A stretch of DNA of 45,840 bases from Candidatus Zemynaea palustris (GTDB lineage: Bacteria > Vulcanimicrobiota > Vulcanimicrobiia > Vulcanimicrobiales > Vulcanimicrobiaceae): NCBI GenBank assembly GCA_003134695.1, contig PLCB01000013.1, positions 22,010-67,849 of the forward strand, read 5' to 3'. The position numbers were made by a program, and so were the translations under genes. The stretch's first letter is position 1; each line of letters begins with the position of its first letter. Shown here piece after piece: positions 1-45,840 of this stretch. The notes beneath the pieces are model-generated. The model searched no databases. It saw only the letters and a list, made by a program, of their open reading frames with translations, and was not told where the DNA came from.

Positions 1-2
1 CA

Positions 3-209
3 GCAATCGCCTCGGCGCTCGAAACGACTCCGAGCTCTGCGCGCGAGGCCTACCGCACGAGCGTCGCGATGTCGCTCGCCGCCGAACGCGAGAAATCGAT
101 CGCGCTCTTACGCGGGCGCGGCATCATCGTGATCGACGTCCCGGCCCCGCGCTTGACCGTCGCATTGCTAGATGCCTACCTCGACGTCAAGACCCGCGGC
201 CTGCTGTAA
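3..209 (+). CDS. DUF58 domain protein, C-terminal end (partial)
   Basis: The window opens inside this gene. The frame beginning at base 3 encodes about 68 residues and ends with TAA at 207-209. The visible end reads ALLRGRGIIVIDVP, then an LLDAYLDVKTRGLL terminus, which is the usual way DUF58 proteins finish. DUF58 is a vWA-like domain normally encoded beside a MoxR AAA ATPase, SpoIIM-type membrane proteins and RDD proteins. The next two genes are exactly a SpoIIM-type protein (convergent) and an RDD protein, so the context supports the call. The biochemical role of DUF58 is not firmly known. The N-terminus and vWA region lie outside the window. Confidence 0.75.
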   Translation, partial: AIASALETTPSSAREAYRTSVAMSLAAEREKSIALLRGRGIIVIDVPAPRLTVALLDAYLDVKTRGLL

Positions 210-219
210 CGCCGGGAGC

Positions 220-1968
220 TTAGCGGCTCTTGGTTTCGAAGATCGTGTAGAAGCCGGCGGCGTGGAGCAGCTCGCGCCGCGACTCGGCGAACGAAAGGAA
301 GCGCGAGACGAGGGGCGGCGGCGGGCCCATGGTGACCGCATGGATGACCGTGTAGAATCTATACGAGCCCGAGGCCATGGCGTCGGCGGTCGGCTGCGCG
401 CCGTCGATCGAGAGGATCCGCACGCCGTCGAGTTTCGCGTATGGCATTCCGACGTACCCGATACCACCACGCTGACTTCGGACGGCATCGACGACAGCGC
501 TCGAGGTATTGTCGACGGCGACGCTGCCCGCCGCCCTCGAACCGAAGGTCGAGACGAAGAGTGCCGTCGTTCCAGAGTTGGCGGGACGCTCGATCGCGAC
601 GATCGGCAGGTCGGCGCCACCGACCTGCGACCAATTCGTGATGCCTCCGGCGAAGATACCCGTTACTTGCGCCGAGGTGAGCGATGCGGCACCGGCGTTC
701 GGATCGGCGATCAGCGCATAGGGAACGATGGCGAGCGGGTGGTCGAGGTAGTTCGCGCCGCCCGGCGCTCGGTCGAGGATCGCCACGTCGGCCGTCCCGG
801 CGTCGAGGTCGCGCAGGTCGTCCGCGTACGAACCTTCGCGAATGAGGACCGGCACGTCGGAGTTGACCGCCTCAAACGCCGCGACGATCTGACGCAATAC
901 CGGTGCGAAAATCGCCGGCATCGAGAGATCGATCTCGTTGGCCATTTTTGCCGAGGCAGGGACTGCCGGCATCGCAAGCAAGGCGACGGCGGCCAGCAAT
1001 GCAACCGCTCTGCGACCGCGGCCGGCGAAGCCGAGGTACGCCGCCAAGAGAACCGTCGTCAGCGCACCGAAAGCGATCCGGAATTCGATCGACGTGCGTT
1101 GCGGCGAGATAAAGCCTTCGATGGTGCCGGCGACGCAGAGCAACACGATCACGCCGCCTGCGAGGGTGGCGGCCCTCCGCCCGTTGGCTTTGAGTGCGTC
1201 GATGCGCCGCAACCTCCCGGGCGCGATGATCCCTTGCGCGAGCAGCAACCCGGCGCCGCCCGCGATCTGGATAGAGGTCAGCTCGATGACCCCGTGCGGC
1301 GCGACCGTCGCCCAGAAATCCAAACCGAACCCCTTCGAGGCAAAGAGGGCTCCGAGTCCGCCGACCATCAAGCCGTTCTCGAGGATCGAATAGATCGTGA
1401 AGTACCCAAGCGTCATCCCACCGGCGAAGGCGTACATCGCGACCATGACGTTGTTGGTGATGATCGCGCTCGCGACCGCGGGTGAATACGACCGGTCGAA
1501 GGCGAAATTCGAGTCGTGCAGCGGCTTCTCGACGATCGGGATCATTCCGGGACTCAACAGCGCGTAGACGTTGAGCGGCCGAATCGCGACGAGCCAGTAC
1601 GCGATGACCGCCGCGATCACGAAGACGGCGGTGCAAGCCAAGATCGGGCCGGCGGAGCGCCGGACCTCCGACGGAAACGTCACGCCGAAAAACTCGACGA
1701 GCCGCGACCAACCGTTGCGCGCGCTTCCGGCGTAGACGTAGGCGTGGGCTCGCGCGGTCAACCGATTGAGATAGCCGCGCGTCGACTCCGAGTAGTCACG
1801 ACTCTGTGCCGCCGCGAGATCGGTCGTCGCCGAACGGTAACGCAGCGCCAATTCCTGAAGCTGGTCGGCCTCCAGGCGCCGCAGTCCGGACCGGTCGGCG
1901 TGACGCAGTAGCGCTTCGAGCTGCTCCCAGCCGTCCTGTCGCCGCGCCACGAATACGCGTTCACGCAT
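220..1968 (-). CDS. SpoIIM-type membrane protein fused to a PstS-like binding domain
   Basis: The 582-residue start at 1968 (MRERVFVARR) is preferred. The frame stays open to 2130, but that would overlap the divergent RDD gene starting at 2023. Residues 1-105 are a helical cytoplasmic region with WEQLEALL and ELALRYR motifs. Residues 106-315 contain about five membrane segments, including the NNVMVAMYAFAGG and PHGVIEL motifs of the SpoIIM/DUF95 family. Residues 320-340 form a second hydrophobic stretch ending PASA, like an internal signal peptide. Residues 345-582 resemble the periplasmic phosphate-binding PstS fold, with GTADVAILDR, a TSAQVTGIFAGGITNW segment and RPANSGTTALF. SpoIIM homologues outside sporulators occur beside DUF58/MoxR/RDD genes, as here. 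The fusion is uninterrupted in the sequence. A ligand of phosphate or another small anion is inference. Confidence 0.75.
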   Translation of the reverse strand: MRERVFVARRQDGWEQLEALLRHADRSGLRRLEADQLQELALRYRSATTDLAAAQSRDYSESTRGYLNRLTARAHAYVYAGSARNGWSRLVEFFGVTFPSEVRRSAGPILACTAVFVIAAVIAYWLVAIRPLNVYALLSPGMIPIVEKPLHDSNFAFDRSYSPAVASAIITNNVMVAMYAFAGGMTLGYFTIYSILENGLMVGGLGALFASKGFGLDFWATVAPHGVIELTSIQIAGGAGLLLAQGIIAPGRLRRIDALKANGRRAATLAGGVIVLLCVAGTIEGFISPQRTSIEFRIAFGALTTVLLAAYLGFAGRGRRAVALLAAVALLAMPAVPASAKMANEIDLSMPAIFAPVLRQIVAAFEAVNSDVPVLIREGSYADDLRDLDAGTADVAILDRAPGGANYLDHPLAIVPYALIADPNAGAASLTSAQVTGIFAGGITNWSQVGGADLPIVAIERPANSGTTALFVSTFGSRAAGSVAVDNTSSAVVDAVRSQRGGIGYVGMPYAKLDGVRILSIDGAQPTADAMASGSYRFYTVIHAVTMGPPPPLVSRFLSFAESRRELLHAAGFYTIFETKSR

Positions 1969-2022
1969 CGCAGCAGCACTTTCGCAGGACTCGACCGACG
2001 CCTCCCCGGACACGGCGGCAGC

Positions 2023-2778
2023 GTGGAACGCACGATCGACGTCGCGACCGGCGAAAGCGTCGCCTTCTCCTACGAGTTGGCCGGGCTCGGCAGCCGGTTT
2101 CTGGCGGTCTTCATCGACCTCACGATTCAAGTGCTGGTGTTGATCGGGACGCTCTTGATCTTCGCGTGGATCGGGTCCGCCTTTCCGCAGGGCAAGACGA
2201 CGGCCGCCTCGCCGCAGATCCAGAAGATTATGGATGCGATCGTCATGGGCGTCTTCATCTTCGCGCTCTTCATGCTGTTCTTCGGGTACTTCATTCTCTT
2301 CGAGTGGCTCGGGCAGGGGCGCACGCCCGGGAAACGACTGCTCGGCATTCGCGTCGTGCGCGATGGCGGCTTTCCCGTCGATCTCATCAGTTCGATCATC
2401 CGTAACGTCGTGCGAATTCTCGAAGCGGCACTCGGCTTTTACGCCGTCTCGGCGATCAGCGCGTTGCTGTCACCGCAAAACCGGCGCCTCGGCGACTTGG
2501 CCGCCGGCACGATCGTCGTCCGCGACGAGCGGTACGAGCGCGCGCAAGCGCTTCCGTTTGCCGACCGGCGTGAAGATCCGGTCGTGCGCGACGTCGGGCC
2601 GCGCGAGCGCGAATTGATCCGGCAATACGCCGAACGACGAACGGCGCTCAATACGGAATCCCGGCTGAGTTTGGCCAAGAAGATCGCCCGCGCCGTGCGA
2701 CCGAAATTGGCCGCCTCCTACGATCATCTCGACGACGACTCACTGCTGGTCTTTCTCGCTGAAAACGCGCTGAGCTAG
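2023..2778 (+). CDS. RDD family membrane protein
   Basis: This 251-residue protein starts at GTG 2023, 54 bp from the divergent SpoIIM-fusion start. After a short N-terminal strand it shows the RDD pattern: AGLGSRFLAVFIDLTIQV with the conserved R and D in the first membrane helix, a second long hydrophobic helix around residues 70-95, and GQGRTPGKRLLGIRVV. It ends the domain with RRLGDLAAGTIVV. The last 80 residues are charged and cytoplasmic. RDD proteins are small integral membrane proteins of mostly unknown function; some have been linked to ion exchange. The pairing with SpoIIM and DUF58 is a recurrent neighbourhood. It converges on the next gene with 20 bp between stops. Confidence 0.88.
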   Translation: MERTIDVATGESVAFSYELAGLGSRFLAVFIDLTIQVLVLIGTLLIFAWIGSAFPQGKTTAASPQIQKIMDAIVMGVFIFALFMLFFGYFILFEWLGQGRTPGKRLLGIRVVRDGGFPVDLISSIIRNVVRILEAALGFYAVSAISALLSPQNRRLGDLAAGTIVVRDERYERAQALPFADRREDPVVRDVGPRERELIRQYAERRTALNTESRLSLAKKIARAVRPKLAASYDHLDDDSLLVFLAENALS

Positions 2779-2798
2779 AGGACGAGAAGGGCCTCGAG

Positions 2799-3788
2799 CT
2801 ACCTTCCGAAGCGCTTGAAGCGGTCGAACATCTCGCGGGCGTAGAGCATCGCGTTGCGTTTTTTCTCGTCGTAGAGTTGCGCCGCTTGGGGCGCGGTCAT
2901 GTGTCTTCCGTGCTCGTAGAAGAACGCCGCACCTTCGCCGACGACGATCGTCCCCGCGTAGGCGATGGCGCCTTTGATCGCAATCCCGGCGACGGGCACG
3001 AAACCGGCGAGCTCGCGTGATAGGGCACGCCAGCCGAAGCCGCCGCCGACGACGGGGAGCAGCTCCCAGATGCGCTGCATGTCGGGGTCCTTGCCGTAGG
3101 TCGCGCCGATCTGCATCATCAACACGATTTGGATTCCGGTGATCGCGACCATGTCGCCGGCCGAGGCAACGGCCCCGAGCACGATTCCCAAGACCGGAAC
3201 GTGATCGACGACCGCGCTCGCGACGGCGACTTTGAGCGCGGAGCTCGCGGCGCCGCGCGTCAACTTCGCCGCGACCGCTTCGCGCAGCGGCGGGAAGCGA
3301 CGGCCAACCGCGACCTCGATTCCCTTGCAGCGTTCGATGAGATGCGGGAAAAACCGGACGCGAAGCGTCTCGCGGTCGATCTGCGGAACGATGTATTCGC
3401 CGATGACGGCCGGTCCGGGCGCGCTGCTTGGGTGCGATTCCACGGTCACCGACGGATCGACCGTCAAAACGAAGATCGGTAGGTGCAGTGCCTGCAAGAG
3501 ATCGAGCCGCGCGCCCGGCAGGTCACCCGCTCGCGCGAGAAAGATCACCGCTCGCGCGTCGCGGCCGACGACGGTCGCGCCGCGCGCGGGGTCGATCGTC
3601 TCGAGCGTCGAGGGCGCGTCAAACGGAATCTCTTGACCGTGACCAAATAGCAACAGCGCCCGAAAGTCGGCCAGCAGCGCCGGATCGCCGCATAAGAGAA
3701 ACCGAAACGGCTTGTGCGCGTCGGCGTGGACGTGGGTCGCGCCGACGCCTTTACGGACTAGGGTGAATAACTCTCCCGCGCTCGTCAT
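2799..3788 (-). CDS. DUF697-like membrane protein with a GTPase-like N-terminus lacking a P-loop
   Basis: This 329-residue protein has no obvious signal peptide. Residues 25-125 alternate hydrophobic strands (FRFLLCGD, AVIFLARAGDL, PIFVLTVDPSV) spaced like a small GTPase fold, but no GxxxxGK[S/T] motif is visible. Residues 185-300 carry hydrophobic, glycine-rich helices (VVDHVPVLGIVLGAVASAGD, QIVLMMQIGATYGKD, LLPVVGGGFGWRALSREL, GFVPVAGIAIKGAIAYAGT) that match the DUF697/YcjF pattern of membrane-associated GTPase partners. It lies 25 bp downstream of the M48 peptidase gene on the same strand, so the two are probably co-transcribed. Function is unknown; a role in envelope stress or membrane-protein quality control is inferred from context only. 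Confidence 0.6.
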   Translation of the reverse strand: MTSAGELFTLVRKGVGATHVHADAHKPFRFLLCGDPALLADFRALLLFGHGQEIPFDAPSTLETIDPARGATVVGRDARAVIFLARAGDLPGARLDLLQALHLPIFVLTVDPSVTVESHPSSAPGPAVIGEYIVPQIDRETLRVRFFPHLIERCKGIEVAVGRRFPPLREAVAAKLTRGAASSALKVAVASAVVDHVPVLGIVLGAVASAGDMVAITGIQIVLMMQIGATYGKDPDMQRIWELLPVVGGGFGWRALSRELAGFVPVAGIAIKGAIAYAGTIVVGEGAAFFYEHGRHMTAPQAAQLYDEKKRNAMLYAREMFDRFKRFGR

Positions 3789-3813
3789 AATGCCCCACTA
3801 GCGGAAAAGCGCC

Positions 3814-5826
3814 CTAGTGGCCTTTCGCCTCTTTTTCCGGGTCGTCGGTGTAGTCGAGATACACCAGGCCCAGGAAGATCTCGAGCGCCTCCCCGTGCAT
3901 CCCGCGCGCGTTGGCGACGTCGACGATCCTCCGGTTACCGGCCTTCGCCTCGGCGACGATCGCTTGCGGCGTGGTGTTGGTATCGGCGGCGACGATTGCA
4001 GCTGCGGCGACTTCGCCGGGCGTGAGATCTTCGTGCGTCATCGTCGAGAAATCCATGCCGTCGTTGTGAACGCGGGCCTGAAGCGAATGCTGCAGCGTCG
4101 CGTAGCGGTCCTCAGGATAACCGATCCCGAGCATCGTGATGCGGGTCTGCAATTGGCGCGCGCGTGCGAGGTTGTAGAGTTGTTGCGCCTGCGACCCGGC
4201 GATCGCCGCTCGCGACAGGTTGTCGCCGGCGCGCCGCATCAGCGGGACGAGCGCGTTATAATCCGCCATCGAAATATCGCCGCCGAAGTCGAGTTGTGCC
4301 CGCGTCAATCGCTTGATGAACTCGTCGAGGTCGCCGAGCGCGACGTCGAGTAGCGCCAGCGACGTCCGCGAAGCGTCGAGTCCGCGAATCATGTCGCTAT
4401 CGCTCAATTGAAGATCCTCGAACATCCGCGGATAGCTCGAGAGGACCGAAAGCGACTGCGCCGGGACGGGATCGAGCGCGAGCGGCGCCGCGAGCTCTTT
4501 GAAGATCTCGTTATTTTCCTTGACCAGCCCGCTCTCTTTGTTGCGTTCAAGCGATCCGGTGCCGTTGATGACGAGCGACGACTTGTTGAACGCGGCGTCG
4601 ATCGAACGACCCATCGCGTTGAGGTTGCGGACTACCGACTCGAGCCGTCCGCCGTTGCGAATCTGGATGCGGCTGAGGTCGGGAACGCCGTACGAGATAT
4701 TTTGGACGCGCGCGTTGATCGCTTTGATCTGGTCGCGACCGGCGTCGCGGCGCGCGGCGATCAGTGTGACGGATTGCGCTTCGCGTCCCTTGGCGTCCTC
4801 GAGCGCGGCGCGCAGCGGCGCGAGATTCGGTCGCGTTAAGGTGAACTTGTTCTGACTGTCGCGCAGCGCCTTGATGTTGGAAAGCGCGACCTTCCGCGTT
4901 TCGGGTGTCCCCTTTTCGGCCGCCTCGGCCAGCGTCTGCTGGCCCTTCTCGGTCAAGCCGAGCGCGATCTGCGACTCGCCGAGGTGGAGGAGCGCGTCGG
5001 CATTGTTTGGATCGCCCTTGAGAATCTTCTGGAACTTGAGTGCCGCGTAGTTGTAGCGGGCGGTGTCTTCGTCATGGATCGCTTGCGCCAGAAGCTGCTC
5101 GGTCGTGCGCTTCTTTGGATCGAGTTGATCGTAGCCGACCAGATGCTTGACGCGATCGGGGAAGCCGGGATGATCGGCGAGATACTTGTCGAGCAGGCTC
5201 GGCGTCTGCGTTTCGAGCGCGCCGAGGTGGCTCATGAACGAGACCATCGCGTCGGGATCGTAACCTGCGCGCGTCATCAGCAAGAGGCCGTACTGATCGG
5301 CTTGCAACTCGTCTTGCCGCGACTGCTTGGCGAGGATGCCGGCCTCTGCGATCTGTCCGAAGCGGTAGATGAACGGCGAAAAGATCGACGCGATGCCGAA
5401 CAGCAGATCGAGTGCGTTGGCCTTCGCCGGCAAGGTCACGGTGTGGCGGCGCTCGTTGTGGCCCGTCTCGTGGCCCATGATACCCGACAACTCGTCGTCG
5501 GACTGGACGAAGTCGAGCGCGCCCTCGTTGATGTAGATATAGCCGCCGCCGATCGTGAACGAATTGACGTCCTGCGAATCGAGAATCTTGATGTTGTACG
5601 GGACGTCGTGGCGTGCCGTCTGTGCCCAGAGCCTGTTTCCGACGTCGTTGATCCACTGATTGAGCAAGGGATCGGTTACGACGTTGTACTGCTCGAGCAC
5701 GGCCTTGTCGCTGCCCTTGGCTTGCAGGATCTCGCTTTGCGTCGAGACCGCGCGCGCGGGTGCCGGGATGCTGGCACAGAGCAGGGCGAGAATGAGGGTA
5801 GCGTGGGTCAGGCGGCGGAAGATCAT
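3814..5826 (-). CDS. M48 family metalloprotease with C-terminal TPR/helical region
   Basis: The ATG at 5826 is chosen because a GAGGT ribosome site lies five bases upstream and it begins a clear signal peptide (MIFRRLTHATLILALLCA, cleavage near PARA). This gives 670 residues. The zinc site is HETGH at residues 119-123 (GIMGHETGHNERRH), with the third ligand probably Glu173 in DELQADQYG. The family is the exported M48/BepA-like zinc metallopeptidases. Residues 255-330 resemble tetratricopeptide repeats (NADALLHLGESQIALGLTEKG). Residues 390-670 are mostly helical and unassigned. BepA-type proteins monitor outer-membrane protein assembly in the periplasm; that role is inferred from architecture. 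It is divergent from minC and probably co-transcribed with the DUF697-like gene. Confidence 0.88.
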   Translation of the reverse strand: MIFRRLTHATLILALLCASIPAPARAVSTQSEILQAKGSDKAVLEQYNVVTDPLLNQWINDVGNRLWAQTARHDVPYNIKILDSQDVNSFTIGGGYIYINEGALDFVQSDDELSGIMGHETGHNERRHTVTLPAKANALDLLFGIASIFSPFIYRFGQIAEAGILAKQSRQDELQADQYGLLLMTRAGYDPDAMVSFMSHLGALETQTPSLLDKYLADHPGFPDRVKHLVGYDQLDPKKRTTEQLLAQAIHDEDTARYNYAALKFQKILKGDPNNADALLHLGESQIALGLTEKGQQTLAEAAEKGTPETRKVALSNIKALRDSQNKFTLTRPNLAPLRAALEDAKGREAQSVTLIAARRDAGRDQIKAINARVQNISYGVPDLSRIQIRNGGRLESVVRNLNAMGRSIDAAFNKSSLVINGTGSLERNKESGLVKENNEIFKELAAPLALDPVPAQSLSVLSSYPRMFEDLQLSDSDMIRGLDASRTSLALLDVALGDLDEFIKRLTRAQLDFGGDISMADYNALVPLMRRAGDNLSRAAIAGSQAQQLYNLARARQLQTRITMLGIGYPEDRYATLQHSLQARVHNDGMDFSTMTHEDLTPGEVAAAAIVAADTNTTPQAIVAEAKAGNRRIVDVANARGMHGEALEIFLGLVYLDYTDDPEKEAKGH

Positions 5827-5935
5827 CGGATACCTCGGGGCAAGTCGACTTCTCTTCGACGGGCTTCGACGTGGAAACTCCGGTCGGGCGAAAGATTCAT
5901 GCCGAATGTGTCGGGGCTCCATGCGTTTGTTGGGG

Positions 5936-5960
5936 CCCCATTCGGCGAAGCCGAATGGGG
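5936..5960. repeat. Perfect 11-bp inverted repeat between M48 and minC genes
   Basis: CCCCATTCGGC pairs exactly with GCCGAATGGGG across a GAA loop. It sits in the 220-bp divergent intergenic region, about 110 bp upstream of the M48 start and 86 bp upstream of minC. There is no T-run on either side, so it is not a canonical terminator. It could be a transcript hairpin, a regulator site or a dispersed REP-like element; copy number cannot be judged from this window. The rest of the 5827-6046 interval shows no gene. Confidence 0.5.
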
Positions 5961-6046
5961 ATAATCGTGTGAGTAACCGGAGATACCTGTGAGTCCGGTG
6001 TGGAGGGCGGAGGTCGGTTTCGGGGCACCGTGGCAGTTGGGGCGGG

Positions 6047-6901
6047 ATGCTGCGCGGCACTAAGACGGGCCTCGAGTTCGTTTTTACCGGAAAAAGCTTC
6101 GAGGAAGCTTGGAACGAGATGGCCGCGCGTCTCGAGGAGCGCCCCGAGTTCTATCGCGGGAGCCGGGCGACCGCCATCTTCGTCGAGCTGATCCCGGAGG
6201 CGGCCGCCGTCGCCGGCTTTCTCGAAGCCGTCCGCGGGCACGGGATCGAGTTGTACGGCCTCTTCGGCGACGAAGCGCTGGCCGAGCTCGCGCGCGGGCA
6301 GGGCCTCGAGTACTTAGGTCCGCCCCAGGCACCCGCCGTCGCGAGCTTCGAGCGCAAGCGCGCCGCCAAGGCCGAGAGCGAGGTCAGGCTCACCGAGAAG
6401 GCGCTCTCTCTGGACGCCGATTTTGCCGGCGCGCGCGCCGAGATCGCGCGGCGCCGTTCGCGCGGCGAAGCGTCGGTGCGGCGTCCCGACTTCACCCCGC
6501 CCGACGCCCCGGCCAACGGCAAGGCGCGGACTCCGCGCGGGGTCGCGGCGGTCGCGCCGGGGCCGTCGACGCTCTACCATCGCGGGACCGTGCGCGGCGG
6601 ACAGTCACTCCAGCAGGTCGGCAACATCGTCGTGATCGGCGACGTGAATCCCGGCGCGGAGCTGGTCGCGAGCGGTGACATAGTGGTGTTCGGGGCGCTG
6701 CGCGGGACGGCACACGCCGGCGCGCAGGGCGATCGCAAGGCGCGCGTTCTCGCGCTCGAGTTGGCCGCGACGCAATTGCGCATCGCGACCTTCATCGCGG
6801 CCGACGACGGCAAGCGTGCGCCGCGCGAGCCGGAGGTCGCGTTTATCAAAGGTGAGGGGATTGCAATCGCTCCGTACGCAAGACACGGTGCACACAAATG
6901 A
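6047..6901 (+). CDS. minC: Septum site-determining protein MinC
   Basis: This 284-residue protein is the FtsZ assembly inhibitor of the Min system, recruited to the membrane by MinD. The N-terminal domain (residues 1-105) has the MinC_N pattern. A variable linker of about 70 residues is rich in Ala, Arg and Pro. The C-terminal beta-helix starts near residue 178 with TLYHRGTVRGGQSL, QVGNIVVIGDVNPGAELVA and GDIVVFGALRGTAHAG, the MinC_C signature. The start at ATG 6047 follows GGGGCGGG. The TGA stop overlaps the next start in an ATGA, indicating translational coupling to minD. It is the first gene of minC-minD-minD-minE-rodA. Confidence 0.93.
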   Translation: MLRGTKTGLEFVFTGKSFEEAWNEMAARLEERPEFYRGSRATAIFVELIPEAAAVAGFLEAVRGHGIELYGLFGDEALAELARGQGLEYLGPPQAPAVASFERKRAAKAESEVRLTEKALSLDADFAGARAEIARRRSRGEASVRRPDFTPPDAPANGKARTPRGVAAVAPGPSTLYHRGTVRGGQSLQQVGNIVVIGDVNPGAELVASGDIVVFGALRGTAHAGAQGDRKARVLALELAATQLRIATFIAADDGKRAPREPEVAFIKGEGIAIAPYARHGAHK

Positions 6902-7689
6902 GCGCGCGCCGCATCGTCGTGACTTCAGGGAAGGGTGGCGTCGGAAAAACGACGACGACGGCCAATCTCGGCGCCGCACTTGCCAAGAAAGGACGCCGCG
7001 TCGTCCTGGTCGACACCGACATCGGGCTGCGCAACCTCGATCTGGTGATGGGCGTCGAAAAGCGCATCGTCTTCGATTTGGTGGAAGTCGTCGAGGGACG
7101 CTGCCAGTTACGTCAAGCGCTCATCCGCGACAAGCGCTTCGAATCGCTCAAGATCTTGGCGGCCGCGCAAACGCGCGACAAGACCGCCGTCTCCGAAGAG
7201 CAGATGGACAAACTGATGGGCGAGCTGGCGAAGTCCAACGACTACGTGATCATCGATTGTCCGGCCGGCATCGAGCACGGTTTTCGCAACGCCGTCGCGG
7301 GAGCACGCGAGGCGATCGTCGTGACGACGCCGGAGGTGAGCGCAATTCGCGACGCCGATCGCGTCGTCGGGAAGCTGCGCGAACGCGAGATTCCGCTACA
7401 GTTGATCATCAACCGCGTCCGTCCGGAGATGGTCAAGGCCGGTGAGATGATGTCGATCGAGGACGTCGGCGAGATCCTGGGCGCCGACATTCTGGGGGTC
7501 ATCCCCGATGACGAAGGGGTCATCGACACGACCAATCGCGGCGAGCCGCTCGTGCTCGACGAAACACAGAAGCTCGCGGCGATTTATGGGCGGATCGCAC
7601 GCCGGCTCGAAGGCGAGGATCTGCCGCTGACCGATCTCGATCCGCCGAGCGTCTTCTCGAAGTTCTTTACGATGTGGAAGGCCGGCTAG
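6898..7689 (+). CDS. minD: Septum site-determining ATPase MinD (copy 1)
   Basis: This 263-residue protein is a deviant-Walker ATPase that binds the membrane as an ATP dimer and carries MinC. The signature is GKGGVGKT at residues 11-18, with the second conserved Lys at 12. DTDIGLRNLDLVMG, VIIDCPAGIEHGFRNA and TTPEVSAIRDADRV match MinD closely. The last residues SVFSKFFTMWKAG form an amphipathic helix that fits the membrane-targeting sequence, so the protein looks fully functional. It overlaps minC by ATGA. The next gene is a second full MinD, which is unusual. Confidence 0.95.
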   Translation: MSARRIVVTSGKGGVGKTTTTANLGAALAKKGRRVVLVDTDIGLRNLDLVMGVEKRIVFDLVEVVEGRCQLRQALIRDKRFESLKILAAAQTRDKTAVSEEQMDKLMGELAKSNDYVIIDCPAGIEHGFRNAVAGAREAIVVTTPEVSAIRDADRVVGKLREREIPLQLIINRVRPEMVKAGEMMSIEDVGEILGADILGVIPDDEGVIDTTNRGEPLVLDETQKLAAIYGRIARRLEGEDLPLTDLDPPSVFSKFFTMWKAG

Positions 7690-7718
7690 CGGCGATGAAT
7701 GTGGAAGGGACTGACCTG

Positions 7719-8582
7719 ATGCACGCATTCGAAGAAGCGCCGCTCGAAGCGGCGAGCGTCGAGGCGCCCGCCGCGGTCGCGCTGGGCCGCGCGATTGTGA
7801 TCACCTCAGGGAAAGGCGGCGTCGGTAAGACGACGACGACGGCGAACGTCGGCGCCGCGCTGGCCGCGCTGGGAAAGCGAGTCGTCCTGGTCGACGCCGA
7901 CATCGGCTTGCGCAACCTCGACATCGTCCTCGGCCTCGAAAACCGGGTCCGCTACCATCTGCTCGACGTCATCGAAGGCAACGTCGAACTCGATGAGGCG
8001 CTCATCCGCGACAAGCGCAGCGCCAATCTCTATCTACTCGCGGCGGCCCAGGCGCGCGAAAAAGAAGATGTCGACGTCGACGAGATGCAGCGCTTGATGG
8101 AGCAATTGCGCGAGCGTTTCGAGTACGTCTTGATCGACTGCCCGGCCGGTATCGAACTCGGCTTCCGCAACGCTGTGGCCGGCGCGCAGCACGCCATCAT
8201 CGTGTGCACGCCGGAGGTTTCCGCGGTGCGCGACGCCGACCGCGTCGTCGGCTTGCTGCCTAACGATTGGTCGCCCGAACTGATCGTCAACCGGTTGCGG
8301 CCGGCCTTGGTGCGTAAGGGCAAGATGCTGTCGGTCGACGACGTGAACGCGATCCTGCGGCTTCCGCTGCTCGGGGTCATTCCGGACGAGCCCGCCGTCA
8401 TCGTCGCGACCAACAAAGGCGAGCCGCCCGCGTTCGATCCCAACTCGCGACTCGGGGCGGCGTATCGCGCCATCGCCGCGCGCATCACGGGTGAGGAAAC
8501 GGCACCGGCGGAGGTGCCGACGGAGCGTGAAGGTGGCGGTTTCTTCTCGAAACTCGGCGCGCTATTCGGAGGGCGCAGTTAG
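7719..8582 (+). CDS. minD: Septum site-determining ATPase MinD (copy 2)
   Basis: The start at ATG 7719 is preferred because GGAAGGG ends nine bases upstream; ATG 7695 is also possible. The result is 287 residues with an extra N-terminal stretch of about 23 residues (MHAFEEAPLEAASVEAP) before the MinD core. GKGGVGKT lies at 31-38, and DADIGLRNLDIVLGLENRV and LIDCPAGIELGFRNAVAGA are intact. A C-terminal amphipathic segment (GGGFFSKLGALFGGRS) again looks like a membrane-targeting helix. It is clearly homologous to the upstream copy throughout but diverged, so it is an old duplication rather than an assembly repeat. Whether the two form heterodimers or have separate partners is not visible. Confidence 0.94.
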   Translation: MHAFEEAPLEAASVEAPAAVALGRAIVITSGKGGVGKTTTTANVGAALAALGKRVVLVDADIGLRNLDIVLGLENRVRYHLLDVIEGNVELDEALIRDKRSANLYLLAAAQAREKEDVDVDEMQRLMEQLRERFEYVLIDCPAGIELGFRNAVAGAQHAIIVCTPEVSAVRDADRVVGLLPNDWSPELIVNRLRPALVRKGKMLSVDDVNAILRLPLLGVIPDEPAVIVATNKGEPPAFDPNSRLGAAYRAIAARITGEETAPAEVPTEREGGGFFSKLGALFGGRS

Positions 8583-8585
8583 CGT

Positions 8586-9038
8586 ATGTTTGAATTTTTC
8601 AAGAACACCGAGGTCTTCAAGACGCTCTTCGGCCGCGAAAGCTCCGGCGCGACCGCGCGGGAGCGCTTGCGGCTGGTCTTGCTCTCCGATCATCTCGCGC
8701 TCGCACCCGACGTCGTCGACGCGCTCAAGGCCGAACTGCTGGAGGTGATCGCGCGCTACGTCGACATCGATCCGGAGATGGCCGAAGTCACGTTCGAGCA
8801 GCGCGAGCGCGAACTCGCGATGCTGGCCAGCGTTCCGATCAAATCGGTTCGCAAAGACCGCCCTTCGGCGCCGGCGCAACGCACCGCGAACGGACGCGCG
8901 CACGCGCCGCTCAATCAGCCGCCGCGCCGGCGTCGCCGGCGCCGCCGCCCGAGCCCGGCCGCGCCCCCAAACGGCGCTCCATCGGACGGCACGTTGCTCG
9001 CGCCGCCCGGTACCTTCGAGAGTTCGGCCCAGGCGTAG
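8586..9038 (+). CDS. minE: Cell division topological specificity factor MinE with basic C-terminal tail
   Basis: This 150-residue protein starts three bases after the second minD stop. Residues 1-90 are a typical MinE. An amphipathic N-terminus (MFEFFKNTEVFKTLFG) is followed by the MinD-binding region ARERLRLVLLSDH. The dimerisation domain follows, with DALKAELLEVIARYVDIDPE and VTFEQRERELAMLASVPI. Residues 91-150 are an extra, low-complexity tail rich in Pro and Arg, including an eight-arginine run. MinE is usually about 85-95 residues, so the tail is unusual. It could bind nucleic acid or anionic lipid; that is speculation. Confidence 0.92.
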   Translation: MFEFFKNTEVFKTLFGRESSGATARERLRLVLLSDHLALAPDVVDALKAELLEVIARYVDIDPEMAEVTFEQRERELAMLASVPIKSVRKDRPSAPAQRTANGRAHAPLNQPPRRRRRRRRPSPAAPPNGAPSDGTLLAPPGTFESSAQA

Positions 9039-9067
9039 ACCCCGTTCGTAAGTAAGGACCTCGGGCG

Positions 9068-10168
9068 GTGGAACGCCCCTGGTACAGCCGGTTCAATTGG
9101 CTCTTGGCCGCGACGACGGTCGCGTTGGCGCTGTTCGGCGACGTCGTGATCCATTCGGCGACGTTGCACAATCCCGACGCATCGAACGAATGGCGCAAGC
9201 AACTCGTCTATATCGCGATCGGCGTCGTGGTGATGGCGTGGTGCGCGTGGGTCGATTACCGGCGCTGGCAGCGTTGGGCCGTCTACCTGTATTCGATCAA
9301 CCTCGGACTGTTGTATTTGGTATGGAAGAGCGGCCATAGCGCGATGGGCGCGCAGCGCTGGATTTCGCTCGGGCCGATCGGGACGTTTCAGCCGTCGGAG
9401 CCGGCGAAACTCGTGCTGGCGATCGTGATCGCGTCGCTGTTGGCGAGGACGATGATCGTTGGGTTCAAAGAGATGTTCTACACGCTCGTGGCCGTCGCGC
9501 TGCCGGCGTTCTTGATCCTCAAGCAGCCCGATCTCGGGACGACGCTCGTCATCTTCGGAATCCTGACGGCGCAATTATTCTTCGGCGTTTCGCGGACCGG
9601 CTATTTTGCCGTGTACGCGGCGCTCGTGGCGGCGGCGGCCGCGTTCGTCGTCGGCACGAATGCCGTGCTCAAGCCGTTCCAGCGAAGTCGCATTTTGATT
9701 TTCCTGCACCCGAACTCCGATCCGCAAGGCGCCGGCTGGAGTCTCAGCCAGTCGAAAATTGCCGTCGGCAGCGGCGAGCTTTTCGGAAAGGGCCTCACCC
9801 ACGGGACGCAGACGCAACTGGATTTCGTGCCGGAACATTCGCGGGATTTCATCTTCAGCGTCGTCGGCGAGGAACTCGGGTACGTCGGCGCCATCGCGCT
9901 CATCTGCGCGTATGCGATCATCTTGTTCGGCGCGGTCGGGGCCGTCTTCGCTTCCCGCGATCGGTTCGCGCTGCTCCTTTCGGTCGGAATCGTCGCGCTG
10001 CTGGCGTTCCACGTCGTCGTCAACATCGGAATGACCGTCGGGATCATGCCGATCACCGGCATCCCGCTGCCCTTCATGTCCTACGGCGGCAGCGCGATCA
10101 TCACGGATTTCGCGGCGATCGGGATCTTGCTCAACGTCCACATGCAGCGTGACCGCCTGGTGTTCTAG
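9068..10168 (+). CDS. rodA: SEDS peptidoglycan polymerase RodA
   Basis: This 366-residue polytopic membrane protein of the FtsW/RodA/SpoVE family polymerises lipid II glycan chains in the elongasome with a class B PBP. It starts at GTG 9068, 29 bp after minE, with AAGGA upstream. About ten membrane helices are visible. Family motifs include LKQPDLGTTLV, GKGLTHGTQTQLDFVPEHSR, DFIFSVVGEELGYVGA and PLPFMSYGGSAIITD. The conserved Asp in the HSRDFIF segment corresponds to the residue proposed to be catalytic in SEDS proteins. RodA rather than FtsW is inferred from the short tails and min-operon linkage; the paired PBP2 is not in the window. Confidence 0.92.
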   Translation: MERPWYSRFNWLLAATTVALALFGDVVIHSATLHNPDASNEWRKQLVYIAIGVVVMAWCAWVDYRRWQRWAVYLYSINLGLLYLVWKSGHSAMGAQRWISLGPIGTFQPSEPAKLVLAIVIASLLARTMIVGFKEMFYTLVAVALPAFLILKQPDLGTTLVIFGILTAQLFFGVSRTGYFAVYAALVAAAAAFVVGTNAVLKPFQRSRILIFLHPNSDPQGAGWSLSQSKIAVGSGELFGKGLTHGTQTQLDFVPEHSRDFIFSVVGEELGYVGAIALICAYAIILFGAVGAVFASRDRFALLLSVGIVALLAFHVVVNIGMTVGIMPITGIPLPFMSYGGSAIITDFAAIGILLNVHMQRDRLVF

Positions 10169-10182
10169 CGGTTGTTGCTCGT

Positions 10183-10372
10183 CGGCGTGACATAGCCGCC
10201 TCGGGACGACGACTCGGTTCCTTCCGTGGAACCTCGTGCGTCTCGACTGCTCGTCGCTCTCGCCCTCCGGGGCTCGCCGGCGCGACATAGCCCCCTCGGG
10301 ACGACGACTCGGTTCCTTCCGTGGAACCTCGTGCGTCTCGACTACTCGTCGCTTTCGCCCTCCGGGCTTCGC
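10183..10372. repeat. Two tandem ~95-bp direct repeats with internal hairpins
   Basis: Bases 10183-10277 and 10278-10372 are near-identical copies offset by 95 bp. Both contain GACATAGCC, CTCGGGACGACGACTCGG, a GGTTCC-TTCCGT-GGAACC hairpin (first copy 10216-10233), then TCTCGACT and a CCCTCCGGG segment. They fill the start of the 513-bp gap between rodA and the RNase gene. There are no convincing open frames with coding character across it. The unit could be a dispersed intergenic element, a small-RNA template or a remnant of mobile DNA. It is not CRISPR-like because the copies abut with no spacers. Confidence 0.75.
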
Positions 10373-10681
10373 TCCTCGTAGACGCCCTCGGTTGCAACGC
10401 CGCGCCGGCTCGCTAAACGCGAAAAGGACCTCCTGCCGCCCTTCAGGAACCCTAGAGAACATCCGATTTCAAGTTATAGCGTACCGCGTCGCAGCGCTCG
10501 GCGCTTCCGTGGACGCACTTCCGTCAATCGGAATGACAAATTTGGTCTCATCGTTCGTTCGGGACCGCGCCTTCGGCGCCAGGACTCAGGACGAACGAGG
10601 TGGCCGCACCGCCGCTCCACCGAGGAGCAGGCAAAACTGAATTCATGCGGCGCCATCGCGCCGCTCCAAGCGAAAGGCTAC
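10373..10681 (+). promoter_or_regulatory. Leader region upstream of the RNase E/G gene
   Basis: This roughly 300-bp stretch holds no supported gene. Two inverted repeats stand out. TCGTTCGT near 10550 pairs with ACGAACGA near 10592, flanking a further GC-rich fold. GCGGCGC at 10647-10653 pairs with GCGCCGC at 10658-10664 across CATC, just before the ribosome site AAAGG at 10673-10677 and the ATG at 10682. RNase E is known in other bacteria to autoregulate through its structured 5' leader, so a similar role is plausible, but it is not shown by the sequence. Confidence 0.35.
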
Positions 10682-13318
10682 ATGCCAACAGAAATCCTCA
10701 TATCCAGCGACCCCTGGGAAAATCGGGTTGCAATCCTTGAGGACGGCCAACTGGCCGAAATCTACTTCGAACGCGAAGAAAAAGTCATCGGGTCGATCTA
10801 TAAGGGCAAAGTGATGAACGTGCTCCCCGGAATGGGAGCGAGCTTCGTCGACATCGGCCTCGGCCGCAACGCCTTCTTGTACGTCGACGACATCAATAAG
10901 ACGCCGCTCAACATCGGCGACGTCGAGATCACGCAAGGCCGCTCCGGCTGGACGATCACCGAAAAGATTTCCAAAGGCGACGACGTCCTCGTCCAAATCG
11001 TCAAAGAACCACGCGGGCTCAAGGGCGCGCGTATCTCGACCAACATCTCCTTGCCCGGCCGCTATCTGATCCTGATGCCGACCGGCAAGTACTCCGGTGT
11101 CTCGCGCAAGATCGAAAGCGCCGAAGAGCGCAACCGCCTCAAGAACATCATGAAGATGATTCGGCCGGAAGGGATGGCGACGGTCGTCCGCACGGCCGCC
11201 GCCGGCGTCAGCCAAGCCGAGTTGCTCGCCGACCTCGGCGTCCTGATCCGCATGTGGCACGGCATTCTCGAAAGCTACAAGCGCGCACCCGCGCCGTCGC
11301 TGATCCACAAGGACATGAATCTCGTCTACAAAGCCGCGCGCGATTTCATCACGCCCGAAGTCGAACGGGTCCTGATCGACGACGCCGAGGAATACGAGAA
11401 GGTTCGCGACTTCATGCGGCTGCTCGGCCCACAGTACGTCGAGCGCATCCAGCACTACAATGACGGCCGGGCGCTCTTCAAAGACTTCAAGGTCGACGAA
11501 GAAGTCCAAAAGCTTCTGCGGCCCAAGATCAACCTACCGGCGGGTGGTTCGATCGTGATCGAGTCGACCGAAGCGCTGACCGTCATCGACGTCAACAGCG
11601 GCAAGTTCACGGGCGGAAAGAATCTCGAAGACACGATCGTCAAGACGAACATCGAGGCCGCGAGCGAAATCGCGCGTCAAGTGCGACTGCGCGACATCGG
11701 CGGCATCATTGTCTGCGACTTCATCGACATGTCAAGCGAGGCGTCGCGCAACAGGGTGCTGGCGACACTTGAAACCGGGCTGCGCAAGGACCGCACGCGC
11801 ACGACGATTCAATCGTTCTCGGCGCTCGGACTCCTCGAATTCACCCGCAAGCGCGTCGGAAAAGATCTTTCCGGCCAATTGCGCGGTTCGTGCCCGACCT
11901 GCAGTGGACTCGGCTCGGTGATGTCGCCCGAGACCGTCGCGATCGAGGCCTTCCGCACGGTGCGCCGTCTCGGTCACGAACACGACAACGGCAAGGCCAA
12001 AGTGAGGCCGATCGAAGTGATCTCGGCGCCGACCGTCGGCGCGCAGATCGAGTATTGGTATGAGAACGAGCGCGAGGCGCTCGAAAAAGAGATCGGTACG
12101 AAGGTCGCGGTTCGCGTCGACTCGACCTTGCCGCCCGAGAAAACCAAGATCAGCCTGGTCGACGATCCGAAAATGTTCTCGGCGCCGCCCGACGTGCGCG
12201 TCGGCGATGAGATCGAAATTGAATTGCTGCATGCGCGCTTGCCGAATCCGACCTCGGCGCTGGCGATCGTCGGCGATCGCTTGATCGAAGTCGAGAACGC
12301 CGCCAACGCGATCGGTCAAACCATCAGGATCAAGGTCATCGACGTCGACGAAGACGGCAACATCCTCGCCGAGCCACGCACGCCGGTCGAGGCACCGGCC
12401 GAAGGAAAGAAACGCCGCCGGCGCGGTGGCCGCGGGCGGAAGAAAGAGCTCACGCCGGCGGAGCAGGAAGAGCAATTGCGCGAACTCGCCGAGGAGGCCG
12501 CGAAGGGCATCGGCGAGCGGACCGCCATCGGCATCTCGACGACCGCCGAAGCGGAAGCCGAGGAGGCGGAAGTGCGCGCGCACGCGGCGACCGCGCCGCC
12601 GCTCGCCACGGTCACGCCGATTCACGTCCCCGATTACGCCGCGGTCGAACCCGACGGCGAGCACCGCGCCTACGCATCGTATGGCGGGAACGGTACGCAT
12701 CGTCGCCGGCGGCGGCGGCGCCGGCGTGGCGGAGCCGGTGGTGGCGGCGACGTCGCGACGATGGCCGCGATCGCGGCCGCGGCCGGCGTGCCCATGCCGC
12801 CGGGCCTCGAGCGCGGCCATGCGGACCAAGAGCATCCAGCGACGCCTCCAGCCGAGGGCGGCGGTCGCCGTCGCCGCCGGCGTCGTCGCCGTCGCGGACG
12901 CGGTGGCACCGGAGGCGAAGCCGCTCCGGATCGTACGATCTTCCGCGTCGGAGCCGACGGTGCAGCGGAACCGACCGGCCGGACCGCGCCGCCGGAACCG
13001 TCGCACGCGATCGCGCGCGTCGAGCGCCGCCCAGCGTCGGTAGCGGTCGAGCCGCCGCCCCCGAGCCTCTCCCTCCCCACAGAGCCGGCGAAGTTCGCCA
13101 AACCCGCACGCGGCCGCCGGCCGCGCGCGAGTGCCGGCGGATCGCTCGAAGGCGCGAGTCAAGCCGCGCTGCCTTTGCCGCAGCCTATGGCGGCCGAGGC
13201 TCCCAAGCGCCGGGGCCGTCCGCGGAAAACCGCGGCCGCGTCGGTCGATGGAGAGGCGGCGGCCGAAAAACCGAAGCGGACTCGGAAGAAAGCGCCGCGC
13301 ACGACGACGATCGTCTAA
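10682..13318 (+). CDS. rne: Rne/Rng family ribonuclease (RNase E/G-like) with long basic tail
   Basis: This 878-residue endoribonuclease acts in mRNA decay and rRNA/tRNA processing. The S1 RNA-binding region spans about residues 38-120 (IGSIYKGKVMNVLPGMGASF). The DNase I-like catalytic region has Asp303 in TVIDVNSGKFTGG and Asp346 in VCDFIDM. The zinc-link is CPTC at 404-407. These positions coincide with the E. coli RNase E residues. From about residue 580 the protein becomes low-complexity and strongly basic, with KKRRRRGGRGRKK, nine- and ten-arginine runs separated by Gly/Ala segments, and an AT-hook-like KRRGRPRKT. The tail probably binds RNA or scaffolds partners. A terminator follows the gene. 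Confidence 0.93.
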   Translation: MPTEILISSDPWENRVAILEDGQLAEIYFEREEKVIGSIYKGKVMNVLPGMGASFVDIGLGRNAFLYVDDINKTPLNIGDVEITQGRSGWTITEKISKGDDVLVQIVKEPRGLKGARISTNISLPGRYLILMPTGKYSGVSRKIESAEERNRLKNIMKMIRPEGMATVVRTAAAGVSQAELLADLGVLIRMWHGILESYKRAPAPSLIHKDMNLVYKAARDFITPEVERVLIDDAEEYEKVRDFMRLLGPQYVERIQHYNDGRALFKDFKVDEEVQKLLRPKINLPAGGSIVIESTEALTVIDVNSGKFTGGKNLEDTIVKTNIEAASEIARQVRLRDIGGIIVCDFIDMSSEASRNRVLATLETGLRKDRTRTTIQSFSALGLLEFTRKRVGKDLSGQLRGSCPTCSGLGSVMSPETVAIEAFRTVRRLGHEHDNGKAKVRPIEVISAPTVGAQIEYWYENEREALEKEIGTKVAVRVDSTLPPEKTKISLVDDPKMFSAPPDVRVGDEIEIELLHARLPNPTSALAIVGDRLIEVENAANAIGQTIRIKVIDVDEDGNILAEPRTPVEAPAEGKKRRRRGGRGRKKELTPAEQEEQLRELAEEAAKGIGERTAIGISTTAEAEAEEAEVRAHAATAPPLATVTPIHVPDYAAVEPDGEHRAYASYGGNGTHRRRRRRRRRGGAGGGGDVATMAAIAAAAGVPMPPGLERGHADQEHPATPPAEGGGRRRRRRRRRRGRGGTGGEAAPDRTIFRVGADGAAEPTGRTAPPEPSHAIARVERRPASVAVEPPPPSLSLPTEPAKFAKPARGRRPRASAGGSLEGASQAALPLPQPMAAEAPKRRGRPRKTAAASVDGEAAAEKPKRTRKKAPRTTTIV

Positions 13319-13348
13319 TTCTAGCCCGGACCGCGGCCCGGACGAACA

Positions 13349-13376
13349 GAGCCCGCCGGGCGGCGGGCTCTTCCTT
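13349..13376 (+). terminator. Rho-independent terminator after the RNase gene
   Basis: GAGCCCGCC pairs perfectly with GGCGGGCTC (9 bp) across a GGGC loop and is followed by TTCCTT. It lies 30 bp after the RNase stop and between convergent genes. It could also work on the minus strand for the protease gene, though there is no T-run on that side. Confidence 0.8.
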
Positions 13377-13403
13377 ATTTACGACTCGGTGACGCTCGGT
13401 GGG

Positions 13404-14744
13404 CTACGTACCAAGCTTCGCGAGCCGGCCTTGCAGGTACGTGATCGCCGACTGCAATTGCGGATCGTTGGCCGGCTCCCCGAAGCGCGCGTTCTTCGGT
13501 TCGGCGGTGATGATGTCGGGCGTGATTCCCACCTGATTGATGTCGCGCCCGCGCGGCGTCAGGTAGCGCGCGCTCGTAATCTTGACCGCCGAGCCGTCCG
13601 GCAGCGGGTGAATCGATTGAACGACGCCCTTGCCGTAGGTTTTCTCGCCGACCAGCTCCCCGACGCCGTTGTCTTGGATCGCGCCGGACGTAATCTCGGA
13701 GGCCGACGCCGTAAAGCCGTTGACGAGCACCGCCAGCGGACGCGGCGGGATCGCGGTGTCCTCGGCATCGTACTGGGTATTGCTTCCGCCACGCGACTCG
13801 ACCGAGACGATTGGGCCCGACGGGATGAACTTCGAGCTGACCTCGATGGCCGCGTTCAGATAGCCACCCCCGTTGTCGCGCAAGTCGAGCACGTACGCTT
13901 TGGCATGCTGTGCCTCGAGGCGGTCGAGCGCTTGCGACAGTTCGGCGGCCGTCGTGGAACCGAAGACGGTCAGGCGCGCGTAGCCGATCCCGCCGTCGAG
14001 CATCTTCGCGTAGACGCTCGGCTGATGGATGACGGCGCGGGTGACCGCGATCGGTGCGAGCGCCGCTCCGCTGCGTTCGACGGTGATGCGGACGACCGTC
14101 CCTTCCTTGCCGCGAAGAAGTTTCGCGTCGTCGTCGGTGGTCAGCCCCTTGGTCGACTTCCCGTCGATCGCCGTAATGAGATCGCCGGGTTGGAGGCCGG
14201 CCTTCTCCGCCGGTCCGCCCGTAATCACGTCGTTGACCCGCAACATCTTGGTTGGGTCGTCGATCGCGATCGAGACGCCGACGCCGCTGAAGTTTCCGCC
14301 GTCAAGCCCTTCGTTGAGCTGCGCGAATTCTTTTGGCGTCAAGAACGTCGTGTACTTGTCCTTGACCGAGGAGAGCATCCCCGCGATCGCTTGATAGGTG
14401 AGCTCGCGCGCGCCGAGCTTCGTCCCGTAAAGGGTTACGACGTTCGAAACCTCGCGCTCCAGCGCGCGGACGTTGAGCGTCGTATCCTCGGTCGCCTTCA
14501 GCGTCGGGACGTTGGGCTTCGGTACGCCATTCTTTTGCAGGTAGGCGATCAGCTCCAGACGCGCGCCGTCGAGAAGCGTCTGCGGATCGACCTTCTTATA
14601 AAACTCGGCGGTCACGAGCGCGTAGCTCATCTGGAGTTCGTCGCGCTCGATGCTCGAGAGCCCTGGGGCGGCACTCGTTGGGAAGTTGGTTGCGGCCGAC
14701 AGGAAGAGCGTCGCGGCCAGGGCGGTCAGGATGCGTTTTTTCAA
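13404..14744 (-). CDS. S41 family C-terminal processing peptidase (copy 1)
   Basis: This 446-residue exported Ser/Lys protease has a signal peptide at 1-26 (MKKRILTALAATLFLSAATN). An N-terminal helical region is followed by a PDZ domain at about 145-235 (GNFSGVGVSIAI, GPAEKAGLQPGDLI). The S41 core shows YVLDLRDNGGGYLNAA, then Ser347 in TASASEI and Lys372 in YGKGVVQ, 25 residues apart as in CtpA/CtpB/Prc. Substrates are unknown; relatives trim or activate periplasmic proteins, including peptidoglycan hydrolases. It is 11 bp downstream of a paralogue and belongs to the ftsE-ftsX-M23-ctp-ctp cluster. Confidence 0.94.
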   Translation of the reverse strand: MKKRILTALAATLFLSAATNFPTSAAPGLSSIERDELQMSYALVTAEFYKKVDPQTLLDGARLELIAYLQKNGVPKPNVPTLKATEDTTLNVRALEREVSNVVTLYGTKLGARELTYQAIAGMLSSVKDKYTTFLTPKEFAQLNEGLDGGNFSGVGVSIAIDDPTKMLRVNDVITGGPAEKAGLQPGDLITAIDGKSTKGLTTDDDAKLLRGKEGTVVRITVERSGAALAPIAVTRAVIHQPSVYAKMLDGGIGYARLTVFGSTTAAELSQALDRLEAQHAKAYVLDLRDNGGGYLNAAIEVSSKFIPSGPIVSVESRGGSNTQYDAEDTAIPPRPLAVLVNGFTASASEITSGAIQDNGVGELVGEKTYGKGVVQSIHPLPDGSAVKITSARYLTPRGRDINQVGITPDIITAEPKNARFGEPANDPQLQSAITYLQGRLAKLGT

Positions 14745-14755
14745 GCAGGGTTACC

Positions 14756-16156
14756 TTAAGGAGAGATGCGGCGTAAGTATGCCTTGGCGGCCGCGAGTTG
14801 TTGGTCTTTGGGCGTATCGATGATCGGAGCTTCGACCGGTTGCGTGACGACCACGTCCGGCTCGATGCCGCGATGCTGGATGTCGCGTCCGAGCGGCGTG
14901 ACGTATCGCGCCGTCGTGATCTTGAGTGCGCCGCCGTCGCTCAGGTTGTAAATGCTTTGAACGACGCCTTTTCCAAACGTCTTGGTTCCGATCAGAACGC
15001 CGACGTGATAATCCTGGATGGCACCGGCCGTGATCTCGGAGGCGCTGGCCGTGTATTTGTTGACCAGCACCGCGAGCGGTGCGACGCCGATCGATTCGTG
15101 CGTCGCGCCCTTGGTTTCACGGTTTCCGGCGCGGTCGATCGTCGAGACGATCGACCCCTGTGGGATGAAGAGACTCGAGATCTGGACGGCCGCGTCGAGC
15201 AGGCCGCCGCCGTTATTGCGCAGGTCGAGGATGTAGCCGCGCGCGCCGCGCGCTTTTCCGGCGAGCATCGCGCGCCGCACTTCGTCATACGAGGTCTGAC
15301 CGAAGTCAGTGAGCCGCACGTACTCGAAGCCGTTCTCGACCTTAGCGTGAACCGACGGGACGTAAATCTGTTGACGCGTCACGGCGACCGCGCGCGGCGT
15401 CCGCGCATTGTGCGAGAGCACGGAGAGTTCGACGACCGTTCCGACGTGACCGCGAATCAGCCGCTCGACCTCGTCGAGTTTGAGCCCAGTAACGGTATGG
15501 CCGTCGACGGCGACGATCTGGTCGCCGGTCTTGATCCCGGCCTTGTAAGCCGGCGTCCCCTCGATCGGTTCGACGAGGATGCGCTTGGTCTGCGGATCCT
15601 GAACGATGTAGACGCCGATGCCGCCGAAGTCGCCGCCGCGCAGCGACTCTTCGAGGCTGTTGATTTCGCTGGCCGAGAGATACGTCGTGTACGGGTCGCC
15701 GAGCGCGTTCATCATGCCGCGAATCGCCGCTTGCGTCAGTTCCGCGTTCGAGGTCAGCTTGCCGTATTGGAATTGCGCCAGCTGGAGGTTGTGGTTGAGC
15801 AAGCCGATATCGTGGATCTCATCGCCGGTGGCGAGGGCCGCCGGAATCGCCGGATCGTGGACGTTGTGCTTGCGCAGATAAGTGACCAGTTCGCGTTGCT
15901 CGCCGTTGAGCAAGACCTGAGCGTTGACCGGGCGGTAGTAGGCTTTTTCGACTTGCCGGAACGCGTTGTCGAGCATGCGCTGATCCGAGTTGCGTGGGCT
16001 CTCCAGCAACGCATGGAGATCGAGCGTGGCAACGCCTCCTCCGCCGAACAGAGAGTCGTCGCTGTTGTTGCGCGCGTGCCCGAGATAAAGAGCGCCGGCG
16101 AGCGATGCGACGGCGATCAGGAAGGCTGCGGCGAGAACGCGGAATGTGCTGGTCAA
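14756..16156 (-). CDS. S41 family C-terminal processing peptidase (copy 2)
   Basis: This 466-residue paralogue of the downstream protease has an N-terminal membrane anchor or signal (residues 5-26, VLAAAFLIAVASLAGALYLG). A PDZ domain follows at about 170-260 (GDFGGIGVYIVQ, TPAYKAGIKTGDQIVAVDG). The catalytic core has YILDLRNNGGGLLDAA, Ser371 in TASASEI and Lys396 in FGKGVVQ. Both catalytic residues are intact in both copies. It starts 126 bp after the M23 peptidase gene; that gap shows no gene and no strong terminator. Processing of the FtsEX-linked peptidase or other septal proteins is a reasonable inference, not shown. Confidence 0.94.
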   Translation of the reverse strand: MTSTFRVLAAAFLIAVASLAGALYLGHARNNSDDSLFGGGGVATLDLHALLESPRNSDQRMLDNAFRQVEKAYYRPVNAQVLLNGEQRELVTYLRKHNVHDPAIPAALATGDEIHDIGLLNHNLQLAQFQYGKLTSNAELTQAAIRGMMNALGDPYTTYLSASEINSLEESLRGGDFGGIGVYIVQDPQTKRILVEPIEGTPAYKAGIKTGDQIVAVDGHTVTGLKLDEVERLIRGHVGTVVELSVLSHNARTPRAVAVTRQQIYVPSVHAKVENGFEYVRLTDFGQTSYDEVRRAMLAGKARGARGYILDLRNNGGGLLDAAVQISSLFIPQGSIVSTIDRAGNRETKGATHESIGVAPLAVLVNKYTASASEITAGAIQDYHVGVLIGTKTFGKGVVQSIYNLSDGGALKITTARYVTPLGRDIQHRGIEPDVVVTQPVEAPIIDTPKDQQLAAAKAYLRRISP

Positions 16157-16282
16157 GGACTCTTGCTTTTCTGGAATTCTCCGAAGTCGCCCTCTGGTTC
16201 GAGCGAGCCCGCGTTTGGATCGGCCGAGCTCACAGCGAGTATCCTACCCAAGCAGCCTGGGGAGTCTCTGGGGGAATCCTCA

Positions 16283-17512
16283 TTAGTGCAATCGGCCCGT
16301 CGGATCGACCGGAACGCCGTCCACGCGGACCTCAAAGTGAAGATGCGGGCCGGTCGAGTTGCCGGTCGACCCCACCGCTCCGATCGCCTGGCCACGCTGG
16401 ACGTCCTGCCCCTTGGAGACGAACCACTGCGAGCAGTGGCCGTAGAGCGTGACGGTCTTGCCGCCGTGATCGATGATGATCGCTTTGCCGTAGCCGCCGT
16501 ACCAATCGGCGAAAATGACGTGTCCGGCGGCGGCGGCCGTGATCGTCGCGCCCATCGGCGCGCCGATGTCGAGGCCGGTATGCATCGTAAAGCCGTGCCC
16601 GAACGGATCGGAGCGCATCCCGAACGGTGAGGTGATCGGTCCCGAGACCGGCCAGCTGAAAGACGACGGCGCGCCGAGTTCGGGCGGAATCGGTTTGCCG
16701 GCGAGTTGCGCCGCGCGTCGCTCGGCGGCACGGCGCGATTCCTCGATGCGCTGCTCTTCACGGATCAAGTCTTCCAGCGCCGACTCTTGTTGCGCCGTCA
16801 AGTCCTCGAGCTGCGCGACCTCTTGCGCGACGACCCGCTTCTTCTCTTCGGCGACGGCGACCAGTTGCGCGCGACGATCGGCGAGCCCCGCCAGTTGGAA
16901 GCGATTTTGCTGCTGCCGCTGCACCGCGTTGCTGAGCACGATCTTATCGCTTTCGAGCTGACGCTGGGCCGAGGCGACCTGCCGTTCTGCCGCCTGGCGC
17001 TCGCGGACCGTTCGCTCGTTGGCGGCGATGAGATACCGAATGTCGTCCCAGCGCTCGACGAAATCGTTGAACGAGGTTGCTGAAAGCAGCACGTTGAGGT
17101 AGCCCATGTCGCCGCGCTCGTAGGCGTCGACGATGCGCCGGTTGAGCGCAGCGTTGTGGCGTGCCAAGGTCGCTTCGGCGGCTTCCAGTTGCTTGGTATT
17201 CCAGCTCAAACGTTGGGTGTTCGAGCGAATCTCCAGGCCCAATTCTTGTAGCGACGCGCTGACGCGATTGATCGAGTGGTTCGTCTCGGAGAGCTGGTTC
17301 TGCAGATCTTGCGAACGCAGTTGATGCCAGCGGAGCTGCGCACGCGCCGACCGCAGTTTCAGCTTCATCTGATGAACCTGTTGCTGCTGCTGCTTGATGC
17401 GTTCGCCGAGCGACGACGGTGCCGGGGTATGCCTCGGCGCGGCAACGCCTGCCGAGACGGGGCTCCAGAGCAGCGCAGCGGCGAACGCGGCGGCGGCGGC
17501 GCCGCGGATCAT
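16283..17512 (-). CDS. FtsEX-linked M23 (LytM) murein hydrolase, EnvC-like architecture
   Basis: This 409-residue exported protein has a signal peptide at 1-24. Two coiled-coil stretches span about residues 30-125 and 165-270 (QQQQQVHQMKLKLRSARAQL; ALEDLIREEQRIEESRRAAE). A LytM domain at 290-409 has SPFGMRSDPFG, HTGLDIGAPMG, YGHCSQWFVSKGQDV and GPHLHFEVR. The zinc ligands of active M23 peptidases (H-x3-D and H-x-H) are present, unlike E. coli EnvC, whose LytM domain is degenerate. It may therefore cut peptidoglycan itself. The ATG overlaps the ftsX stop (ATGA), so it is probably the hydrolase or activator controlled by FtsEX during division. Confidence 0.92.
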   Translation of the reverse strand: MIRGAAAAAFAAALLWSPVSAGVAAPRHTPAPSSLGERIKQQQQQVHQMKLKLRSARAQLRWHQLRSQDLQNQLSETNHSINRVSASLQELGLEIRSNTQRLSWNTKQLEAAEATLARHNAALNRRIVDAYERGDMGYLNVLLSATSFNDFVERWDDIRYLIAANERTVRERQAAERQVASAQRQLESDKIVLSNAVQRQQQNRFQLAGLADRRAQLVAVAEEKKRVVAQEVAQLEDLTAQQESALEDLIREEQRIEESRRAAERRAAQLAGKPIPPELGAPSSFSWPVSGPITSPFGMRSDPFGHGFTMHTGLDIGAPMGATITAAAAGHVIFADWYGGYGKAIIIDHGGKTVTLYGHCSQWFVSKGQDVQRGQAIGAVGSTGNSTGPHLHFEVRVDGVPVDPTGRLH

Positions 17513-18390
17513 GTGCGCAGGTACCGCCCGACCGAGACCCAGGACGCGACGATCCCGACGATCGCGCCGACGCCGAGCAATTGGAGCGCGAAGGTCCCAA
17601 AATCAGAGCCGGCGTCTCGCAGCGGAAAGAACGGCAGAGAGCTGACGAACTTCGGCCAGAGTTGCCAGCGGCCGATGCCGAGCAAGAGCACGGCCAGTAC
17701 GGCGCCGATCAGGCCGTCCAAGAAACCTTCGCAGATGAATGGCAGGCGGATGTAGATGCTCGACGCTCCGACCAATTGCATAATGGCGATCTCGCGCCGT
17801 CGCGCGTAGACGGTCAGGCGGATCGTATTCGAGATGATGATCGCCGCGGTGACCACGAGCAACACGATGAACGCGAACCCCACCTTACTCATCACGTCGT
17901 AGAGCCGTAAGAGGCGCTCGACGAAGTCACGCTGGTACTCGACGTTGGCGACGTTGGGCATCTTGCCGACGGCCGCCGCGACGGCATGGACCTGGTTGGG
18001 GTCGACGACGCGTATGCGCAGCGCGTCGGGCAGCGGGTTGCTCGTTAGGAGCGAGGTGTCGAGTTGGCCTTTGAGCCGTTCGCGCACCTGACGCAAGCCC
18101 TCGGCTTTGGGAATGTACGTCACGCTCTTGACGCGCGGATCGGATTTGAGCCTCGCCATCAGACGCTGGGCGTCCGCCGGGGACGCCTTTTCGGTCATGA
18201 AGACCGAGATCTCGATTTTCGCGATCTGATCGCCGCCGACTCGCCCCAGCGTCTGTTGCGCGAACAGGAACGTTCCGAGCAAAAGGATCATGACGGTGAC
18301 CGTTCCGATCGCCGTGACTTGCATGATGACGTTCCGAGTGAAGTTACGCCAAACCTCACCCAGAAAGAATTGGACCTTACCCCAGTCCAC
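17509..18390 (-). CDS. ftsX: Cell division protein FtsX (ABC permease-like)
   Basis: This 293-residue protein starts at GTG 18390. One N-terminal membrane helix (residues 22-45, MQVTAIGTVTVMILLLGTFL) precedes a periplasmic loop of about 110 residues (KIEISVFMTEKASPADAQRL). Three C-terminal helices follow, with the family pattern FAFIVLLVVTAAIIISNTIR and RRREIAIMQLVGAS. FtsX senses ATP binding by FtsE and transmits it to an extracytoplasmic amidase activator or hydrolase. The start lies 14 bp inside the end of ftsE, and the stop overlaps the M23 peptidase start, so all three are translationally coupled. Confidence 0.94.
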   Translation of the reverse strand: MDWGKVQFFLGEVWRNFTRNVIMQVTAIGTVTVMILLLGTFLFAQQTLGRVGGDQIAKIEISVFMTEKASPADAQRLMARLKSDPRVKSVTYIPKAEGLRQVRERLKGQLDTSLLTSNPLPDALRIRVVDPNQVHAVAAAVGKMPNVANVEYQRDFVERLLRLYDVMSKVGFAFIVLLVVTAAIIISNTIRLTVYARRREIAIMQLVGASSIYIRLPFICEGFLDGLIGAVLAVLLLGIGRWQLWPKFVSSLPFFPLRDAGSDFGTFALQLLGVGAIVGIVASWVSVGRYLRT

Positions 18391-19126
18391 TGCGCACGCG
18401 AGCCGCGAGGGCGAGATCTTCGGCGTCGGGACGTATGTCGGATTCGATGCCGTGATAGAGGCCGCGCTCGTCGTCGGCGAGCACCTTCCCGTGCTCGAGA
18501 CGAATCACGCGGCGGCGCATCCGGTCGACGACGAGCGCGTTGTGGGTCGCGACGACGACCGTGGTGCCCTTGAGATTGATGCGGTGCAACAGGTCGACGA
18601 CTTCGTTGGCGTTGACCGGGTCGAGGTTTCCGGTCGGTTCGTCGCACAGCAGAATCTTGGGATTATTGACGAGCGCGCGCGCGATCGCCGCGCGCTGCTG
18701 TTCGCCTCCCGAGAGCTCGTTCGGAAAGACGCGTGATTTGTGCGCCATGCCGACCAAATCGAGGACGCGTGGAACCTGGCGCATCACGTCGCGCGTCGGA
18801 GCCCCGGTGACTTGGAGCGCGAACGCCACGTTTTCCCAGACGGTCTTGTCGAGTAAGAGTTTGAAATCCTGAAAAACGACACCGACTTTCCGGCGCAGCT
18901 CCGGGATTTTCGAACGCTTGAGCTTGCCGATCTCGACTCCGTCGACCACGACCATACCGCTACTCGGCTTTTGTTCGCGGTACAACAGTCGCAAGAGACT
19001 CGATTTCCCAGTTCCGGAATGACCGACGAGGAAGACGAAGCTGCCTTTTGCGATTTCGAGGTCGATCCCGTCGAGCGCGCGCGTGCCGTTGGGATAGACG
19101 AGGCCGACCTCGCGCAAGGATATCAC
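18377..19126 (-). CDS. ftsE: Cell division ATP-binding protein FtsE
   Basis: The GTG at 19126 (ISLREVGLVYPNG) gives 249 residues, the usual family length. The frame is open further upstream, but that region overlaps the divergent acyl-CoA dehydrogenase start and lacks ABC sequence. Walker A is GHSGTGKS at 35-42, the signature is LSGGEQQR, Walker B is LLCDEPTGNLD and the H-loop is ATHNA. The last 25 residues extend past the ABC domain. FtsE is the cytoplasmic ATPase that drives FtsX to control septal peptidoglycan hydrolysis. No good ribosome site is visible before the GTG, so the exact start is somewhat uncertain. Confidence 0.94.
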   Translation of the reverse strand: MISLREVGLVYPNGTRALDGIDLEIAKGSFVFLVGHSGTGKSSLLRLLYREQKPSSGMVVVDGVEIGKLKRSKIPELRRKVGVVFQDFKLLLDKTVWENVAFALQVTGAPTRDVMRQVPRVLDLVGMAHKSRVFPNELSGGEQQRAAIARALVNNPKILLCDEPTGNLDPVNANEVVDLLHRINLKGTTVVVATHNALVVDRMRRRVIRLEHGKVLADDERGLYHGIESDIRPDAEDLALAARVRSGLG

Positions 19127-19162
19127 AGGAGTTTTCTTCGCCGGGGCGCAGGGAAACCATTG

Positions 19163-20311
19163 ATGGATTTCGAGCTGAGCGAAGAGCAGAAGGCGATCCA
19201 GTCGCTGTGCCGCGAGTTCGCGCAAAACGAGGTGCGGCCGCGAGCCGAGAAGATGGACGCCGAGGCCGCATTCCCGTACGACCTCGTCAAGAAGATGGGC
19301 GAGTTGGGCTTGATGGGTTTACCCTTCCCCGAAGAATACGGCGGTGCGGGCGGGGACACGGTTTCGTACTCGCTCGCGGTGTCTGAGATCGCGCGCGCCG
19401 ACACCTCGACCGCGATCACGCTCGCTGCGCACGTCTCGCTCGGAAGCACGCCGTTCCTCCTCTTCGGAACGGAAGAGCAGAAGCAGAAATATCTTGTGCC
19501 GCTGGCGCGCGGCGAGATGTTGTGGGGGTTCGGCTTAACCGAACCGCAGGCCGGCAGCGACGCCGGCGCGACGCTCACGCGCGCCGACTTGCGCGACGGT
19601 TCGTGGATCGTCAACGGGACCAAGGCCTTCATTACCAACAGCGGCACGGACATGACCGGTGGGACGACGATCACCGCGATCACCGGCACCGACGAGAAGG
19701 GCCGCCCCGAGATCTCGAACATCATCGTGCCGCAGAATACGCCGGGCTTCACGTTTTCGAAAAAATACCGCAAGATGGGCTGGCGCGCATCGGACACGCG
19801 CGAGCTGTCATTCGTTGACGCGAAGGTGCCGGCGGAAAACTTGCTTGGCGAGCGCGGCAAGGGACTCAAACAGTTTTTGACCGTCCTCGACGGGGGCCGG
19901 ATTTCGGTCGCAGCGCTTTCGGTCGGGCTGGCGCAAGGCGCGTACGACGAAGCGCTCAAGTACGCGAAGGAACGGCAGCAGTTCGGACGCGCGATCGCGA
20001 AATTCCAGGCAATTCAGTTCAAATTGGCCGACATGTTGTGCGAGATCGAGCACGCGCGCTTGATGGTCTTAAAAGCCGCCTGGGAAAAGGACAACGGTCG
20101 CGATTTTGCCATGAGCGCCAGCCTCGCCAAGCTGTTTTCAGGCGAAATGTCGCGCCGAGTGGTCAACGAGGCCGTTCAAATCCACGGCGGCTACGGCTTC
20201 ATGGACGAATATCCGGTCTCGCGCATGTATCGCGATCAAAAGATCAACGAGATCGGCGAGGGAACGAACGAAATCCAACGCTTGCTCATCGCTCGTCTTA
20301 TGGGGTTGTAG
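19163..20311 (+). CDS. Acyl-CoA dehydrogenase
   Basis: The ATG at 19163 (MDFELSEEQKAIQSLCREF) gives 382 residues, the standard length; the frame is open upstream, but that stretch lies over ftsE. This FAD enzyme performs the first, alpha-beta dehydrogenation step of fatty-acid or branched-chain acyl-CoA oxidation. FAD- and substrate-binding motifs include GFGLTEPQAGSDA, MGWRASDTRELSF and QIHGGYGFMDEYPVSRMYRD. The catalytic base is probably Glu366 in GEGTNEIQ, as in short-chain and butyryl-CoA dehydrogenases. It is divergent from ftsE with only 36 bp between starts. Chain-length preference cannot be read from the sequence. Confidence 0.93.
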   Translation: MDFELSEEQKAIQSLCREFAQNEVRPRAEKMDAEAAFPYDLVKKMGELGLMGLPFPEEYGGAGGDTVSYSLAVSEIARADTSTAITLAAHVSLGSTPFLLFGTEEQKQKYLVPLARGEMLWGFGLTEPQAGSDAGATLTRADLRDGSWIVNGTKAFITNSGTDMTGGTTITAITGTDEKGRPEISNIIVPQNTPGFTFSKKYRKMGWRASDTRELSFVDAKVPAENLLGERGKGLKQFLTVLDGGRISVAALSVGLAQGAYDEALKYAKERQQFGRAIAKFQAIQFKLADMLCEIEHARLMVLKAAWEKDNGRDFAMSASLAKLFSGEMSRRVVNEAVQIHGGYGFMDEYPVSRMYRDQKINEIGEGTNEIQRLLIARLMGL

Positions 20312-20429
20312 TCTTCGGTTCTCGCATCTCTCCGATATGGAGGCCGGCCGGCGTTGCGCCGAGGGGCGTTGCAAGTCGCCGCCGCGGTGGAGGACGCTCA
20401 ACGACTCGACATCCTCCTCAGGACCGCTA

Positions 20430-20455
20430 CGATTTTCCCCTTCGTGGGAAAATCG
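20430..20455. repeat. 10-bp inverted repeat in the gap after the acyl-CoA dehydrogenase gene
   Basis: CGATTTTCCC pairs perfectly with GGGAAAATCG around CTTCGT. It lies in the 334-bp gap 20312-20645, which otherwise shows no gene. The loop resembles the TTCCGT loop of the hairpins in the repeats near 10.2 kb, though flanking sequence differs. No adjacent T-run is present. It may be a dispersed intergenic palindrome. Confidence 0.5.
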
Positions 20456-20645
20456 CTGCTTCTCCGCTCGGCGCTCTCGCGCTTCCAGCGCTTCGCGCCT
20501 CGTCGGAAATCCTTCGTTCGGACGTCGAGCCGCTTCGCTGGGTGGAATGGTAAGTGCCGAAGAGCTTTAACCCACCTGAGAATTTGGAGAGATAGAACGA
20601 GTTGTGCGCTCATTCGTCTAAGGGTTCCACGCAGAGGAGATTCGG

Positions 20646-21188
20646 ATGAAAGCAATTCGTCGTTTTGGAGTTTTGGTCGCGTTGTTCGGGCTTGTGAGCC
20701 TGCCGGCGCTCGCCGAGCTGAAACCGGGAGCGGAGGCTCCGTTGTTTGATGCCCAGGCGACGCTGGGGGGCAAGGTTTTCGACTTCGACTTGAAAGCGGC
20801 GCTGGCCAAAGGGCCGGTGGTGCTCTATTTCTACCCTGCGGCTTTCACGAAGGGCTGCACGCTCGAAGCGCACGACTTCGCGGAGCATATCGACGAGTAC
20901 CAAAAACTCGGCGCGACCCTGATCGGCGTCTCGGGCGACGGTATCGAGAAGTTGAACGAGTTCTCCGTCTCGGAGTGTCGCAGCAAGTTTGCGGTGGCCT
21001 CGGACGCCGACCATCACATTTCGAAAGCCTACGACGCGGTCTTGACGCGAGGGGACGAGACGTACTCCGATCGGACGTCCTATGTGATCGCGCCCGACGG
21101 AAAAATCGTCTATTCCTATCGCGCGCTCGACTACAGCCAGCACGTGGTGAACACACTGGCCGCGCTGCACAAACTCGTCGGCAAGTAG
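20646..21188 (+). CDS. Exported peroxiredoxin (BCP/PrxQ type)
   Basis: This 180-residue thiol peroxidase has a signal peptide (MKAIRRFGVLVALFGLVSLPALA). A GAGGAG ribosome site lies just before the ATG. The peroxidatic Cys is Cys71 in YPAAFTKGCTLEA. The resolving Cys usually five residues later is replaced (CTLEAH). Cys111 in SVSECRSKF, 40 residues on, could resolve through the alpha-3 position known for some PrxQ proteins. SDRTSYVIAPDGKIVY is typical of the family. An envelope location implies defence against external peroxides; the electron donor is not evident nearby. Confidence 0.9.
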   Translation: MKAIRRFGVLVALFGLVSLPALAELKPGAEAPLFDAQATLGGKVFDFDLKAALAKGPVVLYFYPAAFTKGCTLEAHDFAEHIDEYQKLGATLIGVSGDGIEKLNEFSVSECRSKFAVASDADHHISKAYDAVLTRGDETYSDRTSYVIAPDGKIVYSYRALDYSQHVVNTLAALHKLVGK

Positions 21189-21285
21189 CGTCCGCCTTTG
21201 CGCGGGCCACTTGAACCGGCGCCCGACCTGAGCGGGCGGCATGAGAACCGCCGCCGTGCGCCCAAGTCTGGCTTGCTCGACGAGC

Positions 21286-21324
21286 GTCCCGGCGGCAGTT
21301 CCGAGACCGCCGGCGGGACTTTTC
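21286..21324 (+). terminator. Likely terminator after the peroxiredoxin gene
   Basis: GTCCCGGCGG and CCGC-CGG-CGGGAC can form an imperfect GC-rich stem with a three-base bulge, followed by TTTTCT. It lies about 100 bp after the peroxiredoxin stop and 32 bp before the TIR gene. It would separate the housekeeping gene from the accessory operon. Confidence 0.6.
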
Positions 21325-21355
21325 TGTTGGGGAGCCTGGGTTCAAGGTTAGGCCG

Positions 21356-22921
21356 TTGCAGATCTTCGTTTCATATGCGCGCAATGACGATCTCCCGCCG
21401 CTGGAATCCAGCGACGCGAAGGGCTTCGTAACGGCGCTCTACGGCCATCTCAACTATCAATTCAAGGCGCTCGGCCCGCCGATGCCGGTCCTGTGGCGCG
21501 ACACGCGTTCGATCGGGCGCAGCGATCAATTCGATCCGATCATCGAAGGCGCGATCGGCGATTCCGACCTCTTTCTGGTCATTCTCTCACGTAATTGGCT
21601 GTCGCGCGAGTTTTGTCGCAAGGAGCTCGAACTGTTCAAGCAGCGCTGGGCGAAGGAAGGCGAGGCGGGCATAAAGCGACGCATCGTCGTCGTCGCCAAA
21701 CAGCACATCGAGTTCGAAGATCGGCCGGCGCTGTTACAAGGCCAAGAAGGCTACTGGTTTTACCGGCGCGACGCGGATGAAGGCGTCGGGATCGAACAGG
21801 AGTTTTTCAGCGGCGGAAAGCCTCAGGGCGAATACTACGACTTGGTCAAGCGGCTCGCCGTCGACCTGTGGCGCCGCGCCCAGTCTGAGACGCCGCCGGT
21901 TCCGGGGAAGGGAGGCGGAGGTGCCGAGAAAGAGACGAAAGCCGATGACGCTCGCACGGTCTACCTCGCAAAACCCGCCGCCGACATGCGTTCGGCATAT
22001 CTGCGGCTCGTCGACGAACTCGAACAGCGCGGCTACCGCGTCGTCCCGGAGCGCGGTACGGAGATACCCTACGACGGCAGCGCGCCGGCGTTCGTCCGAA
22101 GCGAGCTCGCCAAAGCCGAGGCTTCGATCCACGTGCTCGGCGAGAAGGCCGGCTACACGCCGGAGGACAGCGAGCCCATCGTCAAGCTGCAATTGCAACT
22201 GGCGGCGGAACGTGTCTCAAAATCGGATGCCGTGGCCACCGGAGGCGTACCGTTTCGGCGCATCGTCTGGGCGCCGCGGGTCATCGTCGACGAGCAAGGT
22301 GCCGCGAGCGCCGTCGAACGCGATCCGCTGGTCGTACTGTCGCGATTCGACAAGCAGGCCGAGAGCGACAAAATCGAGGGCAGCGAACTGAGCAAGTTCG
22401 CGGAGTTCGTGATCCAGCATCTCGACCGCACGGCGCCGCTACCGCCCGCGCCGCCACCGCTCGGAGAGACGGACGCGCGCCGGCTCTACGTCTACTATCA
22501 TCCCGAAGATCGCAAGCTCGCGCTCGATTTCGGAAAACTTCTGCAAGAACACGAGATCGAACCGGTCTGGCCGGCATTTCAGGGCGATCCGGCGCAGATC
22601 CGCGCGTACCATCGCGAAAAACTACAAGAATGCGACGCGGTCGTTTTGTGCTGGGGCTCCGCCGCCGATCTCTGGGTCAAAGCGAGCGCGCACGAACTTC
22701 GCAATTGGCGCGAACTCGGCCGCGAAAAACGATTCGACCTGCGCGGCCTGTTGGCCGGACCCCCACCGGGCGAGTTCAAGGACGTCCTGATGGAGCTCCC
22801 GCCGCGCAGCGAGATCGACGTCGTCCTCGATCTGACCAAGGATGAGGAGCTCACCACCGCGGGGGTCGAGCCGCTGATCAAGCGGACGCGCGGCGCTTCG
22901 CCTCCGGCCGGCGAAGCCTAA
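21356..22921 (+). CDS. TIR-domain protein with two further TIR-like modules
   Basis: This 521-residue protein starts at TTG 21356, directly before the first TIR strand (QIFVSYARND). Residues 1-175 are a TIR domain, with the BB-loop region around RDTRSIGRSDQFDP, SDLFLVILSRNWLSREFC, and Glu90 in CRKELELF at the position of the catalytic Glu in NAD-cleaving TIRs. A Gly/Glu-rich linker follows (182-200). Residues 200-290 are a second Rossmann-like unit (MRSAYLRLVDELEQRGYRVV, FVRSELAKAEASIHVLGE). Residues 375-510 are a third (RLYVYYHPEDRKLALDFGKL, CDAVVLCWGSA), resembling a divergent TIR/SEFIR fold. It is followed after one base by the NTPase gene. NADase or signalling activity is inferred. Confidence 0.85.
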   Translation: MQIFVSYARNDDLPPLESSDAKGFVTALYGHLNYQFKALGPPMPVLWRDTRSIGRSDQFDPIIEGAIGDSDLFLVILSRNWLSREFCRKELELFKQRWAKEGEAGIKRRIVVVAKQHIEFEDRPALLQGQEGYWFYRRDADEGVGIEQEFFSGGKPQGEYYDLVKRLAVDLWRRAQSETPPVPGKGGGGAEKETKADDARTVYLAKPAADMRSAYLRLVDELEQRGYRVVPERGTEIPYDGSAPAFVRSELAKAEASIHVLGEKAGYTPEDSEPIVKLQLQLAAERVSKSDAVATGGVPFRRIVWAPRVIVDEQGAASAVERDPLVVLSRFDKQAESDKIEGSELSKFAEFVIQHLDRTAPLPPAPPPLGETDARRLYVYYHPEDRKLALDFGKLLQEHEIEPVWPAFQGDPAQIRAYHREKLQECDAVVLCWGSAADLWVKASAHELRNWRELGREKRFDLRGLLAGPPPGEFKDVLMELPPRSEIDVVLDLTKDEELTTAGVEPLIKRTRGASPPAGEA

Positions 22922-22922
22922 G

Positions 22923-23756
22923 ATGCACCTTTCGGCGGAGCGGCCTTTTCCCGGACTGCGTCCGTTCGGGTACGAGGACCGTGAATATTTCTTCGGCCGC
23001 GAGGACCAAGTCTACGCGCTGTACCGTCTGCTCGAACACAGCCGTTTCATCGCGGTCATCGGCAGCTCCGGAAGTGGAAAGTCGTCGCTCGTTCGGGCCG
23101 GCCTGCTGCCGCTGATTCAAGAGGAGAGCGAAGGCAAGGGCGGGCGCGACTGGCGCTGGGTCACGTTCACGCCGGGCGACGCCCCCATCAATCGTTTGGC
23201 GGACGCGCTTTTGACGCTTGCGCCAAAAGAGGAACTCGCCGACGAGCGCCAGATCCGGCGCGAGCGGATCGGATTTGCATTGCGCCGGTCGAGCTTCGGG
23301 CTAGGCGAGGCCCTCGACGAGATACCGAATCTTGCCGGGACGTCGCTGCTGCTCGTTGTCGACCAATTCGAAGAGCTATTTCGGTTCGGCGGCGATCGCA
23401 TTGGCGATGCGGTGTGGCGGGACGAAGCGGCCAACTTCGTTCAACTGTTGCTCGAGATCGGACGCACGCGCAGCCGTTCGGTCTACGTCCTGATCACGAT
23501 GCGTTCCGACTTCATCGGCGATTGCGCGCGCTTTCACGGACTGCCCGAGGCCGTGAGCGCCTCTCAATTCCTGGTTCCGTCGCTGACGCGGGACCAGCGT
23601 GAGGACGTCATTCGCGAGCCTATCAAAAAAGCCGGTGCCGCGATCGAACCGGCCTTGGTCGAGCGGCTGCTCAACGATATCGGCAACGAGCTCGACGAAT
23701 TGCCGGTGCTGCAGCACTGCCTCTCGCGCATTTGGGAGCGGTCGGGGAAGCCGTGA
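22923..23756 (+). CDS. nSTAND1-type NTPase, N-terminal half
   Basis: This 277-residue protein contains the P-loop part of a novel-STAND NTPase. PFPGLRPFGYEDREYFFGRE is the characteristic nSTAND1 entry. Walker A is GSSGSGKS at 47-54, Walker B is LLLVVDQFEELF near 142-153, and the sensor region is LITMRSDFIGDCARF. It ends at LPVLQHCLSRIWERSGKP, precisely where homologues continue into the winged-helix part. That part is encoded by the next gene in another frame. The stop overlaps a GTG start (GTGA at 23753-23756), so either two coupled polypeptides are made or a -1 frame change has broken one gene. STAND NTPases act as ligand-triggered oligomerising switches. Confidence 0.85.
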   Translation: MHLSAERPFPGLRPFGYEDREYFFGREDQVYALYRLLEHSRFIAVIGSSGSGKSSLVRAGLLPLIQEESEGKGGRDWRWVTFTPGDAPINRLADALLTLAPKEELADERQIRRERIGFALRRSSFGLGEALDEIPNLAGTSLLLVVDQFEELFRFGGDRIGDAVWRDEAANFVQLLLEIGRTRSRSVYVLITMRSDFIGDCARFHGLPEAVSASQFLVPSLTRDQREDVIREPIKKAGAAIEPALVERLLNDIGNELDELPVLQHCLSRIWERSGKP

Positions 23757-26700
23757 GCGAAAAGAGCCGGAAGACTGCGCGGAATTTGACGCTCGAAGAC
23801 TACCAAGCCGTCGGTGGGATCGACCACGCGCTCTCTGCGCACGCTGACGAAGTCATGGCGTCCTTGCCCGGCTTGGAACTCATCGTCGAGCAAGTTTTTC
23901 AAGCGCTCAGCGAGGTCGACAAGGAAGGTCGCGCGACGCGGCGCGCGCTGCGTTTTTCGCAATTGCTGGCGGAGACCGGCGCTCCCAGGAAGCAATTGAT
24001 GCAAGTCCTCGATCGCTTCCGCGCGGACGACTGTTCGTTCATCGTACCGTCGCTCTCCGCCGTCCCCGAACTGCGCCCCGACACGCGAATCGACGTCGGC
24101 CACGAGGCGCTGTTGCGGCGCTGGGATCGTATCAGTTCGGAGACGACCGAGGAACTCACCGATGGTCGGGTCCGAATGGGCTGGCTCCAGCACGAGGAGA
24201 GCGCCGGCCGTTTTTACCGCGCCCTGCTGGCCCTGCTGGAAGGCGAGTTCGGATCGGGAAAGGTCACGCTGCCGCTCGATCAGGTCGAAGAACGTTGGCG
24301 TTGGTGGAAATCCCGGCCCCGCACGGCGGCCTGGGCCGAGCGCTACGGCGGCGGCCTCGACAAGGTCGAGCGGCTCTTCAAAGACAGCCGCGCCGCGCTC
24401 GAAGCGCAGCGCTTGCGAGACGCGGAAGCAGAACGGCGCGAGCGCGAAGCCGAACGGCGCAAGATCGAGGCCGAAGAAGCCGCGAAACGCGAGCGCCTCG
24501 AACACCAAGCCGAAGTCGAGCGCATGCGCGCCGAGGCCGCGCACCGGCTGGTGGCGCGTACGCGAGTCGCTGCGATCGCGATGGCGGCGATCGCACTGAT
24601 CACCGTCGTGCTCGGTATCCTCTCCATTCGTTTTGGCTTGCAAGCCAATCGCGCGACGAGCGAAGCCTTGGCGGCGCTCGCAGCGGCCGACAAGGCGAAG
24701 CGCCAAGCGGAGACCGAGAAAACGCGCGCCGAGTATAACCTCGCGCGTCTTCAGACGATGACCAAGATTGCCGACCGCGAACGGCTGCGCGCGGTCCAGC
24801 AGCAGAAGATCGCCGAGAAGCAAAGTGCGGCGGCGGTCGCGGCGGCGTTCGACGCCCAGCAGCAGCGGGCCGCGGCTGAGGGACAACGCAAGGTTGCACT
24901 CGAGCAACGCGGGATCGCGATCGCCCAGAGCGCCGAAGCGATCCGGCAGCGCGCCGCCGTGTTCCAACAAGCCGGACGCGACGCATTCTTCAGTGGAGAC
25001 AACGACTCGGCGGCGGTCTATTTCGCGGCCGCTTACGCCGATAAGCCGCAGGATCCGGCGCTGAAGCTCGTGCTCGGAGAGGCGCTCGACAAGCTCTCGA
25101 TTCGCGGCGGCTCGATTCATGCGCCCGGTTCGATTCACGCCCACGGCGCGCTGATCACGACGGTCAAATTCAATCCCAACGCAAAGTCGCGGCAGATCGC
25201 GACGGCCGGGGCGGATGGCACGATCAAGCTCTGGGGTGCATCCGGAAATCTGGTCCACACGTTCACCGACCAATCGAGCGTCATCACGTCGCTGGCCTTC
25301 GATCCGACGGGGCGTTATCTCGCGACCACCGGCGCCGACGGATCCGTCAAGATTCGCGATTTGCGAGCGATCACGCCCAAGACCGCCGCCGCTCCGCTCG
25401 AGCTCGATGGCCATACGCGTCGAATCAACGCCGTTGTCTTCAGCCACGACGGGACTCGCCTGGCGACGGCGAGCGGCGACGGGAACGTCAAAATCTGGCA
25501 AAGCAGCACCGGCAAACTCCTCAAACAGCTGCACGTCGAGAACGTCGGCTATCAAGTCAACGACGTCGCCTTCACGCACGACGATCGATTGGTCGTCGCA
25601 GCCGCGAGCGACGGTGCGTTGCGTGAATGGACCGCCGCAACCGGCGAGCTCGTATGGGATTCAGGCGCGAGCCAAGCCCCGCTCGACAAGGTTGCGACGC
25701 TGGTCCATATCGCCGTCGCGCCGGACGGGAAGTCGGCGGTCGCGGGCGCTGTGGACGGAACCGTCGTCGCGTACGATCTCGCCGGAAAGAAACGGCTCTG
25801 GCTGCGACGCGACGACCGCGGTGCGATCAACGCCGTCGCCTTCGATCCCTCCGGGAAGATGCTGCTCGCCGGGAGCGATGATGGAACGGCGCGCATGTAC
25901 GACGCGCAAAGCGGAGAGCCGAAGGCCGTCTTCTCTCGTTCCGCGGCGATCGGCGACTCGGGAAATCAGCTTGCGGTCGTCAGTGCGCTCTTCAGCCCTT
26001 CGAACAGTTGCATCGCGACGACCTACGCCGACGGGTCGGTGAGTTTTTGGACGCTCAACGGCGAGACGATCGCGGAGCTGCGCGCGCGCGGCGGGAACGC
26101 CGGTGCCGCCGACTTCTCGTCGGACGGCACGTTGTTCGTCACGGGCGGAAGAAACGGCGACCTGTTTCTGTGGCATCCTCCCAGCACGCTCGTTCGCGCG
26201 GACGCCGCCCACGCAGGATCGATCGATTCGATTGCGGTCGACCGCCAAGGTGACATCCTGACCGCCAGCCGCGACGGAACCGCGGCACTCTGGCGGCCCG
26301 GCGCGACGTTGACGCGCGAACGCGTCCTGCGACATTCGACCGGCGCTTGGGTCGTCGCCGCGAGCTTTAGCCGTGATGGCAAGAAGATCGTTACCGCCGG
26401 CGGCACGCAGGTCAAGACCTGGAGCGTGGCCGCTCCGAACGGTCCACTTCCGTTGTCGTCGCTCGACGCCGGCGCAGGCCAGACGCCGCAACGCTTCAGC
26501 GACGCTACCTTCGCCGGCGATCGTTCCGACGCCGTCATCGTCGCCGAGACGAACGCCGGCACGAAGGATTTCGATAATGCGGCCGGCCGGTGGTTCATGA
26601 TGTCGGCCGACGGCAAACGCGTTCTCTCGAAAGAGCCGCTGCTCGCGAGTGATCCGGCGGGCCAGCCAGAGATCCGAACGCTGCTCTCCAGCCGCGACAC

Positions 26701-27397
26701 ACGCTACGTGCTCGCCGTGAGCGGGCGTGGGACGGCCGTTCTCACCTCGCTCGCCAAGAACCAGCGATTCGAGTGGGACGACCCGCTCGTCGCCGAGGCG
26801 GCGTCGGCGCACGCACGCGATCTGTTTGCCTTAGGCGGCGTCGACGGTAGCCTCAACCTCAGGTCGGCCGCCGGGAGTCATCTCAAGCTCGGCGCGCAGC
26901 AGGGTCGAATCTCGGCCCTCGCGTTCTCGCCCGACGACCGATGGCTCGGGTCGGCGGCAAGCGGCGATCTTCTCGGAATGATCTGGGACGTCCAAAGCGG
27001 TCGCCTGCAGTCGACCCTGCGAGGCCACAAAGGCGAGGTCACGTCGATCGCATTTTCGCCCGGAATCGAATCGTTCGTCTTGACGACGTCGTTGGACGGC
27101 AGTGCCAGAATGTGGGACCGCGACACGGGCGACTTGCTCGCTTCGGTTTCGGTTCCTGGATCGCTCGTGCGCAGCGCCGCGTTTACCGCGGACGGATCTG
27201 CGGTCGTGATCGGCGCGGCCAACGGCAATCTCTACCTGTGGCGCGTCCGGGACGACGTCCCGCCGCCGAGTCAAACGGCGAAGAATCTCGTGGCCGCGCT
27301 CAAGCGCGGCGAGGTGCAGAGGGGTAGCGCCAATCAGTTGTTGAGCCAAGCGGTGGAGCGCCTGAACGTCGCAAGCAAGATCGGAAACGTCCCATGA
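23753..27397 (+). CDS. STAND winged-helix/transmembrane/WD40 protein, C-terminal half
   Basis: The GTG at 23753 overlaps the upstream stop and gives 1214 residues; the frame is open back to TTG 23732. It begins with the missing STAND part: NLTLEDYQAVGGIDHALSAH, a helical lid, and IDVGHEALLRRW. A charged coiled coil follows at about 215-265. One membrane helix lies near 270-295 (VAAIAMAAIALITVVLGIL), then more coiled coil to about 410. From about 460 to 1170 there are many WD40 repeats (IATAGADGTIKLW, LATASGDGNVKIW, LTTSLDGSARMWD), probably two propellers. The WD40 part is probably the sensor. Its stop overlaps the next ATG (ATGA). Confidence 0.85.
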   Translation: MSEKSRKTARNLTLEDYQAVGGIDHALSAHADEVMASLPGLELIVEQVFQALSEVDKEGRATRRALRFSQLLAETGAPRKQLMQVLDRFRADDCSFIVPSLSAVPELRPDTRIDVGHEALLRRWDRISSETTEELTDGRVRMGWLQHEESAGRFYRALLALLEGEFGSGKVTLPLDQVEERWRWWKSRPRTAAWAERYGGGLDKVERLFKDSRAALEAQRLRDAEAERREREAERRKIEAEEAAKRERLEHQAEVERMRAEAAHRLVARTRVAAIAMAAIALITVVLGILSIRFGLQANRATSEALAALAAADKAKRQAETEKTRAEYNLARLQTMTKIADRERLRAVQQQKIAEKQSAAAVAAAFDAQQQRAAAEGQRKVALEQRGIAIAQSAEAIRQRAAVFQQAGRDAFFSGDNDSAAVYFAAAYADKPQDPALKLVLGEALDKLSIRGGSIHAPGSIHAHGALITTVKFNPNAKSRQIATAGADGTIKLWGASGNLVHTFTDQSSVITSLAFDPTGRYLATTGADGSVKIRDLRAITPKTAAAPLELDGHTRRINAVVFSHDGTRLATASGDGNVKIWQSSTGKLLKQLHVENVGYQVNDVAFTHDDRLVVAAASDGALREWTAATGELVWDSGASQAPLDKVATLVHIAVAPDGKSAVAGAVDGTVVAYDLAGKKRLWLRRDDRGAINAVAFDPSGKMLLAGSDDGTARMYDAQSGEPKAVFSRSAAIGDSGNQLAVVSALFSPSNSCIATTYADGSVSFWTLNGETIAELRARGGNAGAADFSSDGTLFVTGGRNGDLFLWHPPSTLVRADAAHAGSIDSIAVDRQGDILTASRDGTAALWRPGATLTRERVLRHSTGAWVVAASFSRDGKKIVTAGGTQVKTWSVAAPNGPLPLSSLDAGAGQTPQRFSDATFAGDRSDAVIVAETNAGTKDFDNAAGRWFMMSADGKRVLSKEPLLASDPAGQPEIRTLLSSRDTRYVLAVSGRGTAVLTSLAKNQRFEWDDPLVAEAASAHARDLFALGGVDGSLNLRSAAGSHLKLGAQQGRISALAFSPDDRWLGSAASGDLLGMIWDVQSGRLQSTLRGHKGEVTSIAFSPGIESFVLTTSLDGSARMWDRDTGDLLASVSVPGSLVRSAAFTADGSAVVIGAANGNLYLWRVRDDVPPPSQTAKNLVAALKRGEVQRGSANQLLSQAVERLNVASKIGNVP

Positions 27398-29100
27398 GGC
27401 CGCGCAGATTCAGGACGATTGCCGGGGCCGTCCAAGTGCTCGCCTTCGCGCTCATTTCGGTCGCGACGACGTCACCGGTGGCCGCGGACGACGTCTATCT
27501 TCGGAGCGGGCGCTTCAATGCGGACCACTACGACCTCGTGATGCCGCTCTGGCTCGCCGACATGACCATCGCCAGAACCTATAACTCCTCGGACTTCAAG
27601 GGGATCTTCGGGACCGGTTGGGAGACCCGGCTCGAAACGAATCTGGAAGTTCAGGACGACGGTTCGGTTGTGGTTCACGAATACGGCGGGGGGGCCGCCA
27701 ACGAGTTCAAGCCGACCAACAAACCCACGCGATCCGAGGGACTGATCGCCGCCGAGCTGGTCAACGTCGCCGACGAGAGCGGCCGATTCGGAAGCGACGC
27801 CGAGATGACTGCGTACAAGACCTGGTTGCAGCTCAATCACGCCGGAGAGTGGGGAAGGTTTCGCGATCTCGGCATGGTCGTTCCGCAACAGTCGCACGCG
27901 GGCGAGACGTTTTCGAGCGGCGCGTTCGGAGAGAACCAAGTCATCACCAGGGTCCCGGAGGGCTACCAGCGAGCGACCGCAGGGGGCGGGAAGTTCGAAG
28001 CGTTCGATTTTTCGGGCCGGCTGCAGCGCATCTGGGACGTCAACCGCAACTTCATCGCGCTGCGCTACGCAAACGGGCGCCTGGCCGAGATATCCGACAA
28101 TTTTGGGAACCGGTTCGTCTTCTCGTTCAACAAACTCGGCTTCGTGGAGAAGATCGCGGCGTCCAAGGGCCGGACCGCGCGCTTCGAATACGACGGCGCC
28201 TACCTGGTAAAGGTGACCGACGCCAGCGGGAGCTCGTACCGCTATACGTACGACGCTTTGCACAGGATGACCGGAATCGGCTATCCCGACGGCAAGTGGA
28301 AAAAAATCGCGTACTATTCCAAGAAGACCGATAACGTGAGTTCCGATCTCATGGTCAAACGGATCGACGATCACGACGGAAGCAGCACGAGCTATGTCTA
28401 TAACCGGGTGGACACCGGCCACTTCAACGTCGATTTGACGACGACGGACGCCGCCGGCAAGGCTACGCACGAAGAATACCGGTACGTGTTGCGTCCCAAT
28501 TCCGGGAGTTGGGATCTCGAATCCCTTTGGGTCGACGGAAAGCCGACCCAACAGAGCGTTTACAACGTGGATGGAAAAGAGGTCAAGCGGACGACGCCTT
28601 CCGGGACGATACTCTACGGCTACGATCAGTTCGGGCGCGAGGTCAGCGCCGAGCGCTCGACGGGGACAACGAGTTGGACTTATGATGAGGCGACCGGCCG
28701 AGTTTCGGCGGCAAAAATATCCGGCGCGAACCCGAAATCGTGGCAGTTCGAGTATGACACGAGAGGCAATCTCGCGCATGCCAAAGTCAGCGACGGGAAC
28801 GACGTCACGCTCAGTTACGACGAATACGGGCGGAGAATCGCGGCGGCGGACAACGGCCAGACCATTCGGTTCGCGTACGACCAGTTGTTCGAGCCGGTGA
28901 AGATTTCGCTCGACGGCGGCGGAACGGCGGAGGTCGTTTACAACGAGATCGGCGAGATCAAGCGCGTCTCCGGGAGCAACGGCGGCGCGGTCGACCCGAA
29001 ACTGAAGGCGTTGATGGTGACCATTCAGACGACGCTCACTCCGACCGGGGAGCAGCTGCTGAGCAACTTAACGGCCCTCGCCAAAGCCGCCGGAAACTAG
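27394..29100 (+). CDS. Secreted DUF6531/YD-repeat (RHS-like) protein without a toxin domain
   Basis: This 568-residue protein starts inside the stop of the WD40 gene (ATGA). A signal peptide (residues 1-32) ends at VAADD. Residues 33-105 match the DUF6531 N-terminus of RHS proteins (DLVMPLWLADMTIARTYNSS, GIFGTGWETRLETNLEV). From about 190 to 530 there are YD-type repeats (YDALHRMTGIGYPDGKW, YGYDQFGREVSAERS, YDTRGNLAHAKVSDG, YDEYGRRIAAADNG). The RHS core that caps the shell and a variable toxin tip are absent; it ends in a short helical tail. Ending just 11 bp from a convergent gene, it looks complete. An envelope or extracellular partner of the TIR-STAND module is inferred. Confidence 0.85.
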   Translation: MRPRRFRTIAGAVQVLAFALISVATTSPVAADDVYLRSGRFNADHYDLVMPLWLADMTIARTYNSSDFKGIFGTGWETRLETNLEVQDDGSVVVHEYGGGAANEFKPTNKPTRSEGLIAAELVNVADESGRFGSDAEMTAYKTWLQLNHAGEWGRFRDLGMVVPQQSHAGETFSSGAFGENQVITRVPEGYQRATAGGGKFEAFDFSGRLQRIWDVNRNFIALRYANGRLAEISDNFGNRFVFSFNKLGFVEKIAASKGRTARFEYDGAYLVKVTDASGSSYRYTYDALHRMTGIGYPDGKWKKIAYYSKKTDNVSSDLMVKRIDDHDGSSTSYVYNRVDTGHFNVDLTTTDAAGKATHEEYRYVLRPNSGSWDLESLWVDGKPTQQSVYNVDGKEVKRTTPSGTILYGYDQFGREVSAERSTGTTSWTYDEATGRVSAAKISGANPKSWQFEYDTRGNLAHAKVSDGNDVTLSYDEYGRRIAAADNGQTIRFAYDQLFEPVKISLDGGGTAEVVYNEIGEIKRVSGSNGGAVDPKLKALMVTIQTTLTPTGEQLLSNLTALAKAAGN

Positions 29101-29111
29101 GGAGCAGTCTG

Positions 29112-31580
29112 CTAGCTCGAAGAGCGCGTCAAGCGCGTCATCGGTAGAGGCTTCGCTTCACCTTCCGTGGCTCGTACTGCATCGAGCGGCGCGGGGTCGG
29201 GGACGTCGAGGTCGATGCAATGCGCGCCCGCTGCGGCGGCGGCGTCGACGAGCCGGCGGCTCGTCGTGAAGAGAATCAATTGTCCGTCGCGCGCGAAGGC
29301 CTTCAGGATCGGGAGGCCGCGCGAAATGCGCTCCTCGTCCCAGTACGCGAACGGATCGTCGAGGACGATCGGCGTCGTCTCGAGGCCTTCCGCGAACATC
29401 CGAACCATCGCCAGCCGTACGACCAGATACGCCTGCTCGCGCGTCCCTGCGGAGAGCCGGTCGACGTCGACGATCGCGCCGGTCTCGGGGGCGCGGACGC
29501 GGACGGCCAGCGTCGCGGGATCGACGCGCACGTCGATGTAGCGCCCGCCGGTGATTCCGTCGAGGGTCCGGGAGGCGTAATCGGTCAGACGCCGTGCAAA
29601 CTTTTGATGCGCCTCGCGCGTGCGCTCTTCGATACTCTGGCGCGCTAGCGCGACGGCGGCCTCGAAGCGTTGGAGTCTCTGCGCTTTGTCGCACAGCGAT
29701 TGCGTCCACTCGTCGAGCGAGGCGAGGTCTTCCAAGTGCGCTTCGGCGGTGCGCAACTCGGCACCAAGCGCGGCGGAGGCGGTGCGGCTCTCGTTGCAGT
29801 GACGTTCGAGCGTCGCGCGCTCCGCTTCGAACGCTCGTTGTGAGCCGGAGATGCCGCTCGGCGGAACGCCGGCCGCGAGGAGTTCGTCGAGCTCGGCTTG
29901 CAGCGCGACTTCGTCGTCGTTGCCGAGGACGTCGGTCCAGCGCACGTCGAGCATGCCGAGACGCAGTTCGATTCCGTCGCGCGCGATGCGGCGTGCCTCG
30001 CGGAGGCGAACGGCTTCGAGATCGCCCGCCCGCGTGCCGGTCGGCGCGACGAGCGAACGCGCCAACCCGTCGAACTGTTCTCCAGCCGCTTCGGCGGCAG
30101 CGCGGGCCGTCCCGGCTCGCTCGGCGTTGCGTTGCGCGCTGGCCTTCCGTTCGGACAACGCCAGCGCCCGTTCGCGCCGCCGGACAAACTCTTCGATCGA
30201 GGGGACGCCGAGCGGTTCGAGGATCGCGGCGACGCGCGCCGCCGCTTCTCTCTCGGTCTTCGTCGCCTGATCGTCGGCGCGTTGCATGTTCCGAATCGCT
30301 TGGAGCGAATCGCGCCGCCGGTTCCAGCGGCGCCGCGCGAGAAAGAAGAAGAACGTGGCGACGAACGTCGCGAGCAACGCCGCCCATTGTTGGAAGATGG
30401 CGAGCCCGACCGCGATCGTTGCGAAGATCGTGCCGGCGGCGAAGACCGCGCCGAAGAACTCGTTGCCGCCGTCGATCGAGCGGCGCGAACCTTGGACCTG
30501 CGCTGCGGCGAAGGTCGCCTTGATCCGCGCGTCGGTCGCTTCGGCGGCGGCCTCTTGCAACGCGGCGAAGCGCGAATCGGCGAGCGCGCCGCCGTCGCGC
30601 ATTCGGTGGACCAGCTCGGCTTCGAGCGCCGGCGTCATCTTGCTCTCATCGGCAGTTTGGCGCGCCGAGGCGCTCAGCGCTCCGGCCGTCTGCCAGGTGC
30701 GATAGCGGTCGTCGATCTCGGCGAACTTCCCGAGTGGGTAATCGTCGACGTCGCCGCACTGTTGGCGCTCCGCGTGCAGCGCGGCCTTGTCGTCCTGAAT
30801 CTCGCGCAAGGCCTCGAGTCGCGCGCGAAGCGACGACGCCCGCAGCGAGCGCGCCTTGCGGTCGTGCTCGACGAGCGCATGTTCGAGTTCGGCGGCGCGG
30901 CGTGTTTCACGCTCGCGCCGGGCGCGCAGGTCGTCGAGCGTCCGCAGTTTCGCACGCACTTGGTCCGCCCGCTTCTGCGCGGTTTCCATCTGTTCGTTGA
31001 GGTGTCGTAGGGGCGCGTTGACCGTCGCGCGCTTGGTTCCGACGTGGCTGGCCAGCGCTTCGTCGAGGCGGCGAATTGCGCCGAGCGCGGCGTCTTCGCG
31101 GGGTCCGCCGTCGAGCGCGTGCGCCAGGGCCGTGCTGATCCGTTCGGCGCGCGCGCCGTCGATGTACGCCGCGCCCTGCGCCATGCAGGCGGCGTTGAGG
31201 AAAACCTCGACCGGGAAGCCGAGGTGCACCTGGCCCGGGTTCACGCTCTTGTCGACCACCGTTTCGGCGGAGACGTCGTTGCCGTTTTCGTCGAAGACGC
31301 GCGCGTTCTTCGGATCGTTGAAGTCACGCTGCACCTCGAAGATGCGGCCGTCGTCGAGCGAATAGCGCAGCGCGGCGGCGTAGCGCGCGTCGCTCCAGGG
31401 CCGCCAGGTTTCCCGCGATTCCTTGCGACCGACGCCGAACAGCGTCGCGACGAGCGCGCTCGAGAGGGTCGATTTTCCGGCTTCGTTCGGACCGTAGACG
31501 ACGTTGACGTGGGGATCGAAATCGAACCTGCGTCCGACAAGTTTACCGAAGCCCTCCACACGGAATTCGTGGAACTTCAC
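29112..31580 (-). CDS. SbcC/RecN-like AAA ATPase, YhaN type
   Basis: This 822-residue protein has an SMC-like layout. The N-terminal Walker A is YGPNEAGKST (MKFHEFRVEGFGKL start). Long coiled coils span residues 170-300 and 430-660. The C-terminal ABC signature is LSAGTREQAYLVVRLA and Walker B is PIVLDDPFAYWDEERI. Residues about 365-410 contain a hydrophobic hairpin (TIFATIAVGLAIFQQWAALL, TFVATFFFFLA), as in B. subtilis YhaN, so the coiled coil may be membrane-tethered. It overlaps the nuclease gene by ATGA. The pair is SbcC/SbcD-like; DNA-end processing at the membrane is inferred. Confidence 0.85.
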   Translation of the reverse strand: MKFHEFRVEGFGKLVGRRFDFDPHVNVVYGPNEAGKSTLSSALVATLFGVGRKESRETWRPWSDARYAAALRYSLDDGRIFEVQRDFNDPKNARVFDENGNDVSAETVVDKSVNPGQVHLGFPVEVFLNAACMAQGAAYIDGARAERISTALAHALDGGPREDAALGAIRRLDEALASHVGTKRATVNAPLRHLNEQMETAQKRADQVRAKLRTLDDLRARRERETRRAAELEHALVEHDRKARSLRASSLRARLEALREIQDDKAALHAERQQCGDVDDYPLGKFAEIDDRYRTWQTAGALSASARQTADESKMTPALEAELVHRMRDGGALADSRFAALQEAAAEATDARIKATFAAAQVQGSRRSIDGGNEFFGAVFAAGTIFATIAVGLAIFQQWAALLATFVATFFFFLARRRWNRRRDSLQAIRNMQRADDQATKTEREAAARVAAILEPLGVPSIEEFVRRRERALALSERKASAQRNAERAGTARAAAEAAGEQFDGLARSLVAPTGTRAGDLEAVRLREARRIARDGIELRLGMLDVRWTDVLGNDDEVALQAELDELLAAGVPPSGISGSQRAFEAERATLERHCNESRTASAALGAELRTAEAHLEDLASLDEWTQSLCDKAQRLQRFEAAVALARQSIEERTREAHQKFARRLTDYASRTLDGITGGRYIDVRVDPATLAVRVRAPETGAIVDVDRLSAGTREQAYLVVRLAMVRMFAEGLETTPIVLDDPFAYWDEERISRGLPILKAFARDGQLILFTTSRRLVDAAAAAGAHCIDLDVPDPAPLDAVRATEGEAKPLPMTRLTRSSS

Positions 31581-32683
31581 GGCGCGATCTCCGTCCCTTC
31601 GAAGGCCGCAATCGCGTAGCGCAGCGCGGCCTCGGCTTCGCGGGCGGCTTCGCCGTCACGGTCGCCGCGCAACGCCACGAGGTCGCGCACGACGTGGCCG
31701 CGCACCGTCGGCTCGCGCGCGATCGATTCGTAGTCGAAGCTTCGCGTCTCGTCGCTGACCTCGAGCGAACCGAGCGTCGTTCCGAGCCGCTCTTCGATCA
31801 ACGCGCGATCGAGGCGCGTCCCTTCCGCGACGATGCCCGTCAAGTGCAAGCGCACGAAATCGTCGGCGCCGTATCCGGCGAGCGCCGGCAAAATGCGTTC
31901 GAACGCGCCGTGTTCGTGCGCGACGCCGCCGAGGTCGCAGGTGATATCGCTCATCCTCGTGCGCGCCGTCGGAATCGGTCGGACGTCGAGCGAAGCGCCG
32001 TCGACCGTGACCGCCAGCGCTCCGTGAGCGGGACCTTCGCCGAACTTGATCGGTTCTGGGGAACCGGGATAGGCGAGGATCGGTTTCCTACCTTGCTTGA
32101 CGACGTACCCGCCGTGATAGTGGCCGGTGAGCAGCAGCGACGCGCCGGACGCGACGACTTCGGCGGCGTTGAACGGCGCGGTGACGCGCTTGTTGGGCGG
32201 ACAGCGCGCTTCGTCGCTGCCGTGCACGAGCGCGATTTGCACGCCGCCGCGTTCGAAGCGCGCCTTGGAGAACGGTCGGCCCGGATCGGCCGAGGTGTGG
32301 CCAAAACCCCACAGCGTGACCTCGGGTGCGAGCGGATATGCCTTCCAGGTCGCTTCGCTGAAGACGCGCACGTTTGGCGGCAGATCTTTGCGCGCGAGGA
32401 GGGCGCCGGGCCCGTACGGATCGTGATTGCCGGGCGCGACGTAAACGGGTTTGCCGAATCGCGCGAACTGCTCGGCCAAGAAGCGAAAGGTCTGCGGGCC
32501 GGCGCGCTCGCTTTCATAGAGGTCGCCGCCGATCGTCAAAACGGCGGCCTTGCGCCGGATCGCTTCGTCGACGATGCGCACGAACGCGTCGGCCAGCGCC
32601 TTGCGCCGGCCCGCTCCGCCGCGCGTGTCGGGGAAGGTCGTCTCCAAGTGCACGTCGGCGCAGTGTACGATTAAGAGCGACAT
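31577..32683 (-). CDS. DNA repair exonuclease, metallophosphoesterase (YhaO/SbcD-like)
   Basis: This 368-residue calcineurin-type phosphoesterase has its metal-binding motifs in order: CADVHLE, GGDLYE, PGNHDPYG, VHGSDE and LTGHYHGGYV. Residues 1-245 are the nuclease domain and the rest is a capping domain like those of SbcD/Mre11. The stop overlaps the ATPase gene start, as is usual for SbcD-SbcC and YhaO-YhaN pairs. It acts on DNA ends or hairpins in known relatives; the substrate here is unknown. It follows the dienelactone hydrolase gene by 18 bp. Confidence 0.88.
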   Translation of the reverse strand: MSLLIVHCADVHLETTFPDTRGGAGRRKALADAFVRIVDEAIRRKAAVLTIGGDLYESERAGPQTFRFLAEQFARFGKPVYVAPGNHDPYGPGALLARKDLPPNVRVFSEATWKAYPLAPEVTLWGFGHTSADPGRPFSKARFERGGVQIALVHGSDEARCPPNKRVTAPFNAAEVVASGASLLLTGHYHGGYVVKQGRKPILAYPGSPEPIKFGEGPAHGALAVTVDGASLDVRPIPTARTRMSDITCDLGGVAHEHGAFERILPALAGYGADDFVRLHLTGIVAEGTRLDRALIEERLGTTLGSLEVSDETRSFDYESIAREPTVRGHVVRDLVALRGDRDGEAAREAEAALRYAIAAFEGTEIAP

Positions 32684-32701
32684 GATTGTTCGCGCAATCT
32701 G

Positions 32702-33619
32702 CTAGTGAAGATATCTATCGAACCACGCGAGGGTACGTTTCCAGGCGTCATCGGCGGCAAAGGGGTCGTACGAACTGCGGATATCGTCGAAGAAGCCGTG
32801 ACCGGCACTTGCGTAGATCTTGAGGTCGTGCGGCTTGCGCAGATCGGCCAAGCGGCGGTCGAGCGCGCGGACGTCGTCACCGAGTATGCTGGTATCGCGT
32901 TCGCCCCACGAGCCCAGCAGCGGCGTCTTGATTTCGTCGGCGTAGGCCAGCGCGATCGGTGTGATCGCCCCGAGATTACCGGTCGTACCGTACCGAACTT
33001 TGCCGTACCACACCGCGGCGGCCTGATAGAGTTCGGGATGGTCGACGGCTTGACGAAGCGTGATGCTGCCCCCCATGCAGAAACCGGTGACGCCGAGTTT
33101 TCGCGCGCCGCCGCCTTGGGCGGCGCGCAAATAACTCGACCCGGCGGCGAGATCGGCGTCGACGGTGTCGTCGGCGAGCTTTCCCAACAGCGGTCGGAAC
33201 GGTTCGAAATTGTCCGTGTTGTCGCCGCTCGGGGCGTCGAGCCCACTGTAAAGATTCGGCGCGATCGTACGATAGCCGACTTTCGCGAAGCGTCGAACCG
33301 TGTCGCGAAGCTGGTTGTCGACGCCAAAGGCACCCATCACGACCACGACGCCGGGTGTGGTTGCGGGCGCGTTCTTCGGCGCCGCGGCGTAGCTCTCGAT
33401 CGTGCGCCCGGAGCTCGATTGCAGCGGCGGCCTCGAAACGGCGATGTCGGGATCGTCTTCGGGGACGATCGGCGGATGCGGTTTTCCGAATTCGAGCGCA
33501 TCTGCCGCTAACGCGGTAGCGGGTCCCGCAAGCGTCGCGACGGCGGCCGAGAGGCCGACGAAGAGGCGGCGCTTTAGCGCGGGATTGGTTGCGCGGGTCG
33601 GATCGGTCAAATCGGGCAT
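32702..33619 (-). CDS. Exported dienelactone hydrolase family protein
   Basis: This 305-residue alpha/beta hydrolase has an N-terminal export signal containing twin arginines (KRRLFVGLSAAVATLAGP, ending LAA near 39), compatible with Tat. The DLH nucleophile is Cys181 in GFCMGG; the acid is probably Asp242 in GERDTSILGDD and the base His274 in SAGHGFF. Dienelactone hydrolases open lactones in aromatic degradation, but exported members have broader, poorly known esterase roles. No aromatic-pathway genes are nearby. AAAGG lies nine bases upstream of the ATG. It is probably co-transcribed with the genes on either side. Confidence 0.9.
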   Translation of the reverse strand: MPDLTDPTRATNPALKRRLFVGLSAAVATLAGPATALAADALEFGKPHPPIVPEDDPDIAVSRPPLQSSSGRTIESYAAAPKNAPATTPGVVVVMGAFGVDNQLRDTVRRFAKVGYRTIAPNLYSGLDAPSGDNTDNFEPFRPLLGKLADDTVDADLAAGSSYLRAAQGGGARKLGVTGFCMGGSITLRQAVDHPELYQAAAVWYGKVRYGTTGNLGAITPIALAYADEIKTPLLGSWGERDTSILGDDVRALDRRLADLRKPHDLKIYASAGHGFFDDIRSSYDPFAADDAWKRTLAWFDRYLH

Positions 33620-33677
33620 GGTTGGAACCTTTGAAAAGAGAGGCTCCGTTTTCGACGTGCCGGGCGCGATTCCATAG

Positions 33678-34670
33678 CTATAGAAACGAGAGATCGGTGT
33701 GCGTCGGGGCGCAGTCGTTCTCGACGAGCCACTCGCGATTCCACAATTTCGAGCGGTAGCGCTCGCCGCCGTCGCAAAGGATGGTCACGACGGTACTGCC
33801 CTCCGGCAATGTTCGCGCGTAGCGCGCCGCTCCGACGACGTTGAGTCCCGCCGAACCGCCGATATACAGACCCTCCTCGCGCAAGAGCCAGTAGACCATT
33901 TCGATCGCCGAGGGATCGTCGACTTGCAAGGCATCGTCGACGGGTGCGTCGCGAAAATTGTCGGTGATCCGTTTGATCCCGATACCCTCCACGTTCGAGT
34001 CGCCGGTCGTTTCGAGGGTTCCGCACTTGACGTGGCTGTAGAGTGAAGATCCGAGCGGATCGCAGAGCACTACGCGCACGTTCGGATTGCGTTCCTTCAA
34101 GTAGATGCCCGTGCCTGCGAGCGTTCCGCCGGTGCCGCAGGCGGCGACGAACGCGGTGAGCGCGAGGCCGAACGCGTCCCAAATCTCCGGCCCCGTGGTC
34201 GCGTAGTGAGCCGCGCGATTGGCGACGTTGTTGAACTGATCCGCCCAAATCGCATTCGGCGTCGATTCGGCGATGCGCCGCGCGACGTGATAATAGTTTT
34301 CCGGATTGACGAACGGGACGGCGGGGACGACGCGAACGTCGGCGCCGATCGTTCGCAGCAACTCGATCTTCTCGCTCGACTGATCGTCGGGAATGCAGAT
34401 GATCGAGCCGTAGCCGCGCGCGTTCGCGATCAGCGCGAGCGCGATGCCGGTGTTGCCGGCCGTCCCTTCAACGATCGTTCCGCCCGGCCGCAGGCGTCCC
34501 GTCGCCTCGGCGTCGTCGACGATTCCCTTGGCAGCGCGATCTTTGACCGAGCCGCCCGGATTGAGGAACTCGGCCTTGCCCACGATCGTGCGCCCGAGCG
34601 CGGCCGAAAGTTTCGGCAAGACGATGTGCGGCGTCGCGCCGATCGCTCCGACGAAACCGTTAGGCTTCAA
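33678..34670 (-). CDS. PLP-dependent cysteine synthase family enzyme
   Basis: This 330-residue fold-type II PLP enzyme has its cofactor lysine in FLNPGGSVKDRAA (Lys43). The substrate loop is EGTAGNTGIALALIA and the phosphate-binding glycine loop is ACGTGGTLAGTG. Family members make cysteine from O-acetylserine or break down cysteine. The TAGNTG variant and SLYSHVKCG-type insert differ from standard CysK (TSGNTG), so desulfhydrase or another beta-replacement activity is possible. It starts 14 bp after the small secreted protein gene. No serine acetyltransferase is visible nearby. Confidence 0.88.
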   Translation of the reverse strand: MKPNGFVGAIGATPHIVLPKLSAALGRTIVGKAEFLNPGGSVKDRAAKGIVDDAEATGRLRPGGTIVEGTAGNTGIALALIANARGYGSIICIPDDQSSEKIELLRTIGADVRVVPAVPFVNPENYYHVARRIAESTPNAIWADQFNNVANRAAHYATTGPEIWDAFGLALTAFVAACGTGGTLAGTGIYLKERNPNVRVVLCDPLGSSLYSHVKCGTLETTGDSNVEGIGIKRITDNFRDAPVDDALQVDDPSAIEMVYWLLREEGLYIGGSAGLNVVGAARYARTLPEGSTVVTILCDGGERYRSKLWNREWLVENDCAPTHTDLSFL

Positions 34671-34684
34671 ACTTTGCCGCAGCG

Positions 34685-35119
34685 TTACCGATAGAGATGT
34701 CCGCAGGCGACGTAGTGCTTAATATTTTGCGCCGAGGCGTGGACGTTGACCGAATAATTACCGGAAAGCAACTTCGATTCGGGAGATTGTACGAGCGTGC
34801 GCGAGTGGCCGTTGACGACGTCGGCGAGACCGAACGACGGCTTGGGATCGATATCCTCGCAGGTTATCGATTTGCCACGGTGGATGTGTGCCGGCTCGTT
34901 GCGGCCCGCTGGTTCGCTTTGCAAATCGATCACGACCAGCGTGCTATTGCCGCGCGAAAATAAGGTCACCCAGCCGACCTGCCCCGAGTTGTTCTCATCG
35001 AGTATGCCGAGTTGAGTCCCGGATCCGGAGTCGTCGGGAGCGATCTGGGCTTGGACGCCGCCGCTGAAGCAGAGTGCACCGGCCAGCATCAGGCCGAGCG
35101 CAATCGAACGAAACGTCAT
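34685..35119 (-). CDS. Small secreted protein, CHRD-like (unrecognised)
   Basis: The ATG at 35119 has AGGAG eight bases upstream and starts a signal peptide (MTFRSIALGLMLAGALCFSG, cleavage near VQA), giving 144 residues. The frame is open upstream, but that would overlap dnaE2. The mature part has beta-rich sequence with EPAHIHRGKSITCEDIDPK, LLSGNYSVNVHAS and ending VACGHLYR. The His-x-His and late Asn-x-His pattern resembles CHRD or SOD-like domains, which may bind metal. Two Cys could form a disulfide. Function is unknown. Confidence 0.65.
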   Translation of the reverse strand: MTFRSIALGLMLAGALCFSGGVQAQIAPDDSGSGTQLGILDENNSGQVGWVTLFSRGNSTLVVIDLQSEPAGRNEPAHIHRGKSITCEDIDPKPSFGLADVVNGHSRTLVQSPESKLLSGNYSVNVHASAQNIKHYVACGHLYR

Positions 35120-35141
35120 TGACAAGGCTCCTGTGAATGCG

Positions 35142-35158
35142 GCCCCTTCAAAAGGGGC
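35142..35158 (-). promoter_or_regulatory. Hairpin in the leader of the small secreted protein gene
   Basis: GCCCCTT pairs with AAGGGGC (7 bp, three-base loop) between the dnaE2 stop and the start at 35119. No T-run follows on the minus strand, so it is a weak terminator candidate or a 5' leader hairpin. Confidence 0.3.
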
Positions 35159-35219
35159 GTGCCGGGGAACGTGCGACCAACCAAAGGGGGTTTCCCGCCG
35201 ACCGCCGCGGAGATGCGAC

Positions 35220-38200
35220 TCACCGGAAATTATGGGCGTGGACGCCGGCGATGGCAGCGCCGGTATCGAGCGGCCAAAAGCGCTTGGCGAGGACGTCAAC
35301 GCAACCTTGCTCGCGCTGCAGGGTTCCCTCGATGATCAGCGCCGGCGACGAACGGACCACGCGCCGGTTACGCTCGTATACCGCCGGATTGACGATCACG
35401 TTGACGAGTCCGGTTTCGTCCTCGAGCGTCAGGAAGACGAAACCTTTCGCCGTCCCTGGCCGCTGACGCGTGATCACCATCCCGCCGATTTTGCAAACCA
35501 GATGGTTGGGCATCGCGCCGAGCCGAGCGGCTGCGATGACGCCGTGCGCGTCGAGTATCTTGCGGAAATGCGCGATCGCTTGCGTCCCGGTGGTCAAGCC
35601 CGTTCCCCAGAGATCGAAAGCCGTCTCTTCAACCGGTAGGAGCGGCGCGAAGTTCGCCGCCGGCTCGTCGACCTCCATGACGCGCCCCAGCTCGCCGCGC
35701 GCTTCGCGTTCGTCGAGCCCCCGCAACGCCCACATCGCTTCACGTCGCGAAGCGAACCACGGCGCAAACGCGCCGGCGATCGCAAGATTCTCAAGCGCGT
35801 CTTTGGTGAGCTCGGTGCGCGTCGCGAACTCGCCGAGTCCCGCAAAAAAGCCGCGTGCGAGCGCAGCTTCGAGCCGTTCGCGCTGCCCCTCGCCGAGACC
35901 GCGCACGACGTGAAAGCCGAGTCTCACCCCGCCGTCGCCGTCGACGAAACTCCAGAATTCGCTCGCGTTGACTTCGACGGATTTGACGACGACGTCGTGC
36001 CGGCGCGCGTCGTTGACCAGAACTTCGGTCGAATAGAACCCCATCGGCTGCACGTTGAGAATCGCCGCCAGGAAAACGGCGGGTTCGTGACACTTGACGT
36101 AGGCCGAAGCGTAGGCGAGCAGTGCGAAACTCGCCGCGTGCGACTCGGGAAAGCCGTAATCGGCGAAACCTTCGAGCATATGGAAGAGTTGCTCGGCGGC
36201 TTCGCGATCGATGCCGTTCGCGATCATGCCTTCGACCAAACGCGGATAGATTTCAGCCATCCGCTGGCGCGAACGCTTGTGACCCATCGCGCGGCGGAGT
36301 TGATCGGCTTGACCGGGCGAGAACCCGGCGGCTTCGATCGCCATCCGCATACCCTGCTCTTGAAAGAGCGGGACGCCGAGCGTTCGTTCGAGGATCGGCT
36401 TGAGCTTGGGGTGCGGATAGGTCACCGGTTCGAATCCGTTGCGACGGCGCAAGAACGGATGGATCATGTCGCCCTGAATCGGACCGGGACGGATGATCGC
36501 GACCTGCATGACCAGATCGTAAAAGCACGCCGGCCGCAACCGCGGCAGCATCGACTGCTGTGCGCGCGACTCGACTTGAAAGACGCCGATCGAGTCCGCG
36601 CGCTGGAGCATCGCGTACGTCGCTTGGTCGTCGGGCGGGATCGAGGCCAGCGAAAGGGGTGGCTTCGCGGCGCCGTAGCGGCGCCGGTAAAGGTTGAACG
36701 CGTCGCGTAAGAGCGAGAGCATCCCGAGGCCGAGAAGATCGATCTTGATCAGTCCCAGATCGGCGAGATCGTCTTTATCCCACTGCACGATCGTGCGATC
36801 GGCCATCGTCGCCCACTCGATCGGCGCGACCTGAACCAACGGATCGCGCGTGACGACCATTCCGCCCGAATGGATGCCCATATGCCTTGGAAATCCGTCG
36901 ATGCGGCGGCACATCGCAATCAACGTCTCGGCGAGATGGGATGGGGGGAGAGTCGTTTCTTCGATCGTTTCGGTGGCGTCGTATTCTTTGGCGAGCGCGT
37001 CGACTTGGGCGAGCGAGAGGCCCAGGGCTTTGCCGACGTCGCGGATCGCGGAGCGGGTGCGATAGGTGATCACTTCGGCGGCCATGGCGGCGTGCTCGCG
37101 ACCGTAGCGACGATAGACGTATTGAATCACCTGCTCGCGGTCTTGGTGCGCGAAATCGATGTCGATGTCGGGGACCTCGTTGCGCTCTTCGGAGAGGAAG
37201 CGCTCGAAGAGCAGGTTCATCCCAACCGGATCGACCGCGGTGATGCCGAGCGCGTAGCAGACTGCGGAGTTCGCGGCCGAACCGCGGCCTTGCGCGAGGA
37301 CACCGAGTTCTTCGGCGGCGCGCGCGATATCCCAGACGATCAAGAAATAACCGGCGAGATCCATGCGCGCGATGATACCGAGTTCGTATTCGAGTTGACG
37401 CTCTACTTTAGAAGGAAGAGGCTCGCCGTAACGGCGCTTCGCGCCGCGGTAGACGAGCGTGCGCAGATACGAGTGCGTGCTCGGCTCCTCGGGCGGGACG
37501 GGGAAAAGCGGAAACTGGCCGGCGAGTTTCTCGAGCCGGAAGCGGCACCGTTCGGCGATCGCGAGCGTGGCGCGGAGCGCTTTGGGATAGGGCGCGAACA
37601 GCCGCGCCATCTGTGCCGGGCTTTTCAGATAGAACTCGGCGTTCGGCAAGAGGAGCGTCCCCGCGCTTTGCAAGTTCGTCTTGCACTTGATGCAGGTCAG
37701 GACGTCGCAGAGCCGCGCATCCTCACGCGAAGCATAGGCCACGCCGTTGGTTGCGACGTATGGGATTCCAAGACGCTCGGCGAGCGCGATCTGCCCCAAG
37801 ACGAGCCGCGCGTCGTCGGGACGCAGATGGTGCTGCAATTCGAAATAGAAGCGGCCGCCGAAGAGATCGCGCAACGTCAGGGCGCGCCGCTCCGCCGTCG
37901 CGACGTCGCCGCGCGCAAGCGCTTCCTCGACGTATCCCTGCCGCGAACCGGAAAGCACGATGACGCCGTCGCTCTTCCCGTTGAAATCCGCCAAGCACGA
38001 GCGCGCATCGCGTTTCTTCCCGCGGAGCTGCGCGTTCGAAATCGCACGCGCAACGTTCGCGAAGCCGCGCTCGTCTTCGGCCAGCAGGACGAGCCGAGGA
38101 AAACGCGCGCTTTCCTCGGGGCTCGGCGCGCTGCGGCGCTTGGGGCGCAGGTCGGGGACGTCGAGGGTCAGTTCGGCGCCGGCAATCGCGCCGAGCGGCG

Positions 38201-38378
38201 TCGGTTTAGCGGCCTTGGCAAAGCGAACCGCTCCGTACAGTCCGTCGCGGTCGGTGAGCGCGACAGCCTCCAGCCCCAGCTCGACCGCTCGCGCGACCAA
38301 CTCTTCGGGGTGCGAAGCCCCCTCTAAGAAGCTGAAGTTCGATCGGCAGTGCAGCTCGGCGTAGCGTGCGGCGGACAT
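35220..38378 (-). CDS. dnaE2: Error-prone DNA polymerase DnaE2
   Basis: This 1052-residue C-family polymerase is shorter than replicative DnaE and typical of DnaE2. The N-terminal PHP domain starts AELHCRSNFSFLEGASHPEEL with ALTDRDGLYGAVRF. The palm has catalytic aspartates in VPDIDIDFAHQDRE, and the fingers carry LGLGMLSLL and HMGIHSGGMVVT. A C-terminal OB-fold follows (GGMVITRQRPGTAKGFVFLT). DnaE2 performs damage-induced mutagenic translesion synthesis with ImuA and ImuB, both encoded about 4 kb away in this window. A perfect LexA-type palindrome lies 15 bp before the start, indicating SOS control. Confidence 0.95.
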   Translation of the reverse strand: MSAARYAELHCRSNFSFLEGASHPEELVARAVELGLEAVALTDRDGLYGAVRFAKAAKPTPLGAIAGAELTLDVPDLRPKRRSAPSPEESARFPRLVLLAEDERGFANVARAISNAQLRGKKRDARSCLADFNGKSDGVIVLSGSRQGYVEEALARGDVATAERRALTLRDLFGGRFYFELQHHLRPDDARLVLGQIALAERLGIPYVATNGVAYASREDARLCDVLTCIKCKTNLQSAGTLLLPNAEFYLKSPAQMARLFAPYPKALRATLAIAERCRFRLEKLAGQFPLFPVPPEEPSTHSYLRTLVYRGAKRRYGEPLPSKVERQLEYELGIIARMDLAGYFLIVWDIARAAEELGVLAQGRGSAANSAVCYALGITAVDPVGMNLLFERFLSEERNEVPDIDIDFAHQDREQVIQYVYRRYGREHAAMAAEVITYRTRSAIRDVGKALGLSLAQVDALAKEYDATETIEETTLPPSHLAETLIAMCRRIDGFPRHMGIHSGGMVVTRDPLVQVAPIEWATMADRTIVQWDKDDLADLGLIKIDLLGLGMLSLLRDAFNLYRRRYGAAKPPLSLASIPPDDQATYAMLQRADSIGVFQVESRAQQSMLPRLRPACFYDLVMQVAIIRPGPIQGDMIHPFLRRRNGFEPVTYPHPKLKPILERTLGVPLFQEQGMRMAIEAAGFSPGQADQLRRAMGHKRSRQRMAEIYPRLVEGMIANGIDREAAEQLFHMLEGFADYGFPESHAASFALLAYASAYVKCHEPAVFLAAILNVQPMGFYSTEVLVNDARRHDVVVKSVEVNASEFWSFVDGDGGVRLGFHVVRGLGEGQRERLEAALARGFFAGLGEFATRTELTKDALENLAIAGAFAPWFASRREAMWALRGLDEREARGELGRVMEVDEPAANFAPLLPVEETAFDLWGTGLTTGTQAIAHFRKILDAHGVIAAARLGAMPNHLVCKIGGMVITRQRPGTAKGFVFLTLEDETGLVNVIVNPAVYERNRRVVRSSPALIIEGTLQREQGCVDVLAKRFWPLDTGAAIAGVHAHNFR

Positions 38379-38392
38379 GGGCCCACATGCTA

Positions 38393-38410
38393 ATCGAACA
38401 TATGTTCGAT
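38393..38410. promoter_or_regulatory. LexA (SOS) box upstream of dnaE2
   Basis: ATCGAACATATGTTCGAT is a perfect 18-bp palindrome. It contains CGAAC-N4-GTTCG, the LexA box of Gram-positive bacteria and several other phyla rather than the proteobacterial CTGT-N8-ACAG. It lies 15-32 bp upstream of the dnaE2 ATG. DnaE2 is a classical SOS gene, so context and sequence agree. Confidence 0.85.
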
Positions 38411-38442
38411 GTCAAGGCAGGGAGGCTTCCCTCGCCGTGACG

Positions 38443-39045
38443 CTATTTCGGCAGGAGGGCGAACTCGGCTTGGGCGTCTTTTTGGATGTCGAGCGCACCT
38501 TGGCGATAGTTCGAATAATCGCTTCCGAACGAACTGCGCCCCGAGCTTCCACCGCGGTTGACGTTGTTCGATGTCGAAACGCCCTGTGACGAGGCACGCC
38601 ACTCGATCGTGTCTTTGACGAGTTTCAAGGCCGCCTCGAGATCGTCGCGTGCCGTGTTAGTGTTGCCGAGCAGGCGTTGCAGTCGGCCGGTGACGACATA
38701 ATATTGCGCCTGTCGCACTTGACCGTAGTGGGCCCCTTCGATGCCGATATCGGTCGAGAGCGCGGAAATTGCGCCTTGACCGGTCGGATTGCTCAATTTT
38801 TCCTGCACGCACTCGCGATAGACTTCGATGATGCGGTTTCCCGTCGCGATCACCACGTCGACGGGTGTATCCGGATTGGCGGTTTGCGCGTCGAAATCGC
38901 GGACCGGCTGGGTCGCGTTCGGGCAGACCTTGTCGGAGAAGACGATCGGTACCTGGGATGGCTTGGGTTTGGGCTCGACGCCGAGGGCCAGCGTCGGCAC
39001 GAGCGACATGCCAAGAGCAACCAGAACAAAAACGAAGATTCTCAC
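38443..39045 (-). CDS. Secreted protein of unknown family (tandem paralogue A)
   Basis: This 200-residue protein starts at GTG 39045, preceded by AAGGA, and has a signal peptide (MRIFVFVLVALGMSLVPTLA). The mature part has VFSDKVCPNATQPVRDFD, ATGNRIIEVYRECVQEK, GAHYGQVRQAQYYVVTGRL and VKDTIEWR. Each is shared with the neighbouring gene. Two cysteines (VCPNAT and YRECV) are conserved between paralogues and may form a disulfide. The pattern is helical, possibly TPR-like. A Ser/Asn/Arg-rich insert follows residue 155. No known family is recognised. It lies upstream of the LexA box and in the same direction as dnaE2. Confidence 0.8.
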   Translation of the reverse strand: MRIFVFVLVALGMSLVPTLALGVEPKPKPSQVPIVFSDKVCPNATQPVRDFDAQTANPDTPVDVVIATGNRIIEVYRECVQEKLSNPTGQGAISALSTDIGIEGAHYGQVRQAQYYVVTGRLQRLLGNTNTARDDLEAALKLVKDTIEWRASSQGVSTSNNVNRGGSSGRSSFGSDYSNYRQGALDIQKDAQAEFALLPK

Positions 39046-39103
39046 CGCGTATCCTTCATGAAGTTAGATCACCTTCTCCGAGGTTTCGAGGTCGGTTTTC
39101 CTG

Positions 39104-39727
39104 CTAGGGCGTGGGCGTGGGGTTCGCGCCGGAGGGCGGCGGGAGTTTCGCTAACTCCTCGTTCGCGCTGTCGCGAATCGCAATCGCCTGGTCGTGATAC
39201 TTTGAGGATAACTCACCCGCCGCCAGGTGGGCCGAAGCGGATCCGACGTTTACATCGTTCGAGCGATAGTAGGCTTGCGGCGAAGTGCGCCAATCGATGG
39301 TGTCTTTCACTTGGGCGATGGCGGTCGTGAACGCGAGTCGGGCCGCGTCGAAGTCATCGAGAATGCGGTGCATGCGTCCCATGACGACGTAATATTGCGC
39401 GCCACGCAGCTTCGCGTAGTGCACCGCCTCAATGCCGTAATCCGACGACATCTGCAAGGAATTGTTGTGACCGTTGGTGACCTCGATCTGCGATTGCTTC
39501 TCGTTTGCGCAGGTCTCGTAGGCCGCGATGACACGGTTGCCGGCCGCCAACACCTCATCGACGTGTTTTTGCGCCGTGTATTTGACCGTGTCGAATTGGC
39601 GAACCGGCTCGGTTGCGTTCGGGCAGATGATGTCCGAGAAGCGGGGATCGGCGGCGCGAGCGGAGTTCGCTGCGGACAGCGCGACGACGAGCGCCAAAGC
39701 AGAGGCGACGGACCACGTCATCTTCAT
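39104..39727 (-). CDS. Secreted protein of unknown family (tandem paralogue B)
   Basis: This 207-residue protein has a signal peptide (MKMTWSVASALALVVALSA, cleavage near ARA). It shares FSDIICPNATEPVRQFD, AAGNRVIAAYETCANEK, GIEAVHYAKLRGAQYYVVMG and VKDTIDWR with paralogue A, including both cysteines. The C-terminus ends in a Pro/Thr-rich tail. It is 58 bp upstream of paralogue A on the same strand, so they are probably one transcript. The mostly helical content with repeated A-x2-Y and D-F-D-A-A-R segments suggests a TPR-like scaffold. Function is unknown. Confidence 0.8.
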   Translation of the reverse strand: MKMTWSVASALALVVALSAANSARAADPRFSDIICPNATEPVRQFDTVKYTAQKHVDEVLAAGNRVIAAYETCANEKQSQIEVTNGHNNSLQMSSDYGIEAVHYAKLRGAQYYVVMGRMHRILDDFDAARLAFTTAIAQVKDTIDWRTSPQAYYRSNDVNVGSASAHLAAGELSSKYHDQAIAIRDSANEELAKLPPPSGANPTPTP

Positions 39728-39842
39728 CGTTGATAAAGAGCCAAACGGGCTCGTAAAGACCTATCCCGGCCTCGGGACCGTGTTCCTGCACGGCAGGCTG
39801 CGAGAGGAATTCCTCGCTTTGGCGCGCGAGCTTTGGTGCACG
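39728..39842. promoter_or_regulatory. Divergent intergenic region with a 12-bp palindrome
   Basis: This region separates the secreted paralogue and aldo/keto reductase starts. GAGGAATTCCTC at 39804-39815 is a perfect palindrome 28 bp before the reductase ATG, a possible operator. GAGCC-AAACG-GGCTC near 39738-39752 can form a small hairpin. No clear promoter hexamers were identified. Confidence 0.3.
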
Positions 39843-40817
39843 ATGCGTTACCGCAATCTCGGACGCTGGGGCGTCAAAGTCTCGAGCGTCGGGCTCGGCT
39901 CCTGGCTTACCTACGGAGGCAATGTCGAGGAGGCGACGGCCCGAGCCTGCATCGAGCGCGCCTATGCGAAGGGCGTGACCTTCTTCGATACCGCCAACGT
40001 GTATGCTCGCGGGCGCGCCGAAGAGGTTGTGGGGCGGGCGATCGCCGGTTTTCGTCGCGATTCAATCGTGTTGGCGACGAAGGTGTACTTCCCGGTGGGC
40101 GACGGTCCCAACGACCGCGGACTTTCGCGCAAGCACGTCTTCGAACAATGCCATCTTTCGTTGCGCCGGCTCGGCGTCGATTACGTCGACCTGTATCAGT
40201 GCCATCGCTTCGATCTCCAAACCCCGCTCGAAGAAACGTGCGCCGTGATGAACGATTTGGTGCGCCAAGGGAAGATATTGTACTGGGGTGTTTCGGAGTG
40301 GAATGCCGATCAGATCGCCGGCGCCGTCTCCTTGTGCCGCGCCCGCGGTTGGGCCGAGCCGAGCAGCAATCAGCCGCAGTACAGCGCGCTCTGGCGCCGC
40401 ATCGAGGAGCGCGTGTTACCGACGTGCGCCGAGTTTGGTCTCGGGAGCGTCGTCTGGTCGCCGCTTGCCATGGGAATCCTGACCGGCAAATATACCGATG
40501 CCGGTAAGCCGCCGGCGGGATCGCGCGCCGCGAGCCCGTCGGCCGGGATGATGGAGGACTACTTCACTCAACCCGTGCTCGACGCCGTGCAGCGGCTCAA
40601 ACCGCTGGCGAAGGAAGCGAACGCGACGCTCGGACAATTGGCGCTGGCGTGGTGCCTGCGGCGTCCGGAGATCTCGAGCGTCATCGTCGGCGCGACCAAA
40701 CCCGAGCACGTCGATCAGAACGTCGCGGCCGTCGATCTCGACGTCGATCCTGCGCTCTTCGCGCGGATGGACGAGATCCTGCTACCGGTTGCGCCGCGCG
40801 AACCGTACGTCTCGTAA
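39843..40817 (+). CDS. Aldo/keto reductase (potassium-channel beta-subunit-like)
   Basis: The ATG at 39843 (MRYRNLGRWGVKVSSVGLGSW) gives 324 residues and matches the family N-terminus; the open frame upstream is not homologous. The (beta/alpha)8 NADPH oxidoreductase has its catalytic Asp and Tyr in FFDTANVYARG, Lys in VLATKVYF and His in LYQCHRFD. Cofactor-binding features are YWGVSEWNADQI and VIVGATKPEHV. The insert around DGPNDRGLSRKHV is typical of the Kv-beta/YghZ-like group. The physiological aldehyde or ketone is unknown. The VOC gene starts immediately after the stop, so the two are coupled. Confidence 0.92.
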   Translation: MRYRNLGRWGVKVSSVGLGSWLTYGGNVEEATARACIERAYAKGVTFFDTANVYARGRAEEVVGRAIAGFRRDSIVLATKVYFPVGDGPNDRGLSRKHVFEQCHLSLRRLGVDYVDLYQCHRFDLQTPLEETCAVMNDLVRQGKILYWGVSEWNADQIAGAVSLCRARGWAEPSSNQPQYSALWRRIEERVLPTCAEFGLGSVVWSPLAMGILTGKYTDAGKPPAGSRAASPSAGMMEDYFTQPVLDAVQRLKPLAKEANATLGQLALAWCLRRPEISSVIVGATKPEHVDQNVAAVDLDVDPALFARMDEILLPVAPREPYVS

Positions 40818-41198
40818 GTGGCGCGAGTCTTCGATCACCTGGATTTTCGGGTGCGCGACGTCAGCACCGCGAAGCCGTTTTACGACGGAATGCTGCGCCT
40901 GCTCGGAATGCGCGGGAAAGCGCAAGAGGACGGCAGCGTCGTCTACCTCCGGATTAGCGGCGGTAAAATCGAAGAAGCATTCGCGCTGCTCGAAGATCGC
41001 GACCATCGGCCAAACGGGACGCGCGTGGCCTTCGGTGCGGCATCGACGGACGACGTCGACCGTTTCGCGCTGCGGCTACGCGAGGTCGGCGCGCGCAACA
41101 TGGAAGGACCGGAGTGGTGTCCCGAGATCGGCCCGAACTACTACGCGTTCTTCTTCGAAGACGCCGAGGGGAATAGGTTCGAAGTCGTCTATCGCTAG
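40818..41198 (+). CDS. VOC superfamily protein (glyoxalase/bleomycin-resistance fold)
   Basis: This 126-residue protein starts at GTG 40818 with no gap after the reductase stop. It has the two beta-alpha-beta-beta-beta modules of the VOC fold: FDHLDFRVRDVSTAKPFYDG, LRLLGM, then AFGAASTDDVDRFALRLREVG and YYAFFFEDAEGNRFEVVYR. Candidate metal ligands are His7 in the first strand and the C-terminal Glu. Possible roles include lactoylglutathione-type isomerisation, ring-cleaving dioxygenation or drug binding; the sequence does not decide. It overlaps the convergent GNAT gene end by four bases. Confidence 0.88.
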   Translation: MARVFDHLDFRVRDVSTAKPFYDGMLRLLGMRGKAQEDGSVVYLRISGGKIEEAFALLEDRDHRPNGTRVAFGAASTDDVDRFALRLREVGARNMEGPEWCPEIGPNYYAFFFEDAEGNRFEVVYR

Positions 41199-41742
41199 TT
41201 TTCCGCGGCGCTCCGTTCAACGGGGCGTAGAGCACGATAAAACACGTGCGGTAGGCCTTTCCATTCGATGTCGCGTTCGTAGGCGAGGCCGCTCTTCTGC
41301 ATCACACGCTGTGAGCCGATGTTCGTAGGGAGCGTGAAGGCGACGACATTCGGCAAACCTAGCCCTTCGAGCGCGAGGGTTTTCAGTTCGCGGGCGAACT
41401 CAGTCGTCAGACCCTTGTTCCAGTATTTGGCATGGATACCATACATGATCTCGATCTCGTCGACACCGGCCACGAAGATGTGGAGGATGCCGGCGTAGCC
41501 GACGAACGCCCCGTCTTGCGGATCGCGCAACACGTAGATTCCGAAACCGTAGCGCTCCCAATGTTCGATCTGTCTCGTCACGAACGCCGCGACGCGCTCG
41601 GCGGGATCGGCCCGCCGAGCCACGCCATGACGTCGGGGTCTTGGTAGATGCGTTGAAATTCCGCGAGATCGCTCTCGCGCAAACGCTCGCCGATCAAGTG
41701 CGCGGTCGCGATGCGGTCGGGTGCTCGGTGCTGCGCGATCAC
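41195..41742 (-). pseudogene. GNAT family acetyltransferase (RimJ/RimL-like), frameshifted
   Basis: The gene begins at GTG 41742, which overlaps the SDR stop (GTGA). The first frame reads TAHLIGERLRESDLAEFQRI and DPDVMAWLGG, the normal GNAT N-terminus, then runs into a stop at 41580. The rest, from AERVAAFVTRQIEHWERYGFG through WNKGLTTEFARELKTLA, TNIGSQRVMQKSGLAYERD to the end at 41195, is in another frame. Joining them needs a -1 shift or one added base near 41600-41620. The junction is a perfect 9-bp hairpin (CTCGGCGGG at 41597-41605 with CCCGCCGAG at 41611-41619). A sequencing or assembly indel there is as likely as real decay. Confidence 0.75.
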
Positions 41743-42554
41743 TCGCCGCCGAGCGCGAGCGTCGCCCAGACGCCGCTTCCCGGCAAATTCTGGCCGCCGT
41801 CGGCGACCAGCACCGTCCCGGTCACATACGACGCGAGCGGCGACGCGAGAAAAACCGCGACCTGACCGATGTCGTCCGGCGTGCCGAAGCGGCGCAGCGG
41901 GATCGCTTTGGTCAGTTTCTCTTTGACGGCGTCGCTCGAGACCAGGCGCCGCACGCCTTCGGTTCCTTCGATCGGTCCGGGGACGATGCTGTTGACGCGA
42001 ATTCCATGACGACCCCACTCGAGCGCGAGATCTTTCATCAGCATGTCGACGCCGGCTTTAGCCGCGCCGACGTGCGCTTGAAATGCATACGGCATGTAGG
42101 CCATTCCGGCCGAGATGAAGGTGATCGAGCCGCGCGTCTCCTTGAGTTGCGCGAACGCGGCGCGCGCCGCGTTGAACGAGCCGAGCAGATCGATGTCGAC
42201 GACGGCCTTGAAACCGTTGGCGCTCAGCGCCTCGGCCGCGGCCGGAAAATTGCCGGCGGCGCCGGCGACGAGTACGTGCATCGGCCCGAGCGCTTCCTTT
42301 GCGGCGAGCATCGCGCTTTCGAGCGCGGCGTAGTCGCGAACGTCGGCGACCTGCGCAAACACCTCGGCGCCGAGCGCGCGCAGTTCGGCGGCCGCGCCGT
42401 CGAGCCGTTCCTGCGTTCGTCCGCAAATCGCGACCTTCGCACCGAGGGCTGCGAAGGTCTTGGCGATGCCGAGATTGATCCCGCTGCCGCCCCCGGTCAC
42501 GAAAAGTGCTTTTCCACGAAAGAGATCGCGCGGAAAGACGTCGGTGATGTTCAC
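41739..42554 (-). CDS. SDR oxidoreductase, 2,4-dienoyl-CoA reductase-like
   Basis: The GTG at 42554 (NITDVFPRDLFRGKALFVTG) gives 271 residues. The Rossmann motif is TGGGSGINLG with an NADP-type CGRTQERL after beta-2. The usual YxxxK is replaced: QAHVGAAKAGVDML has His where Tyr is expected, the same arrangement as in peroxisomal-type dienoyl-CoA reductases. VNSIVPGPIEGTEGVRRL also matches that group. Such enzymes reduce 2,4-dienoyl-CoA during oxidation of unsaturated fatty acids. It follows imuB by 41 bp, and its stop overlaps the GNAT start, so it probably sits at the end of the imuA-imuB transcript. Confidence 0.85.
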   Translation of the reverse strand: MNITDVFPRDLFRGKALFVTGGGSGINLGIAKTFAALGAKVAICGRTQERLDGAAAELRALGAEVFAQVADVRDYAALESAMLAAKEALGPMHVLVAGAAGNFPAAAEALSANGFKAVVDIDLLGSFNAARAAFAQLKETRGSITFISAGMAYMPYAFQAHVGAAKAGVDMLMKDLALEWGRHGIRVNSIVPGPIEGTEGVRRLVSSDAVKEKLTKAIPLRRFGTPDDIGQVAVFLASPLASYVTGTVLVADGGQNLPGSGVWATLALGGE

Positions 42555-42595
42555 GCCGGGCTCTTTCGACGGGATCGGGGAGATACCGGCGGCCT

Positions 42596-44089
42596 TCAGT
42601 CGTAGATGCCGCGCAGATACCAGCGGCCGCGTTCGGCGACGATGCGCCAGAGCGCGCCGTCGCCGAGCAGGACGTCGTACGCGTCGCACGCATACGGCAT
42701 CCCGCCTTCGTCGAGCGCTTCGGCCCACCACCATTCGTCGACGCGCCAGGGGCCGGCGGCGTCGAGGACGGCCCGTTCGGCGACGCGGACCGGCCGGCCG
42801 CGTGCGAGATGCACTTCGATCTCGCGCGGCGCGAGGATGCGATAGGCGAGCGTTCCGGTTTCCTGGAGCGGCGCCGGCTCGGCGCACGCGACGGCCGAAC
42901 GGCGCGGCAGGGTCGCGGCGTTGAACGGCTCGTAGACGAAGCGCGTCTCGTATCGATTGCCGGGCACGATGCGCGCGCGCAGGGCCGAATGTGGACCGAG
43001 CGCGGCTTCGAGGCGCGCGAGCGCGATCGCGACGATCTCCGGATCGGGATCGCCGCCGGCGAAGAGCGAGAGTTCGGTTCCGCCTTCTTCCAAGCGTTCG
43101 GCGCCGAGCCGTAAGCCCGCGACCGGTGCGTGCAGCACCACGCCTTCGAGCCGCGCTCGCAGCAGATCGAACATGGTCGTGCTCTGCGCGCTCGGCTGCG
43201 CCAGCGGCGTCGGAAGATCGAGCCTCTCGCCGTCCTCACATTCCAGCGTCAAACGCAGAAAGCCGCAGCGTTTGCCGGCATACGCGACGTCGTCGGCGAC
43301 GCGCGCGACGAGCGAGCGCAGCGCGAACAGCAATTGGTCTTCGCGCTCGGCGGTCCCCTCGCCGTACATCGAGCGATCGATCGCGATCGCGCGTGGATGC
43401 GGGACGAGCGGCGTCTCGTCGATGCCGCGCGCGTGAGCATGCCACCCCGCAGCCTCGGAGCCGAATCGGCGCACGAAGGGCCCGTACGGCAGCGCCGCGA
43501 GCTCGCCGAGCGTCTTCACGCCGAAGAGATGGAGCCGTTCGACGAGATCGCGATTGAGATCGAGCGCGTGGAGCGGAAGCGGTGCGACGAACGCCGCCTC
43601 CTCGCCGCGCCGGACGATCGTTGCGTCGGCGACGCACGCGGCGGCGCGCGCAACGAACTTGCTGGTAGCGAGCGCCAAGCGAAACGGCAGCGCGCGCGGC
43701 TGGTCGCAACCGGCGAGCGTCTCGCGCACGCTCGCAAGCCAGTGTTCGGCGTCGCCTTCGATGCCGCGCATCTCGAGGAAAGCGAGTCCGTGACCCGCGT
43801 CTTCAACCAGCGGTGAGGCGAGATCGAGCGCGTCGAGCACCGTCGCCCAAACGGCGGCGTCACGCGCCGGATCGTCGACGGCGACGACGGCTTCGCGCGC
43901 GCAGGCGCTCGCCTGCACGAGCGTCATCCCGACTCGCGCGCCGAGCGCAAACGCCTCGGCATCGACGTCGACGGCGTGACCGCGCTCGAGCCGGTCGGCG
44001 ACGATCAGTGGCCGTTCGCGAAATTGGGGATGCCCGAGCCGTGCGATCTCGACCTTATACGACGGGACGAACGCGCAAACGACGGGCAT
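42596..44089 (-). CDS. imuB: Mutasome Y-family polymerase homologue ImuB
   Basis: This 497-residue DinB-like protein lacks the catalytic carboxylates. The first motif, where active Y-polymerases have DxDxFF, reads VCAFVPSYKVEI, and the SIDE motif region reads GLAFLEMRGI. This is the hallmark of ImuB, which acts as an adaptor joining ImuA, DnaE2 and the beta clamp. A helix-hairpin-helix-like stretch lies at HLFGVKTLGELAALP. The long C-terminal part ends with an unusual W-rich segment (GPWRVDEWWWAEALDEGG). It starts 9 bp after the esterase gene that separates it from imuA. Confidence 0.92.
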   Translation of the reverse strand: MPVVCAFVPSYKVEIARLGHPQFRERPLIVADRLERGHAVDVDAEAFALGARVGMTLVQASACAREAVVAVDDPARDAAVWATVLDALDLASPLVEDAGHGLAFLEMRGIEGDAEHWLASVRETLAGCDQPRALPFRLALATSKFVARAAACVADATIVRRGEEAAFVAPLPLHALDLNRDLVERLHLFGVKTLGELAALPYGPFVRRFGSEAAGWHAHARGIDETPLVPHPRAIAIDRSMYGEGTAEREDQLLFALRSLVARVADDVAYAGKRCGFLRLTLECEDGERLDLPTPLAQPSAQSTTMFDLLRARLEGVVLHAPVAGLRLGAERLEEGGTELSLFAGGDPDPEIVAIALARLEAALGPHSALRARIVPGNRYETRFVYEPFNAATLPRRSAVACAEPAPLQETGTLAYRILAPREIEVHLARGRPVRVAERAVLDAAGPWRVDEWWWAEALDEGGMPYACDAYDVLLGDGALWRIVAERGRWYLRGIYD

Positions 44090-44098
44090 TTCACTATC

Positions 44099-45028
44099 TC
44101 ATGAATGATGGGATGCAAAAAATTCCCAAAGCACTGCGGTTGCGTCGAGTGCACGCGATGGTTGTTCGAGTCCGATGAGCGAGACGGCAATGGGCGGTGG
44201 CGTTTCGGAGCCAGGCCACTGATGGCCGGCCCCGGCGATCGTGATGAGTTCGACGGTTCGTCCAGCGGCACAATTCGACGTCTCGTAACGCACCGGCGGA
44301 ACCTCGCGCACGCGCGGTGGAGCGCAGGTATCGGTGCTGCGCCAGCGTGCCATCACGTCTGGAACCGACAGGCGCGGCGTCTTGTCGACGCCGGTTCCGA
44401 TGCCGCCGTTGAACGGGACTCGCGTGTCGGTGAGGCCGTGAATTGCAAGCACCGAGGTCGGTTTGGGATGATGGCAAGGAACGGAAAACGTTCCGGCCAC
44501 CGGACCGATCGCCGCAAAAGTCAGCCGCGACTCGCATGCGAGCCGGTAGGTCATCATCGCGCCGTTCGAGATACCGGTCACGTAGACGCGTTTCGAGTCG
44601 ACGTTTTCATCGCGCATCGTTTGCTCGACGAGTGCCGTCAAGAATCCGAGGTCGTCGATCTGCCGCTGCATCGGAAAGCCGCAACACGTTCCGGCGTTCC
44701 AGGCACGGAAGATCCCGTCGGGATACAACGCGACGAAGCCGTATGCGTCGGCGGCTTGATCCCAATGCAAACCGGCTTCGGCTCCCGCACCGCTGCCGTA
44801 ACCGCCGTGTAAAACGACCACCAGCGGAACCGGCGACGTGCGGGCCAATGCGGCCGGGCGATAGACGCGATAAGTGCGCGCGATCCCGCCGAAGGTCGTC
44901 GTCCCGGCACGCGGCGATGCGTTCGGCGCCGGAGCGGCATTCAGGCGCAGCGGGACGAGCGCGCCGCTTGCGATCGCGAGCAACGTGCAGATTACGAACA
45001 CGACCAGCGCGCGGAGAAGGAGCGTCAT
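44099..45028 (-). CDS. Secreted PHB depolymerase/feruloyl esterase-like hydrolase
   Basis: The ATG at 45028 overlaps the imuA stop (ATGA), giving 309 residues with a signal or anchor (residues 4-27, LLRALVVFVICTLLAIASGA). The alpha/beta hydrolase core has the oxyanion segment VVLHGGYGSG, nucleophile Ser154 in GISNGAMM, acid near Asp201 (HGLTDTRVPF) and His269 in GAGHQWPG. This is the LpqC/PHB-depolymerase-like family, which hydrolyses esters such as polyhydroxyalkanoate or feruloyl links; the substrate here is unknown. Four or more Cys (TCCGF, TDTCA) suggest disulfides. Its place between imuA and imuB is unusual, because these two genes are normally adjacent. Confidence 0.9.
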   Translation of the reverse strand: MTLLLRALVVFVICTLLAIASGALVPLRLNAAPAPNASPRAGTTTFGGIARTYRVYRPAALARTSPVPLVVVLHGGYGSGAGAEAGLHWDQAADAYGFVALYPDGIFRAWNAGTCCGFPMQRQIDDLGFLTALVEQTMRDENVDSKRVYVTGISNGAMMTYRLACESRLTFAAIGPVAGTFSVPCHHPKPTSVLAIHGLTDTRVPFNGGIGTGVDKTPRLSVPDVMARWRSTDTCAPPRVREVPPVRYETSNCAAGRTVELITIAGAGHQWPGSETPPPIAVSLIGLEQPSRALDATAVLWEFFASHHS

Positions 45029-45834
45029 AGCGCAATGATCCTCTCCGGCGGTGCCCGTTGCAAGGAAACTTCGGTGAGAAGTTCGCGTTCGCGCGTTGCG
45101 GCGAACGGAACGCCGTCGCCCTCGAACATCGTGCGCGCGAAATGTGCGCGGCGTCCGGGCGCGGCGCGCTTGTGCTTGAGCACGGTCGCTTCGACACCCG
45201 CGCCGGCCAGCGCGCAGAAGAGTCCCGATTCGCCGGCCCAGCGGACGCGCTCGGAACGCAAGCGCACGCGCAACGACGCGAAGTAGCGCAGTTCGTCGGA
45301 GGCCTCGACTCCGAGCGCGACGAGCAGCGCGCCGGCGCGATGCGTGAGGCTCGCCAAGCGCGTCCACGCCGTCGCCCCCAACCGCACCGTCGGGATGATG
45401 ACGACGCCGAACGCCGCCGCGCGCAAGAGGATGTCGGCGGCGCGTGCGACCGCGCTCGGATCCTTCGCAGGGATCACGAGGAGTCGCCGGAGATCGACTC
45501 CCGCCGCCGCCAGCGCGGGCGGATAGAAGGCGCCCTCGCTGCCTTGGGGAGACTCGATCAGCCCGGCGAGGCCGCCGCCGGCAGTCGCCGCCGCCAAGAG
45601 CCGTGCCGCGAGCGCCGAGCGTCCCGAACCAGCCGGCCCTTCAAGCGTCGCGAGCGTTCCGCGCGGAAATCCGCCGCCCAGCGCCGCGTCGAGCTCGCAG
45701 AAGCCCGTTCGCACGACCGCCTCGGCGGCTAAGGTGAAGGCTGCGGGGCTGGCGGCACGGTGGCCGGCCTCCAAGGCAACGCGCAGCCCGGCGAGCGCTT
45801 CGCGGCGAGAATCCGGCGAGACCGAGGCGGCCAT
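45025..45834 (-). CDS. imuA: Mutasome accessory protein ImuA (RecA-like)
   Basis: This protein is 269 residues long. RecA-fold features are TGFCELDAALGGGFPRGTLA, a Walker A-like GPAGSGRSALA with Arg in place of Lys, AFYPPALAAAGVDLRRLLVI and RADILLRAAAFGVVII-type strands. ImuA works with ImuB and DnaE2 in SOS-induced mutagenesis. The start at 45834 lies six bases from the window edge, so any LexA box and an alternative upstream start cannot be seen. Its stop overlaps the esterase start. Confidence 0.88.
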   Translation of the reverse strand: MAASVSPDSRREALAGLRVALEAGHRAASPAAFTLAAEAVVRTGFCELDAALGGGFPRGTLATLEGPAGSGRSALAARLLAAATAGGGLAGLIESPQGSEGAFYPPALAAAGVDLRRLLVIPAKDPSAVARAADILLRAAAFGVVIIPTVRLGATAWTRLASLTHRAGALLVALGVEASDELRYFASLRVRLRSERVRWAGESGLFCALAGAGVEATVLKHKRAAPGRRAHFARTMFEGDGVPFAATRERELLTEVSLQRAPPERIIAL

Positions 45835-45840
45835 GGGGGG

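What the first reader, a model, noticed from the sequence alone, without database searches (positions are those of the whole stretch)
21356..29100. Four-gene TIR / nSTAND1 / WD40 / YD-repeat operon: candidate conflict system with a secreted partner
A TIR multi-domain protein, an nSTAND1 P-loop module, a winged-helix/TM/WD40 protein and a secreted DUF6531/YD-repeat protein follow each other with a 1-bp gap, a GTGA overlap and an ATGA overlap. TIR effectors gated by STAND NTPases with WD40 sensors are known as prokaryotic immune or programmed-death modules. I do not know of one translationally coupled to an exported RHS-like shell protein. A plausible model: the YD protein or its ligand at the envelope is sensed by the membrane-anchored WD40 protein, which triggers the TIR NADase.
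Basis: partly seen in the sequence, partly recalled or inferred. Interest (0 to 1): 0.85.

Follow-up and report, generated by a model that had tools for sequence, protein, structure and literature searches.

The report
TIR–STAND membrane receptor with exported partner
A soil bacterium carries a probable self-destruct or immune circuit: a TIR enzyme, a membrane-spanning switch protein with an external WD40 sensor, and an exported repeat protein that in its phylum is found with only that type of sensor, which suggests that the pair recognises something at the cell surface.

Summary
The four ORFs are real, but the "nSTAND1" and "WD40" ORFs are two halves of one gene: Pfam nSTAND1 runs 1-240 in the first and 239-360 in the second, and five relatives have one 1437-1457-aa ORF. 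The operon is TIR / nSTAND1-TM-WD40 / YD, with a frameshift in this copy.

Synteny is real: seven genomes in two families of Ca. Eremiobacterota, with a 4- or 11-nt WD40/YD overlap. Among 23 TIR-nSTAND1 loci with readable downstream DNA the sensor is swappable: canonical WD40, degenerate propeller, or TPR. YD follows WD40 7/7 and the others 0/16. G090 carries WD40+YD on a different TIR/NTPase core, with the crossover just before the TM. So YD belongs with the WD40 receptor.

One TM puts the sensor outside, and YD has a signal peptide. TIR-nSTAND1 genomes nearly always carry a SLOG-SLATT effector (22/23 versus 14/126).

Best reading: a transmembrane NLR-like receptor with an exported RHS-like co-sensor drives a TIR NAD+ signal to membrane effectors. 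Anatomy is shown; sensing, signal and killing are inferred. This copy may be broken (frameshift, ATG to AGG).

The parts
21356..22921 (+). TIR protein gene, 521 aa, three alpha/beta (TIR-like) domains; TTG start, because the ATG of relatives is AGG here (21350-21352)
21362..21766 (+). TIR_2 domain (residues 3-137)
   Evidence: Pfam TIR_2 1e-15
21623..21625 (+). codon of Glu90, the putative catalytic glutamate
   Evidence: Glu in 21 of 22 homologues; role by analogy with TIR NADases
22923..23756 (+). N-terminal part of the nSTAND1 NTPase gene (Walker A GSSGSGKSS), ending at a frameshift
   Evidence: nSTAND1 positions 1-240
23745..23756 (+). stretch within which the reading frame changes; the 'GTGA overlap'
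   Evidence: profile break; loop between conserved blocks compared with ten relatives
23757..27397 (+). rest of the same gene: end of nSTAND1, winged helix, coiled coil, TM, WD40
   Evidence: nSTAND1 positions 239-360; intact in L011, L084-L087
24566..24622 (+). single transmembrane segment (VAAIAMAAIALITVVLGIL), positive N-side
   Evidence: hydropathy scan
25139..27241 (+). canonical WD40 propeller region, predicted outside the inner membrane
   Evidence: Pfam WD40 6e-68, topology
27394..27397 (+). ATGA overlap of WD40 stop and YD start, conserved in family f1 (11 nt in family f3)
27394..29100 (+). exported YD/RHS-repeat protein, 568 aa, no toxin domain
27394..27486 (+). predicted signal peptide of the YD protein
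   Evidence: sequence and hydropathy
27490..27684 (+). DUF6531 domain
   Evidence: Pfam 1.6e-9
27937..28971 (+). RHS-like beta-meander (residues 182-526)
   Evidence: AlphaFold2 model and Foldseek

Best explanation
This is one version of a modular, membrane-spanning conflict system. An nSTAND1 NTPase in the cytoplasm is joined through one TM helix to an interchangeable sensor outside the inner membrane, and a TIR protein encoded just upstream is the output enzyme. In this version the sensor is a WD40 propeller, and the operon also exports a short RHS/YD-repeat protein that accompanies only that sensor, most likely as its co-receptor, ligand carrier or guarded bait. When the WD40-YD pair is disturbed by an attack at the envelope, the NTPase would oligomerise and activate the TIR, which would cleave NAD+. 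The product would kill by NAD+ depletion or act as a nucleotide signal for the SLOG-SLATT membrane effector and its patatin partner. Shown by sequence: gene order, domains, predicted topology, sensor swapping, the WD40-YD link, SLOG-SLATT co-occurrence. Inferred: sensing, oligomerisation, NAD+ cleavage, signal relay, cell death. In this genome the NTPase gene is frameshifted, so this copy may be inactive or mis-assembled.
For: TIR / nSTAND1-WD40 / YD in seven genomes of two families. YD follows WD40 sensors 7/7 and other sensors 0/16. G090 has WD40+YD on a core that is otherwise that of TPR-type loci (TIR 59%, NTPase 75% identical to G098; 25% and 43% to the window), with the crossover just before the TM. 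One TM between NTPase and sensor, and a signal peptide on YD. The eighth YD gene adjoins another membrane TIR receptor gene. Glu90 conserved in 21/22 and Walker A intact. SLOG-SLATT in 22/23 TIR-nSTAND1 genomes versus 14/126 others, and beside TIR genes of several designs. SLATT as nucleotide-responsive pore: PMC7159879.
Against: No interaction, activity or immunity data. Seven WD40-YD loci of related bacteria are at least two independent combinations, not seven. No complex could be modelled. SLOG-SLATT co-occurrence is inflated by relatedness, and in the window's genome it is unlinked. The window's own NTPase gene is frameshifted and its TIR has lost the usual ATG. A 30% YD relative in Terasakiella has no TIR nearby.
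Confidence: 0.5

Rival explanations
1. TIR-nSTAND1 is an ordinary STAND defence system, and the YD protein is an exported adhesin or antibacterial protein that is only co-transcribed with it.
For: TIR-nSTAND1 works without YD in 16 loci and in Caballeronia; YD/RHS proteins are common surface and competition proteins.
Against: YD moves with the WD40 sensor across two cores, overlaps its gene in all seven loci, has no toxin domain, and is absent from every other TIR-nSTAND1 genome.
Confidence: 0.25
2. YD is not a sensor partner but an exported effector or processed factor of the same system, acting outside the cell after activation (as the secreted TPR-CHAT protein encoded after it in G073 might).
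For: A secreted TPR-CHAT gene follows YD in G073, and a secreted caspase-domain gene lies near the Terasakiella relative.
Against: The link is to the sensor, not to the TIR/NTPase; effectors would be expected to be independent of sensor type. CHAT occurs after YD in only one of seven loci.
Confidence: 0.12
3. The window copy is a decaying remnant: a frameshifted NTPase and a TIR without its ATG, so nothing here works in this organism.
For: Frameshift inside nSTAND1 and ATG to AGG at the TIR start. No homologue found in the one other genome of the genus, 74% complete.
Against: All other frames stay open over more than 7 kb and the catalytic and Walker motifs are intact. The genome is a 61-contig assembly, where a single-base indel can be an error. 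A two-chain NTPase by GTGA reinitiation is not excluded. Does not touch the intact relatives.
Confidence: 0.3
4. The nSTAND1/WD40 break is a programmed frameshift or a true split into two coupled proteins.
For: GTGA stop-start overlap lies in a variable loop; G090 is broken too.
Against: Five WD40-YD relatives and the other sensor types have one ORF; the G090 break is at a different place.
Confidence: 0.05

Closest known systems
STAND (nSTAND1) NTPase conflict systems of Kaur, Burroughs, Iyer and Aravind (PMC7159879, PMC8195603)
   Same: nSTAND1 NTPase, C-terminal superstructure repeats as sensor, TIR as effector
   Different: Effector is a separate TIR gene, the sensor follows a TM and is predicted outside, and an exported YD partner is present; neither paper mentions RHS or YD
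Thoeris (ThsB TIR with ThsA)
   Same: Catalytic TIR and a SLOG-domain protein in the same genome, often adjacent
   Different: The SLOG protein carries SLATT 2TM, not SIR2 or Macro; sensing is through a STAND receptor; the signal is unknown
Avs and other bacterial NLR-like STAND proteins
   Same: NTPase with an interchangeable C-terminal sensor
   Different: Those have fused effectors and cytoplasmic sensors (general knowledge); here a TM separates NTPase and sensor
DGR-diversified nSTAND1/NACHT sensors (PMC10907252)
   Same: nSTAND1 proteins with variable antigen-sensor domains, some predicted in the periplasm
   Different: Sensors are C-type lectins diversified by a retroelement; no WD40-YD pairing described
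CHASE2-TM-TIR proteins with secreted FecR/TPR partner (L145, L149, L150; this study)
   Same: External sensor domain wired across the membrane to TIR; one relative has a YD gene in the operon (G002)
   Different: No STAND NTPase; sensor and TIR are in one protein
RHS/YD-repeat polymorphic toxins, teneurins
   Same: DUF6531, YD repeats, RHS-like predicted fold
   Different: 568 aa, signal peptide, no RHS core signature over cut-off, no C-terminal toxin

Membership tests
STAND (nSTAND1) NTPase conflict system | nSTAND1 P-loop NTPase with Walker A | tested here: met
   Pfam nSTAND1 over cut-off in both halves; GSSGSGKSS
STAND (nSTAND1) NTPase conflict system | C-terminal superstructure-forming repeats as sensor, variable between loci | tested here: met
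   WD40, degenerate propeller or TPR
STAND (nSTAND1) NTPase conflict system | associated effector domain | tested here: met
   adjacent TIR gene in the loci seen
STAND (nSTAND1) NTPase conflict system | protects against phage or other attack | not testable with these tools
   no experiment
TIR NADase | TIR fold with catalytic glutamate | tested here: met
   Pfam TIR_2, Foldseek to SARM1, SPARTA, RPP1, Glu90 in 21/22
TIR NADase | NAD+ cleavage | not testable with these tools
   no assay
Thoeris | ThsA-type effector: SIR2-SLOG or Macro-2TM | tested here: not met
   partner is SLOG plus SLATT/DUF4231; no SIR2 or Macro match in it
Thoeris | cADPR-type signal made by TIR activates the effector | not testable with these tools
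   only co-occurrence
RHS polymorphic toxin | DUF6531 and YD repeats | tested here: met
RHS polymorphic toxin | full RHS core with variable C-terminal toxin | tested here: not met
   568 aa; RHS_core 53 bits against cut-off 2000; no toxin match; tail alignable between relatives except G073
Known anti-phage systems of PADLOC-DB 2.0 | match to a system protein model | tested here: not met
   no model for the TIR or YD protein; only a repeat-type and a weak hit for the NTPase protein

The most novel reading that the evidence does not exclude
A bacterial transmembrane NLR: an nSTAND1 receptor whose WD40 ectodomain uses an exported RHS/YD protein as a dedicated co-receptor or guarded decoy at the envelope and switches on a cytoplasmic TIR whose product opens SLOG-SLATT membrane effectors, with WD40+YD as a recombining recognition cassette.
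Probability: 0.4. Interest if true: 0.82.

Novelty: new variant of a known kind. Interest (0 to 1): 0.62.

Why it matters
Bacterial NLR-like sensors whose trigger is known act inside the cell (general knowledge). A STAND receptor that spans the membrane and keeps its sensor outside, with its own exported recognition partner, would mean that bacteria can launch a TIR response from the envelope, nearer to the surface receptors of plants and animals. Natural sensor swaps give matched controls: nearly the same TIR/NTPase core with WD40+YD (G090) or with TPR and no YD (G098), so the role of YD can be tested directly. The recurrent pairing of TIR genes with SLOG-SLATT also offers a testable new effector arm for NAD+-derived signals.

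Tried and rejected
Rejected: 'four genes' (nSTAND1 is split by a frameshift); synteny limited to this genome; YD as a toxin (no toxin domain); YD as a free-standing gene in the phylum (eight genuine copies, all beside TIR genes; two weak further hits, G111 and G137, lie in large ORFs). Led nowhere or gave little: a scan of 84,980 species by YD gave four records of the loci already known, a 30% relative in Terasakiella and one RHS protein; plasmid YD hits are weak and mostly ordinary RHS proteins; phages gave no TIR match; PADLOC gave nothing for TIR or YD; promoter and terminator scans of the operon were within about one standard deviation of shuffles; a genome search centred on Terasakiella was not possible; Burroughs et al. 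2015 was not held; no paper on Eremiobacterota TIR defence was found. My annotation script lost its 'flipped' label, so coordinates of L084-L086 were recomputed, and two tree scripts failed on regular expressions.

Full report
OBSERVATION. Pfam identifies TIR_2, nSTAND1, WD40 and DUF6531/RHS repeats. The key correction: nSTAND1 (379 positions) matches the second ORF at 1-240 and the third at 239-360. They are one nSTAND1-winged helix-TM-WD40 gene broken by a frameshift near 23745-23756, in a variable loop between CLSRIWER and LTLEDYQ. Relatives have a single ORF of 1437-1457 aa. One relative, G090, is also broken, but elsewhere, so the split is not a conserved design. The window's TIR gene has AGG where relatives have ATG.

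SYNTENY. The phylum set has 149 genomes. Strong YD homologues are in eight. Seven have TIR / nSTAND1-WD40 / YD in that order: G000 (window), G073, G090, G116, G117, G118 and G123, in two families and five genera. The YD start overlaps the WD40 stop by 4 nt (family f1) or 11 nt (family f3). The eighth, G002, has YD between a secreted TPR protein and a membrane TIR protein related to CHASE2-TM-TIR proteins (29% over 594 aa).

SWAPPABLE SENSORS. TIR-nSTAND1 systems occur in about 23 phylum genomes. The region after the TM is one of several kinds: canonical WD40, a degenerate propeller often ending in ACLMAGRSLT...MYRW, or TPR. Of the loci with readable downstream DNA, YD follows WD40 in 7 of 7 and the others in 0 of 16 (Fisher p 4e-6; the loci are related, so this p is too small). 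Full-length WD40 homologues were found only in those seven genomes. Trees of TIR and of the NTPase core give two well-supported clades. G090 sits in clade B with TPR-type loci (TIR 59%, core 75% identical to G098) but has the WD40 sensor (48% to the window) and YD. Identity switches partner just before the TM. G081 is a second swap: core A with the degenerate propeller of clade B. So YD moves with the WD40 sensor and not with the TIR or the NTPase. This is the strongest evidence that the two work together.

TOPOLOGY. Nearly every nSTAND1 protein has one strong hydrophobic segment between NTPase and sensor, in most with a net charge of +2 to +5 on the N-side. This predicts NTPase inside and sensor outside. 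YD proteins start with signal-peptide-like sequences. Both partners are thus predicted on the same side of the membrane.

EFFECTOR ARM. Upstream of the TIR in the f3 loci is a protein with SLOG and SLATT/DUF4231 regions, often with a patatin phospholipase gene. Homologues are in 36 of 149 genomes: 22 of 23 with TIR-nSTAND1, against 14 of 126 without (relatedness inflates this). In the window's genome it is unlinked, on contig C42, followed by patatin. SLOG-SLATT genes also sit beside TIR-NB-ARC-TPR, CHASE2-TIR and lone TIR genes. SLATT has been predicted to be a pore-forming effector that responds to nucleotide signals (PMC7159879), and in Thoeris a SLOG effector is activated by TIR-made cADPR isomers (PMC11204291). 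A TIR to SLOG-SLATT relay is therefore the likeliest output; here it is inference. A Caballeronia plasmid carries SLOG-SLATT / TIR / nSTAND1-TM-degenerate propeller without YD, so the core is not confined to this phylum.

STRUCTURES. The YD model (mean pLDDT 67.5; residues 1-105 poor) is a long beta-meander whose best PDB matches are Rhs cores, then teneurins and Tc-type RHS components. Its length and the missing core signature and toxin make it a partial RHS-like protein. The TIR model has three alpha/beta domains and matches plant, SPARTA and SARM1 TIRs. Glu90 is conserved in 21 of 22; the exception, G087, has a second TIR gene.

LITERATURE. The nSTAND1 clade is named in PMC8195603. nSTAND1 sensors, some predicted periplasmic, are described in PMC10907252. 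No paper in the held library was found that joins TIR/STAND with YD/RHS proteins, and the two conflict-system papers do not mention RHS or YD repeats. Most subscription papers are not held, so absence is weak evidence.

VERDICT. Function is unproven, and the window copy may be inactive.

Noticed in passing
L011 (G073) 4909-7818, minus strand: A secreted TPR-CHAT (caspase-like) protein gene follows YD directly in one of the seven loci.
   Followed up: partly
L094 (Terasakiella) 6776-11161: A 526-aa secreted YD relative lies about 1.4 kb from a secreted caspase-domain gene, with no TIR gene recognised nearby.
   Followed up: partly
L145, L149, L150: CHASE2-TM-TIR proteins with a secreted TPR (FecR in one) partner sit beside SLOG-SLATT genes: a second external-receptor TIR design.
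   Followed up: partly
G000:C42:19978-21564 (L142): SLOG-SLATT and patatin genes next to each other in the window's genome, unlinked to the TIR operon.
   Followed up: partly
G000:C42:90123-90572 (L012): Another TIR-type gene of the window's genome matches the third domain of the window TIR protein at 41% identity.
   Followed up: no
L060 (G087) 2927-5211: Two tandem TIR genes: the second has Asp in place of the catalytic Glu, the first (210 aa) keeps it.
   Followed up: no
L157 (Caballeronia sp. SBC2 plasmid pSBC2-4) 7770-15170: DUF4231 / TIR / nSTAND1-propeller operon on a mobilizable plasmid of another phylum.
   Followed up: partly
L009 (G090) about 5540-5630, oriented with TIR on +: Frameshift in the nSTAND1-WD40 gene close to the core/sensor recombination crossover.
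   Followed up: partly
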